This document shows positions 1 through 64,000 of a stretch of DNA of 64,000 nucleotides, piece after piece. The position numbers and the translations under genes are program-made. The stretch lies in the NCBI GenBank assembly GCA_907163375.1, contig CAJQUW010012972.1, positions 186,001 through 250,000 of the forward strand, written 5' to 3'. The stretch is from Prostheceraeus crozeri. Its lineage: Eukaryota; Platyhelminthes; Polycladida; Euryleptidae. The first letter of the stretch is position 1. Each line of letters opens with the position of its first letter. The notes under the pieces are model-generated. The model was not told the origin of the DNA. It saw nothing but the letters and a program-made list of their open reading frames with translations, and made no database searches.

Positions 1-44
1 TCGAAAATTCAAATTTCGCGCCAAAATTTAAATAATCAAATGTA

Positions 45-190
45 ATGATGAAGGTTAGGGTTAAGGTTAGGTTTAGGTTTAGGGTTAAGGTTAGGGTTAA
101 GGTTGGGGTTAGGGTTAAGGTTAGGGTTAAGGTTAGGGTTAGGGTTAAGGTTAGGGTTAGGGTTAAGGTTAGCGTTAGGGTTAGGGAAGC
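45..190 (+). repeat. Telomere-like array (interstitial)
   Basis: Degenerate alternating TTAGGG, TTAAGG and TTTAGG units run for about 150 bp. A real left chromosome end would read CCCTAA on this strand, so the array points inward and is probably interstitial, or marks an inverted or fused end. The long Pro-Asn reading frame on the other strand is only the translation of this repeat. Confidence 0.8.
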
Positions 191-427
191 AAGAAGAGTA
201 TCTATGGCACCCGGAACCCATGGGTAAATAAATTTTCGAGTGCGCGAAGCGCCCGAGAATTTTTGAGGCCCCCCCCGCACCGTGCATGAAGTGTATGAAG
301 TGTATGAAGGTCAAAGGTCATGGTCAAGTGTAGAGGTTTGTATATTATGGTCATTTTTAGTTGTAAAACTTTAACTTTGAAAATTTGTAAACTTAGTCAT
401 TTTTGTAAAAAAACTTGGAATTTTTCA

Positions 428-770
428 AGTTGCATACAGATGCATACAAGTAAGATTTTTTCATCAAATGGGTACATACACTATATTATTCGAATGCTCT
501 TTCCATTCTGATTCTAATGGTGCATTGTATTACACATGTATGACATATAACTAGAGAGCTACATGCCTTTAAAGAATGGGCCAAAAACTTTGTGAATTTA
601 AAAATCTAACATTTGTCTGCTTGCATACAGTTGCATACAACTAGAATTTTCCCATCGAATAGGTACATACTTCATATCATTCGAATGGTCTTTTCATTCT
701 CATTCTTATGGTGTCGTGTATGACACATGTATGATATCATCCTGGACTGCTACAAGCATTTTAAAATTAA
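428..770. repeat. Diverged tandem repeat, two units of about 185 bp
   Basis: Two units, near 428-590 and 620-770, share the order TGCATACA...GGTACATAC...ATTCGAATG...CACATGTATGA. No coding signal is seen in 205-990 apart from short random frames. It looks like host satellite-type DNA. Confidence 0.6.
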
Positions 771-993
771 CAACATAACTGTTTCTTTAAAAGTTATATG
801 TTCCTATTTATTTCAAGTTGAAGTCTTCATATTTGATTTTTTTTGTTTCAATTCAGTTATTGAACATCATTAATTATAGATAGTTATTCCCCTTTCCCAT
901 TCAGACCTTAATTGAAGACCGATTTGTGAAATGATAAAACAAGTCTGTTCATATATACAAATGAATATTAAATGAAAAGATTAAAAAAACACA

Positions 994-1435
994 CTAAATG
1001 TCATCAAGGTAAGGAAAGGGTACAAGTTTTTTCAAGTCCACTTGCACATGGATCCTGGTCTTTTTGGGCGCACAGGGACAGCGACGTGGTGTGTCAAGGT
1101 CGATGATTGAAAATTCGAGAGCGGTTGTGAGGTTCCGCTCGTTCGGCTCCATTCGCATGAAGACCCGTTTGGTGTGATACTTTTTCGGCGCGTTCTTCAC
1201 TTTGACAGTGACCTTCCATATAGTGGCGTTCGCATGGACTTTCTATTCATGTGCCGCATCGTCTCGATTGATACGTCACTATCATCACTCGAGTAGTCGG
1301 GCGATGCAGGGGCTTGGGTGAACACCACCGGCTCGTTTGGTGTTGTAGATCGCTCCATCGGAGATTGGGGAGGTGTATTGGTACGTTCCATTGGCGATTG
1401 AGGTGAAGTGGTACGATCAGCAGTACCGTTCTCAA
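994..1435 (-). CDS. Small hypothetical gene, possibly frameshifted
   Basis: Two short frames abut here. The upstream one is rich in Pro, Ser, Thr and Asp (acidic 'DYSSDDSD'-type stretch). The downstream one is basic and contains 'PRRCPCAPKKTRIHVQVDL'. They overlap by a few bases around 1197-1200, so they could be one gene split by a frameshift or joined by splicing. I recognise no family. The gene diverges from the one at 1683, and the 1540-1650 gap holds a CCAAT box and TATA-like sequences, the same promoter style as the accessory genes of elements A and B. It may therefore be a leftover accessory gene of another Polinton, but it could be host. Confidence 0.25.
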
Positions 1436-1682
1436 CTGCAGCTTCCTGTTTGCGATCTATAATGACTTCTAGATTTAAAATAATTGTAACTTGTAAACGT
1501 GAGGATTAGAACCTTTGATAAGAATTGGTACAAACCTCGGACTTATATACTTTTTAAACAAAGGAAATCCTAACAGCCAATCAGAGAGGTACCAAACTTC
1601 CCTAAAGACTATATAACTATATAAAGGATGTCATTGTTCCAAACTGTCAAGTACTTATCCTCAACGTCCCATAACAAGAAGC

Positions 1683-1973
1683 ATGTACTCAAAACATTTA
1701 TTCTATTTTCAAAATGACAGCCAAGTCATTATGGGAGGTCAGTTGGATATGACCGTGCATCTCTGTTGTGGCTGCAAAGTGGCCCTGTGGAAAACTTTAA
1801 CTGTGACAGCACTTCAAAGGCGGAGTGGACTACCAGTGAAGTGTCCGGTACACGAGTGTGAGCATGACTTCACCAACAATCAGACATTTCATGAATGGTG
1901 TGATGACTTCCTAAAGATCATGGAGTCACCTGAGGGACGTGATCTGTACCCATCATTTATTTTTAATGCTTAA
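1683..1973 (+). CDS. Small hypothetical protein, 96 aa, Cys/His-containing
   Basis: This is an ATG-initiated frame of 96 codons. Around residues 28-60 it carries a CCGC pair and a CPVHEC pair spaced like a small zinc-binding fold. The upstream region has CCAATCAGAG (about 1575) and TATATAA (about 1607-1623), a plausible RNA polymerase II promoter. No known family is recognised. Size, promoter layout and isolation resemble the accessory genes of the nearby Polintons, so an older element remnant is possible, but there is no core Polinton gene here to support that. Confidence 0.35.
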   Translation: MYSKHLFYFQNDSQVIMGGQLDMTVHLCCGCKVALWKTLTVTALQRRSGLPVKCPVHECEHDFTNNQTFHEWCDDFLKIMESPEGRDLYPSFIFNA

Positions 1974-2839
1974 ATTAAACCTACATTGTAAATCTCTTGT
2001 CTTTTCACTTTGAACATAGTTCTGGAATTGGTTTTCTTATTGGGGAGCAACTAAATCATAACTGCACATTAAAGTTTCACATCAAAATAGTGCTACATTT
2101 AAAATAATTGTCACAATAGTCGCAATTGAGCAAACCCATTCAAAATCAAACAACGGACGTCTATCGGTACGTACCCAAGTACTCAGAACCAAGTCACAGA
2201 AGTTCGATCATAGACGTTCCGAAACACAGTGTACTCAACCGAGTGTACCAAACACATGTACCTATCCAGTAAAACAGAAGTCATACATGTTCCTATTCAT
2301 AACACTGAATTATACATGTACCTATCCATGTTCCTATTCATAACACTAAATTTTACATGTACCCATCCATGTACCTATCTCTCGCAAGTAGGGCACAGTT
2401 TTCACTACTATGGCACATGATGTAAATCACAATTCACTGATACTATATGATAAGTTTCAAGAATATTCCTTCAGTAGTTTCTCTGAAAAAATTGTTAAAG
2501 ATGAGAGCGGTAATACAGCAATTTAGTGCAGTACTATCAATTTGGAAGAAAAAATATTCAAATGATGACTGATGAGTATTGATAAACACATACCTCCTTC
2601 TAGAATTCATGACTATTAACAAATTCAGTGAGAATCCGAATATTACACTGAGCAATTGGCTGTTAATAAGGCTCGACCGTGTCAACAACACACTTCGAGC
2701 TATTCACCAGGCTGAAACTACAACATGGATCCATATATTGCAAATAATTAACAGAGGGCATTTTAGGTCCAAGTGGAATCGATCATCAGATGTCTGTCAA
2801 TGTCAATGATGCTGTCAATGTGCATTGCATAACATGCGT
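1974..2839. other. Gene-free flank with short tandem repeats
   Basis: Between about 2229 and 2390 a unit of about 45 bp built on ACATGTACCTATCC and TGTTCCTATTCATAACACT repeats two to three times. I see nothing else I can support before the Polinton terminus at 2840. Confidence 0.5.
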
Positions 2840-3800
2840 AGTAGTAAGGAATCCTCCCAACTGCGCACAGCGCCCCCCCTCTAGAGCGTGAGATGGGTTG
2901 TTGTGGTTCTGGGTCGACCGTCGTAGTTCGTCTTCGGCGGCGGTCTATGTTTTTGGTGTGTAGGAGTGTTTGTAGGTGTGTTTTGTTTCTAGATTTGGCT
3001 TCCTGATGAAATTCTGCGTCGACATGTTGAGTTTCATGGGTGTAGGTGTGGTTTTTGTGTGCTTTAGGTGGGTTTAAGAGGTTTTTTGAGTGAGAAAATG
3101 GCTGTAGCGGCTGAACGAAGCCTCGGACGTGAAAATGGACGGCAGATTTGAGCTTTTTGGCCAATTTTGAGTCCAGGAGATTTTTTCCAGCATCATAGGG
3201 CAAAGAACAAAGAACTTCGACCCCCCCCCTCGGCAGCGTTCTTCCAAGTTTGGTTCTACAGATTGTTGAAAGTCGCGCAATAGCTCGTTCGAAAGCTAGG
3301 AGTGCCACAAATTCATTGGAAAGCACAGTTTGGCCGTATCGTTCATTGCTGAGGCTTGAGAGTGACATTGAAACTTTTGGCCATGTTAGAGAGCCGTTAC
3401 AGGTTGAATTGGTCAGTTTTGGTCTGTAGCGGCTAAATGAAGCCTCGTACGTGAAAATGGACGGCGGATTTGAGCTTTTTGGCCAATTTTGGGTCTCGGG
3501 GACTTGTTTTCAAAGTCGTAGGCCAAAGAACGAAGAACTTCGACCCCCCTCGGCAGCGTTCTTCCAACTTCGGTTCTAGAGATCGTAGAAAGTCGTGCAA
3601 TAGCTCGTTTGAAAGCTAAGAGTACCACAAATTCATTGGAAAGCACAGTTTCTCCCTACCTTCCTTTGCTGAGGCTTCAGAGTGACATTGAGACTTTTGA
3701 TCATGTTAGAGAGCCGTCAGAGGTTGAGTTTTGTGTTTTGGGCTCCAGCGGGCGAACGAAGCATCGGACGAGAAAACTGAGACCAGATTTGGAATCAGCT
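2840..3800. repeat. Left terminal inverted repeat of element A with internal tandem duplication
   Basis: A unit of about 324 bp occurs twice (about 3105-3428 and 3429-3752). The right repeat (36675-37088) has one such unit. Runs of six to nine C (about 2874, 3219, 3544) followed by TCTAGAG or TCGGCAG recur, as in element B. Long frames across this region are by-products of the repeat and not genes. Confidence 0.75.
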
Positions 3801-3955
3801 TGATGTCATTGACCAATGAGGAGGACATCCAATGAGAATCCAGCATTTCTCTATAAATAATCAGGTTTTCAGAGTGACAATCATTCTATCTTTGAGTCGC
3901 ACAAGTGTCGGACGCACGTTCTCCCTCTACATTCCTATTATATTATCCATCTGAA

Positions 3956-4730
3956 ATGGTAAGTCGGAACCTTCCTTCCTCTCCTTCCTTGAGTGTTAAC
4001 TTAATAGCATCTCTTTTATTTTCAGGCATCTACCACATCTACTACATTTACAAGACAAGATAGTGTTCAAACGTTACAAGGATCTCTACAATCAGATCGT
4101 CTTATGTTGAGGCCAGTAGAAGAGACAACAAAGGTACATAATCCTACCTCACTACAGCGTAAATTTAGACAAGCCATACGTTATTACGATCATAGTATAG
4201 TATTGCAAACGAGAATGATTCCCTCCACTGATGTGAAGATATTGAACAATCAGTATGGGGACTACGTAGTCATTCCTGTGAATCCATACATTCGTCGCAA
4301 AATCGATATTATTGAAGAGCTTGCACCATTAAATATGGACATCCCTACTGCCCTTAGCAAGGAATGGAAAGCGAGAGACGACAATACTACTCCATGTAGA
4401 AAGATATGGGATGGTAGAAAGCTTTCTTTACCACTATCGCATTGGTGCTCATACTATAAAAAGGATGGAGATCAAGTAACACCCATCAGATGTGAAGACC
4501 TCGCAGAAGGCACTTGGAATATTGGTTTTGCTATCTGTGGAATATATTATGGCTATCACCAGAATAACAAATTAGCCTCTATATCGATGCATTCTCAATC
4601 CATCCTATATATACCAAAGCAACCAGACGTTCATGACATTATTGATCAAATCCTCAACGAGAGCGGTACAAAGCGCAAGTCAGAGAAGAATGCTGCCGGT
4701 AAACGCAAGCCGAAGAAGAAGAATCACTAG
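3956..4730 (+). CDS. Conserved Polinton A/B protein of unknown function, two exons
   Basis: The coding start is an exon of only ATG (3956-3958), followed by a GTAAGT donor, a 67-bp intron and a TTCAG acceptor; exon 2 (4026-4730) starts GCATCTACC and is in frame with the long open frame. The protein is about 234 aa. Its middle alternates beta-strand-like segments ('GTWNIGFAICGIYYGYH') that could form an OB-like fold, and its tail is Lys/Arg-rich with a bipartite nuclear-localisation look. The B copy (59501-60276) has the same exon structure. It is the first gene inside the terminal repeat. A single-strand-binding role would fit but is a guess. Confidence 0.7.
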
Positions 4731-4764
4731 TCCTTACCTATCTCTACCTTATGACAATTCGCTC

Positions 4765-4890
4765 ATGTGCTTTGAGTGGCGTAGACGTGGACTTGCCAGA
4801 TACATTTTGCATCTTCGCTGCCATCATGTTATTTGTGTATTTTGTCGTGATCAGCATCGATGTAATTCTTCATTTTGTAATATGTTATAG
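4765..4890 (+). CDS. Short conserved Cys/His-rich ORF (41 aa)
   Basis: This small frame lies directly after the previous gene. It has a Cys-His-His-x3-Cys-x2-Cys core ('RCHHVICVFC') followed by further cysteines ending 'FCNML'. The B copy (59341-59466) has the same length and spacing with only conservative changes, which argues for selection on the protein. It may be a mini zinc-ribbon, or a downstream exon of the preceding gene. The true start is uncertain because the frame stays open upstream. Confidence 0.45.
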   Translation: MCFEWRRRGLARYILHLRCHHVICVFCRDQHRCNSSFCNML

Positions 4891-4942
4891 AACGTTTCAT
4901 TAGATGTGTAAATTTCCTTTTTAGTCATCTAACATCATTTTT

Positions 4943-5473
4943 ATGGATTGTGAGGGTAAACCTGTACAGGAGCTCAGTGCTATTGCAATGGACAATTGGT
5001 CGTATCAAATTGTTAGCGTCTACCATCAACATGCCAAGTGTGATCCCAACGCTGATAGCTGGGCGAGAAAACACATCCATGGACTTAATCAGCAATACTT
5101 GCAAGACTATGGCTTTTCTAATGAATGTGATCTTCTTATTGACTTTAAAAGATGGTTAGCAGCTTTTAATGTTGTGTGTATCTTTTGCAATGATCCTACT
5201 AAGGAGAAGAAGCTATTTCCAAATCTAATCATTAATGATATTCTACTTCCACCTTGGGATTGTAGAGTTAATCAACACTATCATGAAGTCACTAAACGTT
5301 TTAAGGAATTGAGTGTTCCTATTTTAAATGTTCGTTGTAGTCGCTACATTCATAATCAATGGTTTTTTCCTCCATATCTCAACACTGCTAAAGTAATGTT
5401 TGGTCATCATTGTTCTTTATATGATAGCTACCAACTGTATCTATTTTATCTGTTTCAAACCCAAAATTTGTAA
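4943..5473 (+). CDS. DEDDh-type 3'-5' exonuclease-like protein
   Basis: The protein is 176 aa and intact. It opens with an Asp-x-Glu motif ('MDCEG'), followed by QELSAIAM, as in motif I of DnaQ-like exonucleases. Near the C-terminus 'HCSLYDSYQLYLFYLF' supplies the His-x4-Asp of motif III of the DEDDh class. The middle motif is less clear. The B copy (58758-59288) is closely similar. A free-standing nuclease of this fold could proofread or trim ends during element replication. The assignment rests on motif order only; a non-catalytic RNase H-like fold is possible. Confidence 0.5.
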   Translation: MDCEGKPVQELSAIAMDNWSYQIVSVYHQHAKCDPNADSWARKHIHGLNQQYLQDYGFSNECDLLIDFKRWLAAFNVVCIFCNDPTKEKKLFPNLIINDILLPPWDCRVNQHYHEVTKRFKELSVPILNVRCSRYIHNQWFFPPYLNTAKVMFGHHCSLYDSYQLYLFYLFQTQNL

Positions 5474-5559
5474 TGCATGCTTGTTAAAGTCGTTCAATAA
5501 ATGCTTTATGAAGAGATTTGTTATTTTCATGCAACGGGTGGGATAGATGAAGGATGATA

Positions 5560-5971
5560 ATGTCTTTCTCAAATGATTGTGGAACATTAAGTTTTCATAG
5601 ACAAAGCTTAAAGAGAACTATTCAAGATTATGTGATAACTTTTCATAAAGATGAGATCAACATCAAATCAGTTACTGGTGATACTAGGACTCTATTTTTG
5701 AAGTTAATGGATACGTTTTAAAAATAGAATTGTAATGGCGAGATTAGTTGCAAAGATTCATTTCAACCATTTTGGGAAAGAAGAGGTAGAAGATCGTTTC
5801 TTTCACCTTGCTTCCTATTCGATGTAAGTTGGTAGATAATCCCGAAGAATTTTTTGAAAGACATATGGGAAAAATTCCTCAACGTCTTGATGCATTTAAC
5901 CATCATGGTAGCAGTCTAGTGATTGAAGCGATCTCACATATTCACATTCAACTTTGTATAAAAAAAACTTA
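5560..5971 (+). pseudogene. Decayed copy of the polymerase N-domain paralogue
   Basis: This region corresponds to the intact gene at 58260-58670 in B. The frame begins at ATG 5560 but is cut by a stop after 'LMDTF' and by a frameshift further on. The end retains 'NHHGSSLVIEAISH' and 'IHIQLCI' segments. See the B copy for the relationship to the polymerase N-terminal domain. Confidence 0.65.
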
Positions 5972-5974
5972 AAG

Positions 5975-6415
5975 ATACAATAGTACCTGATCGTAGCACA
6001 ATTGGTTTTCGAGTTGTGTCTGCTTACTCTCGAAGTATATTCCTTCTGCACATGTGTCTATTATTTAGAAAAGGCTAGCAAGTTCATGTCTTCAAAAAGA
6101 CTTGCTTTAGAAGTTGTTAGCAAGAGTGAAAATATGTGCGATGTATGTAAGCGGAAGGACGGAAGTGAAAAACGCATCTTTAAGAGATGCAAGCATACTT
6201 TCTGCCAGCGCTGTTTCATACGATACTGTATTCAACTTTGTCAATGTAGTCACTGTGATATAGCTCATTTTGAGTGTCACTTCTGTCATTTAAGTCAGCA
6301 TCTATGCAAATGTGGAAAAATCAAGTTGCAACAATGGTTAAGAGAAAAATGGCGAAACACAAAAATCAAAAGTCTTCAAAATTTTCTGAGGCCATTCGAG
6401 CTCTTCAACGAATGA
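5975..6415 (+). pseudogene. RING-like membrane protein, start lost
   Basis: The position equivalent to the start codon in B reads ATA here and the third codon is TAG, so initiation is damaged, although the rest is open. The downstream protein has a hydrophobic N-terminal segment ('FELCLLTLEVYSFCTCVYY') and a Cys-rich domain with CDVC, CKHTFCQRC, CQCSHC and FECHFC pairs. It reads further than the B copy because the stop of B is replaced. Its end overlaps the next gene in another frame. Confidence 0.55.
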
Positions 6416-6699
6416 AAGGAAATCAGCGATATAATGCTATACGACATGCTAATGATAAATTTATTCGAGAAATTGTTTCTCATGTGAGAAGTTTGAGGAC
6501 AAATAAATTATCACCACAACAACGAAAGTTGTTGAAGCGACATACTACAAAATTACGATTCATCTCCCATTCTAGAGTTACCCTTCACCGAAAGAGAAAA
6601 ACTCTAACACAAAAGGACGGTTTCCTTTCAGTGTTACTTCCGCTGTTAGCTCCTGTAGTAGGTGACCTATTGGGTAGGATTTTTGGTCCTAAGCGTTAA
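6334..6699 (+). CDS. Small basic virion-type protein with hydrophobic C-terminus
   Basis: The 121-aa protein is very basic over the first about 90 residues and ends in a hydrophobic, Gly-containing segment ('GFLSVLLPLLAPVVGDLLG'). That basic-then-amphipathic layout is common for minor virion proteins of Polintons and recalls adenovirus core or membrane-active peptides. It lies just upstream of the packaging ATPase, as in B (57526-57882). The start at 6334 was chosen because it aligns with the B start. A virion role is inferred. Confidence 0.55.
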   Translation: MVKRKMAKHKNQKSSKFSEAIRALQRMKGNQRYNAIRHANDKFIREIVSHVRSLRTNKLSPQQRKLLKRHTTKLRFISHSRVTLHRKRKTLTQKDGFLSVLLPLLAPVVGDLLGRIFGPKR

Positions 6700-6730
6700 T
6701 TATGCAAATATTGAATCCCAAAGTATTAAA

Positions 6731-7400
6731 ATGGATTTTAGAATTCAATGTGATAAGGTTCTGACTGTATCAAGTCCATCCCATGCAGGTAAAACTGTTC
6801 TCACTCTGAATTTGCTAGATAAAAGAAAAGAGTTGTTTAGGGAACCTATCAATCGAGTGATTTGGTGTTATGGCATTTATCAACCGTCACTCTTTCAGGA
6901 ATTGCAACGTCGTAACTTTATTCGAAATGAAGGAATTATATATAAGATATATATAGATTATACATATATTATAGGTAAGATTCAGTCCAATGATGTCGTT
7001 GCATTGGATGATATATTAAAAGAAAGCAAGAATTCTAAAGATGTTGCAGATATTTTCACTCGCGCAGCACACCACAAAAGATGCTTTATAATCTATATCA
7101 CGCAAAATTTGTTTCCTGATGGGAAAGAAGCCCGCACACGAAACCTGAATGCACACTATTATTAAGAATCCACGAGATAGAAGTCAATTTGAAATTTTAG
7201 CGCAACAAGTTGCGCCAAGAGGTTCAAAAGCCTTAATTGAAATTTTTCAAGCAGCTACTGAAAAACCACACGATTACTTATTTATTGATTTTACACAGGA
7301 GTGTCAGGAAGAATTTAGATTTCGAAGTGATATTTTGATAAAAGCCTATGATTATCTACAAACTATGAGTTCTTATTCTCGCATGGTTGTTATTCCTTAG
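6731..7400 (+). pseudogene. ATP: A32-like packaging ATPase, frameshifted
   Basis: The N-terminal half has a Walker A motif ('SPSHAGKT') and a Walker B ('VVALDDIL'). Relative to B there is an in-frame insertion of TATA-like repeats around 6936-6975, and an 8-bp deletion near 7162 shifts the frame. The remainder continues in a second frame to 7400. The 'YITQNLF' motif expected after Walker B in FtsK/HerA-type packaging ATPases is present. The protein would have translocated element DNA into capsids; this copy is dead. Confidence 0.8.
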
Positions 7401-7988
7401 GATGAATATGTGCAGTTGACTGCTATGCAACAAGTAAGACAACCTCTCGCAAATCAAATTTATAAGAATGAATTAAATTATCAGCAAAATGCACATATCA
7501 AAGATCCACATCGTGCTGTATTATTACAATCGGAAACTGTCGAAGAATTAAAAAGTTTGAAGAATACGATGCGTGACTCTGTGTCGACTGCTACACCTTT
7601 AGCATCTCGCGCACATGCAATGTCCCTTTTCAACAGCATGGAACCATATCTCACTGTGAATTATAGAGGTGAAATCATTTCAGATGATAATGAAATTATT
7701 AACGCTTCACGTTATGAAGACTTGATTCAGTATGCAACACGCAGAAAGCGCCGTCAAGGCTATGTTCCACCTGGTTGGTCTTATTTTCTTAAACTATTGA
7801 AAAAGTACAATGTTCCAAAATCTACAGCTGCTTCATCTACTTCACCGGTTAAGAGTAAAATTAAAATGCCAAGAAATTGATTTAAGAGATCACCTTCTAA
7901 ATCTCCTCCCACACCCATCAAGCAAACAAGGCGAAGAGAACGACGTAGAAGAACTCCTCCAAAGAAACACATGTTCTCAGACTATTAA
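7365..7988 (+). pseudogene. Polinton virion-associated protein, two nonsense codons
   Basis: This is the homologue of the intact 230-aa B protein (56188-56880). The frame has a TAG at 7398-7400 and a TGA after 'KMPRN' near 7878; the basic tail continues to 'KHMFSDY'. Conserved segments include 'LASRAHAMSLFNSMEP' and 'RYEDLIQYATRRKRR'. Its ATG lies inside the end of the ATPase reading frame. Confidence 0.7.
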
Positions 7989-7989
7989 T

Positions 7990-8193
7990 ATGAAGCAGAT
8001 GTGTTGCTTACCATGTAATGAGCCGCCGGAAGTAAATTAAACTGTAACTTGTACTTGCTGTGCCAGCTCTCACAATGAGACACCTAAGCAATGTAAACGT
8101 AAATCCAATAAATCCTGTGGTTGCTGTAAATGCAAAAAGGTAAGAAAGCAAAAACATGAGAAGAAGGAGAAAGTGTCAGTCGTCAACGGATGA
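7990..8193 (+). pseudogene. Cys-rich small protein overlapping the integrase start
   Basis: ATG at 7990 lies one base after the stop of the previous gene. The frame has an internal TAA, but all the Cys pairs seen in B are kept ('MCCLPC', 'CTCCASSHNETPKQC', 'CGCCKC'). The last about 38 bases overlap the integrase start in another frame. Retention of the cysteines supports a formerly real gene. Confidence 0.5.
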
Positions 8194-9244
8194 ACTTTTA
8201 AAGTCAATATATTATGATGTAAAATATCCTGCATGATTTGCATCTATAAAGAAATTGTCAAAAGTGAGCGGTCTTCCACACTCACAAGTTAAACAATGTT
8301 TAAAGGGTCAAGCTACATATACACTCCACAAACGAGGGAAAAAGAAGTTCCGGACCCGTCATGATATTGCTCATGACATTGATGAACAGTGGCAAGCAGA
8401 TTTGTGTGACGTTGCCGCTATTTCAAAACATAATTTGGGACACAATTTTATCTTAACCGTAATTGATATTTTCTCCCGTTATGCGTGGACTCAACGTTTA
8501 AAAACTAACGAAGGTAAACGAGTAGCAGAGGCATTCCAGTCAATTTTCCGAGAGGGTCGTATTCCTAAGAGAATTCAGAGTGATCAAGGAAAAGAGTTCG
8601 AAAATCAGCATGTAGGAATATTATTTGAGAGATATGACATTGAGTTGTTTAGTGTAAAGAGTGCCTATAAGGCTGCTTTAGTTGAACGTTTTAACCGCAC
8701 ATTGAAAAATCGCTTGTGGCGACATTTTACTGCCAACTTGACACAAAATTGGACAAAGATTCTACAAGATACGTTACATGCCTAAAACAACTCTGTGCAT
8801 CGCTCTATTGGACTCAGACCAGCGGATGTGAATGCTGACAACGTAGATAGAGTGCGTGAAACATTCCAACGCAAGCTTAATAATGCAAAAAGTGATGTGA
8901 AAATACGTGATAAAGTTGGCATATCAAAAGTAAAGAGTGTTTTTGCCAAAGGTTATCTCCCGAATTGGACAGAAGAAATTTTCACAGTTTCAAGTATCAA
9001 TAAGAAAGACTCTCCAACAACTTACAAGTTGAAAGATTACGATAATGAAGAAATTGATGGTAGCTTTTATCGTGATGAGACTGAGTTGGTCACTCAAAGT
9101 GAAACACATTTAGTAGAGAAAATCATTCGAAGTAAAAAACAACAAGGTGAAGAATGGTGTCTTGTTAAATGGGTCGGTTATGCTTCAAGTATGAGCTCTT
9201 GGATGCGTCGTGCAGACATCTTTCATCTACGCGATCGTCAGTGA
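8156..9244 (+). pseudogene. INT: Chromodomain integrase, two in-frame stops
   Basis: The rve-type DDE core is recognisable: Asp in 'WQADLCDV', Asp in 'QSDQGKEF' and Glu in 'VERFNRTLKN'. A C-terminal chromodomain follows ('LVEKIIRSK', 'WCLVKWVGY', 'SWMRRADI'). TGA near 8231 and TAA at 8783-8785 break the frame. The start at 8156 is chosen because it matches the B start. When active it would have integrated the element with a 6-bp target duplication; the chromodomain could direct it to modified histones. Confidence 0.85.
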
Positions 9245-9284
9245 TTTATGCAAAGATATAACTTGTAATGTCAAGGTCTAAGTT

Positions 9285-9716
9285 ATGAATCCGACTGCAT
9301 CGTTTTATTCACGCCCCTCCTGTCTAAGTGGCGTGGGTGCAATTTACAGCGGCATCCGCCGTCAACGTGGAAGGAAGCATATTTGGTGCGCTAAAATCTG
9401 TTGTAGCACCTCTCTTATCTACTGTCGGAAGAGCTTTAAAACGAACTGTTTTCAATAATGGTGTTGGCTTTGCTGGTGATGTTGTTAATGATATTACCAG
9501 TGGTAAAAATGTAAAGAGTAGTTTACTAAATCGTGGGAAGGAACGCGGTTTAAGAACATTACAGCAAACTTTAAATGCTACTCAACAAAAGAAAGCACCT
9601 AAACGAATGAATGTTAGAAGAAAAAGAAAACAGAGCGGAGGTGGTAAGAAGCGAACTTCAAACAAAACTAAGAAAAGGCATTCACGCAAACGTCGCGCGC
9701 GCTGTAATCTTTCATG
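9285..9716 (+). pseudogene. Basic Gly-rich virion protein, frameshifted
   Basis: ATG at 9285 gives the same N-terminus as B ('MNPTASFYSRP'), but a frameshift near 9371 moves the rest into another frame, which holds 'GALKSVVAPLLSTVGRALKR' and a Lys/Arg-rich tail. It sits between integrase and major capsid protein, as in B. Confidence 0.65.
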
Positions 9717-9752
9717 AAGTGCTAATCGACGACGCTGTCATAACTTCTAATC

Positions 9753-11038
9753 ATGGAGTGTAAAACTTCTGGCTTTTGTTTGTTTGATCAACAAGCAATA
9801 CAGACAGATATTCTTAGTTCAAGTATTGTAGATTATCACCCACGTACAGCTGAGAATACTGGCCCATTTGAATTTGCTATTCCTGGCGCTAGCGATGATC
9901 ACATTGATTTGAGTTATGCGATGGTTAATGTGAGGTTTAGAATTCAACAAGAAGATGGAACTAAAATTGCACATAATGCACATAAAGTTGGTCTGAACAA
10001 TTTACCGCTGGCTACATTATTTCGCGATGTTTCTCTAACTATTGGAGAGCAACAGGTGGAAGGTGGTCAAAGCGATTATCCCTATAAAGCATATTTGAAT
10101 GCTCTATCACAGTTTCATCCAGCAGCTCAAAACAGTCATATGGAAGCAATGGAATGGTATAGAGATCAATCATCACTATTTGATAGTGAGACAAACACTG
10201 GTTTTGTAAAGCGATCTGCTTTGATTAAAGATAGTAAAGTATGTCAGCTATATGGTCCACTTAATTTAGACTTCTTCAGACAATCAAAATTTTTACTCTG
10301 TAATACCAGTATGCGACTCAAACTTACATTGAATGAGCCTGAATTTTTGTTGAATGAATTTTCTTCAGTTGTGAAATTTAAAATTCATGTGGAAGATATT
10401 TCAGTATACATTCGTCGAGTGGTGGCTAATCCAAGTGTAATTAGAGGACATGCTGAGGGTCTTAACCGCGACAATGCCATTTATCCCATTCGACATACAA
10501 AGCTTCTCACATTTACTATTCCAAAAGATCAAAAGAGTTTTATGAAAGATGGTCTTTTTCCATCGGAATCGCCAAAGCTCCTCATGGTAGCAATGATTGA
10601 AAATGAGGCATTCAATGGTAATGTCAAGAAGAATCCTTTCAACTTCAAACACAACAATTTAAGTGAAATTGCTTTGCGTGTAAATGGTGTTAGTCATCCT
10701 GGTCCACCCTATAAACCAGATTTTACTTTACTTCTTATCAATTTCTGCGGAGTTATGTTGATTATATGAATGTTTTTGGCTTTTACAACACAGACGATAC
10801 CAACGGACTCAGAATGAAAGAGTTTAAAAATGGATATACTATTTATGCATTTGATTTGACTGCTGACAGTGATATTAGTGCACCTCATCGTCAAGCTAAC
10901 GTTCCTCATAATATTCGCTTGGATCTGGAGTTCAAAACAACGCTACCGGAGACGATCAATGTATTAATTTATGCAGTCTTCGATTCAAGTATTGAAATAA
11001 CTAAGTATCGGGACGTGATTCTTCACTATAATCGCTAA
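9753..11038 (+). pseudogene. MCP: Major capsid protein, frameshifted near the C-terminus
   Basis: The first 320 or so residues align with the intact B capsid protein (53143-54420), including 'SSSIVDYHPRTAENTGP' and 'EQQVEGGQSDYPYKAYL'. A deletion around 10723-10760 changes frame; the last 90 residues resume in a second frame to the TAA at 11036-11038, which overlaps the protease ATG. Family and length fit the double-jelly-roll capsid proteins of Polintons. Confidence 0.8.
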
Positions 11039-11499
11039 TGAGTTGGTTGAATGCTGACGGTATTAAGACTAAAGTGCAGCGTAATACAGATGAAGGTACG
11101 TTGAAAGCTTTTGATAATGTCTATTCGCTAGATACCTTACTGACTACAGTAAAACAGTATCCCATTTTTATCGTATTGAACACTCATTCACAGAATTTGG
11201 AAGGTGAGCATTGGAAAGCTATCTTTATTGGAAAAGACAGACGTGGTGAATTATTTGACTCTCTTGCTCAACCTCCGAATATACCAACACAGCAGTGGTT
11301 GAGAAAGCATACTCGTCAATATCAACGAAATGAGCGCATACTGCAACATCCACTTTCATCAACTTGTGGTGCTTTCGTATTGTACTCCATTTTAAAACGT
11401 TTACATGTACACCAATTTAAATCTATTATTCAAAAGTTTTCATGTAATCCATCTTCTAATGAAAAGATGATTTGTATGTTGTATAATGATTTGAAATAA
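11038..11499 (+). CDS. PRO: Adenain-like cysteine protease
   Basis: The protein is 153 aa and intact. Catalytic residues are visible in order: His in 'GEHWKAIF', Asp in 'LFDSLAQPP' and Cys in 'STCGAFVLYS'. This is the adenovirus-protease/Ulp1 fold that matures virion proteins in Polintons. The start overlaps the capsid stop in the sequence TAATG, the same coupling as in B. Downstream, AATAAA signals for this gene and for the convergent gene lie within 50 bases. Confidence 0.9.
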   Translation: MSWLNADGIKTKVQRNTDEGTLKAFDNVYSLDTLLTTVKQYPIFIVLNTHSQNLEGEHWKAIFIGKDRRGELFDSLAQPPNIPTQQWLRKHTRQYQRNERILQHPLSSTCGAFVLYSILKRLHVHQFKSIIQKFSCNPSSNEKMICMLYNDLK

Positions 11500-11528
11500 A
11501 AAACATCATGCTGGCATAAAAATTGCTT

Positions 11529-12725
11529 TTATTTTACAATCCGTTGGTTATGTACATACTCGATTAGATAGTCTAGAGTCGTATCTGCTTGCATTTCAGA
11601 TTTCAGTCCGGTAATGATAACTTTACTATTATGAAAGATTGCAACATGTACAGGTAACCAGCAACTAATGAGAGCCGCGGGAAATAGTTCTGGTTCATAA
11701 CACAAATTGAAACTGCTGGTATGAATCTTTAAAAACGATACATCTTCACTCAATTGAGTAGAGATCACCATATTGTCCACAGTCAGATTCGACATCAACA
11801 GAAATGACTGCATTCTTAGCTCTTAATGTTTTTGGAAGATTGAAGGAGCCTCGACCACGGTAATTTTCTAATAGAGTAATTTTAAACTTGGCAGATTCTA
11901 TACCATCAAAAATTAGACAACTATCGCGCTCGTTAAATTTATCAATATTTGATTTTAGTCCTTGTATGTGAAAATTTAACCAAGCTTCTTTATCGACTAC
12001 CTCTGTAGCAGGAGAGGAGGGTATGCAAAACACCAACCTCTGTACTATTTCACCAGTATGATAATCAACTTTAACATATTTTATTTTAAGGTAGATGAGC
12101 GCTTTTATTCTGAACTGCTCTAAATTATGAAAGAGCACATCTATCAATGTTGAATTTTGATGGAACCACTCCGGAAAATTAGCAATAGTTTCTGAGGATT
12201 CCATATGGTAATTTCTCACTACATTATTGAGCGATACTTCAGTTAGTCGAATAGAGGAGGAGCTGTTGCTATAACTATCATTTGTGTGTGTGTGGTGAAG
12301 TCTATGTGAAGATAATTCAAAGCCTGTTTCAAAAGATTGGAAACAAAAGTCACAAATAAAGGAGACATGTTGAATAGAATCATCCTCACCTCGGGAGATT
12401 GATGATGGTTTGGGTTGACACACACGTTGTCTGATGTGTCGGGTGAGATCGCGCTTCCTCGTAAAGATATGCCCACAATCAGCACATGTTTTGGATTTTT
12501 CCTGCGACTGCGCACTTGAGTTGGAGCTGTCATCATCTGGAGGAGAAATCATTCTGTCATCTCTATTGAAGTCATAGTTTATTTTTACAACCTATCTTCA
12601 TTCAACAGTTGTAAAGCTTCCTCGAGAAGGGAGGCTTTGATTATGAAGTAGATGCCTGAAATTGAGAAAGATGCTATTAACCTAACGGTTAAGGGAGATG
12701 AGTGATGAAATCTTTAACTTACCAT
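11529..12725 (-). pseudogene. POLB: Deletion remnant: polymerase N-terminus joined to TBP-like C-terminus
   Basis: On the minus strand the gene starts with the ATG-only exon (12725-12723), intron and GCATC exon typical of the family, but exon 2 has a stop at codon 6 (12643-12641) and the next donor reads AT instead of GT. The following frame (12552 downward) encodes the two N-terminal zinc-finger segments and the N-domain of the polymerase. At about 11791-11796 it jumps into sequence matching the second TBP-like repeat of B ('YEPELFPAAL', 'VAIFHNSKVIITG'). About 7 kb present in B is missing. A TGAT microhomology is visible at the join. Confidence 0.8.
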
Positions 12726-12999
12726 TTCAACGAAATTAAGTCAAAATCTGATACTTTGATAGTCAGAATGTAGCAATTGACTCAAACCAAAATAGGGCGC
12801 GTCAGAAACGTTAGAATATATTTGAGTGGAGAGAAATATTCACTTAGCGTTAATACGTCTCAAATATCGAATGAAATCTAGACTATTTTTCCCTTTTATA
12901 TACTCCAATACTCAACATTCATTGGCTATTCATTTTGATTGGTTGCTTGCTTATACTTAAGCACTAAGAAATAAAGTTTATGGCATACATTTCAAAGTC

Positions 13000-13416
13000 A
13001 TGGATTCGCCATCAACTCTCTCGCGTGAATCACCAGTGTCTGCATCAAGCATGCCAACTTGTCCTCCCGCTCCGAAAAAGGCAAAGGTGGAGAAGCAGAG
13101 AAGGCTGGATGATATTCCAAAGTTGGAATTACCATCTCTAACGGAGCAAGAAGAGTTAGAAATGATTTATGTGCGATGGAAATACCTGCTTTACAATCAG
13201 GAAGACGTAAAAACGGAAACTGACATTAACCTTCTCCATGATATACGGAGATGGTACAGTCCATCATCCCAACCCCGGAATGGAGTGGAATGGAACTACA
13301 TCTATGGTGTGTTGGTCGCGGCAGAAGATCGATTAAGGCAGTTGAAGTGCAACTGCAGTGGTTGTGAGAATTTATGGGACAATGTGACTTCCGAGGAACT
13401 TTTGAAATATTTGTAA
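13000..13416 (+). CDS. Accessory protein of A/B family, 138 aa
   Basis: The frame is open and homologous to 43527-43964 in B. The N-terminus is Ser/Pro-rich with a basic 'KKAKVEKQRR' patch; the C-terminal half has conserved Trp residues and a Cys cluster ('CNCSGCENLW'). A CCAAT-type box (GATTGGTTG, about 12938) lies upstream and AATAAA overlaps the 3' end. No family is recognised. The basic patch suggests nuclear localisation. Position next to the polymerase start, divergently transcribed, is the same in both elements. Confidence 0.6.
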   Translation: MDSPSTLSRESPVSASSMPTCPPAPKKAKVEKQRRLDDIPKLELPSLTEQEELEMIYVRWKYLLYNQEDVKTETDINLLHDIRRWYSPSSQPRNGVEWNYIYGVLVAAEDRLRQLKCNCSGCENLWDNVTSEELLKYL

Positions 13417-13674
13417 ATTTCTTAATAAATGTTTATTTGCTTCATCTGTCTGTTTTCACTTATTTCTGGGTAATGTAGCATACATAATCATTAACATTAT
13501 AGTGAAAATCTGATCATTTAACAGCTCAGTATAAATCATACCAGTTGATGATGGATACAATCATTTTTTCCTAAGTACTACCTCTATCACTGAGGATAAA
13601 TGATAAAGGGATTGAATATCAAAAACAGAGACATGTAGTTCTTTAGATTTATTTACAATTGAAGCACATATACT

Positions 13675-13914
13675 TTATAGCGAGGATAAGTCAAGTGGAA
13701 GAACCTTTAAGTCAATGTAGACTTTGTAGCACCTTGGACGTTTAGGGGCATCTGGAGCTCTTCTCACGCGCGTTGTTTTCGGTGTCCACCCTTCATCTAT
13801 CCAGACAATTCTTACAGTCTTACCTTTGTCGCAAGTCTCCCTCTGATCACACTTGTCTTCATCACGCCACTCATCGACGATCACAAAATTACATGGTCTT
13901 TCTGAGTTTGTCAT
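13675..13914 (-). CDS. Small accessory protein, 79 aa
   Basis: It belongs to a three-member family in this window (also 14077-14250 and 42325-42576). Shared features are an acidic 'VIDEW'/'VVDEW' segment, a basic-aromatic 'VRIVW' segment and 'WTPKTTRVRRAPDAP'. No domain is recognised. Unlike its B relative it ends with an AATAAA poly(A) signal instead of a histone-type hairpin. It shares a divergent promoter region (about 13915-14076) with the next gene. Confidence 0.55.
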   Translation of the reverse strand: MTNSERPCNFVIVDEWRDEDKCDQRETCDKGKTVRIVWIDEGWTPKTTRVRRAPDAPKRPRCYKVYIDLKVLPLDLSSL

Positions 13915-13984
13915 CTTGGCGTGCTAGTTCGTATAATGTGAATAAGAGTGCAACAATCTTCCGACTATGTAGTCTTCATCTAAA

Positions 13985-14065
13985 TTAGAATCATTCTGAT
14001 TGGTTGTTGAGGAATTCATTGTTGAAAAACATATAAAAGTCAGAAAATTGAAACATTTCTTATTC
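13985..14065 (+). promoter_or_regulatory. CCAAT/TATA promoter of an accessory gene
   Basis: ATTCTGATTGGTTGTTGAGG is followed by ATTCATTGTTGAAAA and TATAAAAG before ATG 14077. Almost the same string precedes the related B gene (about 42236-42290), and the CCAAT-like part recurs near 12938, 33634 and, inverted, 44040. The conservation between copies supports a real promoter. Confidence 0.6.
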
Positions 14066-14076
14066 TTATCTATCTC

Positions 14077-14250
14077 ATGATGGAAGGTACATCTCCCGCC
14101 TTAGAGATCTTCAACAAAATCTTTGAAGTAGTCGACGAGTGGGATGAAGAATGTGATCAGAAGGAGACTTGCGATAAAGACAAGATTGTGCAAGTTGTGT
14201 GGAGTAATGGTGATTTTACACCAAAAACAACGCGCGTGAGAAGAGCCCCA
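14077..14250 (+). pseudogene. Accessory protein, 3' end lost
   Basis: This paralogue of the gene at 13675-13914 matches as far as 'TTRVRRAPGA' and then runs into unrelated sequence at about 14251. The frame stops at 14277. The missing C-terminus is not found beyond element C. Confidence 0.6.
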
Positions 14251-14699
14251 GGGGCCGTATGCCAGAACAACCCCTAACTTAGGATTTGCCTAAGTTAGGG
14301 GAAAAATCCTAAGTGGTATGCTTGAACGTCACCCCTAAGTCACTTAGGAAAAAAATCTTAGGGGATCGCTGGGGGTACCTAAGTTAGGGTTAGGGGGTGT
14401 TGGTATGCTGAAACAAAGTTATGAAAAAATCCTAGGAATTAAATCACAAAATCTTGACAAAATCTGGGAGAACTTAGACCCTCCCCTAAGTCAGGAAATA
14501 TATATCAATTCTTCAACAAATTTTCTGTATGGACTAAATCAGTCAAACCTATTCAATAGTGGTTTAGGTTCACTTTTATTTAACAGGTATATAGTGCCTA
14601 TGTTCATTTCCTAACAATTTTTTGACGATTTACCCTGTATGTAAAGGCTTTTGATTACGATGACACTTACTATCTGTCAGATAATTATTGTAGGCTATC
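14251..14699. other. Inserted fragment with CCTAACTTAGG palindromes, origin unclear
   Basis: Sequence beginning GGGGCCGTATGCC interrupts the accessory gene. It contains repeated complementary blocks of CCCCTAACTTAGG and CCTAAGTTAGGGG (14268-14400). Together with 32824-32905, which could encode the end of a protein ('RRLPTPEEIVLKK'), it may be a Harbinger/ISL2EU-like transposon that C later split, but no matching far end was found. Confidence 0.3.
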
Positions 14700-14705
14700 A
14701 ACGAC
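14700..14705. repeat. Target-site duplication of element C (left)
   Basis: AACGAC here is repeated exactly at 32818-32823, directly outside the two termini of C. Six base pairs is the length made by Polinton integrases. Confidence 0.95.
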
Positions 14706-15319
14706 AGTAGTATATAGTGTGACATCCGGCGCGACGCTTCGCTTCGCTTTGCTTCGCTTCGCTTGCGCCGGATGTCACACTTTTGCGGGTTTTTTCAAAA
14801 AAATCAAAATTTCAAAATTTCAAAAATTTAGGTAGACTTCAAATTTCACGTGGCCGAAGGCCGAAGGGCGAAAATTTAAGCGTTTTTAAAAATACCCAAT
14901 TTTTCAAATTTTTCAAAATCTTAAAATTTGAGAATTACAATTTTCTCCCCCGCTTAAATCATGACCGTTGCAGGACACCGAAAAAATCATAAAAGTTAAG
15001 AATCTCAAAATTTGTGAATTACAATTTTCTCGCTTAAATCATGACCGTTTCAGGTCATGTAAAACCGGACACCGAAAATCATAAAAGTTGAGAATTTCAA
15101 ATTCATGAATTTTATCCATCTTTTAGGTTTTTAAAATATAACATGTGACTAAAAATATTTCTTTAAAAATGGAAGAAACAAAAGTGGATGAAACCGCAAG
15201 AATATATCCTTCATTATCATATGAAATGGATATTGCAAAACACAAAGATAGAGTACGTTATATGAAAGATAAGGAATCGCAATTATTACTTAGATTAGAA
15301 CATTATAATAAATTAAGAA
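14706..15319. repeat. Left terminal inverted repeat of C
   Basis: It matches the reverse complement of 32204-32817. Eleven bases inside the tip is a 16-bp perfect palindrome arm pair (14717-14732 and 14765-14780, GTGTGACATCCGGCGC) around a loop of GCTTC-type repeats. Further in are repeats of about 75 bp containing CGCTTAAATCATGACCG and GGACACCGAAAA. Confidence 0.9.
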
Positions 15320-15425
15320 TGTGACACAAGGCGTTGGAGCATGTTTAACAATTTCTTTAGGCGCTCTCACTATTGTCATTTCATCTGGCGTTCTTACAAT
15401 TCCACTAGTTGCTGCAGCTTTGTGA
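15170..15425 (+). pseudogene. Truncated copy of the membrane-protein gene carried in the terminal repeat
   Basis: It begins like the gene at 31704-32354 ('MEETKVDETARIYPSL'), because the terminal repeat reaches into that gene. Beyond 15319 it diverges, lacks 18 bp, shifts frame and stops. It is therefore a 5' gene fragment created by repeat homogenisation. Confidence 0.75.
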
Positions 15426-15568
15426 TACAATTAGATTTTAGTTGTACGTTAGGGAAGTTGTTTTAATTCAAGCACGTCAGCACAATCACATGACGCCAAA
15501 GCATCTGGCAGCTGTTTTCAATTCTCTCTCTCTTCCGTGTGCGCTAGAAAGCAAAGTTCTCATTTGCA

Positions 15569-16267
15569 ATGTCTTCCGTCAGCAAACTAGAGAGAGAATT
15601 TTGTTGCTTCGTGGATCAAGTTGTGCCTCTTATTTCACCAGACCATCTGGATTTCTTCAAAACGATAACAGCAAATTTTATCAATGAATCACTAAGAAAA
15701 AAACAGAAGACGAGTGGAAACGAAGAAGATAAAAAGAGAGAAGTGTTTGAAATAATCCGAGATTCATTCAAGGATGTTGACAGCAGCAATTTACCTGTAT
15801 TTCTCGAGAAAAAGGATATTATAAGTCCATCATCGTGCATATCTTCATTGAATAAACTCATTGGTTTTGAGAAAATTACACATCGGAATCTTCTACGCTG
15901 CTATGTTTTACAAGGAGAAGTGCTTCAGCGACTGAAGTTATTGTCTAAAATGAATTATACAAAATTCGTGAAAGAGTTGAATGAGACTCATAACATTAAA
16001 TTTTCACGTTCATATATAACATTATTAATCAAATTGTTCAAAATGTCAAGACATTATCCAAATTTAGCTAGTTCCTCCTTATCAATTCATTTTGTGATGA
16101 AGCATTTTACATATCTGGAAGATTTCATTGATCATGAGAAAGAAGAAGAAAAGCGAAGATTAGCAGAATCCATATTTGATTCACCCAATGTGCAACAAAC
16201 TGAACAACAACCTACTGGTCTAACGCAGGAATTTGAAGACTTGGAAATGTTGGACTCTACTTCATAA
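15569..16267 (+). CDS. Hypothetical helical protein, 232 aa
   Basis: The first gene of C inside the left repeat, intact from ATG 15569. It is predicted to be mostly helical, with a basic 'LRKKQK' patch near residue 45, a helix-turn-helix-like stretch ('FSRSYITLLIKLFKMSRHYP') around 150-170, and an acidic, Gln-rich tail. I do not recognise the family. The helical segment could bind DNA, which would suit a regulator, but this is weak. The end of the frame lies in a direct repeat that continues downstream. Confidence 0.6.
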   Translation: MSSVSKLEREFCCFVDQVVPLISPDHLDFFKTITANFINESLRKKQKTSGNEEDKKREVFEIIRDSFKDVDSSNLPVFLEKKDIISPSSCISSLNKLIGFEKITHRNLLRCYVLQGEVLQRLKLLSKMNYTKFVKELNETHNIKFSRSYITLLIKLFKMSRHYPNLASSSLSIHFVMKHFTYLEDFIDHEKEEEKRRLAESIFDSPNVQQTEQQPTGLTQEFEDLEMLDSTS

Positions 16268-16470
16268 GTAACAAGTAGTAACATTTATTGCAACTTATTT
16301 GAGTGCAGACTGAAAAGTGACAACAGTGTTGGCAATTTGGATTTCTGTTTTTCATATAAATGTTGGACTCTACTTCATAAGTAACAAGTAGTAACATTTA
16401 TTGCAACTTATTTGAGTGCAGACTGAAAAATGACATTTTCAAATTGGATTTTTGTTTCATTTAAAATGAC
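16251..16470. repeat. Tandem duplication of about 109 bp
   Basis: The 3' end of the preceding gene plus its untranslated region (from GTTGGACTCTACTTCATAAG) is repeated once, ending just before the protease ATG. The second copy differs by a few substitutions and a short deletion. The duplicated segment may carry the protease promoter or the upstream 3' end signal. Confidence 0.75.
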
Positions 16471-16888
16471 TGACCTGATCGAGTTTTTTAAATTATATGG
16501 AACAGACACAACAACGAATTTTGATCTAAAGAAAATCGCACATCAATTGGGAATAAAGAATTTTCATGTCCTAATGAGAGACGAATTACAATTGATCAAA
16601 AATAGGCTAACTGTAAATTTCATAACGAATCTTCACACTTCAGACCAAAACGGCGTACATTGGTCAGCAGGTATCTTTAGTAAAAACGGAGATAATTATT
16701 ATTTTGACTCATACGGGCTTCCACCTACGAATGAAGTAAGAGCAATACTTGGCAATGGAATTTATAATACATTTCAAATTCAAAAACCGGGAACAACTTA
16801 TTGTGGTCAATTATGTCTTTATGTTTTATTTAAATTGCAAGAAGGAGTGCCATTTCTTGATATTATGTTAGAATTGAACGAACCGTAG
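16466..16888 (+). CDS. PRO: Adenain-like cysteine protease of C
   Basis: The protein is 140 aa from ATG 16466, preceded by TTTAAA. His in 'GVHWSAGIF', Asp in 'YYFDSYGLPP' and Cys in 'YCGQLCLYVL' give the catalytic order of adenovirus-type proteases. It is expected to cleave capsid precursor proteins. The stop codon TAG lies in the hairpin GAACC-GTA-GGTTC (16880-16892). It converges with the integrase gene. Confidence 0.88.
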   Translation: MTDLIEFFKLYGTDTTTNFDLKKIAHQLGIKNFHVLMRDELQLIKNRLTVNFITNLHTSDQNGVHWSAGIFSKNGDNYYFDSYGLPPTNEVRAILGNGIYNTFQIQKPGTTYCGQLCLYVLFKLQEGVPFLDIMLELNEP

Positions 16889-16905
16889 GTTCTATGGCTA
16901 CGCCT
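16880..16905 (+). terminator. Hairpin over the protease stop codon
   Basis: GAACC-GTA-GGTTC forms a 5-bp stem whose loop overlaps the TAG stop, followed at once by a second small GC-rich palindrome GGCTACGCC. It is an island of G+C in AT-rich DNA. A 3'-end or termination role is inferred from its position. Confidence 0.5.
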
Positions 16906-16925
16906 AATAATAATAATAATGATAA

Positions 16926-18230
16926 TTAAAAATCAGTTCGTTGTAATTCATTTTGATAAAAACGGCCTCTGATATCCTCATTATCTAAATCTTTAATTTC
17001 ATAAGTAAACGGATAACTTTGATTTATTTTACAAATTTCAAATATCTCTTTCGTCCAGTATCCGACGAAGCCCTTTTCAAATTTGTTCTTATATTTAAAT
17101 ATTCTAACTCTATCTCCAATTTTAAATTTCGGCTTAAGTTTCTGCAAATTCGGATTACTCTCATTCGAATAATTATTTTCGAATATTTTCTTTCGTATTA
17201 AATCAGGGTCGTCAGAAGCATTCTTTGGAGTTTCTTCAATACCAGAATGAACTTTATTATTGTACTCTTCTACAATTCCTGGTAATATTTTTAACCATTT
17301 CTGATTTCTTTGCTCAGTAAATTTCTTGAATAATTTATTTTTTAACGTCCGATTGAATCTTTCTATCACTACGGCCTTCCCTGCATTTTCAGTTGAATAA
17401 ACAGTTTCAAATAGTGGCTGAACGTTTCGGTTATAAAATTCCGACCCTTTATCAACAAACAATTTTTTTGGCTTTCTCTTACTTTCTTTAAAGATTATTT
17501 CAAACGCATATTTAACTGAAAGACCACTTTTATTTTTTAAAGGCTTTACCCAAGCATATCGTGTATATAAATCTATAACGGTCAATGCGTATTTGTAGTC
17601 CCTTTCATTCGGCATATGAATAAGATCAGCACTCCAAATATCATCTTTATTAAATACTTTTACTTTTAATAAATATTTAGGCTTTCTATATTCTTTATGA
17701 ATTTCAGATGCATAAACGTCTGAATTATGATTTTCATTTAAACCCTGACCGAATAATATTTTAGCTTGTAAAGCTTTCTTAACAAACATTCTTTCAATTT
17801 TTTCTCTAAATGTAGGATTCTGAATACTATCTAATTCTTGAATCATCTTCTTATCAGCTGCATGACGAGAACTTAGATCATGATTTCGATAAGCTAAATC
17901 ATGCCTGTAAGCGGCGGCATCTACTCTATTTATTGGTTCTTCACCTGGTTTCGGATTATTATTCTCATCTAGTCTTATATCTAATCGAGTTCCTGGCCCA
18001 GTATATGAATGACCAGGAAGATGTTTTTCTTTCGAATATTTACTCCAAATAAATCCAGGAAAGTTATCTAATGTTTTTTGTATATCACCACCGAAGTGGT
18101 ATGGAACTTTGTTCTTGTCACCTCCAATATGCTGACAGTTTGAGTTTTTATTTTTGTTTAATAGATAATTCAATAAATCTAAATTAGAAATTTTTAATTT
18201 AGTTAAATTTTCGGAATTTGTAGAATTCAT
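16926..18230 (-). CDS. INT: Phospholipase A2-like domain fused to integrase
   Basis: A single 434-aa frame. Residues about 70-135 match the parvovirus VP1-type phospholipase A2 layout: calcium loop 'YTGPGTRLD' and catalytic helix 'VDAAAYRHDLAYRNHD'. From about 185 an rve integrase core follows with Asp in 'WSADLIHM', Asp in 'LFVDKGSEF' and Glu in 'VVIERFNRTLKN', then an SH3-like C-terminal part; there is no chromodomain. The PLA2-like part would act on membranes, the integrase on DNA, so proteolytic separation or two products seem likely. No stop or frameshift separates them, so the fusion is what the sequence shows. Confidence 0.88.
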   Translation of the reverse strand: MNSTNSENLTKLKISNLDLLNYLLNKNKNSNCQHIGGDKNKVPYHFGGDIQKTLDNFPGFIWSKYSKEKHLPGHSYTGPGTRLDIRLDENNNPKPGEEPINRVDAAAYRHDLAYRNHDLSSRHAADKKMIQELDSIQNPTFREKIERMFVKKALQAKILFGQGLNENHNSDVYASEIHKEYRKPKYLLKVKVFNKDDIWSADLIHMPNERDYKYALTVIDLYTRYAWVKPLKNKSGLSVKYAFEIIFKESKRKPKKLFVDKGSEFYNRNVQPLFETVYSTENAGKAVVIERFNRTLKNKLFKKFTEQRNQKWLKILPGIVEEYNNKVHSGIEETPKNASDDPDLIRKKIFENNYSNESNPNLQKLKPKFKIGDRVRIFKYKNKFEKGFVGYWTKEIFEICKINQSYPFTYEIKDLDNEDIRGRFYQNELQRTDF

Positions 18231-18255
18231 TTTAAAAGATAAAATAAATGTTTTA

Positions 18256-18288
18256 CCTTATGGACCAAAGGTCCTGAGGTTATTACCG
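18256..18288 (-). terminator. Double hairpin over the stop of the 160-aa virion gene
   Basis: GGACC-AAA-GGTCC (18262-18274) is a perfect 5-bp stem, next to the smaller GGTTATTACC that contains the TAA stop. Similar pairs occur at 20977-21065. Confidence 0.5.
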
Positions 18289-18765
18289 AATCATACTAGG
18301 ACTTAGATATATTCCAGAACCATCCTTAGTTTCTTTAATTTCAATTAAATCATCAACATTGTGGAGAATATTTTTAAGAACTCGTTTTCCTTCATCAACT
18401 AATTTTAATTTACTAATAAAATTATCTACTACTCCTTCGCCCCTAGCAACTTTCTCTAACTCTCTATTATGTCGTTTTTGTTCTTCTAATGCTGCCTTCT
18501 CTGATTTATTTTTATTTACTGCTTGGACAATACCAGCTGTCTCACCTGCAACACTTCCTGCAGCTGCTATGCCTCCTATTATTAGTGGAATTAATGGGAG
18601 AATTCCACCATTCTTTTCTTCTTGTAATTGAATATTCTCTATCATTGGTTTACTTATGTAATACTTTTTTTTATTAATAGTAATAGTTTTAGGGGTATTT
18701 TTGTCAACAATATTACGTAATTTTAATTCAACAGTTTTATTATTATTACTTTTCGCTTGCGACAT
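18283..18765 (-). CDS. Putative minor virion protein, 160 aa
   Basis: It has a basic N-terminus, then 'GGILPLIPLIIGGIAAAGSVAG', a Gly/Ala-rich hydrophobic helix like those of membrane-active or core proteins in adenoviruses and Polintons, then a charged helix, ending 'GSGIYLSPSMIR'. It is preceded by AAAAATG and lies between integrase and major capsid gene. I infer a minor virion component; the precise counterpart in other elements is unknown to me. Confidence 0.6.
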   Translation of the reverse strand: MSQAKSNNNKTVELKLRNIVDKNTPKTITINKKKYYISKPMIENIQLQEEKNGGILPLIPLIIGGIAAAGSVAGETAGIVQAVNKNKSEKAALEEQKRHNRELEKVARGEGVVDNFISKLKLVDEGKRVLKNILHNVDDLIEIKETKDGSGIYLSPSMIR

Positions 18766-18959
18766 TTTTAATAAAAAAATTTTAAGTTATCAAAAATTTT
18801 AATCTATTCTAGTTATGAATAAATTATAAGTTAAGAATTTTTTTAATCTATTCTAGTTATGAAAAATTTTAAGTTACCAAAAATTTTAAGTTACCAAAAA
18901 TTTAATCTATTCTAGTTATGAAAAAATTAATTAATCGACTAAGTCTTGGGCTTTAACCT

Positions 18960-18991
18960 ATCGGAGCGAAGCTCCTCTGGCTTTAGCCGAT
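18960..18991 (-). terminator. Three-way-junction palindrome over the capsid stop codon
   Basis: An outer ATCGG...CCGAT pair encloses GGAGC-GAA-GCTCC and GGCT-TT-AGCC, so the region can fold as a three-way junction. The capsid TAA (18985-18983) is in the second inner hairpin. An inverted copy of the whole figure occurs at 21005-21037. Confidence 0.5.
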
Positions 18992-20317
18992 CCTAACCAT
19001 CTTTCCATTAAGAATTTCAATAGAATATTTTACATCTTCTAGCAATAAACCATAAGCCATCAATGAAGTTGTGGAATCTTTTTTTTCAATATTAATTGTA
19101 ACATCACAACCAGTCTTGATAATATCTTCAGATTGTGCACTTAAATCGAAACAGAAAACAGGATATAAATGTCTCCAATCTCCAGGAGTTAATTGTGGTT
19201 CAACTCCAAATTCTATACAAAGATTTCGATAAGAATCATATCCTTCCATAAATTGATTATTGGTATCATCGAATCTTAATGGATCAATTGGATAACGGGT
19301 TTGATTTAATGAAACTTGTAAACTTCGAATTGTATTAATATGGAAGATATTATTGTTCTTATCAAAACTTGGAGAATTATTTCTTTGAAATGTTAGTAAT
19401 AAATATCTTGGGGTATTCGCAGTTCTAGTAAAATGCCAGTTAAATCTTTGTTCGGAAAAAGTTACTGAACTAGCAGTTCTCTTTAGAAAATTTACTGGAA
19501 TTGGTTTGTTAGTATTTAATCTTTTTGCAATAGCTGTTTCAATCTCTAAACTAGGAGTAATATGCTTAATCCACCATTCAAGTCTATCAATTTTTAAATA
19601 TGCTTTTTTTCCAGTCTTACCAAAAAAGATTAATTCATTATTTGCTGTACGATGAATTATTAATTTAAATTTTAATTGATATGATATTTTATCATAATCT
19701 AAATATCCGAATAATGGAGACAATGACCAATTTACTGTCTGTTTACTTTTTTTGTTAAATTCACGTCTTTCTTTATATGCTTCATTATTTGTTTTATTTA
19801 AATGTTTTGCAATATTTTCTACATCTTTCGCAATTCCTGCGGCATCTGTTCCAGCGTGAGTTAAATCATCAATAATTATACCATCATTAGTATCAGGAAA
19901 CCAACCTTCGATTTCATGCTTTTTATTATTTTCACCAATTGTTATAAATCTAAGCATTGTATCAATTACACCTGGGGAATCACTTATTGTTTCTATATTT
20001 TGAGTTGCAACATCTAAACGCATTTGTGTAAATAATCTTGGAAAAAAATTATTCTCTAGTGTAATATTATCGGTATCTGGTAATGGTGTTGTAAAATTAG
20101 CATCACTATATAAAGAATATTCACAGTGTAAAAATGAATCAGGTAAATATAAATAGCTCTGCTGATTATCAACTTCAAAAATTAAATCACCTCCAGTGTT
20201 TACTCTACTGGAAGATCCGGGATTCATAGCAATTCTTATATAGTCATTCTTTTTTTGATTGTAACTGGTGAACGGAGGATCGTCTAATCTAAATTTATTT
20301 TCGATAAGCGAAGGCAT
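18983..20317 (-). CDS. MCP: Major capsid protein of C (double-jelly-roll type)
   Basis: The protein is 444 aa, the usual size for Polinton hexon-like capsid proteins, beta-rich throughout. The N-terminus has 'YIRIAMNPGSSSRVNTGGDL' and segments such as 'SYLYLPDSFLHCEYSLY'. Identity to the A/B capsid protein is not obvious by eye; the assignment rests on size, predicted beta content and position between two minor virion genes. Start ATG is preceded by TATAAAA. It would form the pseudo-hexameric shell of a virion. The gene is intact. Confidence 0.75.
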   Translation of the reverse strand: MPSLIENKFRLDDPPFTSYNQKKNDYIRIAMNPGSSSRVNTGGDLIFEVDNQQSYLYLPDSFLHCEYSLYSDANFTTPLPDTDNITLENNFFPRLFTQMRLDVATQNIETISDSPGVIDTMLRFITIGENNKKHEIEGWFPDTNDGIIIDDLTHAGTDAAGIAKDVENIAKHLNKTNNEAYKERREFNKKSKQTVNWSLSPLFGYLDYDKISYQLKFKLIIHRTANNELIFFGKTGKKAYLKIDRLEWWIKHITPSLEIETAIAKRLNTNKPIPVNFLKRTASSVTFSEQRFNWHFTRTANTPRYLLLTFQRNNSPSFDKNNNIFHINTIRSLQVSLNQTRYPIDPLRFDDTNNQFMEGYDSYRNLCIEFGVEPQLTPGDWRHLYPVFCFDLSAQSEDIIKTGCDVTINIEKKDSTTSLMAYGLLLEDVKYSIEILNGKMVRIG

Positions 20318-20410
20318 TTTTATAAGAAATAATTTGACTTTTTGTTATTCTCACAGACAGAAAAAAAATTTTTACTAAAATATAATTTTAGAATGTTACT
20401 AAATATAATT

Positions 20411-20932
20411 TTAGAATTTTGCTAGACCAGCTCCGCTACAGCTTTGCTGGTTAGACCGAAGGTTGCTGCTCACGCCATTACCTCTTATTTCTTCAATTGT
20501 TTTTTCATTATGTTTACTATCACCATCCACAGCTATGTTAGCAATTTTGTTCTTTGTTTCATCTGAAAGTTTTTTTAATTTTTTTAGTTCTTCAGAATCA
20601 TTCCTAAGTTTACGAATAGCTTCTAGTTGTTTTAATTCGTTTTGAGACTTGACAGCATTTGATATTGCACTAGCTGTACTACCTATAGCAGCTGCTCCCT
20701 TTGCGGCAGATGTAATCAAATCTTTATTATTTTTTATCAAGTTAACGATACTTCCAATACCAGAAAAGATGCCATCCCCTTCTTTTTGAACGGCACCTGC
20801 GGTGCCTAGGAACTTTTCTGTTCCGATTGTTTCTCTATTATCATAATGATAAACAGGATTCATACGTGGTTCATGAGCAATTCTTTGATTTGAAGCAAAA
20901 TGTTTAAGATTATGTTTATAAATTATAGGCAT
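20411..20932 (-). CDS. Putative minor virion protein, 173 aa
   Basis: The middle has 'GDGIFSGIGSIVNLIKNNKD' and an Ala/Gly-rich amphipathic helix, followed by a charged coiled-coil segment and a C-terminal 'GAGLAKF'. This layout is like small adenovirus-type cement or membrane-lytic proteins that lie beside the capsid gene. The last 25 codons contain GC-rich complementary blocks (CCAGC and GCTGG). Function is inferred from position and composition only. Confidence 0.55.
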   Translation of the reverse strand: MPIIYKHNLKHFASNQRIAHEPRMNPVYHYDNRETIGTEKFLGTAGAVQKEGDGIFSGIGSIVNLIKNNKDLITSAAKGAAAIGSTASAISNAVKSQNELKQLEAIRKLRNDSEELKKLKKLSDETKNKIANIAVDGDSKHNEKTIEEIRGNGVSSNLRSNQQSCSGAGLAKF

Positions 20933-20976
20933 TTTTTAGGATTAAATTTGTCTTTTGGGAAAAAATATTTACGATT

Positions 20977-21065
20977 GGTTAGTAACCTGAGGACCTTTGG
21001 TCCGATCGGCTAAAGCCTCGAGGAGCTTCGCTCCGATTGGTTAGTAACCTGAGGACCTTTGGTCC
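20977..21065. repeat. Cluster of GC-rich hairpins between virion genes
   Basis: Two copies of GGTTAGTAACC plus GGACC-TTT-GGTCC (20977-21003 and 21039-21065) flank one copy of the three-way-junction figure (21005-21037). The set lies 3 bases beyond the fibre gene stop. It looks like a mobile or recombining hairpin family that also serves as 3' signal. Confidence 0.6.
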
Positions 21066-21067
21066 GT

Positions 21068-21955
21068 TTAAGATTTACGTTTGTGAATGGACAACAACTT
21101 CGAGATAACTTTATTAATTGCCTGTTGCACTTTATCTATTGCGTCAAGCAGCGTGTGATGTACTTTAATTTCTCTTCTATTAACTTGCATTTTCTGCTGA
21201 TTAATCTTCAACGCCGTTTTAAGAGCATTTAACTTAATTTTAAGAACATCTAATTGTCTTTTAACAGCATCTAACTGTTCTTTATTTTCTTTAGAGTTTT
21301 CTTGTAAATTTTTCTTTAATTCATTTTCTAAATTGATTTTAAGAGTTTTCATTTTATCAACTTTTTGATTAAGTGAGTTTACTTCATTTATTATTCTATT
21401 CATCTTTTTCATTTGTTGAGTAATTTTAGAACTCAATTCATCAACACTTTTTTGGAATGTAGTTTGTAACTGCTTTAAATTTTTTTTAATTCTTTCAGGT
21501 AGATTTTCTATTTCATCTTCTAATTGTTCTTTTAACATTTTTATCTGATGTTTATTTTTAATTACAGCAGATTTTAAATTTAAAGAAAGTAATATTAAAA
21601 TTTTTGATTGTTCAGAAATCTTTTTAAAAAGTTTTGCTATATCTGCTTCTAGCTCTCTATCCTTTTTATCAAGTTTTAATAATTTTTCGTTTAATGATTT
21701 GTCATTAAGTTTAAGCAACTTCAATTCATTCATCAGTGGAACCAAAACATCGTTTATATATTTTTCTTTTAAATCATTGATTTGTGTATCAACATATTGT
21801 TTATTTGTTAACTCTGTATTTTGTTGCGGAAGAATAGAAAGATGCAATGGACCAGATAAAACGTCTCCAGTTTTCATGATATAATTTTCTATCTCTATTT
21901 CTAATTCACGATTATTCGGGATATATGTACCTCCACCAACATTTGGTAGCATCAT
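21068..21955 (-). CDS. Fibre-like coiled-coil protein
   Basis: The 295-aa protein starts with a short head ('MMLPNVGGGTYIP'), then 'MKTGDVLSGPLHLSILPQ' and 'ELTNKQYVDTQIND', a signature seen in phage tail-fibre proteins (a 'G-x-L' strand followed by 'KxYVD'). From residue 65 to the end it is a long heptad coiled coil rich in Lys, Leu, Glu. It lies in the capsid gene block. I infer a trimeric vertex fibre; no knob domain is visible, so it may be a fibre shaft or a scaffold. Confidence 0.55.
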   Translation of the reverse strand: MMLPNVGGGTYIPNNRELEIEIENYIMKTGDVLSGPLHLSILPQQNTELTNKQYVDTQINDLKEKYINDVLVPLMNELKLLKLNDKSLNEKLLKLDKKDRELEADIAKLFKKISEQSKILILLSLNLKSAVIKNKHQIKMLKEQLEDEIENLPERIKKNLKQLQTTFQKSVDELSSKITQQMKKMNRIINEVNSLNQKVDKMKTLKINLENELKKNLQENSKENKEQLDAVKRQLDVLKIKLNALKTALKINQQKMQVNRREIKVHHTLLDAIDKVQQAINKVISKLLSIHKRKS

Positions 21956-22001
21956 TTTTAAAACAATAAAAAATAAAATTTTTTCTAATAAAAATAAAAA
22001 A

Positions 22002-23375
22002 ATGGAAACCCCAAATTTAAAAAAATTATATTCGTCCGCATCATCCTGTTTTTCTTATTCGACGAGATCAACGGGATTTGAAAATAAATGTTTTGTTAAT
22101 AATAATAATAATAATACTATTACAAATCCATGTATAGATGTTAATCTTTTGTTTGAATTACAAGCCGAAATATTTAGAGAACAGACTAAAGGTTTACCTT
22201 CTATAGAAACTAATTATTGTTTATTTCCAGGTGATCCATTTATTAAATTTATGGAGATTGTAAGTAAATATAATGATGTAGCTTATGTTGAATTAAATAA
22301 AGAAAATATGGTTATAATAGGTCATAATAATGTATATGGGTTTATCAGAGCAGTTTTGCCGATTGGTAATACTGATTGGATAGAAACTAAAATTATTAAT
22401 TATATCAATATTAAAGAATTAGTTAAAAAATTAAAATCTTTTTCGAAAGAAAAAATTAGATTATTTGTTGACGATCAAAATCAATATAACATTCACATAG
22501 AGAGTAAAAAACATAATGAAGAATTATTATGTCAAGTTTATTATAGAGACACAATTTATAAACAAGAAACATTAGAAATGCCGCAAAGATATGATGATGA
22601 TGCGTATATAGGATTATATTCAAACTTAAATATTAATTTATTAAAATCTTATATAAATGGTTTAGCTCAACAAGAGAAAATTTATATGTGGACTACACCT
22701 TATACTATTAACAATGACCATAATCATAATAAACGAACTGAAGGTTCTAGGGCTTTGCCCGATCTTAAAGAATCTTATGATAATAATGATAATAATATAG
22801 ATGATAATAATATAGATGATAATAATATAGATGATAATAATATAGATGATGATAATATAGATCATGATTCAGAAACATCTGAAAATGGTGTAAATGGTAA
22901 AAAAGATTATAAAAATATTAGTAATTATAAAAATTTATCTAAATTTCATTTTCTTACAATTGAAAATAATAATGATGGTATAGTTGAAGATACTGTTAGA
23001 CAACTATGCGTCGGGTCTACAAAATTTAAATTAGGATTTACATCTAATCAATTTAAAATTTTATCATCTTTAATAAAAACTAAAAGTGATTCAGATTATA
23101 GTGGTGTTATTAAATTTTCCAAAAGAGAACAAAGACCAATATTTTTCTCTATTATATTATTATCAGATAAGAAATGTAATTTAGAATTAGATATTCCAAT
23201 AAGAGAATGGTATCCTATCAGGGAATGGCATTCTTTACCAAAAAGTGTAATTTATGATGTTGAAGAAACAATTTATGATGATGATGAAGAATCAATTGAT
23301 GATGATGAAGAATCAATAGTTAGTGAAAATAAATTTAAATTATCTTTTGATAAAACATTATATGATGAAACTTAA
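22002..23375 (+). CDS. Hypothetical acidic protein, possible sliding-clamp-like fold
   Basis: The 457-aa protein has two beta-rich parts (about 70-225 and 305-410) separated by a low-complexity linker with NNIDD repeats encoded by an ATGATAATAATATAG-type tandem repeat (about 22785-22860). The first part, with 'FMEIVSKYNDVAYVEL' and 'INIKELVKKLKSFSKEKI', recalls the strand-helix pattern of PCNA. The tail is Asp/Glu-rich. It is transcribed opposite to its neighbours, next to the polymerase, which suits a clamp; the similarity is weak and needs a profile search. Confidence 0.4.
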   Translation: METPNLKKLYSSASSCFSYSTRSTGFENKCFVNNNNNNTITNPCIDVNLLFELQAEIFREQTKGLPSIETNYCLFPGDPFIKFMEIVSKYNDVAYVELNKENMVIIGHNNVYGFIRAVLPIGNTDWIETKIINYINIKELVKKLKSFSKEKIRLFVDDQNQYNIHIESKKHNEELLCQVYYRDTIYKQETLEMPQRYDDDAYIGLYSNLNINLLKSYINGLAQQEKIYMWTTPYTINNDHNHNKRTEGSRALPDLKESYDNNDNNIDDNNIDDNNIDDNNIDDDNIDHDSETSENGVNGKKDYKNISNYKNLSKFHFLTIENNNDGIVEDTVRQLCVGSTKFKLGFTSNQFKILSSLIKTKSDSDYSGVIKFSKREQRPIFFSIILLSDKKCNLELDIPIREWYPIREWHSLPKSVIYDVEETIYDDDEESIDDDEESIVSENKFKLSFDKTLYDET

Positions 23376-23394
23376 TATTATAGAACATTATATG

Positions 23395-23645
23395 CTAAAA
23401 CTTAATAGAAAATACCAAAATATTCGATAAATATATTTTCATATGTAATAAAATTTTTAGATGTAATAAGTTTTTAGATGTAATAAGTTTATAGATGTAA
23501 TAAATTTTTTAGATGTAATAAGTTTATAGATGTAATAAGTTTATAGATGTAATAAGTTTATAGATGTAATAAGTTTTTAGATAGAATAAGTTTTTAGATG
23601 TTATAAATTTTTTAGATGTTATAAAATTTTTAGATGTAATAAAAA
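23395..23645. repeat. AT-rich tandem array between convergent genes
   Basis: Units of about 19 bp built on AGATGTAATAAGTTT and variants repeat about ten times between the clamp-like gene and the polymerase gene. There are no spacers, so this is not a CRISPR array. Confidence 0.8.
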
Positions 23646-25321
23646 AATTATTATTCCCACGTGTCATCATCATCACTTAAATTACTCTCACAGATGATTG
23701 TTTGAAATATTTCAGCTTGAATATCTTCTCCGTTATAAGGTAACATAATTTCATTTTCATCTGGTGCTTGACGTTTAAGAATATTTATTTGACCAGAAAA
23801 TTTTTTTTCTTCAGTATTATTATTTTTATCAGGAATACTAATTCCAGTTTCTAAAGATCTTTTCCATGGTTTATTAACTGTAGTCGATAATGTTTTCCCC
23901 GAATATAATTTTAGAAAATCTTCTACTTTTACTTTATCTTGTGAATATCCTTTGAATGTTTTCTTTTCACTAAGTCTCCCTTGTTCATCTACAGTAATAC
24001 AGTATTTTACTTTAGGTGCAATAAACATTGCAAAAATAATTCCACCATTTCCATAATCATTTTTCCCTTGACACAATTCTCCTCCAACATATCCAGCAGC
24101 GTCTAATTTATTAAAGAGCTCATTGGAAATATATATTGAATCAGTATCTGTATAATGAATGTATTTTTCTTTGAAACCATTAATTTCTAAAATAAAGTTA
24201 TTCATGATTCTTCTAGAGTGAGAAAGAATGAAAGAACCTAAGTGTGATGGCATGAATGACGTCTTCCCATCTTTTACAATATTAGTTTTGAGAAATTCAT
24301 CATCTTCCATTTCTACTTTCGCTAAATATTGTTCATCATTTAATTTTTCATAATCTTTTACTTCTTGAGTGAAATTTTTTCTCAATGTATTCTCATTCCA
24401 TAAATGATATTTAGTGGTTATATCTTTTTGCACAGTTTTGCCATATAGCGAATTCATCAATAATTTAATTAACTCATCACCTACAGTATTTCCTTCTGTT
24501 TTATATCTTTTTCTCAAATTAAAAAGTTTTTCAATATAATTTCGAAATGGTGAAACTTGATAATTTTTTTCATAAATTATACCATCAGTAATATGTAAGA
24601 TTTTCCACCCACATCTAACAATTTCTTGTATGTCAACAGAAGTTAATACATCATAACATATACCATTTCTAAACCTGATTACTTTTACATGAGAATTATT
24701 ATTTTGATTTTTAACTTTATCTTTAATAGGAACTGGTTGGAAAAACATATCATTCGGATATTGAAACACAACAGAGAATATTCCAGTTTTAGGTCTAAAT
24801 GTTTGATTATTAAATTTATATACTATTTCCCGCTCTTCTTCTTGACGAAATTTTCTAGCTGATTCAGCTTTAGGGTATTCTGAATTTTCATCATACATAG
24901 CTGATGGATATAAAGATGTTGCATCAAAAGCCATTAGAAATTCATTTTTTTGTTCAAGTAGTTGATTTGAAATTTTCTTACAAATTTCAGTTTTATCTCC
25001 TAAATCTCGATACTGTTTCATTAAATCTATTAAATTATTTCCAGGGGACAAAGCCCCACCAGCGTAGCGACCAGGTAAATACTGTTTTAATATTGGTAAC
25101 AAGATGCTACAAAATGGCGATATGTATTTTCTTATATTTGCTGAAACTCTTCCACCTTTAACAGATTTTCTAATATAATTTCTAGCCCATAAATCTATAT
25201 GAGAATGAATATTTATATTGTCATTTTGTACGCTTTTCATCCAACCGTTAAATGTTAAAGCAGAGGATGTCAAATTAGTAGTTATATCTTCACCAACTAA
25301 ATCTTGCATAACATTATTATA

Positions 25322-26732
25322 CGAGGGGTGTTCAAATATGAACGGGAATTTTTGAAAACAATTTAATTAAGCATGAAAAGATGACATTCTATTTGCATCA
25401 AATTTCACAAGACAGCAGTTCACTTCTCAATGTAATCACCAGCAATGTCTACACATTTTCTCCATCGATCTGGGAGTGACTTGATGCCATTCTCGAAGAA
25501 GGACTTCGGTTGTTGGTTCATCCAGTTTTGCACAACACTTTGGACTTCGGCATCACTTTGGAATTTCTTGCCTCCGAGAAATTCTTTCAACGGACCAAAA
25601 AGATGATAATCAGACGGAGCTAAGTCTGGACTGTATGGAGGATGGGGCAACACGGTCCATTTCAATTGTTCCAGTGTCTCGCGGGTAAGGGCAGCTGTGT
25701 GAGGCCGGGCATTGTCTTGAAGGAAGATGACGGATGACTGCGACTTTCTTCTCTTTCCTCTGATGGCAGGTTTCACATCTTCTGTTAAGAGACTCGAGTA
25801 GTACTGCGCGTTGATAGTCTTGCGACCATGAAGAAAGTCAATGTGCAGAACACCTTTGAAATCCCAGAATATTGTAGCCATTACCTTTCCTGCAGAAGCA
25901 GTGGTTTTCGCCTTTCGAGGAGGAGGTGAGTCGGGATGTCTCCACTGCATGGACGCCCTCTTCGACTCGGGAGTTGAATGATGAACCCAGGTTTCATCAC
26001 AGGTTACGATTGCTTCGAGAAACTGCGATCCTTCATCTTCATAGCGCCGGAGAAGCTGTTGGCAGACATCAACACGCTTTTCTTTTTGCTCATCCGTAAG
26101 AAGTCGGGGCACCCAGCGTGCAGACACTTTACTGAATCCAAGTTCTTGGTGAATGATGTGTTCAGCACTTCCAATACTGATACCAACTTCTTCGGAGATT
26201 TCACGGACTGCGATGCGACGATTGTTCAAGATCAATTGCTCCACCTGCTCTGTGGTTTCTGGTGTTACTGATGTCCTTGGTCGTCGTGGATGTGGCTGAT
26301 TCTCAACTCGATCACGACCTTCCCGGAATTCTTTGGCCCAACTGTAGACTCTTGTCTTCGACAGACAATCTTCTCCAAACTGTGTCTGGAGTCTGGTGAA
26401 TATCTCCGATGGCGATACACATTCAGCTGTTAAGAACTTAATGATGATGCGCTGACAAATGCTGGCAGGAACTTCTTGTTCAGACATGACTGCAATGAGA
26501 GAGTGACTGACTGACAAGTGATTATTATCGTCACAAACAAAAGTGAGCAATGCTTCATCGCTCTCTTTCATTGCATTCGCAGCTGTGACGACGTGATAGT
26601 TGCTGAACAGCGTTCAGAAATCAATCACGGATGTTGAAACATCGCTTAGTGAATTTCTAATGTCAAAATTGTGCTTTCTAATTCAGGTAATGAGATAATA
26701 ACAAATTCCCGTTTATATTTGAACACCCCTCG
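25322..26732 (-). mobile_element. Complete mariner-type transposon, 1,411 bp
   Basis: Terminal inverted repeats of about 30 bp begin CGAGGGGTGTTCAAATATGA and are flanked by the TA duplication (25320-25321 and 26733-26734). It contains one intact transposase gene. It is the youngest insertion in the nest. Confidence 0.95.
25420..26571 (-). CDS. Mariner transposase
   Basis: The frame is 383 codons; an internal ATG (26484, 'MSEQEVPAS') gives about 354 aa, closer to the usual mariner length. The N-terminal half has two helix-turn-helix segments and a linker ('RPRTSVTPE'). The catalytic triad is D,D34D: 'TCDETWVHH', 'LQDNARPHTA' and 'YSPDLAPSDYHLF'. No stop or frameshift is seen, so the enzyme may be active. 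It would cut and paste at TA. Confidence 0.95.
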   Translation of the reverse strand: MKESDEALLTFVCDDNNHLSVSHSLIAVMSEQEVPASICQRIIIKFLTAECVSPSEIFTRLQTQFGEDCLSKTRVYSWAKEFREGRDRVENQPHPRRPRTSVTPETTEQVEQLILNNRRIAVREISEEVGISIGSAEHIIHQELGFSKVSARWVPRLLTDEQKEKRVDVCQQLLRRYEDEGSQFLEAIVTCDETWVHHSTPESKRASMQWRHPDSPPPRKAKTTASAGKVMATIFWDFKGVLHIDFLHGRKTINAQYYSSLLTEDVKPAIRGKRRKSQSSVIFLQDNARPHTAALTRETLEQLKWTVLPHPPYSPDLAPSDYHLFGPLKEFLGGKKFQSDAEVQSVVQNWMNQQPKSFFENGIKSLPDRWRKCVDIAGDYIEK

Positions 26733-28595
26733 TATTTGTAGATACAAAAAGCTAAAGAAAGAATATCGTTAACTAAATATGCTCTCCATTCATTTTCTTT
26801 TTCTTTATAATTTTCATGTGTTATGTCTCCAATTTCATAATTTAATTTACACACATTCGTAGGAATTTTAAAATTCTCACACCATTTAGAAAGACTTGTT
26901 TTTACATGTTGATAACTACATTTCATTATAATAGTTTGAAGTGCTAATTTACCTGAAGGTGAATCTTTTTTCATATTGTTTTTAAATCTAAAAGATTTTT
27001 GAATGTATCTACTAACACATTCAGTTGTATAAGGATTTTGTAATGAAGCAGTCAATATTCCTCTTGAAGTTTTAAGAGGCGGTTTAGATAATTTAAAATT
27101 AGCTTTTATCGGAAAATAGGAATCAAAACCTGATGAATTGTGAGCTATTAAAGTTACTCTAGAATAATTAAATTTTCCAAGAGTTTTAAAAAATTGATGG
27201 ATCGGACATACGTCCTCTGGGTTTCCCCCGATCGAACATTCATCATCCTCAGTTCTCGTAAATATTTTCACACAATTTTGAAGTTTATTAAATTCTAATT
27301 CAGTTAAATTATTATACTCATTAATCTGTTTTTTAAGTTTTTTAATTTCATCTTCATCTTTTGATCGTTTAATTTTAATCATATCACTTAGCAAACGTGT
27401 TTCTAATTCTTTCAATCTTTGTTTCGGTAAACAACATATAAATTTATTAAAATTAATAGCTCCTACAGCGTAAGGAATAGGATGAGCTGTTGAACAGTTA
27501 GGATCGGGAAAAGTTTCGAGATCCCAAATATATGTTGAACCATAGTCAATTTTTTTCTTTGTTATGATTTTATATGGACGCGTTGTTAGATTTTCATCAG
27601 TAACTGTTTTATATATGGGTTTGAAATTATTTTCAATTTCTCTAATAGCTTTTAATTTATGAGATTTATTAATTAAACAATAGTGACCAATTGTTGAACC
27701 TGCGTGAAAATAATTGTAATAAACATAATTATGAAACGTTTCAATTCCTCTAGGATTTAAATGACGATTGGCAGGACTATAATATTGAACACATTCTCCA
27801 AAATATTTATTGAATTGAGAAAATTTACAGTTTGACATTACTCCTGTTCTGGATGTGGCTTTCTCTTTATATAAAAAATTATTAAACATTTCTTTCATCA
27901 TTTCTCCTTGTTCTTCATTAAAACCTCGTAAAACATTATAACATTTAATAAAACAAAAATCTTCAGAAGGAATATAACAATATTCACCGAAATATTCTTT
28001 GATTCTATATTTCATATTAATCCCTGCCCCTCTATGCGATCTTTGTACTAACTTCATTCCAAAATCTTCATATTTAATATTACCTGTAAAAATCCATTCG
28101 TTAGCATCGGATTTCTCATCCAGATTCGAAAACCATGTTTCAAATGATTTTTTATTATAGAAGGTTACGTAAAAATTTTGAATTATATTTTCCTGATCTT
28201 TAACAACTTTTCCAAGTAAATTAATAATTTTACCATTTGCTAAAAGTTTCCGCATATCATTTACTACATTAATAAAAGATACATTTTCATATTTAATTTC
28301 ATTTGGATTAAATAAATTACATAAATCATCACCAAGTTCATCCTTAATTCTATCATCAAAAAAGATATCAGTAATAGGGATTTCTAATATTTCTTTTGTT
28401 CCACTTTTCTGTTTTTTAGTATTACGTCTAATACTACGCCTAGTACGTTTCTGTTTTTTAATACGTTTACTACGTTTACTATGTTTAATTTGCGCATCAA
28501 ACTCAGCAATTTGTTTCTTGATTAATTCATCAATCCTAGACGTTTGTCCGAGAGACATTTCACGATTCATATTTTTTAAAAGAAAAAATGAATTT

Positions 28596-28925
28596 TTACA
28601 TAGAACCTCGGTTCCGTTTTTGCATATACACAGGAATATGTAATTGATGTAATGTTTCTAATTCATGTGCTGTTAAATGTTCTTTCTTAACCAACCACCA
28701 TAAATTATTATACGCCAAAAATACTCGGAAACTTCTTAAACAAAGTGGAAAGTCTTTTGTTTTAACACACGGTTTAATACCATGTTTTGTTTTATAATCT
28801 GTAACGAGCGCTACGTATTTATGATGATAATAAAATCTAACTTCTTTCTTCGAATTTACAGGATTTGTAGGATGACGATAATCTTTTAAAACTGGTACAT
28901 GCTCTATCTTATAATCATTCAACAT
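28596..28925 (-). CDS. Hypothetical protein, 109 aa
   Basis: A short Tyr/His/Lys-rich protein between polymerase and ATPase, preceded by AAAATATG. The segments 'VRFYYHHKYVALVTDYK' and 'SFRVFLAYNNLWWLVKKEHL' are aromatic and may form a compact beta-helix fold. No family is recognised. GAACC-TC-GGTTC, resembling the hairpin at the protease stop, overlaps its last codons. Confidence 0.5.
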   Translation of the reverse strand: MLNDYKIEHVPVLKDYRHPTNPVNSKKEVRFYYHHKYVALVTDYKTKHGIKPCVKTKDFPLCLRSFRVFLAYNNLWWLVKKEHLTAHELETLHQLHIPVYMQKRNRGSM

Positions 28926-29004
28926 ATTTTATTTTTTTAATTAACAAAAAATTTATAAGAAAAAATTGTTCGATCACTCCTCGAAAATATTTTCTATAAC
29001 TCTT

Positions 29005-29772
29005 TCACTCCTCGAAAATATTTTCTATAACTCTTTCATGAATTTTTTTATCAATATTAATTGTGATAAATCCATAATCTTTTGACCAAGCATTGTTACA
29101 CGATTGTTTAAATTCATCTTTATTTCTTACACATAAATCTCTTAACAAATCACTTAAGTTTCTTGCATTTATTTCAAATAGTATAAATATATTTGCATTC
29201 TTTCTAATAACACTTCCGTCTAATGAATACATACTTTGTGTTAAATAAAATACACTACAGTTATTATGTCTACCTCTTGTGAAATAATTTCTCTGAACTG
29301 ACTGATTTCTATCATTAACACAATCATCAAAAATTACACAATGTTTCATTGTTTTATCTAGTTTACTAGGATCTTGCATATTACCACTATCATCTATTAA
29401 TTGTATTTTTATATGCTTATTTTTATTAGATTCTACTAACTGATTATTTTTTGTTGCTTCTTCACACCACGAACTTATTTCTTCTTCATCTTCAGATTTT
29501 TCATATTCTTTGAATAATGAAGCAATTGCAGTTTTTTTAAGATTATTTTCAAATCCATATTTTGAAAATTGATAGACGGGTTGTTCTGCTGTTGTTGTAT
29601 AAATTATAAGATTGTTATAATCCAAAAAATTTGGAGTCGTTAAAATTTTAAATAATAGATATGTTTTTCCACATCCTGATCTTCCACAAATAACTGACAA
29701 AACTTTATTAGATAAATTTGGATGATGATTAAATTTAAGTTTTTTTTTATTTAATGGAGGTAGTTCACTCAT
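29005..29772 (-). CDS. ATP: A32-like packaging ATPase of C
   Basis: The 255-aa protein has Walker A 'CGRSGCGKT' near residue 30, Walker B 'CVIFDDCV' near 147 and 'YLTQSMY' near 178, the motif order of FtsK/HerA-type viral genome-packaging ATPases. It is preceded by TTAAAAAATG. The last about 27 bp including the stop are duplicated directly downstream (28978-29034). Intact. Confidence 0.88.
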   Translation of the reverse strand: MSELPPLNKKKLKFNHHPNLSNKVLSVICGRSGCGKTYLLFKILTTPNFLDYNNLIIYTTTAEQPVYQFSKYGFENNLKKTAIASLFKEYEKSEDEEEISSWCEEATKNNQLVESNKNKHIKIQLIDDSGNMQDPSKLDKTMKHCVIFDDCVNDRNQSVQRNYFTRGRHNNCSVFYLTQSMYSLDGSVIRKNANIFILFEINARNLSDLLRDLCVRNKDEFKQSCNNAWSKDYGFITINIDKKIHERVIENIFEE

Positions 29773-29853
29773 TTTTTAATAAAAAATTTTTTTTTATTTT
29801 TTTTATTTTTTGTTTCTAAAGAAGAAGAAAATTAAACTTCTCTAGCTTCGCGT

Positions 29854-29870
29854 GGGAGTTTATACCTCCC
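29854..29870 (-). terminator. Hairpin over the minor-capsid stop codon
   Basis: GGGAG and CTCCC form a 5-bp stem around a 7-base loop that contains the TAA stop (29862-29860). It is another GC-rich island in AT-rich DNA. Confidence 0.5.
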
Positions 29871-30648
29871 GAACCAAAAGATCTATCATAATCTCTTCAC
29901 CTCCAAAATTTATTTCTTGTCCTTTTTCATCAGTGATTCTAATGCCAATGTTGTTAATAGTTTTCCTTGTAATAGGAAAATATATTAATGTTTGTGGAAT
30001 TACATTTAATCTATAACCAATGGGTACAGTAAAAGCTGGAAAACTGAATATTAAATTTGATAATTTACCATTTATATATCCTCCTTCAATAATGTCACAA
30101 TGTACAACAATTGAATTTATTTCAGTTATTTTTGGAATCTTCTCACCTAAATGATAACCTTGACTATAGGTTTGTTTATTAAATCCTAATAGCTTTGACA
30201 ATGATTTATCATGATTAAAATCAACTTGATGATTTTCGTCTAAAGTAAGAGAAAATTTATTAACTGCCGGTTCAACTGCAAAATGTAATTGTTTCTTATC
30301 TTTAAATGGTATACCTAAATGTCTCTTAATTTCATTTGATATTGATTCAACTTCGTAAGAACCAGGAAGAAAAGTTAGTATTTTCCATGTTTTACCTTTA
30401 TCAGTAGAATATCTAAATTGATCATTCACATCTTTGATAACGTTTTGAATAGTGTTAAATGTAGAGAAACTAGTCAATGCAATTTGATAATTTTTATTTT
30501 GTTCCAAATGTAGAATGGGTTCTAAATTACAAGTGTGTGATGAAGTAGTTGTTATAATTTTTAACGTCGTACTAAATTTTGATGAACCCAAAATCTCTGT
30601 CAAATTTTCTAAATGATTATTAATTTTGTCTAAATCTGCTGAACACAT
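29860..30648 (-). CDS. mCP: Penton-like minor capsid protein of C
   Basis: The 262-aa protein ends with 'LIYFPITRKTINNIGIRITD' followed by 'GEEIMIDLLVREV', the typical C-terminal strands of Polinton single-jelly-roll (penton) proteins. The N-terminal part has 'NKNYQIALTSFSTFNTIQNV', related to the 'WEVGV' block of the A/B minor capsid proteins. It would occupy vertices of the capsid. Start preceded by TTTAAAAATG. Intact. Confidence 0.75.
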   Translation of the reverse strand: MCSADLDKINNHLENLTEILGSSKFSTTLKIITTTSSHTCNLEPILHLEQNKNYQIALTSFSTFNTIQNVIKDVNDQFRYSTDKGKTWKILTFLPGSYEVESISNEIKRHLGIPFKDKKQLHFAVEPAVNKFSLTLDENHQVDFNHDKSLSKLLGFNKQTYSQGYHLGEKIPKITEINSIVVHCDIIEGGYINGKLSNLIFSFPAFTVPIGYRLNVIPQTLIYFPITRKTINNIGIRITDEKGQEINFGGEEIMIDLLVREV

Positions 30649-30754
30649 TTTTAAACTAAAAAAATTAAATAAATATTATAGATAAAAATCGTTAGAAAAA
30701 AATATAGAATAAAAATCATAGATAAAAATCATATATTAAAATCATAGATAAAAA

Positions 30755-31582
30755 TTAGAAACAACATATTTCAGCTACACTTTTATAATCCTCTTCATTT
30801 AGAATCTTCTTTTCTAACAGTCTTTTCAATATAGCATGAATTTCATTGAAACTAGAATTATGTCCTTCTTTTATTGCAGATATTAAAATATTTAATCTAT
30901 TTAGTAATTCTTGTGGATCATCTGGTAAAAATATGGTTGTTTCTGTTTTCTGTTTTTCAGATAAACCTTTTCCTACTTTAACTCCCGTTGATAATAAATT
31001 TTCTAATTGTTTATAACGTCTAAGAGTTTTTACTGCACCAACTCTATCTAACATAGCTTTATATTTTATAAGATCATCTACAGCATAATTATTTAAATCT
31101 GCTCCTCTTAAAAGATTAACAAAATTTCTATCTAAATTAAAAGGAGATTTATCTGGTGAAAAAATTAAACCTCGAAAAGGTTGTGGAAATATTTCTTTTT
31201 GTCCGAGATAAAATCTAGGTATTGTTTTTCCATCTATAAATGAAATAGAATGTTCAAATTGCATAGATTTTGGTAATTTCTTATTAATGTTTGATTCTAG
31301 TAATCCATAGTCATCTAATATAGTTTTGTGCTCTGGATCTGTTATATCAATTTGTTTATCATTATTTGTAAGTTCTTTTTCAAGAGTTTTAAATGGTTTC
31401 ATAGTTTTCTCAAAATCAGTTTTTACTTGCTCGGTTTGCTGCATTTTTTCAAACATATCAGATTGAATACCAGCTTTTATCATTCTATGTTGAAGATGAT
31501 TTTCTTTCATAATTTTTCTTTGTTTTATTAACTCTTCTAATTGTTTTATTCTTTTAAAATTATCAGCTCTAATTTTATCCAT
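30755..31582 (-). CDS. Virion-associated protein, about 275 aa
   Basis: The preferred start is the internal ATG at 31582 (TTTTAAAAATGG), matching the start context of other C genes. The N-terminal 80 residues are coiled coil ('RIKQLEELIKQRKIMKEN'), the middle has 'FYLGQKEIFPQPFRGLIFSP' and the C-terminus is helical. Position beside minor capsid gene and ATPase resembles the 230-aa A/B gene, but sequence similarity is not visible by eye. Confidence 0.5.
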   Translation of the reverse strand: MDKIRADNFKRIKQLEELIKQRKIMKENHLQHRMIKAGIQSDMFEKMQQTEQVKTDFEKTMKPFKTLEKELTNNDKQIDITDPEHKTILDDYGLLESNINKKLPKSMQFEHSISFIDGKTIPRFYLGQKEIFPQPFRGLIFSPDKSPFNLDRNFVNLLRGADLNNYAVDDLIKYKAMLDRVGAVKTLRRYKQLENLLSTGVKVGKGLSEKQKTETTIFLPDDPQELLNRLNILISAIKEGHNSSFNEIHAILKRLLEKKILNEEDYKSVAEICCF

Positions 31583-31703
31583 TTTTAAAATATAATATTT
31601 GAATTTTGTGGTAACATTGGAATACAGCAAAAACATTTTACTGAACAAATTATTTTTTTATTGCTTTGTTGTTTGACATCTTTTCGTTTAAAGTTTTCTC
31701 GTT

Positions 31704-32354
31704 TTAAGTTTTTTTTAATAAAGTTTTGCTTAAATTTTCGCTTAAAGTTTTTAGCTCTTCTAAAAAAATTTTGTCATTTTCTTCATTAGAAATTTTACCA
31801 TCACTCGAAATTTTGCCATCCTGTTTATTCTTATCATCAACTTTTTCGGACTTTAAATGAAATGGCGTTTTATTAGCTTCATTAGCTATTTGATCAAATT
31901 TTTCAATCTCATCTAACGTAATAACATTATCATCACATACTCTTTGAAAGTAGTAATGTAGTTTATCATAGACTTCTTTAATATGTAAATGCTTAGTTTT
32001 TAATGATTTTCGTTTCTTAGTTATTAAAGATTTATCTAACATTGTAACAAGTGAAGTTGCAAAAACACCCGTACCTGTTAAAGCTGTAGCAACTACTGGA
32101 ATTACTAAAACACCTGAAGATATAACAATTGTTAAAACACCTAAACTTATTGTTAAGAATATGCCAATTCCTTGTGTTACATTCTTAACTTTAGACCATC
32201 TCTTTCTTAATTTATTATAATGTTCTAATCTAAGTAATAATTGCGATTCCTTATCTTTCATATAACGTACTCTATCTTTGTGTTTTGCAATATCCATTTC
32301 ATATGATAATGAAGGATATATTCTTGCGGTTTCATCCACTTTTGTTTCTTCCAT
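31704..32354 (-). CDS. Two-helix membrane protein
   Basis: Start at 32354 (TTTAAAAATGG). After a charged N-terminus with 'RLEHYNKLRKRWSKVKNV' there are two hydrophobic segments around residues 65-115 rich in Gly, Val, Ile, then a cytosolic-type charged tail with 'DDNVITLDEIEKFDQIANE', which looks like a degenerate EF-hand loop. Related two-span proteins occur in many Polintons. The first part lies in the right terminal repeat and is therefore partly duplicated at the left end. A role in membranes or entry is possible but not shown. Confidence 0.55.
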   Translation of the reverse strand: MEETKVDETARIYPSLSYEMDIAKHKDRVRYMKDKESQLLLRLEHYNKLRKRWSKVKNVTQGIGIFLTISLGVLTIVISSGVLVIPVVATALTGTGVFATSLVTMLDKSLITKKRKSLKTKHLHIKEVYDKLHYYFQRVCDDNVITLDEIEKFDQIANEANKTPFHLKSEKVDDKNKQDGKISSDGKISNEENDKIFLEELKTLSENLSKTLLKKT

Positions 32355-32817
32355 TTTTAAAGAAATATTTTTAGTCACATGTTATATTTTAAAAACCTAA
32401 AAGATGGATAAAATTCATGAATTTGAAATTCTCAACTTTTATGATTTTCGGTGTCCGGTTTTACATGACCTGGAACGGTCATGATTTAAGCGAGAAAATT
32501 GTAATTCACAAATTTTGAGATTCTTAACTTTTATGATTTTTTCGGTGTCCTGCAACGGTCATGATTTAAGCGGGGGAGAAAATTGTAATTCTCAAATTTT
32601 AAGATTTTGAAAAATTTGAAAAATTGGGTATTTTTAAAAACGCTTAAATTTTCGCCCTTCGGCCTTCGGCCACGTGAAATTTGAAGTCTACCTAAATTTT
32701 TGAAATTTTGAAATTTTGATTTTTTTGAAAAAACCCGCAAAAGTGTGACATCCGGCGTAAGCGAAGCGAAGCAAAGCGAAGCGAAGCGTCGCGCCGGATG
32801 TCACACTATATACTACT
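32204..32817. repeat. Right terminal inverted repeat of C
   Basis: Reverse complement of 14706-15319, ending CTATATACTACT. The tip palindrome is kept with one mismatch (arms 32743-32757 and 32791-32806). Confidence 0.9.
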
Positions 32818-32823
32818 AACGAC
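32818..32823. repeat. Target-site duplication of element C (right)
   Basis: AACGAC, identical to 14700-14705. Confidence 0.95.
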
Positions 32824-34205
32824 CAATATAATATTGTAGCTCGACGACTTCCAACTCCTGAAGAAATCGTGCTGAAGAAAGAAACAAAGAAGATCAGATA
32901 ATATGACCATTATGCAGGAAAATGATCCGAATGATCAATTCCCGGAAACATCGGCGAACGATGGAAAGGAACGCCAGCGAGAAATAATAAATAGATACTT
33001 TCTTTAATTTCCTTTTTTCTCAGTTGGACCTTGAATTTCTAGTAATTTTCGCATACACAATATTATTTGCATTGTCACTCTAGTGAATTAAGTCGTTTTC
33101 AAAAATAATCATCTACATTACATTGGAAAATGGAAGGTTGTATTTGACGACATTATCTTGAATTAAGTTGACTAATCTCAATTCACGAGGAAGACTTTGT
33201 GTTGAGTTTATGAGAATATAAGAGCTTACATGTAATTATAGCATTATGAAAAGTGAAGCATGCAATAGCGATTACTTTAAATTTGCATTATTTGCAGCTC
33301 AAGGTATAAGATTGCATTGCCAAAGTATTCCAATATCAATAACACAGTTCATCTTTTTAATTCATGGTTTTTAATTATTTTTCACTCTTCCTATCTATAG
33401 ATATTTTGACCATATTCTTTGATCATAGGTTACTCTTGAACATTAGCAAATGCGAGTATTAAATTTGACATTTGAACTAACGATAAATTCAACCAAATGT
33501 TAACAGTTTTTGCAGTGAAAGTTTGTAAAAAATAAAGATCTTTGATGGAAGCTAATAATGGGTCGGATACGTCCTGTTATATTCATCATTGGCATGATAA
33601 GATTGAATCTACAATATTTTGCTGTGCGCTCCATTCTGATTGGTTGTTGAAATCTACCAGTACAATGTCAACTCATGTAATAATAAATGCTGGTAAAAAA
33701 ATTTCTATATCTATGTTAGCAACTGGTGGCACCATCTTCTCAATCATGAGATGACGATTATAATGCAGTCTATTTTGTTTTATTTGATGCAGTTTTAGCT
33801 GAGCTATCGCCAATTTTATGTTTCGACAACTTTTGTGTTGACGATAAGTCCACGGCATTCACTCATTAGTTGAGTAATTAAGACGTGCACACTTTGAGAA
33901 TAAATGTATTATTCCACATAACTTTGGAACTACTGCATCGATTTTGATAAACGAAACGTTGTCTTCATCGTAACAACAAGATGAATACAACTGCAGTTCC
34001 AGTTTGTCGGTAACTGATATTTTTTCAAATTGTTTTTTTCACCGTCAATCAATCGTCCCTTGCCACACTTATCACTACGATATCATCCGCTGTCTCAAGA
34101 GAAATCGCCCACCAACAGGAAGAATTATACCGAAATCCTCCTTAACATGCAACGTTTAAGTTGACTGATAGCAGATAGAACTTTGTGACTTTATTTTTTA
34201 TTTGT
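32824..34205. other. AT-rich region of A beyond C, no supported gene
   Basis: 32824-32905 may be the end of a broken protein gene continuing from 14.7 kb. Near 33634 there is another ATTCTGATTGGTTGTTGA block like the accessory-gene promoters, without a convincing gene after it. The rest shows no coding signal. Confidence 0.35.
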
Positions 34206-34300
34206 ATGATAGATTCAGTCAGACCGAAGTCTGTCCAGGGCAAACCACGTGCAGGTACTATCATATTATGCCCCATGGTGGTCTTTAAAAAGACCGTTGG
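34206..34300 (-). terminator. 3' module of the 88-aa accessory gene (A) with histone-type hairpin
   Basis: On the coding strand the hairpin GGTCTT-TTTA-AAGACC (34295-34280) starts about 30 bases after the stop codon and is followed by ACCA, as in replication-dependent histone mRNAs. All six pairs are Watson-Crick. About 50 bases further is CAGAC-TTCG-GTCTG. Compare 41612, 42088, 42607 and 34749. Confidence 0.75.
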
Positions 34301-34324
34301 TTCGTTCTCGGGATACGAATAGAC

Positions 34325-34591
34325 TTAGGTTTGGTCGATTCCGTTGAGAGAGACTTGTAATCTCTCTATGTCAGCGGCATCGACCTCCTCTACTATAAGC
34401 TGACTGCTAGAGGGCGGTATATACCCCCACTCTGTTGAATTGGCATCATCGTCAGTTGTTGATGAGCCAATTTGAGCAAGACTGTTATATACTCGCTCTC
34501 GCTCCTCCATCTGTAGAATCTCAATAAATAAATTTCTCGGTCTAAGCCGAGGCTTGTCAGGAGAGCTGACTGTCGTCTTAGGTGTTTTCAT
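34325..34591 (-). CDS. Accessory protein of A/B family, 88 aa
   Basis: Homologue of 41792-42058 in B. Both start 'M-x-TP' with a Ser/Pro tail, then 'LRPRNLF', a helix with 'ERVYNSLAQIG' and a conserved 'TEWGYIP'. No domain recognised. It is intronless with a very short leader after a TATA-like box and ends in a histone-type hairpin, like a replication-dependent histone gene, although the protein is not a histone. Confidence 0.6.
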   Translation of the reverse strand: MKTPKTTVSSPDKPRLRPRNLFIEILQMEERERVYNSLAQIGSSTTDDDANSTEWGYIPPSSSQLIVEEVDAADIERLQVSLNGIDQT

Positions 34592-34748
34592 GATGGAGTA
34601 TAGAATGAAAATGAAAGAGAGGCAATGGTTTACATACCTCTATGATACAAAGACATGACTCAGTCTTTCTAATTATGTGATAGATTCAGTCAGACCGAAG
34701 TATGTCCAGAGCAAACCACGAGGAGGTACTATTACTCTTGCTCCGTGT

Positions 34749-34764
34749 GGCCCTTAAAAGAGCC
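34749..34764 (-). terminator. Histone-type 3' hairpin of the coiled-coil gene (A)
   Basis: GGCTCT-TTTA-AGGGCC followed by ACACGG and then GCAAGAG. It fits the histone stem-loop pattern (6-bp stem, 4-base loop, closing U-A pair, then ACA/ACC) with one G-U pair. Confidence 0.75.
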
Positions 34765-34799
34765 GTTTGAGGCGTTTTCGGGATCAAAGCGATCCTACT

Positions 34800-35939
34800 G
34801 CTGATGTAAAGACTCTGAAAGGAAAATAATAGGAGATTCGATGCGTAAGGGAAATGATTATGTTGAAGCAATTTACTGGGAACTTTCTTTCGGACTTTTC
34901 GGACGACGAAGTCCTCATGCTCGCCAGTGATGTCCATGTTCATACGCAGACATCGGACTCCGTCGCCCTCATAGCACTGCTGCGTCTGATTGGGGTCGCT
35001 GGTGATGGTTGGGGCGTCGCACACATTATTTTCGAAGAGGGGAAGATGGAATTCATACACTCTTCTTTTTCTACACATCTCACGCTCATGCAATCGCTCT
35101 ACTTCAGCCACCAACCTCTTGTTCACGCCCTTCACTTCCTCTGTTTCCTTCACCACGCTTCGCATCCGATCTATCTCATCATCCTTCCTTAACAAATTCG
35201 CCTGCAGACTACTCACCAAACTTGCTTTCTTCATCAGCTCACTCCTTTCCACCATCCACTCTTTCTCCTTCTGCCTCATACTTTCCAACTCTTCTCTCGT
35301 CACCTTATGCCCTTCAACCTTCGCAGTCAACTTCTCATTCCGCATCACCAATACTTTATTTTTCTCCTCAACCGTCCTCAATCGATTCTTCATCTTCACA
35401 TATTCATCCCTTGTGTTCCCTTCCTCCCTCCGAGAGGCGATGATGCTGCCAACGGTTTACCCACTTCCTTTCCCTCATCCTTCCCCTTCTCCTCAAGATC
35501 ATTAATGTTCCCAAACAATTCCTCCAACACGTCATCCAAATCAACATCAACATCAGGCTTCTTGATGTCACCTCTCAACTCCACTTCTTCCTCACTCATA
35601 CCCTCATCAGTTGCCTTGGTAACACCTTTCTTTCCCACCGCACCCTCAATCGTCGCCACTGCCACTCTCACCTCTTCCATATCCATCAAAACTCCCTCAA
35701 ACCACGACTTAAACCCCTGCATACTAATATTGCCACTAGGGCACTGGCTATGGTTCCTAATGAACTCTACATCACTCCCATCCTCACATACTACCTTGCA
35801 CACACACCCTCAACAACACTTTCCTCACATGCTCGCCCACCGTCCCCTCTTTGATGTGCTTTTTGAGCTCGCTGCCTCTGGCAATACGGCTACAGCTACG
35901 CTTGCCGATGAGCATTCGCGCATTGATCATTTTAGTCAT
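34800..35939 (-). pseudogene. Coiled-coil accessory gene of A, frameshifted
   Basis: Counterpart of the 409-aa B gene. Starting at ATG 35939 the N-terminal Cys/His region is recognisable, then the frame shifts near 35800 and again near 35400. An acidic linker ('DVDVDLDDVLEEL') and a long coiled coil follow, with the conserved C-terminal block 'YEFHLPLFENNV' and 'GDGVRCLRMNMDITGEH'. The reading frames with Ser/Pro-rich products on the other strand are antisense shadows. Confidence 0.6.
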
Positions 35940-36640
35940 AGTGACGATTCTGTAAAGATAGGGTAAAAATTTGATAGCAAGTGTTTATAGGATACTACTT
36001 GCTGATATGCATTGAAAGACTAAGTCCAAAAACATTTGATAGCAATCGTCTAGGCGTTAGGCTCTTGAATCCGTTACAGGCATTACTCAGAGGGGATGTT
36101 ATCCCAGCTCCAAGGCCTCGACCCACAAATCCAACCTCGGGCGGACACAGCGTGCGTCATGTCACTGTGTTGGTATCCGGGCCCCGATTTTGACATGAAA
36201 ACCGGTGGAACTATTTACAAGAGGAAACGTCCCAAGTCGCAGAGACTCATAAACGACTGCTTTTTATCTAAAAACTTTAATCATCATCATTAAATACGAA
36301 TTGAAATTTTTCAGTATTTCAATACTACTCATAAAACGTTTATAAGTAGTCTGTCACCTACAGCACATCATGAGCTGTCAAACGTTTTTTGAATCAAATC
36401 TAAAGGACTTATAGAAGCAAAGTTATAGCCGTTTGAAGATTTCGGCCTACTATCATCAAATGGTCAGTCATGCTATACTGACTAACCTATGAGTCTGACT
36501 CCTTAACTGATATCATCAATAAAAAGTCAGAAGTCCGATATCGGACCTCAAGAGAAACGACTTACCTGTAGTCAGTTTCTCAATTTAGTGAGATTCCTCT
36601 CCCGGACTCGTACTTATATATCCTGTGAATATGCAATCGA
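35940..36640 (-). promoter_or_regulatory. Leader intron and TATA promoter of the A coiled-coil gene
   Basis: A TATATAAG box (about 36614) is followed by a leader exon ending CAG and a GTAAG donor at 36565, then CCGATATCGG as in B (39.4 kb). The intron would run to just before the ATG at 35939. I see no other gene here. Confidence 0.45.
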
Positions 36641-36674
36641 TAAGAGGGGGAGACATTGGTTATCCAAAATTTGA

Positions 36675-37088
36675 CGCTGATTCCAAATCTGGTCTCAGTT
36701 TTCTCGTCCGATGCTTCGTTCGCCCGCTGGAGCCCAAAACACAAAACTCAACCTCTGACGGCTCTCTAACATGATCAAAAGTCTCAATGTCACTCTGAAG
36801 CCTCAGCAAAGGAAGGTAGGGAGAAACTGTGCTTTCCAATGAATTTGTGGTACTCTTAGCTTTCAAACGAGCTATTGCACGACTTTCTACGATCTCTAGA
36901 ACCGAAGTTGGAAGAACGCTGCCGAGGGGGGGTCGAAGTTCTTCGTTCTTTGGCCTACGACTTTGGAAACAAGTCCCTGAGACCCAAAATTGGCCAAAAA
37001 GCTCAAATCCGCCGTCCATTTTCACGTACGAGGCTTCATTTAGCCGCTACAGTTATTTTCTCACTCAAAAACCCTCTTAAACCCATCT
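36675..37088. repeat. Right terminal inverted repeat of A (truncated)
   Basis: Reverse complement of the inner left repeat of A; similarity ends abruptly at 37088, opposite left position 3066. The outer about 225 bp are missing. Confidence 0.75.
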
Positions 37089-37810
37089 AACCCTAGATGC
37101 CCGTTTTTGGATAAAACATGCATGATGCATGTATCACGGATAAATCCCATCAAGAAATTTCGTTCCTTATTAAGTAAAATGGTCTTTTTTGGTGTAGGTA
37201 TGACTATACTAATAATATCTAGCATTGTAAAGAGTGGGAAATGTATATAAAAATTACTCTGAATAGTAATTTGGAATTGTACATGGTAAAAACATCGATG
37301 ATCCATGTACGTGGATAAAATACATAATTAAAAGAGCGTTTCATGAAGAGTTAGATACCGACTTTACTAATAATATTGATGCTGTAAGAAGTGACAAATG
37401 CATTTAAATTACTCAAAGAATCGCTCATGGATAAAACATCGATGATCCATGGATATGGACATATGAAACATGTAGGGCCTATACGACATATGAAATATGC
37501 ATGCGTCTACTATCATTTCGAGTATTTTATATATGTCCATTTATATTTGATGAAATGGTGAAATGGTGTGTATGAAAAGATATTCAGGTGACTTCATCGC
37601 TTCTCTCTCTCTCTCTCATTCACTCACTCGTTCCCCTTTTCTTCTTCTTCTTCTACTCATTTTTCATCATCTTTTACATTCACTACATGCACACTGTAGC
37701 TAATAGCAACAACATCAGTCAATGCTGACGAACGCATCAGATCAAGAATATTAGGCCTACACATGACATATATTTTCAATATTAAGGGAGCCTAAACAAT
37801 TCTATTGGCA
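37089..37810. other. Host-like spacer with diverged repeats
   Basis: The motif GGATAAAACATCGATGATCC and close variants occurs three times with about 150-175 bp spacing, followed by a CT-rich microsatellite (37600-37655). No gene is seen. Confidence 0.5.
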
Positions 37811-37816
37811 GTCGGC
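37811..37816. repeat. Target-site duplication of element B (left)
   Basis: GTCGGC, identical to 61898-61903 on the same strand, directly outside the termini. Confidence 0.95.
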
Positions 37817-39005
37817 AGTAGTAAGCAAAACTCCACTTCTGGACCGCGCAAGATGGCCGCCATCGCTGCGTCCCCCCCCTCTGGCACGGCAGAGTGTCGT
37901 GGTCGGCCGCCGTGGTGCTTCGTGTCTGAGTCCCCCCCCCTCTGGAACGACAGAGGTTGTGGTCTGTCGTGGTGTGCGGGCCAGGTGGGTTCACAACATG
38001 TTCGCTGACTCCCCCCCCTCTGGAACGACAGAGTGTGAGACTCGAGTGAGTTGATCCGACCGCCTGGTTGACGTGGGCGACCGCCAGGATTAGTCTTGAG
38101 GCTATAGTGTGTGATGTTTTTGGTGCAATCTGCTGAATGTTGGGTTGTAAAATGGGTTGTTTCGAGTGGAAGGAGTGGTCGGATGAGAAAACGGAGGTCG
38201 GATTCGTGTTCAGCGTGAAATTCTGCATCGGTAGGGTGAGTTTCAAGGCAATCGGTGAGAAAAAATTTTTCTTCAAAATTTTAACAGAGTTAGAATTTGG
38301 GACGTTTTGGTGTGTAGCGTCCAAACGAAGCATCGGATGAGAAAACGGAGGTCAGATTCGGATTCAGCGTGAAATTCTGCATCGGTAGGGTGAGTTTCAA
38401 GTCAATCGGAGAGAAAAAATTTTCGGCTGACGTCCCCCCCCCCTGGACAGCTTGCTTCCAGTGGACGGATTTTGTCGTGCGATAGCTCGTTTGAAAGCTA
38501 AGAGTGAGACAAATTCAGTGAAAGAATCGGCTTGTTTCTATCTGTCTTCGTTCAAAAGTTAGAGCGGTTACAAGATTTTAGGTCGGAGCTCGCTCACCTG
38601 AAAAAATCCTAAGTGTCAGAGTGACTTTGTATGGGTAAAATTTTGAAAATTTTCCAAAGTGTGGAATTTCGACCTGGGACCGTCACCAAAACATTTTTCA
38701 TCAAATTTCACTGACCCCCCCCCCGACAGCAACCTTCTAACTTTGGTTCTAGTGGACGGATTTTGTCTTACAGCTACTCGTTTGAAAGAGGAGAAAAAAC
38801 TGCTCGACAACATTTTTTGTTGCGAGTCAATCGGACCAGCCGTTCACAAGTTAGAGCGGTTACAAGATTTTAGGTCGGAGCTCGCTCACCTGAAAAAATC
38901 CTAAGTGTCAGAGTGACTTTGTATGGGTAAAATTTTGAAAATTTTCCAAAGTGTGGAATTTCGACCTGGGACCGTCACCAAAACATTTTTCATCAAATTT
39001 CTCTG
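37817..39005. repeat. Left terminal inverted repeat of B with repeated C-tract sites
   Basis: About 1,190 bp, matching 60709-61897. Three blocks of C7-C9 followed by TCTGG(A/C)ACG(A/G)CAGAG lie near 37867, 37931 and 38009, and further C-tracts near 38428 and 38716. Units of about 150 and 290 bp are tandemly duplicated inside. The recurring reading frames here ('MWNFDLGPSPKHF') come from these repeats. Confidence 0.85.
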
Positions 39006-39640
39006 AACGAGGGGGGGGAGGGGGGGTCGGTGAAATTTGATGAAAAATGTTTTGGTAAAGGTCCCAGGTCGAAATTCGGAAGTTTTAAATTTTTCAAAAT
39101 TTTCACCACACTGGAGCTCTCACACTTAGGAATTTTTTCACTTGTGGCATGTTACATGGACATGTGCTGGCGGACCAACTTCCCGTGGTCATATGAGAAT
39201 GGTTCAGGTGTCATATTGTAAAGAATGATGAGACAAATCGTTTGCAACAAACCGCATGTCGCTACGATGAATACTTTCGGAGATAGAGCCATTTTAAGTT
39301 TTCTTCCGAGCATATATAAACCCCCGACAACGTAAGTCTGATCACTTCATCGAAAGACGAGGTAAGCGACGGTCGTCGCTCTGAGCTCCCGATATCGGGT
39401 GCAAAGGACTCTATCTTTTGAAGTAGGCAAGCTATCTTGCTACTTCAAAGTTTGTATGATAGAGTTTGATAGTGTCTTTACTACTGATAAAATTTTTTAA
39501 AAGTAGTATGAGTAGTAAAATGCGGAATTTTTTAAAAATTCTTAATTTTCAGTTTTTTCAAAGTTTTAACATATAGACTAAGGTTTTCAAGTATCCTGAG
39601 TTCAAATCTGCTATCAGATTTGACATTTAACTAAGTCTAA

Positions 39641-39847
39641 GGCAGCTTTGAGGGGTTAGATCCCAGCTACTGATCACTACCTTTGACTCGGCGTTCCTGT
39701 TACCACTTCGGGGCAGTGACAATGATGTCTTCAGCTGTAAAGAGCGGGTATCGGGGAAGATCTCTCACTTCCCTAGTGATCAGTACAAGGCCTTCGGGCT
39801 GTCGACGGGATCGAGTGCCACTCACTACACTCACATCTATCATTCCT
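39641..39847 (+). ncRNA. Candidate structured RNA, intronic repeat copy 1
   Basis: About 207 bp, repeated at 39957-40163. TACTGATCACTA (39668-39679) can pair over 12 bp with TAGTGATCAGTA (39774-39785). Inside and next to it are GGAAG...CTTCC and GGCC-TTCG-GGCT. In copy 2 the only change in the long stem gives a G-U pair. No protein frame is conserved. The class of RNA is unknown; it could also be a DNA element. Confidence 0.4.
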
Positions 39848-39956
39848 CACTAAGTGTTGATATTATGTTGAATGTTGACTAAGTTGAATGTTGAATGATG
39901 ATATTATGTTCTAGGCTGTATACTACATTCAAATCTGCTATCAGAAATTTAACTAA

Positions 39957-40163
39957 GGCAGCTTTGAGGGGTTAGATCCCAGCTACTGATCACTACCTTT
40001 GACTCAGCGTTCCTGTTACCACTTCGGGGCAGTGACAATGATGTCTTTAGCTGTAAAGAGCGGGTATCGGGGAAGATCTCTCACTTCCCTAGTGATCGGT
40101 ACAAGGCCTTCGGGCTGTCGACGGGATCGAGTGCCACTCACTACACTCACATCTATCATTCCT
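39957..40163 (+). ncRNA. Candidate structured RNA, intronic repeat copy 2
   Basis: Direct repeat of copy 1 with few substitutions; long stem and TTCG hairpin are preserved. Confidence 0.4.
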
Positions 40164-40265
40164 GACTAAGTGTAATGCTTTAGGAATATGACTGTACTAC
40201 ATGATTCAAAACTTATACTAATTTCATTATCTTACAGTTAACGAGATATCTGAGTACTGACAAAA

Positions 40266-41495
40266 ATGGTCAATAACGATAGAAATAAGAAGTTTCACAT
40301 AAAAATGTGCGTATGCGGTCGAATCAACCGCCGAGACGGTCTCAGGGACCACATAAGGAAGGCAGGGGCCGACCACATGGTTATCCTGAATAGGGTTGCC
40401 TGTGTGAAGTGCAGGGTGCTGTTGGTTGTTGGGCAGGAGGCCGAGTTTTATCGGAGGCATGGTGAGTGTGTAGGAGGGTTGGTGACTGATTTGAGATTTG
40501 TGGAGTTGATGAATGCTGAGAAGGAGCGAATGTTGGAGAAAGAGGCCAAGAATGTTGTTGAGAATGCTAGTGGGAATGTTGTTGAGAATGCTAGTGGGAA
40601 TGCTGTGGAGAATGCTAGTGGGAATGCTGTGGAGAATGATGAGTTGGCGAGAGCGGTTGCGTCGTTGGAGGGTGAGATTGGGCGAAAGAGAGTGCTTGAG
40701 AGTGATGGTGAGGATGATGTGGATTTAGATAGGGAGCGTGTGAGGAAGCGTGTGAGGAAGTTGAGCTCTTCGTCGTCGGAGGTGTCGAACATCGTCATCA
40801 CCGACCCCCCGAAGAGCTCATCTTCCCCAAAAGTGAAGAGTGGTGGGATTCGTGTGCAGTCGGCGAGGTGGTTGAAGGATGAAGAGAAGAGGCATGTTTC
40901 GCAGCAGATGGCGCATGATTTGTTGGTGAATAAGTATGAGAGTTTGAAGAAAGTGAAGGATGAAGTTGTGAAGGAGTTGGATGAGTTAAAAAAGAAGGAA
41001 CTGAAGTCGAAGGAGGTGGCGGATGAAAACATTAGAATGAGGCGTAGTGTGACTGATTTGAAGAAAAAGACGCGAGAGTTGGAAGAGAAGAATGATGAGT
41101 GTGAGAAGAGGGCGAGTGCTGCGGAGAGAAGAATGAGAGATGCAGAGGCGAAGTTTGAGGAGATGATGAAGGAGATGAGTGTGTTGAGAGCGAAGAATGT
41201 TGAGTTGGAGAGGACTGTGGCTCGGCGGGGTGATGAGAGGCAGGCGTGTGAGAAGTTGGAGCGCATGAGGGATGAGTGGGAACGTGTGAATGAGGATCGT
41301 TTGTTTGAGTTTCACATCCCTATTCGGGATAATCATTTGGCCGGCCAAGTACTCGTCAATCAAAATCTGGACGAGTCAATTATTTGCTACAACGGTCATC
41401 CGAGCAAGAAGTGTCTCCATGCAAGCTTACGAATGCGCGGCCATCTCCACAAATTTTCAATCAGGAAGCCCGCGAGACTGCCTAAGGATGACTAA
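40266..41495 (+). CDS. Coiled-coil accessory protein, 409 aa
   Basis: The N-terminus has Cys/His pairs ('MCVCGRINRRDGLRDHIRK', 'CVKC', 'HGEC') that could bind zinc. Residues about 90-122 are four units of VVENASGN encoded by 27-bp repeats, then an acidic/Ser stretch, a long heptad coiled coil (about 195-355) and a conserved C-terminal block 'LFEFHIPIRDNHLAGQV'. The A copy shares this architecture. The stop is followed by a 60-base intron (41500-41559) and a histone-type hairpin at 41612. Function unknown; a structural or regulatory oligomer is likely. Confidence 0.65.
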   Translation: MVNNDRNKKFHIKMCVCGRINRRDGLRDHIRKAGADHMVILNRVACVKCRVLLVVGQEAEFYRRHGECVGGLVTDLRFVELMNAEKERMLEKEAKNVVENASGNVVENASGNAVENASGNAVENDELARAVASLEGEIGRKRVLESDGEDDVDLDRERVRKRVRKLSSSSSEVSNIVITDPPKSSSSPKVKSGGIRVQSARWLKDEEKRHVSQQMAHDLLVNKYESLKKVKDEVVKELDELKKKELKSKEVADENIRMRRSVTDLKKKTRELEEKNDECEKRASAAERRMRDAEAKFEEMMKEMSVLRAKNVELERTVARRGDERQACEKLERMRDEWERVNEDRLFEFHIPIRDNHLAGQVLVNQNLDESIICYNGHPSKKCLHASLRMRGHLHKFSIRKPARLPKDD

Positions 41496-41611
41496 CTTGG
41501 TAAGTGAAAAGCAAATAAGATAGTATATCCTATTCTAATACATATCATTTTCATTGCAGATCTTTGCCTGCCTTCACCACCCCATCAATTTACTCCCGAG
41601 AACGAACCATC

Positions 41612-41627
41612 GGCTCTCTTAAGGGCC
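41612..41627 (+). terminator. Histone-type 3' hairpin of the coiled-coil gene (B)
   Basis: GGCTCT-CTTA-AGGGCC followed by ACC, then GGGGCAAGACATG, which contains a CAAGA block where histone genes have their purine-rich downstream element. About 75 bases on is CAGTC-TTCG-GACTG. The complete module (about 145 bp, 41597-41735) is repeated at 42072 and 42590. Confidence 0.75.
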
Positions 41628-41791
41628 ACCTAGGGGCAAGACATGATAGAACCTCCACGCGGTTTGCCCTGGGCAGTCTTCGGACTGGCGAATACTATCA
41701 TTAAGTTGAATCTGCTATCAGTCAACTTGAACGTTGTGTCGCGTTAGAGGGGTATATAAACCACTGCCTCTCATTTCATTTCATTTCAATC

Positions 41792-42058
41792 ATGGAGACG
41801 CCGAACAGTCAAGTCAGCTCTCCTCGCGGACCGCAGTTAAGGCCGCGAAATTTATTTGAGGAGTTCGTCAGGCTAGAGGAGCAAGACAGAGTTTTTAATA
41901 ATCTTGCTCGGATTGGCAATCCGATGACAGCAACTGCTGTCAATCCAACGGAATGGCGCTACATTCCAATTTTTAGTCATGTGCCAGTTAGTGTGGAAGT
42001 CGACAGTGCTACCAAAGAGAGAGTCTTTGACTCTCTCAGCAGAATTGGTAGGGTGTAA
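41792..42058 (+). CDS. Accessory protein of A/B family, 88 aa
   Basis: Intronless, with TATATAAA at about 41752 and ATG 40 bases later. The N-terminus 'METPNSQVSSPRGP' is Ser/Pro-rich, followed by 'LRPRNLFEEFVRLEEQDRVF' and 'NPTEWRYIPIF', with a C-terminal repeat of the helix motif ('ERVFDSLSRIG'). The two 'RVFxxLxRIG' helices suggest an internal duplication. No family recognised. Ends with a histone-type hairpin 30 bases after the stop. Confidence 0.65.
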   Translation: METPNSQVSSPRGPQLRPRNLFEEFVRLEEQDRVFNNLARIGNPMTATAVNPTEWRYIPIFSHVPVSVEVDSATKERVFDSLSRIGRV

Positions 42059-42087
42059 GATGACGCTACTCCCGAGAACGAACCATC

Positions 42088-42103
42088 GGCTCTCTTAAGG
42101 GCC
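42088..42103 (+). terminator. Histone-type 3' hairpin of the 88-aa gene (B)
   Basis: Same 16-base hairpin as 41612, 29 bases after the stop codon, followed by ACCATGGGGCAAGACATG. Confidence 0.78.
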
Positions 42104-42235
42104 ACCATGGGGCAAGACATGATAGAACCTCCTCGCGGTTTGCCCTGGGCAGTCTTCGGACTGGCAAATACTATCATTAAGTTGAATCTGCTATCAGTCA
42201 ACTTGAACATTATGCAGTCGATTGCTATCCCTGAA

Positions 42236-42310
42236 GCATTCTGATTCGCTGTTGAGCAATTCATTGTTGAAAACCCTATATAAGCTAGAAGATTGTAGCG
42301 CTTCTCATTC
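42236..42310 (+). promoter_or_regulatory. CCAAT-like/TATA promoter of the 83-aa gene
   Basis: ATTCTGATTCGCTGTTGAGC, ATTCATTGTTGAAAA and CTATATAAGC precede ATG 42325, in the same order and spacing as at 13985-14065. The CCAAT core is changed in this copy. Confidence 0.55.
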
Positions 42311-42324
42311 AATTTGAAGTCACG

Positions 42325-42576
42325 ATGGAAGCGACATCTGCCGACAATATTCCCGTCTTCACTGATGAAGACAACGGCATTCCCGAGTTCGTCATCCTCG
42401 ACGAGTGGGATGAGGATGAGAAGAAGGGGAAGATCAAGAGGATCATTTGGACGGATGAGGTGTGGACTCCGAATACCACTCGCATCCGAAAGGTGCCAGA
42501 TGCACCACCACGGCTTAGGCGGTATAGGGTATACGACAACCTAAGCGTCATACCCATTGACTATTCCAGTCAATAG
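42325..42576 (+). CDS. Small accessory protein, 83 aa
   Basis: B member of the family seen at 13675-13914 and 14077-14250. An acidic N-terminal half ('FVILDEWDEDEKKGK') precedes 'IIWTDEVWTPNTTRIRKVPD' and a Tyr/Arg-rich end. No known domain. Unlike the A member at 13675 it ends in a histone-type hairpin (42607), so within the family the 3' end type has changed. Confidence 0.6.
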   Translation: MEATSADNIPVFTDEDNGIPEFVILDEWDEDEKKGKIKRIIWTDEVWTPNTTRIRKVPDAPPRLRRYRVYDNLSVIPIDYSSQ

Positions 42577-42606
42577 TCAAATTCACGTCCCCGAGAACGA
42601 ACCATC

Positions 42607-42622
42607 GGCTCTCTTAAGGGCC
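42607..42622 (+). terminator. Histone-type 3' hairpin of the 83-aa gene (B)
   Basis: Third copy of the same hairpin in B, 30 bases after the stop codon. Confidence 0.78.
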
Positions 42623-42729
42623 ACCATGGGGCAAGACATGATAGAACCTCCTCGCGGTTTGCCCTGGGCAGTCTTCGGACTGGCGAATACTATCATTAAG
42701 TTGAATCTGCTATCAGTCAACTTGAACGT

Positions 42730-43520
42730 TGCAAATGAAGTTCGGTGTAATACTTCCTTTCGACGGGCGTTCCTGTAAAGGGCGGCGGTGAAACCCGTAG
42801 CTATGTATACCGCAAGGGACATTCGGCAATGGTCAATCTTGTTAAACCTCTCTGCGTCATGTTTGCAAGTGATTGCCTCTGTCTCAACGTAGTATGCATT
42901 CGCGCCAGGGCGACATTTAGCCAACTGTCGAAGGTTGCCTAAAACTTTCCATTGCATACGTTATGAGAACCATGAGTTCTACCTGTCTCTATCAATGAGA
43001 CGAATTGATGAATGGAATGAAAGGGAGGACACTCACGCGCCACACGCAACATAACACACTTCTCTCTTCCGTAGTCTAACAAGCTCTTTACACATGGATC
43101 GCAGTCGATTGCTATCCCTGTATCAGAAGTGTAAGCTATCTTAATTTATTTGACACTATTTTATCTACCATCATCGTCCATATGAAATGTTTTTAGATTT
43201 ACAAGTTAGACTAAGCGTGCTACTATTTCCAAATGAAAAAGTATACATGGTTAAATCATCCATTTAAGCCCATCCGTAGTCTAACAAGCTCTTTACACAT
43301 GGATCGCAGTCGATTGCTATCCCTGTATCAGAAGTGTAAGCTATCTTAATTTATTTGACACTATTTCATCTACCATTATCACCCATATGAAATGTTATAA
43401 GATTTACAAGTTAAACTAAGCGTGCTACTATTTCCAAATGAAAAAGTATACATGGTTAAATTATTCACTAAAACCCCATTCAAGTAAGTCAGTATGAAAG
43501 CAAAGATAATACGAAATAAA
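42730..43520. repeat. Gene-free region with a 205-bp direct repeat
   Basis: 43068-43270 and 43275-43480 are close direct repeats starting CCGTAGTCTAACAAGCTC. 42730-43060 shows no coding signal in either strand that I would support. The repeats share CAGTCGATTGCTATCCCTG with the region upstream of the 83-aa gene (42208). Confidence 0.65.
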
Positions 43521-43526
43521 CATTTA

Positions 43527-43964
43527 TTATGGCATGTATTTCAAAAGGTCTTCATCGTCAATATCGTCCCAGAGTCTGGCTTCACATAGATCACAAAAAC
43601 AGTTGAGCTGCTTTAAACGTTCTTCTGCAGCGTCCCTCACTTTCTCAATGTACGCCCACTCCGCCACGGTTCGCGGTTGGGAGTTAGGGGTGTACCACTC
43701 CCATATTTGATGTAAGTGCGACTTGCTGGTCATCTCCATCACCCCTTCGGCATCATATTGTAAATATTTCCACCGTATGCCTGCTAGGTCGGGCAACTCC
43801 TCTTCATCGTCCTCCAATAATGATAACTTTCGTATATTGTCGAGATTGTATGTCTTCTCCACCTTCGCCTTTCTTGGTGCATTTGGTGTAACGAGCACCT
43901 TTGCTGATGTATATGGAGAGGAGAACTCCAATGCGGTATTTGGTGTTGTTGGAGGACTTGTCAT
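43527..43964 (-). CDS. Accessory protein of A/B family, 145 aa
   Basis: Homologue of 13000-13416. Ser/Thr/Pro-rich N-terminus with a basic 'PRKAKVEKTYNLD' patch, then 'GIRWKYLQYDAEGV', 'WEWYTPNSQPRTVAEWAYIE' and a terminal Cys group 'CFCDLCEARLW'. The conserved Trp and Cys pattern suggests a small folded domain. Poly(A) signal AATAAA follows. It diverges from the polymerase gene and shares its promoter region. Confidence 0.65.
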   Translation of the reverse strand: MTSPPTTPNTALEFSSPYTSAKVLVTPNAPRKAKVEKTYNLDNIRKLSLLEDDEEELPDLAGIRWKYLQYDAEGVMEMTSKSHLHQIWEWYTPNSQPRTVAEWAYIEKVRDAAEERLKQLNCFCDLCEARLWDDIDDEDLLKYMP

Positions 43965-44034
43965 GTTGTCTTTGAAATGCTGACTTTGAATAATGATAAC
44001 TTTAACATTTTTCTAATTCTTAAGTATACACAAG

Positions 44035-44100
44035 CAGCCAATCAGAATGAACATCCAATGAATGAAGAGGATGAAAGTATATAAGCAAAGTGACATTCAG
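44035..44100. promoter_or_regulatory. Promoter region between the 145-aa gene and polymerase
   Basis: AGCCAATCAGAATG (44038) is an inverted CCAAT block as in other accessory promoters; GTATATAAGC (44077) is a TATA box for the polymerase gene. GACGAACGCAC (44134) matches GACGGACGCAC in the leaders of 3956 and 60276. Confidence 0.5.
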
Positions 44101-44261
44101 GTCATTTCATTTAATCTGTGAATCATACAAGTGACGAACGCACGATCTCTCTCTTTGACTATTATTTGAGGTGTACAAGTGAACTGCTATCTCGTGAATT
44201 CCAAATTTGAGTGAAGTCTCTATCTTGTAGAAGTATCAACCTTAAACTTGATTTCGTTGAA

Positions 44262-47200
44262 ATGGTAAGTTGAAAATTTCCTCTCTCATCTCCCTCAAAC
44301 GTGTGACTAATAGCATCTTCCTCAATTTCAGGCATCAACTTCATCACCAACGCCCTCTCTTCTCGAGGAAAGTTTAGAGTTATTGAGTCAAGGTAGGTTG
44401 TAACACTACACTGAGGCTTGAACAGAGATGAAAGAATGATTTCTCTTTCAGGTGATGTGAGTTCCAGCTCAGGACTCTCGCGGCAAGGCAACGAGTGGGA
44501 ATGTGCCGACTGCGGACATATGTTTACAAGGAAGCACAGTCTCCTTCGACACATCAAACAACGTGTGTGTCAACGCAAAGCGGCGTCAATCTCCGGAGGT
44601 GAAGTTGATTCTGACGATGACATCTCCTTTCCTTGCGATTTGTGCCCTCTTTCTTTTGATAGTCACTTTCAGCGATCTTCGCACAGACTTCAACACACGC
44701 ATGCAAATGATCACTACACCAACGGTACCTCTACCATCTCCCTCATTAATGTTTCACATAATAATTTAGTACGCGACTACTGCATGGAGTCCAATACTCA
44801 AATTGTAGATTTTCCTGAGTGGCTCCTTCAAAATTCTAACATTATCGAAGCGCTCTTCAATAATTTAGACAATTTTAGAATGAAGGCGCTCATCTACCTT
44901 AAACTAAAATATATTAAAATAGATTTTCAAACGGGTCAAGTGACGGAGAGAATACAGTTTCATGTTCCTTCCTCTTCCGCAACCGAAGTTGTAGACTGCG
45001 AGTCTTGGCTAAATTTTCACATTCAATGTTTAAAATCAAATGTAGATAAATTCAATCAACGCGACAGCGCTCTCATTTTTGATGGTGTGGACTCAGCCAT
45101 ATTCAAAATTTCCCTATTAGAAAGTCATGCAGCTCGAGGCACATTTAAACTTCCAAAAACGTTGTATAATAAGAAAGCTGTCATCAATGTTGATTGTAAA
45201 TCACAGTGTTTCAAATATGCAGTCCTATCCATCCTTCACTATAATGATATCAACGCGCATCGAGATCGCACCTATAGCTATAGACAGTGGGAGGATGAAC
45301 TAGACTTTGAAGGTTGTGATAGTAACAACATGAAAATCAAAGATGTAGAAACGTTCGAAAAACATAATAAGATTAAAATTGTCGTTCACGTGTGGGAGAA
45401 GGGGTTAAAGGGTGCCCGCTATAATTCACGTTCAACTTGTTATGAACGTGTAGTCAACCTCTTATTAGTAAAACAAGATGATAGCGAGGAATGGCACTAC
45501 TGTGGTATTCCCAAAATCTCTCGCTTGTACACTCACTTGGGGCACTCTAAAAGAGGTGAACATTTTGTATGCGACCGCTGCATCCGCTCATTTTGGAGTA
45601 AAGATAAATTTGAAACTCACTATGAATGGTGCAAGCGAGGTAAATTACAAATGGAACGCATGCCCAAAGATAAAATATTTTCACATAGGGATAATGGTGA
45701 CGAATTAAGTCCCCTGCGTGTCATTTACGCAGACATAGAATGCTACATTGATGATATCATCCACAAGCCAGCAGCCATATCCTGCTATGAAGTATGGCAT
45801 GACCACTTTAGGAATAGACAAAACAAAATGCATACTTGGCAAGGTGAAGATTGCATTTCAAAATTTCTAGAATTTCTCGATAAAGCTGCAAAATTTCAAC
45901 AATCATATGATTCCCAATTGCAGCGTAAGTCACTACATATGTCAGATGAAGACAAACAAAAATTTGAAAGTTGCACATCCTGTCCTAAATGTCATAAAAC
46001 GTTTGATGACGATAAAATTAAGAAAGTGCGTGATCATGATCACATCACTGGTAAATTTAGAAACGCACTCTGCTCCAAATGTAACTTTTCACTTAGGTTG
46101 AGACGTCGTGTACTACCCGTCATTTTTCATAACTTTAAGGGCTATGACAGTCATATGCTCATAAAAGGAGGGTTGAGCCAGATGAAATCGTGGCAGTTTA
46201 ATGTAATAGCACAAACGAGAGAAAAATTCATGGCAATGACAGCAAAAGTACCAGTAGATAAAACTAAAGAAAATAAGACAGTCTTCTTCGAAATAAAATT
46301 TTTAGATTCATTTCAATTCATGTCAGCGTCACTAGCTTCTCTCGTTCGTAATCTCAAGTTTCTTCCCCATAGTCAAACTTTGAAGAAACACTATCCAAAC
46401 TTAACGGATGAAATAATCACTCGCAAAGGAGTCTTTCCTTATGCGTATTTTAGCTCAATGTCTAAACTAAATGAAACAACCCTTCCTTCCATTGACAAAT
46501 TCAAAAACGATTTGACGGGTGAAGATTGTCCAGTAGAGGACTATGAACATGCTCAAGAGGCATGGTTAAAATTTAATTGTAAAACGTTTGGCGATTATAT
46601 GATCGCTTACTTAGAATTAGATGTCATTTTGCTGGCTGATGTCTTTCAGGAGTTTCGACGAGTGGCATTAGAAGAAGACAAATTAGATCCTATCCACTTT
46701 GTCAGTCTACCAGCCATGTCCTTTAAATCAGCCTTTAAAATGACTGGTGAGACCATTCATCTCTTACAAGACCCGGAGATGTATAATATATTTGAGCGCG
46801 GAATACGCGGTGGTCTCACATTTGTAAATAAACATCATATAAAATCTGAAACAGTAGGTGATGATCATATCCACCTAAAGTACTATGACCAAAATAATTT
46901 ATATGGCAGTTCACTGTCTAAACCACTACCTCATTCCGAGTTTAGTTGGTTAAATCAAAATGAGCTTGAGTATTACTCCAACCCTTCAAACATACTGAAT
47001 ATTCCAGATGAAGGTGATTGGGGATATTATTTTGAAGTGGATTTGATTTATCCAAATAGTATTAAAAATAAAACTGCTGATTTCCCACTCGCACCTGAAT
47101 CTGGCGAAGTGACTGAAGATATGTTTTCACCATTCATGTCACAATTTCATAATAACTTAACAGAGTGTGGACAGCCAAGGTACAAACCATGCCGCAAACT

Positions 47201-48236
47201 TTTACTCACCCAATATGATAAGAAAAATTATCTCGTACACTTCTGCATATTAAAATTCTATTTAGAAATGGGCATGCTTCTAAAGTCAGTTCACCGCATT
47301 ATCAAATTTAGACAGAAAGCCTTCCTCAAACCCTACATAGATAGTAACAGTCAAAAACGTGCACTCGCCCAAAATAATTTTGAAAAGGATTTTTATAAAT
47401 ATAAGAATAACAGTCTATTATGAAAGACCATGGAGGATGTTAGAAAACGTATGAATTACAAACTAGTCGTTGATGAACAAAAATATCACAAATTGACCTC
47501 ATCACCTCTTTTCATTGATAGAGACATCATCGATGAGGATCTTGTAGGTGTTAAAATGATTAAATCAGAAGTTGAGTTGTGCAAACCCATCTATATTGGG
47601 CAAGCCGTTTTAGATTATTCCAAGCTTGAAATGTATCAACTCTTCTACAAAATATTAAAACCATGCCCTCTCGTAAAAGAGGTTCGCTTGCTGGGTGGTG
47701 ATACAGATAGTTTCTTTTTAGGAATTACCACTCAAAAAGATTTAAATTTTAATGAAGTAGGTAAGTCATTAGAAAAATATTTCGATACATCTAACTACAA
47801 TCCCACTCATCCACTCTATTCCATACAGAATAAAGCCAAACTTGGTTGTTTTAAGGATGAAACAGCAGGAAAGGAAATAGATGAAATGATTCTCCTCCGT
47901 CCTAAAATGTATTCCATGAAACTAAAAGAATGTGCAGATAGTATTTAGCGTGCTAAAGGTATATCAAAATCCATTGTTCATAAAATGAAACATCGGTCCT
48001 ATAAGAAGGCCTATAAAAATAAAACTATAACATTTGTCAATATGACAATCTTAAAATCTCAAGTTCATACTGTGAAAACGTACACGTTCAAGAAACGAGC
48101 ACTTTCAGCATGGGAGGATAAGAGGTGTTGGATAGGACATAACACATCTCTTCCACATGGACATCCTGACACAAACATACCTCCACCCAAAAGAATAAAA
48201 CTCACGCTACCACATTCAGGAGATGTATTGACATAA
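44262..48236 (+). pseudogene. POLB: Protein-primed-type DNA polymerase B of B, two nonsense codons
   Basis: Exons: ATG only (44262-44264), 44332-44392, then 44452 onward; each intron has GT...AG ends and frames agree. Two C2H2-like fingers ('CADCGHMFTRKHSLLRHIKQ' and 'CDLCPLSF') come first, then the N-domain, an endonuclease VII-like Cys/His insert ('CPKCHKTF', 'VRDHDHITGKFRNALC'), exonuclease motifs 'YADIECYI', 'HNFKGYDSHM' and 'YLELDVILLADVF', polymerase motif A 'YYDQNNLYGSSL' and motif C 'GGDTDSFFLG'. TGA at 47421-47423 falls in motif B and TAG at 47946-47948 near the C-terminus; the frame is otherwise continuous. Replication of B would need another copy. Confidence 0.9.
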
Positions 48237-48415
48237 TCAACTTTAACTCAGTATTTTGATGTTGCTTTTTGTAGATATACATGGTTGTTTTATGTATCGC
48301 ATGAGATCGTTTCTTCCTTGTGAATATATGCCTACAGTCAGCCCATTCCCCCTATATCTGTGAAAAGACTTTTTCATATACATATTTTTATTTCAATAAA
48401 CATATCACAATGACT

Positions 48416-49936
48416 TCACTTTGTTTTCCGAAACACTAAAGTTACGAGGGATTTAGTATCTTTCACATGGATACACTCTTGTAAACCATTGGTAATTTTG
48501 ATAGCAATGGAGGGTATAGTTTGTTTGACGACGGGATGATAGAAAATAGATTCAAACATCTTCTCGACTATTCCATATGAAGCGTCTTTATCATGAATGA
48601 AATCACGTAAAATGTATTCTTTTTTCTCGCCAACAGAAATAGGTAAAATCAAATCACTTTGAATGTAAAGGTGTTGTTCATGTTTATCAAGTGTCATTGG
48701 TGTTTCTATACCAATCGTATGCGCAGCAGCAAACACAGTTTGTAGCATTGAAAAGCCAAAGAGTTTTTTCAAATTGTTACTCAATTGACATTGAATGTCA
48801 TCACCCAGTTTCAGAACAACGCGTTGATTTTCAATTGAAAACGAAATGTGGTGTGTCTTTGCATCATATTTACTTTTCATCACATGCTTCAACTTCTGTT
48901 GTATATAAGGATTTACTACATGAATGAAGCTTTCAACTGTATGATATAGACGCGGCATTATATTGATAGCAACTTTAGATTCTTCATAAGACTGGTAAAT
49001 TTTCTTGATGCGATCACCATAGATGTCCACCCACCATTCATCATTAACTGAATCAGCTTTAGTGTGATATTCATGAGAACCATACACCACACCGCTTCCA
49101 ATAATAGGCGTATAATGTCTTACAAAATGACGCAAGGTTGGAGAGAAATAAACTGTAAGTTTGTCATTATATTTCTGAATAACCAACTTATTTTTGTCCG
49201 CCATAATTTTCTCTCCATACTTCTTACCCACAGTCTCATTCCATCGTTTTACTAACTCAATAAGTGATAAAGGTTGAACACCACGCTTTTTCAAAATGAT
49301 GCGTTCTTCGCATTCTACAACATCTTCATCAAATATTTTAAATCTATAATGAAATTTGTTGATTCGATTTGAATAAACTTTTTTAACATTTGCAGTAGCA
49401 ATTGACGTTAGATGTAGTCCATGACCAAAACCAAGATGTGGATAGAATTCACTATCCAACCTCAGCGTAAGACCTTTAGTAAAAGAATGAAAGCGGAGGA
49501 ACTGTCTCCCACTCCAATGATAGATAGTAAACTCATAAGCTTTCTGATTTTTATTCTTCATGATGGAAGTATTACCACTGTTGAATGCCTTAATAATTTT
49601 CTCATTCCCAAATGGCTCATAAGAATCTGATTTTATCTGAATCCATTCATAGTTCCACTTTCCATCTGATGTTAAATTGTATGGGAACTGAAATGCATTA
49701 TTCATCGTTATTCCATCATGGGTGCGAGGAGTCAATATCATTTCTTCCAAATCATTCACATTCTGAATATTGCTATCATAGCAAATACTAGAAACGCCAA
49801 CCTCCCATTCACCTTCTAAATGCAGTGGGCGATTTAATTCTACTCGATAGTCTGATGGTTTATTTTTGGGAAATTTATTCATAGAAGCATTACTGGGCAA
49901 GTAGATTAGAAACGAGTCCTTATTTTCACTTTCCAT
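48416..49936 (-). CDS. mCP: Penton-like minor capsid protein 1
   Basis: 506 aa from the ATG at 49936 ('MESENKDSF'); an in-frame ATG 10 codons upstream is possible. The N-terminus has 'FLIYLPSNASMNKFPKNKPS' and 'LEGEWEVGVSSICYDS', a block common to many Polinton structural proteins. The C-terminus ends in jelly-roll-like strands ('SIAIKITNGLQECIHVKD', 'SLVTLVFRK'). It is twice as long as the C homologue, so an extra domain precedes the vertex fold. Intact, and lies next to a paralogue, suggesting duplication. Missing from A by deletion. Confidence 0.65.
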   Translation of the reverse strand: MESENKDSFLIYLPSNASMNKFPKNKPSDYRVELNRPLHLEGEWEVGVSSICYDSNIQNVNDLEEMILTPRTHDGITMNNAFQFPYNLTSDGKWNYEWIQIKSDSYEPFGNEKIIKAFNSGNTSIMKNKNQKAYEFTIYHWSGRQFLRFHSFTKGLTLRLDSEFYPHLGFGHGLHLTSIATANVKKVYSNRINKFHYRFKIFDEDVVECEERIILKKRGVQPLSLIELVKRWNETVGKKYGEKIMADKNKLVIQKYNDKLTVYFSPTLRHFVRHYTPIIGSGVVYGSHEYHTKADSVNDEWWVDIYGDRIKKIYQSYEESKVAINIMPRLYHTVESFIHVVNPYIQQKLKHVMKSKYDAKTHHISFSIENQRVVLKLGDDIQCQLSNNLKKLFGFSMLQTVFAAAHTIGIETPMTLDKHEQHLYIQSDLILPISVGEKKEYILRDFIHDKDASYGIVEKMFESIFYHPVVKQTIPSIAIKITNGLQECIHVKDTKSLVTLVFRKTK

Positions 49937-49975
49937 ATTATTCACATTGGAAAAATATATTAGCATACGTTTGCA

Positions 49976-51373
49976 TTAACTCTTCATTCGGAAATGGAGT
50001 GTGATACTTGTCACAGCATCTTTATGAAAAGGAATCAACGCACCAGCATCGTCATAAATGGCAATATCAATTTGTGGGATGTAGTTTGATTTCAGCTTTG
50101 TATAATGCACTTTCTTGAAAGTATGCTCAGATAAAATACTGCAGCTTTTTGGCTGGTATGGTATCATTGCTAGCAATGGAGCTTCAACATCTCCCACACG
50201 TACATCTTCACCAATATTGGAATATATCTGAAAATAGTTAATACGACGCGATAGCGACATGTCTGCGCTAGCTTTGGTTACAGTACCACTTTTAAAGATA
50301 TTTTGATCAAAACCCAAAATGTCCATTAGAGTTTTATCCATAATTAGTTCAATACCTTTTCCACTTATAGTGAGAGACAAAGTACCTTATTTTTCAGAAA
50401 ATAAAATATGTTGGTCATTAATCACTTCATTTAAATAATCTACAACCAATTTAATCGAAGTAATAATGCGAGGCATCAACACTCTTGTTTCATGTAAGAT
50501 ACCACCTAAAGGCTCTACACACTTTCTGTATAAAGATACGGCCCATTCTGTATCAAATTGATTTGACCTTTCACATGGTAAATGTTGCATATCAGATTTT
50601 CCATGAACAGCTGCAGAACGATGTCGTAAGAACTGATGAAAATCTTTTGAACAAACTAATACTAGATCATCATCATTTAATTTGCTTATTGCAATATGAT
50701 TAGATGATTTAATATAAGTCAATGTTGCCACTTGTTTGCCATCAACTCGAAGGAGATAATTAAATTTCTTCAATAATGTTTCAGGAGTCATGTTTGTCTT
50801 TCTTGGCTTAATCACAATCTTCTTCACCAACGTCTTCTCATTTCTTGGAATAAGATCTACATAATAAGCTTCCTCTCGATATATTAACTGTTTATGACCA
50901 CTTATGTGGTAATTAACGTTAAAATTATCATAGCTTGTTAAGGCGTTAGCGAGGTAGCCTAAATCATTTCTTAAACTTGGACTTAAACCAACAATCCAAT
51001 CTTTCTCAACTACATGATGTACATAATTATAATCATCATTGTGCGGAGTAAATTGGACAATATGTTTACACGCTTTATTCAAGAAATCATATATAAACTT
51101 TTTACATGATAAGAGATCTTTCTTTGACCACTGTGGAATGTATACTCGGCACCCCTTTTCACATTGATAAGCAGCTGTACGCCTCATATTAATAGTCATC
51201 ACCTCATGATCAAAAGTATAGACACAGTTGCTATAAACAAGTTGAGTGACACCCACTTCCCAATTCCCATTTAGCTGTTGTGCATGATCAATGGGAGTAG
51301 AAAAGAGTGCGGCTCGATTGCTAGTAAATCTCTTTGTAGCCGCATTGCTAAGCAAAATATGATAAAACGACAT
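49976..51373 (-). pseudogene. mCP: Penton-like minor capsid protein 2, one nonsense codon
   Basis: Starts at 51373 with 'MSFYHILLSNAATKRFTSN' and 'LNGNWEVGVTQLVYSN', paralogous to the neighbouring gene. An in-frame TAA at 50389-50387 splits it; the same frame continues to 49976 and ends with 'IDIAIYDDAGALIPFHKD', the usual C-terminal strand pair. No frameshift is seen, so a single base change accounts for the break. Confidence 0.75.
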
Positions 51374-51408
51374 TTTTATATTGCTAATCTGCAACTTTGC
51401 ATAACATC

Positions 51409-51765
51409 ATGAAGACTTGGATTTTGGACTCTCTACAATATATCAGAGTTGATCGTGATGGAAACGTACATTTCAAAAATTCTCATGGTCATACATCAAG
51501 AGGAATTACATTAACATGGCGACAATTTGTCAACCTCAATGATATCATGAGGGATTTGGAATATTTTGAAACATTAAGATTCATCTCCTTGGGTGATCAA
51601 GTTTGGCTTCAACATTACAGAAATGAAATTCAAATCTACCATTCTCATTCCGCAAACTGTTTCTCATTTCGCAAATACAATTGGGAGAAGTATAGAAGAT
51701 ACATACATCGCTCCATCATGACATTTATTCGTCGTGAGTTCATCGCCCTACTATGCAAATCTTAA
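51409..51765 (+). CDS. PC4-like protein 1
   Basis: 118 aa from ATG 51409. 'GNVHFKNSHGHTSRGITLTW' followed by 'RQFVNLNDIMRDLEYF' resembles the PC4/Sub1 pattern of strands, Gly-Ile-Ser-Leu and a helix. A second, weaker unit follows ('LGDQVWLQ', 'EIQIYH', 'FSFRKYNWEKYRRYI'). PC4 binds single-stranded DNA and acts as a transcription or replication cofactor. It is paralogous to the next gene, and both precede the TBP-like gene. The assignment is by pattern only. Confidence 0.45.
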   Translation: MKTWILDSLQYIRVDRDGNVHFKNSHGHTSRGITLTWRQFVNLNDIMRDLEYFETLRFISLGDQVWLQHYRNEIQIYHSHSANCFSFRKYNWEKYRRYIHRSIMTFIRREFIALLCKS

Positions 51766-51787
51766 TCAGATATGATTACCACGCACC

Positions 51788-52438
51788 ATGAGTTGGAAAT
51801 TAGATTCCCTACAACGTATTGAAACGGATCATGATCGAAACGTCTATTTCAAAGATTCAACTGGAAATGTGAGAAGAGAGTTTGTTTTATCTTATCGTCA
51901 TTTTCAATCTCTACATCATATCATGAAGGACTTGAAATACTTCTATATGAAAAGACATTCACGTATTGGAAATCGCATCTGGCTGCGCGTCAACAATCGG
52001 CGAATTCAACTCTATCATTCCCAACTTCATACTAACTTCACATTTCATCAAGGTAGTTGGGAAAAGTATAAAAGGAAGGTACATCGCTCAATTTACTCAT
52101 TCTTTCATCATGAAGCGCCATCGCTACACCATCGTCAACATTCTCCGTCGCTTCAGACTCTACACCAAAATCGATCTCACAACATTACACCAACAGCTTC
52201 CAAACAGCAAGTATTACCCGGGCCGTCCTCAAATGTTAGTGGTGAAGATGAACAATTCACGGAATCTTCAACTCTTCCCAAATGGGACTGTACAGATTCT
52301 CGGCGCCCTTTCTCATTCATCGGCGCAGTCAATGCGCTTAGAGCTACAAAGACTACTACGTCGGATATGGAAGAGGGAGAGGTGTGTGATGTCGAATCTG
52401 ACTGTGGACAATATGGTGATCTCTACTCAATTGAGTGA
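51788..52438 (+). CDS. PC4-like protein 2 with overlapping tail
   Basis: The first about 105 residues repeat the layout of its neighbour ('RNVYFKDSTGNVRREFVLSY', 'IGNRIWLRVNNRRIQLYHS', 'SWEKYKRKVHRSI'). The remaining about 110 residues are Ser/Thr/His/Pro-rich and overlap the TBP-like gene in another frame, so this tail may be an incidental extension or a real overlapping code. No start other than 51788 fits the alignment. Confidence 0.45.
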   Translation: MSWKLDSLQRIETDHDRNVYFKDSTGNVRREFVLSYRHFQSLHHIMKDLKYFYMKRHSRIGNRIWLRVNNRRIQLYHSQLHTNFTFHQGSWEKYKRKVHRSIYSFFHHEAPSLHHRQHSPSLQTLHQNRSHNITPTASKQQVLPGPSSNVSGEDEQFTESSTLPKWDCTDSRRPFSFIGAVNALRATKTTTSDMEEGEVCDVESDCGQYGDLYSIE

Positions 52439-52655
52439 CAGTCTATCATTTTTGAAGATTCATACCAGCAGTTACAGTTTGTGTTATGAACCCGAACTTT
52501 TTCCTGCAGCTCTCATTAGTTGTTGGTTACCTGTGCATGTGGCAATCTTTCATAATAGTAAAGTGATCATTACTGGACTAAAATCTCATGAACAAGCAAA
52601 TATGATCCTAGACTATCTCATTGAGTATGTACGTACCCAGCGGATTGTAAAATAA
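52110..52655 (+). CDS. TATA-binding-protein-like factor, two repeats
   Basis: 181 aa from ATG 52110, the size of a TBP core. Repeat 1: 'IVNILRRFRLYTKIDLTTL', 'YYPGRPQMLVVKM', 'LQLFPNGTVQILGAL'. Repeat 2: 'VDNMVISTQLSDSLSFLKI', 'YEPELFPAALISCW', 'VAIFHNSKVIITGLKSHEQ'. 'YEPELFP' is the same as in repeat 2 of eukaryotic TBPs, and both DNA-bending Phe positions are present in repeat 2; in repeat 1 one is Pro. It would recognise promoters, possibly those of the element. The 3' end overlaps the poly(A) region of the convergent protease gene. A retains repeat 2 only. Confidence 0.8.
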   Translation: MKRHRYTIVNILRRFRLYTKIDLTTLHQQLPNSKYYPGRPQMLVVKMNNSRNLQLFPNGTVQILGALSHSSAQSMRLELQRLLRRIWKRERCVMSNLTVDNMVISTQLSDSLSFLKIHTSSYSLCYEPELFPAALISCWLPVHVAIFHNSKVIITGLKSHEQANMILDYLIEYVRTQRIVK

Positions 52656-52681
52656 AAAACAATTTTTCCAACATGATGTTT

Positions 52682-53143
52682 TTATTTCAAATCATGATAG
52701 AACTTACAAATCATTTTTTCATTAGAGGATGGATTACATGAAAAGTTTTGAATAACAGATGCAAATCGAGATACATGTAAACGTCTTAAGATGAAGTACA
52801 GTACAAAAGCACCACACGTTGATGAAAGTGGATGTTGTAGTATGCGTTCATTTCGCTGATATTGACGCGTATGTTTTCTCAACCACTGCTGTGTTGGCAT
52901 ATTTGGAGGTTGAGCAAGAGAGTCAAATAGTTCACCACGTCGGTCTTCCCCAATAAAGATCGCTTTCCAATGCTCACCGCCTAAATTCTGTGAATGAGTG
53001 TTTAGTACAATAAAGATGGGATAGTGATTTACTGCAGGTGGTAAGGTATCGAGTGAATAGACATTATCGAAAGCTTTCAACGTCGCTTCGTCTGCATTAC
53101 GCTGCACTTTAGTCTTAATATCGTCAGCAGTCAACCAACTCAT
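52682..53143 (-). CDS. PRO: Adenain-like cysteine protease of B
   Basis: 153 aa, intact. His in 'GEHWKAIF', Asp in 'LFDSLAQPP', Cys in 'STCGAFVLYF'. Its ATG overlaps the capsid TAA in the sequence TAATG, suggesting coupled translation from one mRNA. Expected to mature capsid proteins. Confidence 0.92.
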   Translation of the reverse strand: MSWLTADDIKTKVQRNADEATLKAFDNVYSLDTLPPAVNHYPIFIVLNTHSQNLGGEHWKAIFIGEDRRGELFDSLAQPPNMPTQQWLRKHTRQYQRNERILQHPLSSTCGAFVLYFILRRLHVSRFASVIQNFSCNPSSNEKMICKFYHDLK

Positions 53144-54420
53144 TAACGATTATACTGAAGAATCACGTCACGATACTTTGTAATTTCAATATTTGAATCG
53201 AAGACTGCATAAATTAATACATTGATCGTCTCAGGTAGTGTTCTTTTGAACGTCAAATCCAAACGAATATTATGAGGCACGTTCGCTTGACGATAGGGTG
53301 CACTAATATCGCTGTCAGCAGTCAAATCAAATGCATAAATAGTATATCCACTCTTAAACTCTTTCATAGTCAGTCCGTTGGTGTCATCCGTATTGTAAAA
53401 GCCAAAAACATCCATAAAATCAACATAACTGCGCATAAATTGATCCGAAGCAAAATCTGGTTTGTAGGGTGGACCAGGATGACTCACACCATTTACACGT
53501 AAAGCAATTTCACTTAACTGATTGTGTTTAAAATTGAAAGGATTCTTCTTTATATTACCATTAAATGCATCATTTTCAACCATTGCCACCATGAGGAGCT
53601 TCGGTGCTTCCGATGGAAAGAGGCCATCTTTCATGAAACTCTTTTGATCTTTCGGAATTGTAAAGGTGAGAAGCTTTGTATGCTGAACGGGGTAAATGGC
53701 ATTTTGGCGGTTAAGGCCTTCAGCATGCCCTCTAATGACACTTGGATTCGGTACTACTCGACGAATGTAAAGTGCAATATCTTCCACATGAATTCTAAAA
53801 TTGTCAACTTTAGCAAATGCATTCAGCGCAAATTCAGGCTTATTCAATGTCAGCTTGAGTCGCATGCTGGTATTACACAGTAAAAACTTTGACTGTCTAA
53901 AGAAGTCTAAATTCAGCGGACCATATAGCTGACATACTCTACTATCTTTAATCATAGCAGATCGCTTTACAAAGCCACTGTTTGTTTCAACATCAAATTT
54001 TCCTGCTTCATCTCTGTACCATCCCATGGCTTCCATATGACTTTTTTGTGCTGCTGGATGAAACTGTGATACATGATTGAAATATGATTTATAGGGATAA
54101 TCGCTTTGACCACCTTCCACCTGCTGCTCTCCAATCGTTAGAGAAACATCACGAAGTAATGTAGTCAATGGTAAATTGTTCAGTCCAACTTTATGTGCAT
54201 CATCAATAGCAGTTCCATCTGCTTGCTGAATTCTAAACCTCAAATCAAGCATCGCATAACTCAAATCTATGTAGTCATCACTACCACCAGGAATAACAAA
54301 TTCAATGGGACCAGCATTCTCAGCTGTTCGAGGATGATAATCTACAATACTTGAACTAAGAATATCTGTCTGTATGGCTTGTTGATCGAACAAACAAAAA
54401 CCGGAAGTTTTACACTCCAT
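53143..54420 (-). CDS. MCP: Major capsid protein of B
   Basis: 425 aa, intact. It belongs to the widespread Polinton structural family related to the nematode F54H12.2-like proteins: 'SSSIVDYHPRTAENAGPIEF', 'DDYIDLSYAMLDLRFRI', 'GGQSDYPYKSYF', 'KKNPFNFKHNQLSEIALRV', and a C-terminal 'NIRLDLTFKRTLPETINVLI'. Size and beta content fit a double jelly roll. It would form the capsid shell. Starts two bases after the stop of the preceding gene. Confidence 0.85.
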   Translation of the reverse strand: MECKTSGFCLFDQQAIQTDILSSSIVDYHPRTAENAGPIEFVIPGGSDDYIDLSYAMLDLRFRIQQADGTAIDDAHKVGLNNLPLTTLLRDVSLTIGEQQVEGGQSDYPYKSYFNHVSQFHPAAQKSHMEAMGWYRDEAGKFDVETNSGFVKRSAMIKDSRVCQLYGPLNLDFFRQSKFLLCNTSMRLKLTLNKPEFALNAFAKVDNFRIHVEDIALYIRRVVPNPSVIRGHAEGLNRQNAIYPVQHTKLLTFTIPKDQKSFMKDGLFPSEAPKLLMVAMVENDAFNGNIKKNPFNFKHNQLSEIALRVNGVSHPGPPYKPDFASDQFMRSYVDFMDVFGFYNTDDTNGLTMKEFKSGYTIYAFDLTADSDISAPYRQANVPHNIRLDLTFKRTLPETINVLIYAVFDSNIEITKYRDVILQYNR

Positions 54421-54422
54421 GA

Positions 54423-54878
54423 TTAGAAGTTATAGCAGCGTCGTCGTTTAGCGCCTGATGAATGATTAGAGCCTCTGCGACGTTTGCGTGAATGCCTTTT
54501 GACTGAAGATCGCACCTTACCAGCTCCGCGATGTTTCCTCCTTCCTTTATTCATTCGTTTAGGTGATTTCTTTCCTTGAGTAACACCAGCAATGGTCTGC
54601 TTCAATGTTTTTAAACCGCGTTCCTTCCCACGATTCAACAAACTGCTCTTAAAACTTCTACCTCTGGAAAGATCACTAGCAACATCACCAGCAAAGCCAA
54701 CGGCATTACTTAAAACATTTCGTTTTAAAGATCTACCGACATTGGATATGAGAGGTGCTACAACAGATTTCAGTGCACCAAGTATGCTACCTCCACGTTG
54801 GCGGCGAGCGCCGATGTAAATTTGTCCTCCACCACTTACATAGGAGGGTCGTGAATAAAATGAGGCAGTTGGATTCAT
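54423..54878 (-). CDS. Basic Gly-rich virion protein
   Basis: 151 aa. After 'MNPTASFYSRPSYVSGGGQI' comes 'RRQRGGSILGALKSVVAPLI', an amphipathic helix, and then a tail of nearly pure Lys, Arg, Ser ending 'AKRRRCYNF'. This matches small adenovirus-like core or membrane-active proteins found next to Polinton capsid genes. Likely binds packaged DNA with the tail. Intact, whereas the A copy is frameshifted. Confidence 0.65.
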   Translation of the reverse strand: MNPTASFYSRPSYVSGGGQIYIGARRQRGGSILGALKSVVAPLISNVGRSLKRNVLSNAVGFAGDVASDLSRGRSFKSSLLNRGKERGLKTLKQTIAGVTQGKKSPKRMNKGRRKHRGAGKVRSSVKRHSRKRRRGSNHSSGAKRRRCYNF

Positions 54879-54919
54879 AGCTCAAACCCTAAACATTGTT
54901 AGTTACAACTTTGCATGAA

Positions 54920-56008
54920 TCACTGTCGATCACTTAGATGAAAGATGTCGGCACGACGCATCCAAGAGTTCATACTTGAAGGATAACCAGTCCATTTAAC
55001 AAGACACCATTCTTCACCTTGCCGTTTTTTACATCGAATGATTTTCTCTACCAAATATGTTTCACTTTCAGTGACTACCTCAATCTCATCGCGGTAAAAG
55101 CTACCCTCAATTTCTTCATTATCGTAATCTTTCAACTTGTAGGTGGTCGGAGAGTCTTTTTGATTAATCCTTGATACTGTAAATACCTCCTCTGTCCAAT
55201 TCGGGAGGTACCCTTTAGCAAAAACACTTTTCACTTTTGAGATACGAACTTTATCGCCAATTTTCACATCACTTTTCACATGAGTGCGTTTACGTTGGAA
55301 TGATTCGCGCACTTTATCTACATTGTCAGCATTTACATCTACTGGTCTGAGTCCAATAGAACGATGGATAGAGTGATTGTAGGCATGGAGTGTATCTTGT
55401 AGAACCTTTGTCCAATTTTGTGTCAAGTTGGCAGTAAAATGTCGCCACAAGCGATTTTTTAATGTGCGATTAAAACGTTCAACGAGTGCAGCTTTATAAG
55501 CGCTCTTTACACTAAACAACTCAATGTCATGCCTCTCAAATAATCTTGTCACATGCTGATTTTCAAACTCTTTTCCTTGATCACTCTGAATTCTTTTTGG
55601 AATGCGACCTTCTCGAAAAATTGTTTGGAATGCTTTTGCTACTCCTTTCCCTTCTTTAGTTTTTAAAGGTTGAGCCCACGCATAACGCGAGAAAATATCA
55701 ATGACGGTTAAAATAAAATTATTGCCCGAGTTATGTTTTGAAATGGAGGCAACATCGCACAAATCTGCTTGCCACTGTTCATCGATGTCATGAACAATAT
55801 AATGGCGGGTGCGGTACTTCTTTTTCGCTTGTTTGTGGAGTGTATAGGTAGCCTGACCCTTTAACCATCGTTTCACTTGTGATTGTGGAAGACCACTCGC
55901 TTTTGATAATTTCTTGATAGATGCAAATCCTGCCGGATGTTTTACATCATAATAGATTGACTTCAAACGTTCAGTCGATGACGGCTGACTCTTTTTCCTC
56001 CTTCTCAT
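54920..56008 (-). CDS. INT: Chromodomain integrase of B
   Basis: 362 aa from ATG 56008 ('MRRRKKS'), chosen because A conserves this start; the frame is open upstream to 56140. A helix-turn-helix-like N-terminus ('IKKLSKASGLPQSQVKRWLK') precedes the rve core: Asp in 'WQADLCDVASI', Asp in 'QSDQGKEFEN', Glu in 'VERFNRTLKN'. Then an SH3-like part ('KIGDKVRISKVKSVF') and a chromodomain ('YLVEKIIRCKK', 'WCLVKWTGYPSSMNSW'). Generates the 6-bp target duplication. The chromodomain may guide insertion to modified nucleosomes. Intact. Confidence 0.92.
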   Translation of the reverse strand: MRRRKKSQPSSTERLKSIYYDVKHPAGFASIKKLSKASGLPQSQVKRWLKGQATYTLHKQAKKKYRTRHYIVHDIDEQWQADLCDVASISKHNSGNNFILTVIDIFSRYAWAQPLKTKEGKGVAKAFQTIFREGRIPKRIQSDQGKEFENQHVTRLFERHDIELFSVKSAYKAALVERFNRTLKNRLWRHFTANLTQNWTKVLQDTLHAYNHSIHRSIGLRPVDVNADNVDKVRESFQRKRTHVKSDVKIGDKVRISKVKSVFAKGYLPNWTEEVFTVSRINQKDSPTTYKLKDYDNEEIEGSFYRDEIEVVTESETYLVEKIIRCKKRQGEEWCLVKWTGYPSSMNSWMRRADIFHLSDRQ

Positions 56009-56186
56009 CTTTTTGTTTTCTTGCCTTTCTACATTTACAACAACTGCAGCATTTAGCTTTAGCGGTTTTGCGATCGTGTTCACATTGCTTAGGGGTTTCA
56101 TTATGAGAGCTGGCGCAGCAAGTGCAAGTGACAACGACATTCACCTCTGGCGGCTCATTACATGGCAAGCAACACATCTGCTTCAT
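55971..56186 (-). CDS. Cys-rich small protein overlapping integrase
   Basis: 71 aa with 14 cysteines: 'KQMCCLPCNEPPEV', 'CTCCASSHNETPKQC', 'CCSCCKCRKARKQKDEK'. It begins one base after the stop of the preceding gene and overlaps the integrase start by 38 bases in another frame. Cys positions are conserved in A although that copy has a stop. A metal-binding virion or regulatory peptide is possible. Confidence 0.55.
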   Translation of the reverse strand: MKQMCCLPCNEPPEVNVVVTCTCCASSHNETPKQCEHDRKTAKAKCCSCCKCRKARKQKDEKEEKESAVID

Positions 56187-56187
56187 A

Positions 56188-56880
56188 TTAATAGTCTGAG
56201 AACATGTATTTCCTAGGAGGAGCTGTTTTACGTTTTCCTTTTACCAGTTTTAGTGGCGATGTAGATCTACGTCGAGTTCTTCCTCTTGTTTGCTTAGTGA
56301 GTGTGGGAGGGGATGTAGCAGGTGACGTCTTAAACCAATTTGTTGGCATTTTCATCGCCTGAAGCATTGGAGCAGTAGCCACTGTTGAATCAAGTTCTTT
56401 CAATGTCTCATTATTCAAAGCAAATTTTGGCACATTATGCTTTTTCAATAGTTTAAGAAAGTATGACCAACCAGGTGGAACATAGCTCTGACGGCGCTTT
56501 CTACGTGTCGCATACTGAATCAAGTCTTCATAACGTGAAGCATCAATCACTTTATTTTCATCTGTAATGATTTCTCCTATATCATTTACATTGAGATGGG
56601 GTTCAATACTGTTGAAAAGAGATATGGCATGTGCACGAGATGCTAAAGGTGTAGCAGTCGATACAGAGTCACGCATCTTATTCTTCAAGTTTTTCAATTG
56701 CTCAACAGTTTCCGATTGTAATAATACAGCACGATGTGGATCTTTGATGTGAACATTTTGCTGATAATCTATTTCTTTCCTATACATTTGATTTGCAAGA
56801 GGTTGCTTTACTTGCTGCATGGCAGTCAATTGTACATATTCATCCTGAGGAATAACAATCATGCGAGAATAAGAACTCAT
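56188..56880 (-). CDS. Virion-associated protein, 230 aa
   Basis: Intact homologue of 7365-7988. 'MIVIPQDEYVQLTAMQQVKQ' at the start, 'DPHRAVLLQSETVEQLKNL', a central 'RYEDLIQYATRRKRRQSYVP' with 'PGWSYFLKLLKKHNVP', and a basic Ser/Thr/Pro tail ending 'YMFSDY'. A protein of this type lies between ATPase and integrase or capsid genes in many Polintons and is assumed to be structural. Its ATG overlaps the ATPase stop (ATGA). Confidence 0.55.
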   Translation of the reverse strand: MSSYSRMIVIPQDEYVQLTAMQQVKQPLANQMYRKEIDYQQNVHIKDPHRAVLLQSETVEQLKNLKNKMRDSVSTATPLASRAHAISLFNSIEPHLNVNDIGEIITDENKVIDASRYEDLIQYATRRKRRQSYVPPGWSYFLKLLKKHNVPKFALNNETLKELDSTVATAPMLQAMKMPTNWFKTSPATSPPTLTKQTRGRTRRRSTSPLKLVKGKRKTAPPRKYMFSDY

Positions 56881-57494
56881 AGTTTGTAGATAATCATGGG
56901 AGTTTTCAAAATATCACTTCGAAATCTAAATTCTTCCGGACACTCTTGCGTAAAGTCAATGAATAAGTAACCGTATGGTTTTTCAGTAGCTGCTTGAAAA
57001 ATTTCAATTAAGGCTTTTGATCCTCTGGGTGCAACTTGTCGCGCTAAAATTTCAAATTGACTTTTATCTCGCGGATTCTTGAAAATAGCATAATAGTGTG
57101 TATTCAGGTTTCGTGTACGAGCTTCTTTTCCATCAGGAAACAAATTTTGTGTAATATAGATGATAAAACACCTTTTATGGTGTGCTGCGCGAGTGAACAT
57201 ATCTGTAACATCTTTTGAATTCTTACTTTCTTTTAATAAATCATCCAATACAACAACATCATTAGACTGAAGTTTATCCACTGGAATAATTCCTTCATGT
57301 CGAATAAAGTTGCGACTTTGCAATTCCTGAAACAGCGACGGTTGATAAATACCATAACACCAAATCACTCGATTGATAGGTTCCTTAAACAACTCCCTTC
57401 TTTTATCCAATAAATTCAGCGTGAAAACAGTTTTACCTGCATGAGATGGACCTGATACAGTCAGAACTTTATCACATTGAAGTCTGAAATCCAT
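56877..57494 (-). CDS. ATP: A32-like packaging ATPase of B
   Basis: 205 aa from ATG 57494 ('MDFRLQCDKVL'). Walker A 'SGPSHAGKT', Walker B 'VVVLDDLLKES', then 'CFIIYITQNLFPDG', in the order typical of FtsK/HerA-family viral packaging ATPases. It would pump element DNA into capsids. Intact; the A copy is frameshifted. Overlaps the next gene by 4 bases. Confidence 0.9.
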   Translation of the reverse strand: MDFRLQCDKVLTVSGPSHAGKTVFTLNLLDKRRELFKEPINRVIWCYGIYQPSLFQELQSRNFIRHEGIIPVDKLQSNDVVVLDDLLKESKNSKDVTDMFTRAAHHKRCFIIYITQNLFPDGKEARTRNLNTHYYAIFKNPRDKSQFEILARQVAPRGSKALIEIFQAATEKPYGYLFIDFTQECPEEFRFRSDILKTPMIIYKL

Positions 57495-57525
57495 TTTATT
57501 ACTTTGAGACTCAACATTTGCATAA

Positions 57526-57882
57526 TTAACGCTTAGAGCCAAAGATATTTCCCAATAGGTTGCCCACGGCAGGAGCTATCATTGGAAGTATTGCTGAAAG
57601 GAAACCGCCCTTTTGTGTTAGAGTTTTCCTCTTTCTTTGAAGGGCGACTTTAGGATTGGAGATGAAACGCAATTTCGTAGCATATCGCTTAAGTAACTTT
57701 CGTTGTTTTGGCGCTAATTTCTTCGTCCTCAACTTCCTAACATGGGAAATAATTTCACAAATGAATTTATCGTTAGCATGTCGTATAGCATTGTATCGCT
57801 GATTTGCTTTCATTCGTCGGAGAGCTTGAATGGCTGAAGAAAACTTTTGACTTTTACGTTTCGTCATTTTACGTTTCGCCAT
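57526..57882 (-). CDS. Small basic virion-type protein
   Basis: 118 aa, Lys/Arg-rich throughout, then 'GGFLSAILPMIAPAVGNLLG' near the end. Same gene as 6334-6699. The basic body suggests DNA binding and the hydrophobic end membrane activity, as in minor adenovirus proteins; inferred from composition. Confidence 0.58.
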   Translation of the reverse strand: MAKRKMTKRKSQKFSSAIQALRRMKANQRYNAIRHANDKFICEIISHVRKLRTKKLAPKQRKLLKRYATKLRFISNPKVALQRKRKTLTQKGGFLSAILPMIAPAVGNLLGNIFGSKR

Positions 57883-57933
57883 TTTCCGTGTTAGTCTTTG
57901 CTAAAACCTATCTTTACCACATTTGCATAGGTA

Positions 57934-58257
57934 CTAACTATTGCGACATAAGTGACACTCGAAATGAGCAATGTCACAGTGGTTACATTGGCAAAGTTGA
58001 ATGCAATTACGTATGAAACAGCGTTGACAAAAAGCATGCTTACATCTCTTGAAGATGCGCTTTTCATTTCCATCCTTTCGCTTACATACATCGCAACACA
58101 TAGTTTCACCGTTACTGATGTCTATAGCAAGTCTTTTTGAAGATATGAATTTGCTAGCCTTTTCTAAATAATAGACGCATGTACAGAAGGAATATACTTC
58201 GAGAGTGAGCAGACATAGCTCGAAAACCAGTTGTGCTACAATCAAGTACCACTGCAT
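57934..58257 (-). CDS. RING-like protein with N-terminal membrane segment
   Basis: 107 aa. Residues 1-35 are hydrophobic ('YLIVAQLVFELCLLTLEVYS'). The rest has Cys/His pairs in RING-like order: 'CDVC', 'CKHAFCQRC', 'CQCNHC', 'FECHLC'. Such a protein could be a membrane-anchored ubiquitin ligase, acting on host factors, but no cross-brace residues can be confirmed by eye. Starts two bases after the stop of the preceding gene (TGAAAATG). Confidence 0.5.
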   Translation of the reverse strand: MQWYLIVAQLVFELCLLTLEVYSFCTCVYYLEKASKFISSKRLAIDISNGETMCCDVCKRKDGNEKRIFKRCKHAFCQRCFIRNCIQLCQCNHCDIAHFECHLCRNS

Positions 58258-58259
58258 TT

Positions 58260-58670
58260 TCAATTTTTCTTTATGGAAAGTTGAATGTGAATATCTGAAA
58301 TCGCTTCAATCACTAGACTGCTACCATGATGGTTAAATGCGTTAAGACGTTCAGCAATTTTTATCATATGTCTTTTAAAAAATTCTTGGGGGTGATCTAC
58401 CACTTCCATTGAATAAGAAGCAAAATGGAAAGAGCGACTTTCCACCTCTTCCTTTCCAAAATGACTAAACTTAATTTTCGCAACTAATCGCGCCATGACA
58501 ATGCTATCAGAGAATGTATTCATTAACTCTAGAAATAGAGTGCTAGCATCATCGACCACTGCTTCGATGTCGGCCTCATCTTTATGAAAATTTATCACAT
58601 AATCTTGAACAGCTCCTTTTAAACTTTGCCTATGAAAACGTAATGTTCCGCAGTCGTTTGAGAAAGACAT
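58260..58670 (-). CDS. Free-standing paralogue of a polymerase N-terminal domain
   Basis: 136 aa. 'SIVMARLVAKIKFSHF', 'RSFHFASYSMEVVDHP', 'FFKRHMIKIAERLNAFNHHG' and 'SLVIEAISDIHIQLSI' follow the same pattern as polymerase residues preceding the Cys-containing region ('RMKALIYLKLKYIKID', 'LNFHIQCLKSNVDKFNQRD', 'ALIFDGVDSAIFKISLLE'). It thus looks like a duplicated polymerase domain now acting on its own, perhaps as a polymerase partner. Intact here, broken in A (5560-5971). Confidence 0.6.
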   Translation of the reverse strand: MSFSNDCGTLRFHRQSLKGAVQDYVINFHKDEADIEAVVDDASTLFLELMNTFSDSIVMARLVAKIKFSHFGKEEVESRSFHFASYSMEVVDHPQEFFKRHMIKIAERLNAFNHHGSSLVIEAISDIHIQLSIKKN

Positions 58671-58757
58671 GATCGCCCTTTAACTAACCCATCCATTGCA
58701 TGAAAACAACAACTCTTCTCATAGTAACATTTATTGAATAACGGTAACAAGCATGCA

Positions 58758-59288
58758 TTATAAATCAATGGTTTGAAAGAGATAAAATAGATACAGCTGA
58801 TAACTATCATATAGCGAGCAATGATAACCATACAGGACTTTGGCAGTGTTGAGGTAAGGAGGAAAGAAGCATTGGTTATGAACGTAGCTACTACAACGAA
58901 CAGACAAAATAGGAACACACAAATCCTTAAAACGTTTCGTGACTTCATGATAATGTTGATTCACTCTACTATCCCAAGGCGGGAGCAAAATATCATCAAT
59001 GATTAGATTGGGAAATACTTTCCTCTCCTTACCAGGATTATTACAAAAGATGCGTATAACATTGAAAGCAGCTAACCATCGTTTAAAGTCAATAAGAAGA
59101 GCACTTTCACAAGAAAAGCCATAGTCTTGCAAATATTTCAGATTAAGTCCATGAATGTGTTTTCTCGCCCATTGATCAACATTGGGATCGCAGTTGGCAT
59201 GTTGATGATAGACACTAACAATCTGATATGTCCAATTGTTCATAGCAATAGCACTGAGCTCCTGTACAGGTTCACCCTCACAATCCAT
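58758..59288 (-). CDS. DEDDh-type 3'-5' exonuclease-like protein
   Basis: 176 aa. 'MDCEGEPVQELSAIAM' (Asp-x-Glu), 'ARKHIHGLNLKYLQDYGF', and 'HCSLYDSYQLYLFYLF' (His-x4-Asp) support a DnaQ-like fold, while the middle Asp may be replaced by Glu ('NNPGKERKVFPNL'). Intact in both A and B, suggesting a long-retained function. It lies early in the element, beside genes likely used in replication. Confidence 0.5.
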   Translation of the reverse strand: MDCEGEPVQELSAIAMNNWTYQIVSVYHQHANCDPNVDQWARKHIHGLNLKYLQDYGFSCESALLIDFKRWLAAFNVIRIFCNNPGKERKVFPNLIIDDILLPPWDSRVNQHYHEVTKRFKDLCVPILSVRCSSYVHNQCFFPPYLNTAKVLYGYHCSLYDSYQLYLFYLFQTIDL

Positions 59289-59340
59289 AAAAATGATGAT
59301 AGAAGCCTAAAACGGAAATTTACACATCTAAGGAAGCGTT

Positions 59341-59466
59341 CTATAACATATTACAAAATGAAGAATTACATCGATGCTTTTCACGACAAAATACACAAAT
59401 GATATGATGGCAACGAAGAAGTAAAATGTATCTAATAAGACCACGTCTACGACACTCAAAGCACAT
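59341..59466 (-). CDS. Short conserved Cys/His-rich ORF (41 aa)
   Basis: Same as 4765-4890: 'MCFECRRRG', 'LRCHHIICVFCREKHRC', 'FCNML'. The spacing of Cys and His is identical in both elements. Confidence 0.45.
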   Translation of the reverse strand: MCFECRRRGLIRYILLLRCHHIICVFCREKHRCNSSFCNML

Positions 59467-59500
59467 AAGCGAATTGTCATAGGGTAGAGTTAGGAAAGGA

Positions 59501-60276
59501 CTAGTAATTCTCCTTCTTTGATTTGCGTTTTGATGTAGCATTCTTCTCCGACTTGCGCTTCGTACCACTGCTGTTAAGGATTTGATCAATTATGTCGTCC
59601 ACGTTGGGTGGTTTCGGAATATATAGGATGGATTCCATATGCATGGAGAGAGAGGCTATTTTATTATCCTTGTGTCGACCATAATATAGCCCATTCACTT
59701 TGAAAAGGATATCCCAAGTACCTTCTCCGAGCTCGTCACATCTGATGGGTATTGAATGATCTCCCTCCTTCTTATAGTAAGTACACCAATGTGATACCGG
59801 TAGGCAAATGTGATTACCATCCCAAATCTTTCTATAGGGAGTATCCTTGTCATCTCTCGCCTTCCACTCTTGAGCAAGAGGAGTAGGAATGTCCATATTT
59901 AATGTCACGTACTCCTCAATAATATCAAGTTGGTGGCGAATGTACGGACTCACGGGGATCAGTATGTAGTCCCCATACTGATTGTGCATTATCTTGACAT
60001 CCGTGGAAAGGAGCATTCCCGTTTGGAGTACTACGCTATGATCATCATAACGCAAGGCTTGTTTAAATTTACGCTGTAGCGGTGTAGGATTATGTACCTT
60101 GGATGTTTCTTCCACTGGCCTCAGTTGTAGATGATCTGACCGTAGCGAACCTTGTAACGTTTGACCGCCATTTTGTCCTACTAGTGCAGCAGATGGAGTA
60201 GATGCCTGAAAATGAAAAAAGATTGTATTAAGTTTACGTTCAAGGGAGGAGAGGGAGGGAAGTAGCGACTTACCAT
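59501..60276 (-). CDS. Conserved Polinton A/B protein of unknown function, two exons
   Basis: Exon 1 is ATG only (60276-60274), donor GTAAGT, 68-bp intron, TTTTCAG acceptor, exon 2 60205-59501 starting GCATCTACT, in frame. Protein about 235 aa with the same Gly-Thr-Trp beta segment ('GEGTWDILFKVNGLYYGRH') and basic C-terminus ('KRKSEKNATSKRKSKK') as the A copy. Leader sequence GACGGACGCAC is shared with A and resembles that of polymerase. Confidence 0.7.
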
Positions 60277-60708
60277 TTTAGTTGGATAATAGAATAGGGA
60301 ACTAGAGAGAGAGAGAAAATGTGCGTCCGTCACTCGTGTGATTCAACGATGGAATGATTCTCACTGTGGAAGGCTCGCTATTTATAAAGAAATGCTTGAT
60401 TCTCATTGGATGATGATCCTCATTGGACAATAACATCAAGCTGATTCCAAATCTGAAATCCGTTTTCCAATCCGATGCTTCGTTTTGAAGCTACAGCCCA
60501 AAACGTCCCAAATTCTAACTCTGTCGTTTTTCGCCAATGTCCCAAAATCTTAAATGGCGTCTCACATCTAAGCGAAGACAGATAGGAACAAGCCGATTCT
60601 TTCAGTGAATTTGTCTCACTCTTAGCTTTCAAACGAGCTATGGCACGACAAAATCCGTCCACTAGAAGCCAAAATCGAAGCGAGCTGTCCAGAGGGGGGG
60701 GGTCAGTG

Positions 60709-61897
60709 AAATTTGATGAAAAATGTTTTGGTGACGGTCCCAGGTCGAAATTCCACACTTTGGAAAATTTTCAAAATTTTACCCATACAAAGTCACTCTG
60801 ACACTTAGGATTTTTTCAGGTGAGCGAGCTCCGACCTAAAATCTTGTAACCGCTCTAACTTGTGAACGGCTGGTCCGATTGACTCGCAACAAAAAATGTT
60901 GTCGAGCAGTTTTTTCTCCTCTTTCAAACGAGTAGCTGTAAGACAAAATCCGTCCACTAGAACCAAAGTTAGAAGGTTGCTGTCGGGGGGGGGGGTCAGT
61001 GAAATTTGATGAAAAATGTTTTGGTGACGGTCCCAGGTCGAAATTCCACACTTTGGAAAATTTTCAAAATTTTACCCATACAAAGCCACTCTGACACTTA
61101 GGATTTTTTCAGGTGTGCGAGCTCCGACCTAAAATCTTGTAACCGCTCTAACTTTTGAACGAAGACAGATAGGAACAAGCCGTTTCTTTCACTGAATTTG
61201 TCTCACTCTTAGCTTTCAAACGAGCTATCGCACGACAAAATCCGTCTACTGGAAGCAAGCTGTCCAGGGGGGGGGGGACGTCAGCCGAAAATTTTTTCTC
61301 TCCGATTGACTTGAAACTCACCCTACCGATGCAGAATTTCACGCTGAATCCGAATCTGACCTCCGTTTTCTCATCCGATGCTTCGTTTGGACGCTACACA
61401 CCAAAACGTCCCAAATTCTAACTCTGTTAAAATTTTGAAGAAAAATTTTTTCTCACCGATTGCCTTGAAACTCACCCTACCGATGCAGAATTTCACGCTG
61501 AACACGAATCCGACCTCCGTTTTCTCATCCGACCACTCCTTCCACTCGAAACAACCCATTTTACAACCCAACATTCAGCAGATTGCACCAAAAACATCAC
61601 ACACTATAGCCTCAAGACTAATCCTGGCGGTCGCCCACGTCAACCAGGCGGTCGGATCAACTCACTCGAGTCTCACACTCTGTCGTTCCAGAGGGGGGGG
61701 GGAGTCAGCGAACATGTTGTGAACCCACCTGGCCCGCACACCACGACAGACCACAACCTCTGTCGTTCCAGAGGGGGGGGACTCAGACACGAAGCACCAC
61801 GGCGGCCGACCACGACACTCTGCCGTGCCAGAGGGGGGGGGGACGCAGCGATGGCGGCCATCTTGCGCGGTCCAGAAGTGGAGTTTTGCTTACTACT
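60709..61897. repeat. Right terminal inverted repeat of B
   Basis: Reverse complement of 37817-39005, ending TTGCTTACTACT. G-tracts of 8-10 bases mark the same repeated sites (about 60696, 60986, 61268, 61692, 61772, 61832). Confidence 0.85.
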
Positions 61898-61903
61898 GTC
61901 GGC
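61898..61903. repeat. Target-site duplication of element B (right)
   Basis: GTCGGC, same as 37811-37816. Confidence 0.95.
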
Positions 61904-62641
61904 ACACATTTTGCTTCTCAAATTGAAACATTTATTGAAGTTTCTAAGTTCCACACCGTGCCCATCAGCAAGTCGACTTTGATCGATTTCCTCGTGAGCT
62001 GGCTAAATTACTTAGCTAGTAATTTGCAAAACTTATGATATTAAATCAGTATGTAACTGAACCAAACAATTGCCTAAGTATCTCACTCAGTCTGCGTAAT
62101 CGTATCTCGCTTCTATAACTTTCCGTCACTATATTAAGGAAATTCGCCACGCTCACGCAGCTGGGGAAGTTCGGTCACATTGTTGGCAGCCTGGCACAGA
62201 CCTAGGATTAGGGAAGACTGCCTGGTTTCATTCATTCACCGTTACTTGCGCTGAAGCCGCGATTTTTTGTTTCCATCAACGGCCGCTGAAAATACTTGGG
62301 CAAGAACTTGGAGTTAGCCAGCGGCAAAACAAGAAAGATCGGTAAATGACAATGTTTTATTTGAATTACATCATGGAATATCGTGCTAAATTGCTAAATT
62401 AACAAATGTGTGACACCTCAGGCATGTAGCAGGTTGAGAGGATGCTGATAAAATCAAAATTTCACGCCCACATCTTGCTTTTATCATTGAAGTAAATTTA
62501 TTTATTGAAAATAATTTTATTCTTGACTGAAATTATTCAGAAGATGTGTTCTGTTGTGTTCCTCGCTATGACACATATCAGACACATGTTTTGATTCATC
62601 CACCGGCTAGCACCCGAAACAAAGGAAGAAATGGAGAAGTA
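61904..62641. other. Host flank, no gene supported
   Basis: No reading frame with recognisable features and no clear repeat was seen. Confidence 0.4.
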
Positions 62642-63757
62642 CAGTCCGTTTCATAAAAAGTGGATCATCCTAAGATTTGACTAAATAAAACATAAGTATG
62701 ATACAGAAAGCATTTTTCATGTTATTTCATGTCCCTAATATATTTAAATGTCCTTATATAATCTGATAAGCTATGATACAGTAACGGTTCTTAAGAAGCT
62801 AATATTTTGTGGCCCTCCCTTATTGTCAATGACATTACCAATTCGTCTTGGCATTGATTCGATGATATCGTTGATTTTTGACTGATCTAACTTTCTCCAC
62901 TCTCTTTTTAACAGTGACGTAAGTTGTGATAGGCCTACGCCATCTGTCGGTAGCAGTGAACGACGAACGTTACGTTTTAGAATACTCCATACATTTTCTA
63001 TGGGATTCAGATCAGGAGAACGAGCTGGCCAAGATAATGTCCTAAGCCCTAATTGAGACTTGCATAAGTTGACTCTACTACTCCTGTGACACGTAGCATT
63101 ATCATCCATAAATAACCAAGTCTGTCATTCGGCCAATGTTCATTCGTAAAACATTCACATAGCGTTCAGAATTCATGGTTCCTTGCTGCATGTGAAGTAG
63201 TTCTAGCAAGGCTGACACTTTGCCTTTTGTGAATGCGATCTCGTTATTGTTCATTTGTGCTTTGTATTGTTTTCAACCGGTAAGAGATAGATTTCTAGCT
63301 GAAAGCAATCAGGAGTGCTGCCAACACCACCGCAACGAAGTCAGGAAGCTATGGAACATGAAGTCCAGTTAATCACATGTAGCAGTTACATTATTGTTGA
63401 TGAATAATGGTGCTATACTGGCTCTGATTGACCGATTTTCTTTATTTTTGTTTTGCTTGATAGCTTTTGGCTTGTAGAACAACATATTACATAACAAAGG
63501 AAACAAATGTAATTTTATAAGAGTGAGGTATGATTTTGTTTAACATTGCTAAATGAAGATCAAATTATCTACTACTTTTTTATCTATAACAGGAAAACAA
63601 CTCAATATTCATGCCTGAAATTTCCAACAATGATATTAGTAAGCATAACTGACATATCTTCCAAATTTCAGAGAAATTCGTTCAAGTTTGGCGGAGTTAG
63701 ACAAAGTTGAAGTTAAGGCGATGTTTAGGGGTGATCCACTTTTTATGAAACAATCTG
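62642..63757 (-). mobile_element. Degenerate Tc1-type transposon
   Basis: Ends CAGTCCGTTTCATAAAAAGTG and its inverted variant (CAGATTGTTTCATAAAAAGTG) are flanked by TA (62640-62641, 63758-63759). At 1,116 bp it is shorter than a full Tc1 element, so internal sequence is lost. Confidence 0.85.
62771..63109 (-). pseudogene. Tc1 transposase C-terminal fragment
   Basis: The 112-aa frame has 'DDNATCHRSSRVN' (second catalytic Asp) and 'WPARSPDLNPIENVWSILK' (third acidic residue, DDE type), ending in the usual helical tail. The N-terminal DNA-binding half and first Asp are not found intact upstream. Confidence 0.85.
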
Positions 63758-63759
63758 TA

Positions 63760-64000
63760 GAAACAGCCAAAGCACAAAAGTGGCATGTCCTTGAAACTGT
63801 ATATTCACACTGACTTGAAGTTAGCGCTCGTCTTTATTTAGGTATTTCATGAGTCCAGAAATCTTGAATATAGTTTTATGAAATATCTTGCAAAATATTG
63901 GTCAAGTTTACAAAAAATATTAATTAAACCTTCTAATAAAAATGATTGAACTAGAAAATTTTACACTTGCTAAATGGTTCTATATAATAATTTGAAATTA
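63760..64000. other. AT-rich flank, nothing recognised
   Basis: No gene or repeat can be supported. Confidence 0.4.

Follow-up and report, generated by a model that had tools for sequence, protein, structure and literature searches.

It is known that HDV-like ribozymes (RF00094 and RF02682), such as the drz ribozymes of R2 and other retroelements, fold as a nested double pseudoknot with a G.U pair at the cleavage site and an HDV-type L3, and they are described at the 5' ends of R2 (PMC12203849). The theta ribozymes of phages, HDV-like as well, have their cleavage site at most 5 nt from a folded RNA, in that case a tRNA, which is trimmed by the cleavage (PMC10879173). The mRNAs of replication-dependent histone genes (RF00032) end shortly after a hairpin located near the stop codon, with a 6-bp stem, a GG/CC base, a U-A closing pair and a 4-nt loop, followed by ACC or ACA; in C. 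elegans, the reported ends lie 3-6 nt past the hairpin, and a CUUA loop is reported for four H2B genes (PMC1924863). The two structures have been joined in a laboratory construct used in HEK cells. Placing an engineered histone stem-loop before a delta ribozyme stabilised the non-polyadenylated end and restored the reduced level of an unspliced reporter transcript, and the same combination is reported to have failed to support the splicing of a terminal intron (PMC4456446).

The window analysed here, i.e., the whole stretch of 64,000 nt of Prostheceraeus crozeri (GCA_907163375.1, contig CAJQUW010012972.1, positions 186,001 to 250,000, forward strand), harbors five modules in which a histone-type stem-loop is followed, after 4-5 nt, by an HDV-like ribozyme fold. 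Both folds are conserved with compensatory changes, and their order, orientation and, to within one nucleotide, spacing are maintained throughout. The module is probably a 3'-end cassette giving a poly(A)-less mRNA for SLBP. Its parts have the same order as in the laboratory construct, which is man-made and of which the module would be a natural counterpart. Unlike the retroelement ribozymes, those predicted in the window are sited in a DNA transposon and 3' of genes rather than at a 5' end; they are directly preceded by a histone-type hairpin, and they score under the Rfam thresholds. The modules differ from histone mRNA ends in belonging to non-histone genes and in having a ribozyme fold where the U7 downstream element would be, and from the theta ribozymes in belonging to mRNAs of a eukaryotic element instead of phage tRNAs. 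The modules are distributed between two of the following elements:

3223..36932, element 1, a Polinton with two modules (A1, A2); TIRs 3223-3799 / 36676-36932
14706-32817, element 2, a different Polinton inserted within element 1; TIRs 14706-15324 / 32199-32817
38011..61700, element 3, a Polinton with three modules (B1, B2, B3); TIRs 38011-39006 / 60694-61700

Element 3 has the TIRs, the large size, the rve integrase with chromodomain (Pfam rve and Chromo, both above cut-off) and the protease (Peptidase_C48, just under cut-off, 20.5 of 20.7) of a Polinton/Maverick. Among its ORFs, those that we take to be polymerase B, capsid and ATPase were unmatched by Pfam, and the polymerase region is broken across several ORFs. 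The A hairpins belong to element 1, that is, to a Polinton interrupted by another Polinton. The tandem repeats of 221 nt at 39637 and 39953 had no RNA-family matches other than weak, unrelated ones. The genes concerned are listed below:

40266..41495, + strand, ORF of a 409-aa coiled-coil-like protein, element 3
41500..41559, + strand, 60-nt intron (GTAAGT...TTGCAG) inferred from the sequence in the 3' UTR of the 409-aa gene
41792..42058, + strand, 88-aa accessory gene, element 3, TATATAA at 41753
42325..42576, + strand, 83-aa accessory gene, element 3, TATATAA at 42277
34325..34591, - strand, 88-aa gene, element 1, 49% amino acid identity to the element-3 88-aa protein
34795..35393, - strand, 3' part of a coiled-coil gene, element 1, stop TAG 34797-34795 after an inferred intron 34876-34815
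13675..13914, - strand, 79-aa element-1 homologue of the 83-aa gene

The 409-aa protein matched Pfam HAUS1 under cut-off, and the structure model of the 83-aa protein was too poor for use (pLDDT 44). The hairpins are located as follows:

41612..41627, + strand, stem-loop B1 (GGCUCU CUUA AGGGCC), 3' of the 409-aa gene, RF00032 18.9 bits
42088..42103, + strand, stem-loop B2, 3' of the element-3 88-aa gene, RF00032 18.1 bits
42607..42622, + strand, stem-loop B3, 3' of the 83-aa gene, RF00032 18.1 bits
34280..34295, - strand, stem-loop A1 (GGUCUU UUUA AAGACC), 3' of the element-1 88-aa gene, RF00032 29.5 bits
34749..34764, - strand, stem-loop A2 (GGCUCU UUUA AGGGCC), RF00032 26.7 bits

A preliminary description of this DNA had reported five such hairpins 3' of non-histone Polinton genes; all of them were found again at the same places and on the same strands, and their nature as histone-type stem-loops of non-histone genes is supported. 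The distance of about 30 bases from the stop codon given there for the 83- and 88-aa genes agrees with the values found (29 nt for the element-3 88-aa gene, 30 nt for the 83-aa gene, 29 nt for the element-1 88-aa gene). Hairpin 41612 is located 116 nt from the stop, or 56 nt if the inferred intron 41500-41559 is removed; hairpin 34764(-) is 30 nt away only if the inferred intron 34876-34815 is removed. The Histone3 search that it had suggested matched all five hairpins (18.1-29.5 bits), every score being below the gathering score of 34. The listed E-values count 4227 families and, after division by 4227, become about 5e-8 (A1), 6e-7 (A2), 5e-4 (B1), 1e-3 (B2) and 1e-3 (B3). Each hairpin has a 6-bp GG...CC stem, a U-A closing pair, a 4-nt loop with U in third place, and AC after it; the first loop base is U in A1 and A2, and C in B1-B3, whose loop is that of the four C. 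elegans H2B genes. A histone-rule pattern (GG, three Y-R pairs, U-A closing pair, 4-base loop, CCAC), composed after the sites were known, found exactly the five sites in the window and none in 200 dinucleotide shuffles. With a looser pattern allowing three mismatches, 2.76 matches were expected and 13 of 100 shuffles had at least five; the five real sites had no mismatch. In the hairpin alone, 10 of the 16 positions are identical, and the compensatory changes claimed earlier are confirmed by two stem pairs altered on both sides, a third being altered on one side. In B2, the hairpin is absent from the minimum-energy fold and present in the centroid fold.

An HDV-like fold, with P1, P2 pseudoknot, P3, P1.1, P4 and a catalytic-C junction, starts 4-5 nt after every hairpin:

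41633..41701, + strand, HDV-like ribozyme B1, predicted cleavage 41632/41633, 5 nt past the hairpin; RF02682 26.8 bits, R1 (a model described below) 23.6 bits
42109..42177, + strand, HDV-like ribozyme B2, predicted cleavage 42108/42109; RF00094 27.5 bits, R1 20.5 bits
42628..42696, + strand, HDV-like ribozyme B3, predicted cleavage 42627/42628; RF00094 27.5 bits, RF02682 26.5 bits, R1 21.3 bits
34206..34274, - strand, HDV-like ribozyme A1, predicted cleavage 34275/34274; last P1 pair U.U, one P1.1 pair lost
34677..34744, - strand, HDV-like ribozyme A2, predicted cleavage 34745/34744, 4 nt past the hairpin; RF02682 14.7 bits (E 4.8), R1 16.5 bits

The first pair of P1 is G.U in all copies, and P1 is composed of 7 bp in four of them and of 6 bp plus the U.U in A1. 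P2 has 7 bp in four copies and one mismatch in A2, with one pair altered on both sides; P3 is found in all five, and P1.1 has two pairs in four copies and one in A1. L3 is exactly UCCUCGC in B2 and B3, with one change in B1 and A2 and three in A1. The UGG junction, the 3-nt J1/2 (2 nt in A2) and the catalytic-C junction (GGCGAAU in B1 and B3) are also HDV-like, and the C of J4/2, found in 5/5, would by homology be the catalytic one. P4 of A2 has one mismatch, and the element-3 copies have none in any named stem. The best Rfam scores are 27.5 of a gathering score of 50 (RF00094) and 26.8 of 44 (RF02682), and A1 was matched neither by the Rfam HDV models nor by R1. Among seven phage comparison loci scanned, the five with a matched ribozyme were also below the Rfam cut-off (28.7-43.3 bits); the ribozymes of the other two, L108 and L129, were unmatched by the Rfam HDV models.

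Over hairpin and ribozyme together, 97.3% of the 150 cells in the alignment of the five modules are paired. Pairs altered on both sides number five (two belong to the hairpin, and P1, P2 and P4 have one apiece), a total reached by none of 500 shuffles and compared with at most one in the slid-partner control, although such shuffle counts overstate significance, since the five rows come from only two elements, with B copies 96-99% identical to each other, and are not independent. Further pair types, one of five covariation measures, were not above the shuffles (355/500). RNAalifold, unaided, gave the hairpin, P1, P3 and P4, being a method that cannot show P2. The folding energy is ordinary (z -0.64). 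When searched with a strict topology descriptor, the window yielded B1, B2, B3 and a site at 10772 in a coding region, and five one-strand block shuffles yielded nothing. Tolerating a mismatch in each stem brought 19-31 matches per shuffle, and 10772 outscored A1. Accepting starts other than G produced 214 matches among 159 viral loci (1.44 Mb); the window matches were again 10772 and the B sites, A1 and A2 failing. The nested topology without the core sequence is thus unspecific, and topology alone is no evidence.

Both elements seem to be broken in places, and the modules might accordingly be relics of a formerly working cassette that has deteriorated in element 1 and maybe in element 3 as well. 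The mismatches of A1 and A2 and the splitting of the element-3 polymerase region among several ORFs agree with this; nevertheless, the named stems of element 3 are free of mismatches, and the modules (77-82% identical between elements 1 and 3) are better conserved than the adjoining coding sequences (64% for the 88-aa gene, 62% for the 83-aa one), so that decay appears unlikely.

According to the preliminary description, the CAAGA block downstream of the hairpin was the histone downstream element, in which case the ends would be of the ordinary histone type, cut by U7 snRNP and CPSF73 after a hairpin bound by SLBP. The RF00032 matches and the position of the block, 10-14 nt past the hairpin in three copies and 9-13 nt in A2, are those of such an end. 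A1 has CAUAA instead, and the following 70 nt keep P1, P2 and P4 via paired changes, which a U7 site does not need; the block itself turned out to be the P1 5' strand and J1/2 of the HDV-like fold. The U7 route is therefore quite improbable. An HDV-like fold follows every hairpin, so that self-cleavage of the RNA is the most likely origin of the 3' end.

Slightly less probable still is that the ribozyme serves the downstream transcript, processing its 5' end as in R2 and other retroelements, with the hairpin being incidental. A same-strand gene does lie closely downstream of B1, B2 and A2; however, the nearest same-strand ATG ORF of at least 60 aa is, after B3, the 68-aa one at 43777, which runs antisense to an ORF of 145 aa, and, after A1, 33858-33673 (61 aa), both unlikely genes; the element-3 88- and 83-aa genes each have their own TATATAA, and the hairpin is histone-like in 5/5. 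The weakest proposal is that the module works at the DNA level, be it as a promoter, a recombination site or another kind of site, its RNA folds arising as side effects of duplication. It could call upon ATCTGCTATCAG, found just downstream of the module and also upstream of the 409-aa gene (six sites in total), upon the near identity of the B duplicates and upon the equal conservation of the stretch to the next ATG (79% with 19 gap columns for the promoter stretch following the first module), but it hardly accounts for modules all lying on the coding strand, for a G.U first pair in every P1, for pairs altered on both sides and for HDV-like core residues.

In the cassette reading, the ribozyme would fold co-transcriptionally as a nested double pseudoknot and cut directly 5' of P1, freeing a capped, poly(A)-less mRNA ending 4-5 nt past the hairpin; histone pre-mRNA is cut by U7 snRNP/CPSF73 at about the same distance. 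Host SLBP would then bind the hairpin and do what a poly(A) tail does for the stability and translation of an mRNA, without U7 snRNP, and this dependence would restrict the module genes to cells that are replicating (S phase). We infer that the RNA cleaves itself, that its ends lack poly(A), that SLBP binds the hairpin and that expression is coupled to the cell cycle. We lean towards regarding the module as a natural, protein-free route to a eukaryotic mRNA 3' end, in which an SLBP hairpin and an HDV-like ribozyme let early mRNAs bypass the poly(A) machinery and U7 snRNP and be translated and stabilised in S phase as histone mRNAs are. The ribozyme would leave a 2',3'-cyclic phosphate, which might also shield the end from trimming and uridylation, the processes that destroy histone mRNAs after S phase. 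The terminal introns inferred in two of the five module genes count against the cassette, given the splicing result of the reporter. A ribozyme switched by SLBP was also considered and dropped, because the possible competing pairing of the hairpin 3' strand with P1' in element 3 is impossible in A1. If confirmed, the cassette would be a new natural way of finishing an mRNA and the natural counterpart of a reporter design for 3'-end studies; a DNA transposon would join the elements carrying HDV-like ribozymes, and a selfish element would be substituting SLBP for a poly(A) tail.

As for poly(A) signals, neither AATAAA nor ATTAAA occurs within 400 nt of the stop in the three element-3 module genes; of 18 further ORFs examined in element 3, 8 have neither signal, so that this absence does not discriminate. 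The A1 gene has AATAAA 122 nt past the stop. The 79-aa homologue, in which neither hairpin nor ribozyme was found, does carry AATAAA, 21 nt past the stop, which counts in favour of the cassette. Poly(A)-independent ends are plausible, and the missing signals lend them slight weight.

The module offers a signature by which other Polintons and related viruses can be searched. Within the window, the two Polintons that carry it are related to each other; in IMG/VR, the combined hairpin and ribozyme pattern had no match, queries with the 88-aa, 83-aa, polymerase-region and capsid sequences disclosed no relative, and the looser hairpin pattern matched one locus, L159, with no ribozyme core visible. 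A protein-database search for relatives returned only P0001-P0005 (longest contigs 514-1767 bases). Ribozyme core patterns matched 71 and 87 loci in IMG/VR; among the 71, L023 and L025 had a possible P1 judged unconvincing, and the 87 included phage HDV-like ribozymes. In total, 25 ribozyme parses were obtained (five from the window and 20 from the loci); 12 loci were kept, seven being left out by judgement as weak or inconsistent (L078, L079, L089, L102, L112, L120, L154) and L146 as a duplicate of L108.

The covariance model R1 was built from seven of the 12, the other five being out of register in the MAFFT alignment; it contains no window sequences, although the phage sequences were found via a pattern derived from the window core. 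On the 64-kb window, R1 matched four of the five sites (16.5-23.6 bits), missing A1, and nothing else at E<=5; on 54 of the 71 loci of the first core pattern (599 kb), a control drawn from that set and not from the 87, the best match had 13.3 bits. Nucleotides 40 and 74, whose numbering we take to follow HDV, read A/A, G/A, A/G, no base, G/C, A/C and no base in the seven dropped rows, so that one of the five having both bases follows the rule seen elsewhere: they are G/G in 10 and A/A in two (L108 and L129) of the 12 kept phage ribozymes and, with L151 and A2 read by eye, G/G in all three element-3 copies and A/A in both element-1 copies.

Histone-type hairpins are present at each of the five positions and strands named in the preliminary description, distributed over two related Polintons in opposite orientation. 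Each is followed by a second conserved structure, giving five modules (A1, A2 and B1-B3).

3223-3799 and 36676-36932: TIRs of element 1, the Polinton with A1 and A2
14706-15324 and 32199-32817: TIRs of a third, different Polinton that interrupts element 1
34295-34280, minus strand: hairpin A1, after the element-1 88-aa gene
34764-34749, minus strand: hairpin A2, after the coiled-coil gene
38011-61700: element 3, the Polinton with B1-B3 (TIRs 38011-39006 and 60694-61700)
41612, plus strand: hairpin B1, after the 409-aa gene
42088, plus strand: hairpin B2, after the element-3 88-aa gene
42607, plus strand: hairpin B3, after the element-3 83-aa gene

The stem, loop and flank of these hairpins closely resemble those of real histone genes, the loop being CUUA in the element-3 copies. 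In C. elegans, CUUA loops are reported for four H2B genes, and histone mRNAs terminate 3-6 nt past the hairpin (PMC1924863). A search of both strands with histone rules formulated after seeing the sites (GG, three pyrimidine-purine pairs, a U-A closing pair, a four-base loop, CC and AC) retrieved exactly these five from the window; 200 dinucleotide shuffles yielded none. The Rfam Histone3 model also matched all five (A1 29.5, A2 26.7, B1 18.9, B2 18.1 and B3 18.1 bits), but always below the gathering score of 34; the E-values listed were computed over 4227 families, the single-family equivalent being about 5e-8 to 1e-3.

The preliminary description overlooked a second structure. Conservation extends 70 nt past the hairpin, and this stretch, read as RNA, has the predicted fold of an HDV-like ribozyme. 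P1 of B2 is formed by GGGGCAA and UUGCCCU, with a G.U wobble as its first pair, and is followed by J1/2 (GAC); P2 (AUGAUAG/CUAUCAU) makes the pseudoknot; P3 (ACC/GGU) is closed by L3 UCCUCGC, whose CC pairs in P1.1 with the GG after P1. P4 (CAGUC-UUCG-GACUG) is followed by GGC-AAAUA, whereas B1 and B3 carry GGC-GAAUA; we take the C of this motif to be the counterpart of the catalytic C75 (HDV numbering); the core residues can be seen in the Rfam alignments. B2 and B3 share the exact L3 sequence UCCUCGC, from which B1, A1 and A2 deviate. A2 differs from the other four copies in two distances: its predicted cut lies 4 nt past the hairpin instead of 5 nt, and its spacer between P1 and P2 measures 2 nt instead of 3 nt. 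Cleavage by HDV-like ribozymes takes place at the first nucleotide of P1, and activity was absent from constructs lacking the P1-P2 spacer (PMC4908430).

The compensatory changes reported for the hairpin were also found, two stem pairs being altered on both sides between copies; one pair each in P1, P2 and P4 behaves likewise, for a total of five. When the hairpin is counted as part of the named structure, 97.3% of 150 cells are paired, and pairing falls to 31-47% when the partners are slid. Five measures were compared with 500 shuffles: no shuffle equalled the observed figure for paired cells, for pairs or cells with both-side changes, or for the covariation score; for further pair types, 355 did. 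Because the aligned rows share ancestry (the B copies are 96-99% identical) and come from two elements only, the counts should not be read as probabilities. RNAalifold, unaided, predicted the hairpin, P1, P3 and P4. Taken as a whole, the region has an unremarkable fold energy, and its minimum-energy fold lacks the hairpin.

In whole-window scans, RF00094 scored 27.5 bits at B2 and B3 and RF02682 scored 26.8 bits at B1 and 26.5 bits at B3, all under the cut-off. A local scan with the Rfam HDV models gave 14.7 bits for A2 (E 4.8), which has one mismatch in P2 and one in P4, and no match for A1, in which a U.U closes the P1 end and one P1.1 pair is missing.

For comparison, the core pattern was run against IMG/VR and returned 87 loci, 12 of which, all distinct, were read as full HDV-like pseudoknots; a duplicate and seven less convincing parses were set aside. 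In seven of the 12 submitted to Rfam, the ribozyme itself was matched in five (RF00094 or RF02682, 28.7-43.3 bits) and not in L108 and L129. A covariance model built from seven of the 12 phage ribozymes, with no window sequence, recovered B1 (23.6 bits), B3 (21.3), B2 (20.5) and A2 (16.5), with E-values from 1.6e-4 to 0.013; it missed A1 and found nothing else in the window up to E 5. Its best match in 54 of 71 control viral loci (599 kb) reached 13.3 bits. Since the phage sequences were gathered with a pattern derived from the window core, this model is only partly independent, unlike those of Rfam.

The bases before and after P4 covary in the 12 phage ribozymes (G/G in ten, A/A in L108 and L129). 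They are G/G in all three element-3 copies and A/A in both element-1 copies, so that the difference between the elements matches a pattern found in other HDV-like candidates; these bases were determined by eye in the phage locus L151 and in A2, and one of five excluded weaker parses having both bases obeys the pattern. Topology without core sequence does not discriminate: it gave 214 matches in 1.44 Mb of viral loci, missed A1 and A2, matched one non-ribozyme site in the window (10772) and, with mismatches permitted, yielded 19-31 matches per shuffle.

The earlier interpretation was half right: the hairpins are of histone type, and U7-type processing is probably not the route. The folds, their order and their spacing are observed; for the remaining steps we infer that Pol II would make a transcript in which the ribozyme folds and then cuts. 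The upstream product would bear a cap, the coding region, a short 3' UTR, the hairpin and 4-5 nt ending in a 2',3'-cyclic phosphate, and the host stem-loop binding protein (SLBP) would bind the hairpin, substituting for a poly(A) tail.

B3 and A1 each close a row of genes. Past B3, the closest same-strand ATG ORF of at least 60 aa has 68 aa and runs antisense to one of 145 aa; past A1, it has 61 aa. The element-3 88-aa and 83-aa genes have their own upstream TATATAA, the corresponding place in the element-1 88-aa gene reading TATGTAAA. Gene position and these upstream motifs speak for a module acting at the 3' end. The motif ATCTGCTATCAG, perhaps a promoter element, occurs at six window sites (34165, 39606, 39933, 41710, 42186 and 42705; 0.29 expected with one mismatch permitted); four of these sites each lie past one of the five ribozymes, and the other two are upstream of the 409-aa gene.

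No AATAAA or ATTAAA lies within 400 nt past the stop of the three element-3 module genes, as is also the case for eight of 18 other element-3 ORFs examined. In the element-1 88-aa gene an AATAAA is found 122 nt past the stop, beyond the ribozyme. In element 1, the 83-aa gene has a homologue (13675-13914, minus strand, 56% identity) with an AATAAA 21 nt past its stop; neither hairpin nor ribozyme was found there, so a poly(A) signal and the cassette may be able to replace each other. The module shows 77-82% identity between the elements, versus 64% for the 88-aa and 62% for the 83-aa coding sequence. For the stretch between the first module and the ATG that follows it, the figure is 79% (19 gap columns), and B2 and A1 agree at 10 of 16 positions of the hairpin itself.

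The module combines two RNA devices that are each known; the arrangement is new, as is the kind of host element. In the passages covered of open-licence literature on HDV-like ribozymes, histone stem-loops/SLBP, Polintons/Mavericks and DNA transposons, no natural hairpin-ribozyme cassette was described, and the one published match joining a histone stem-loop to a self-cleaving ribozyme was a man-made reporter in HEK cells (PMC4456446), in which the stem-loop, set before a delta ribozyme, restored the lowered level of the unspliced transcript. This literature returned no HDV-like ribozyme together with a Polinton, and the passages checked on Polintons and ribozymes were unrelated. Phage theta ribozymes are located within 5 nt of tRNAs (PMC10879173), and R2 HDV-like ribozymes process 5' ends (PMC12203849).

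Two viral contigs deserve mention. In L156 (238-677), a tmRNA gene (238-608) runs at its 3' end directly into an HDV-like match at 608-677 (RF02682, 41.6 bits, under the cut-off), an arrangement suggesting tmRNA trimming by the ribozyme. L144 (2849-5989) holds five sub-cut-off HDV-like matches at about 2849, 3351, 4882, 5396 and 5919 and an above-cut-off Twister-sister ribozyme at 4519, all on the same strand within 3.2 kb.

Element 3 encodes an integrase with a chromodomain, and its Ulp1-like protease match is slightly below the cut-off. The module genes sit near one element end: a 409-aa coiled-coil-like, an 88-aa and an 83-aa gene in element 3, a coiled-coil and an 88-aa gene in element 1. 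No Pfam family matched the 88-aa or 83-aa protein, and their five relatives in the protein collection are all on short contigs. Element 1 carries two 83-aa-family copies in opposite orientation (13675-14277; 114-nt inverted repeat arms, 76%), and no module follows either copy. The third Polinton (14706-32817), whose TIR arms are 99% complementary, itself holds a mariner-type transposase gene (25420-26571). Where the element-3 terminal repeat ends on its inner side, a long, almost perfect hairpin (38966-39067) scored 43 of 230 bits with the MIR7533 model, far under the cut-off. Directly upstream of the 409-aa gene, two 221-nt repeats (39637-39857 and 39953-40173; 98% identical) with several CUUCGGG-like loops gave weak, unrelated Rfam matches and an ordinary fold energy.
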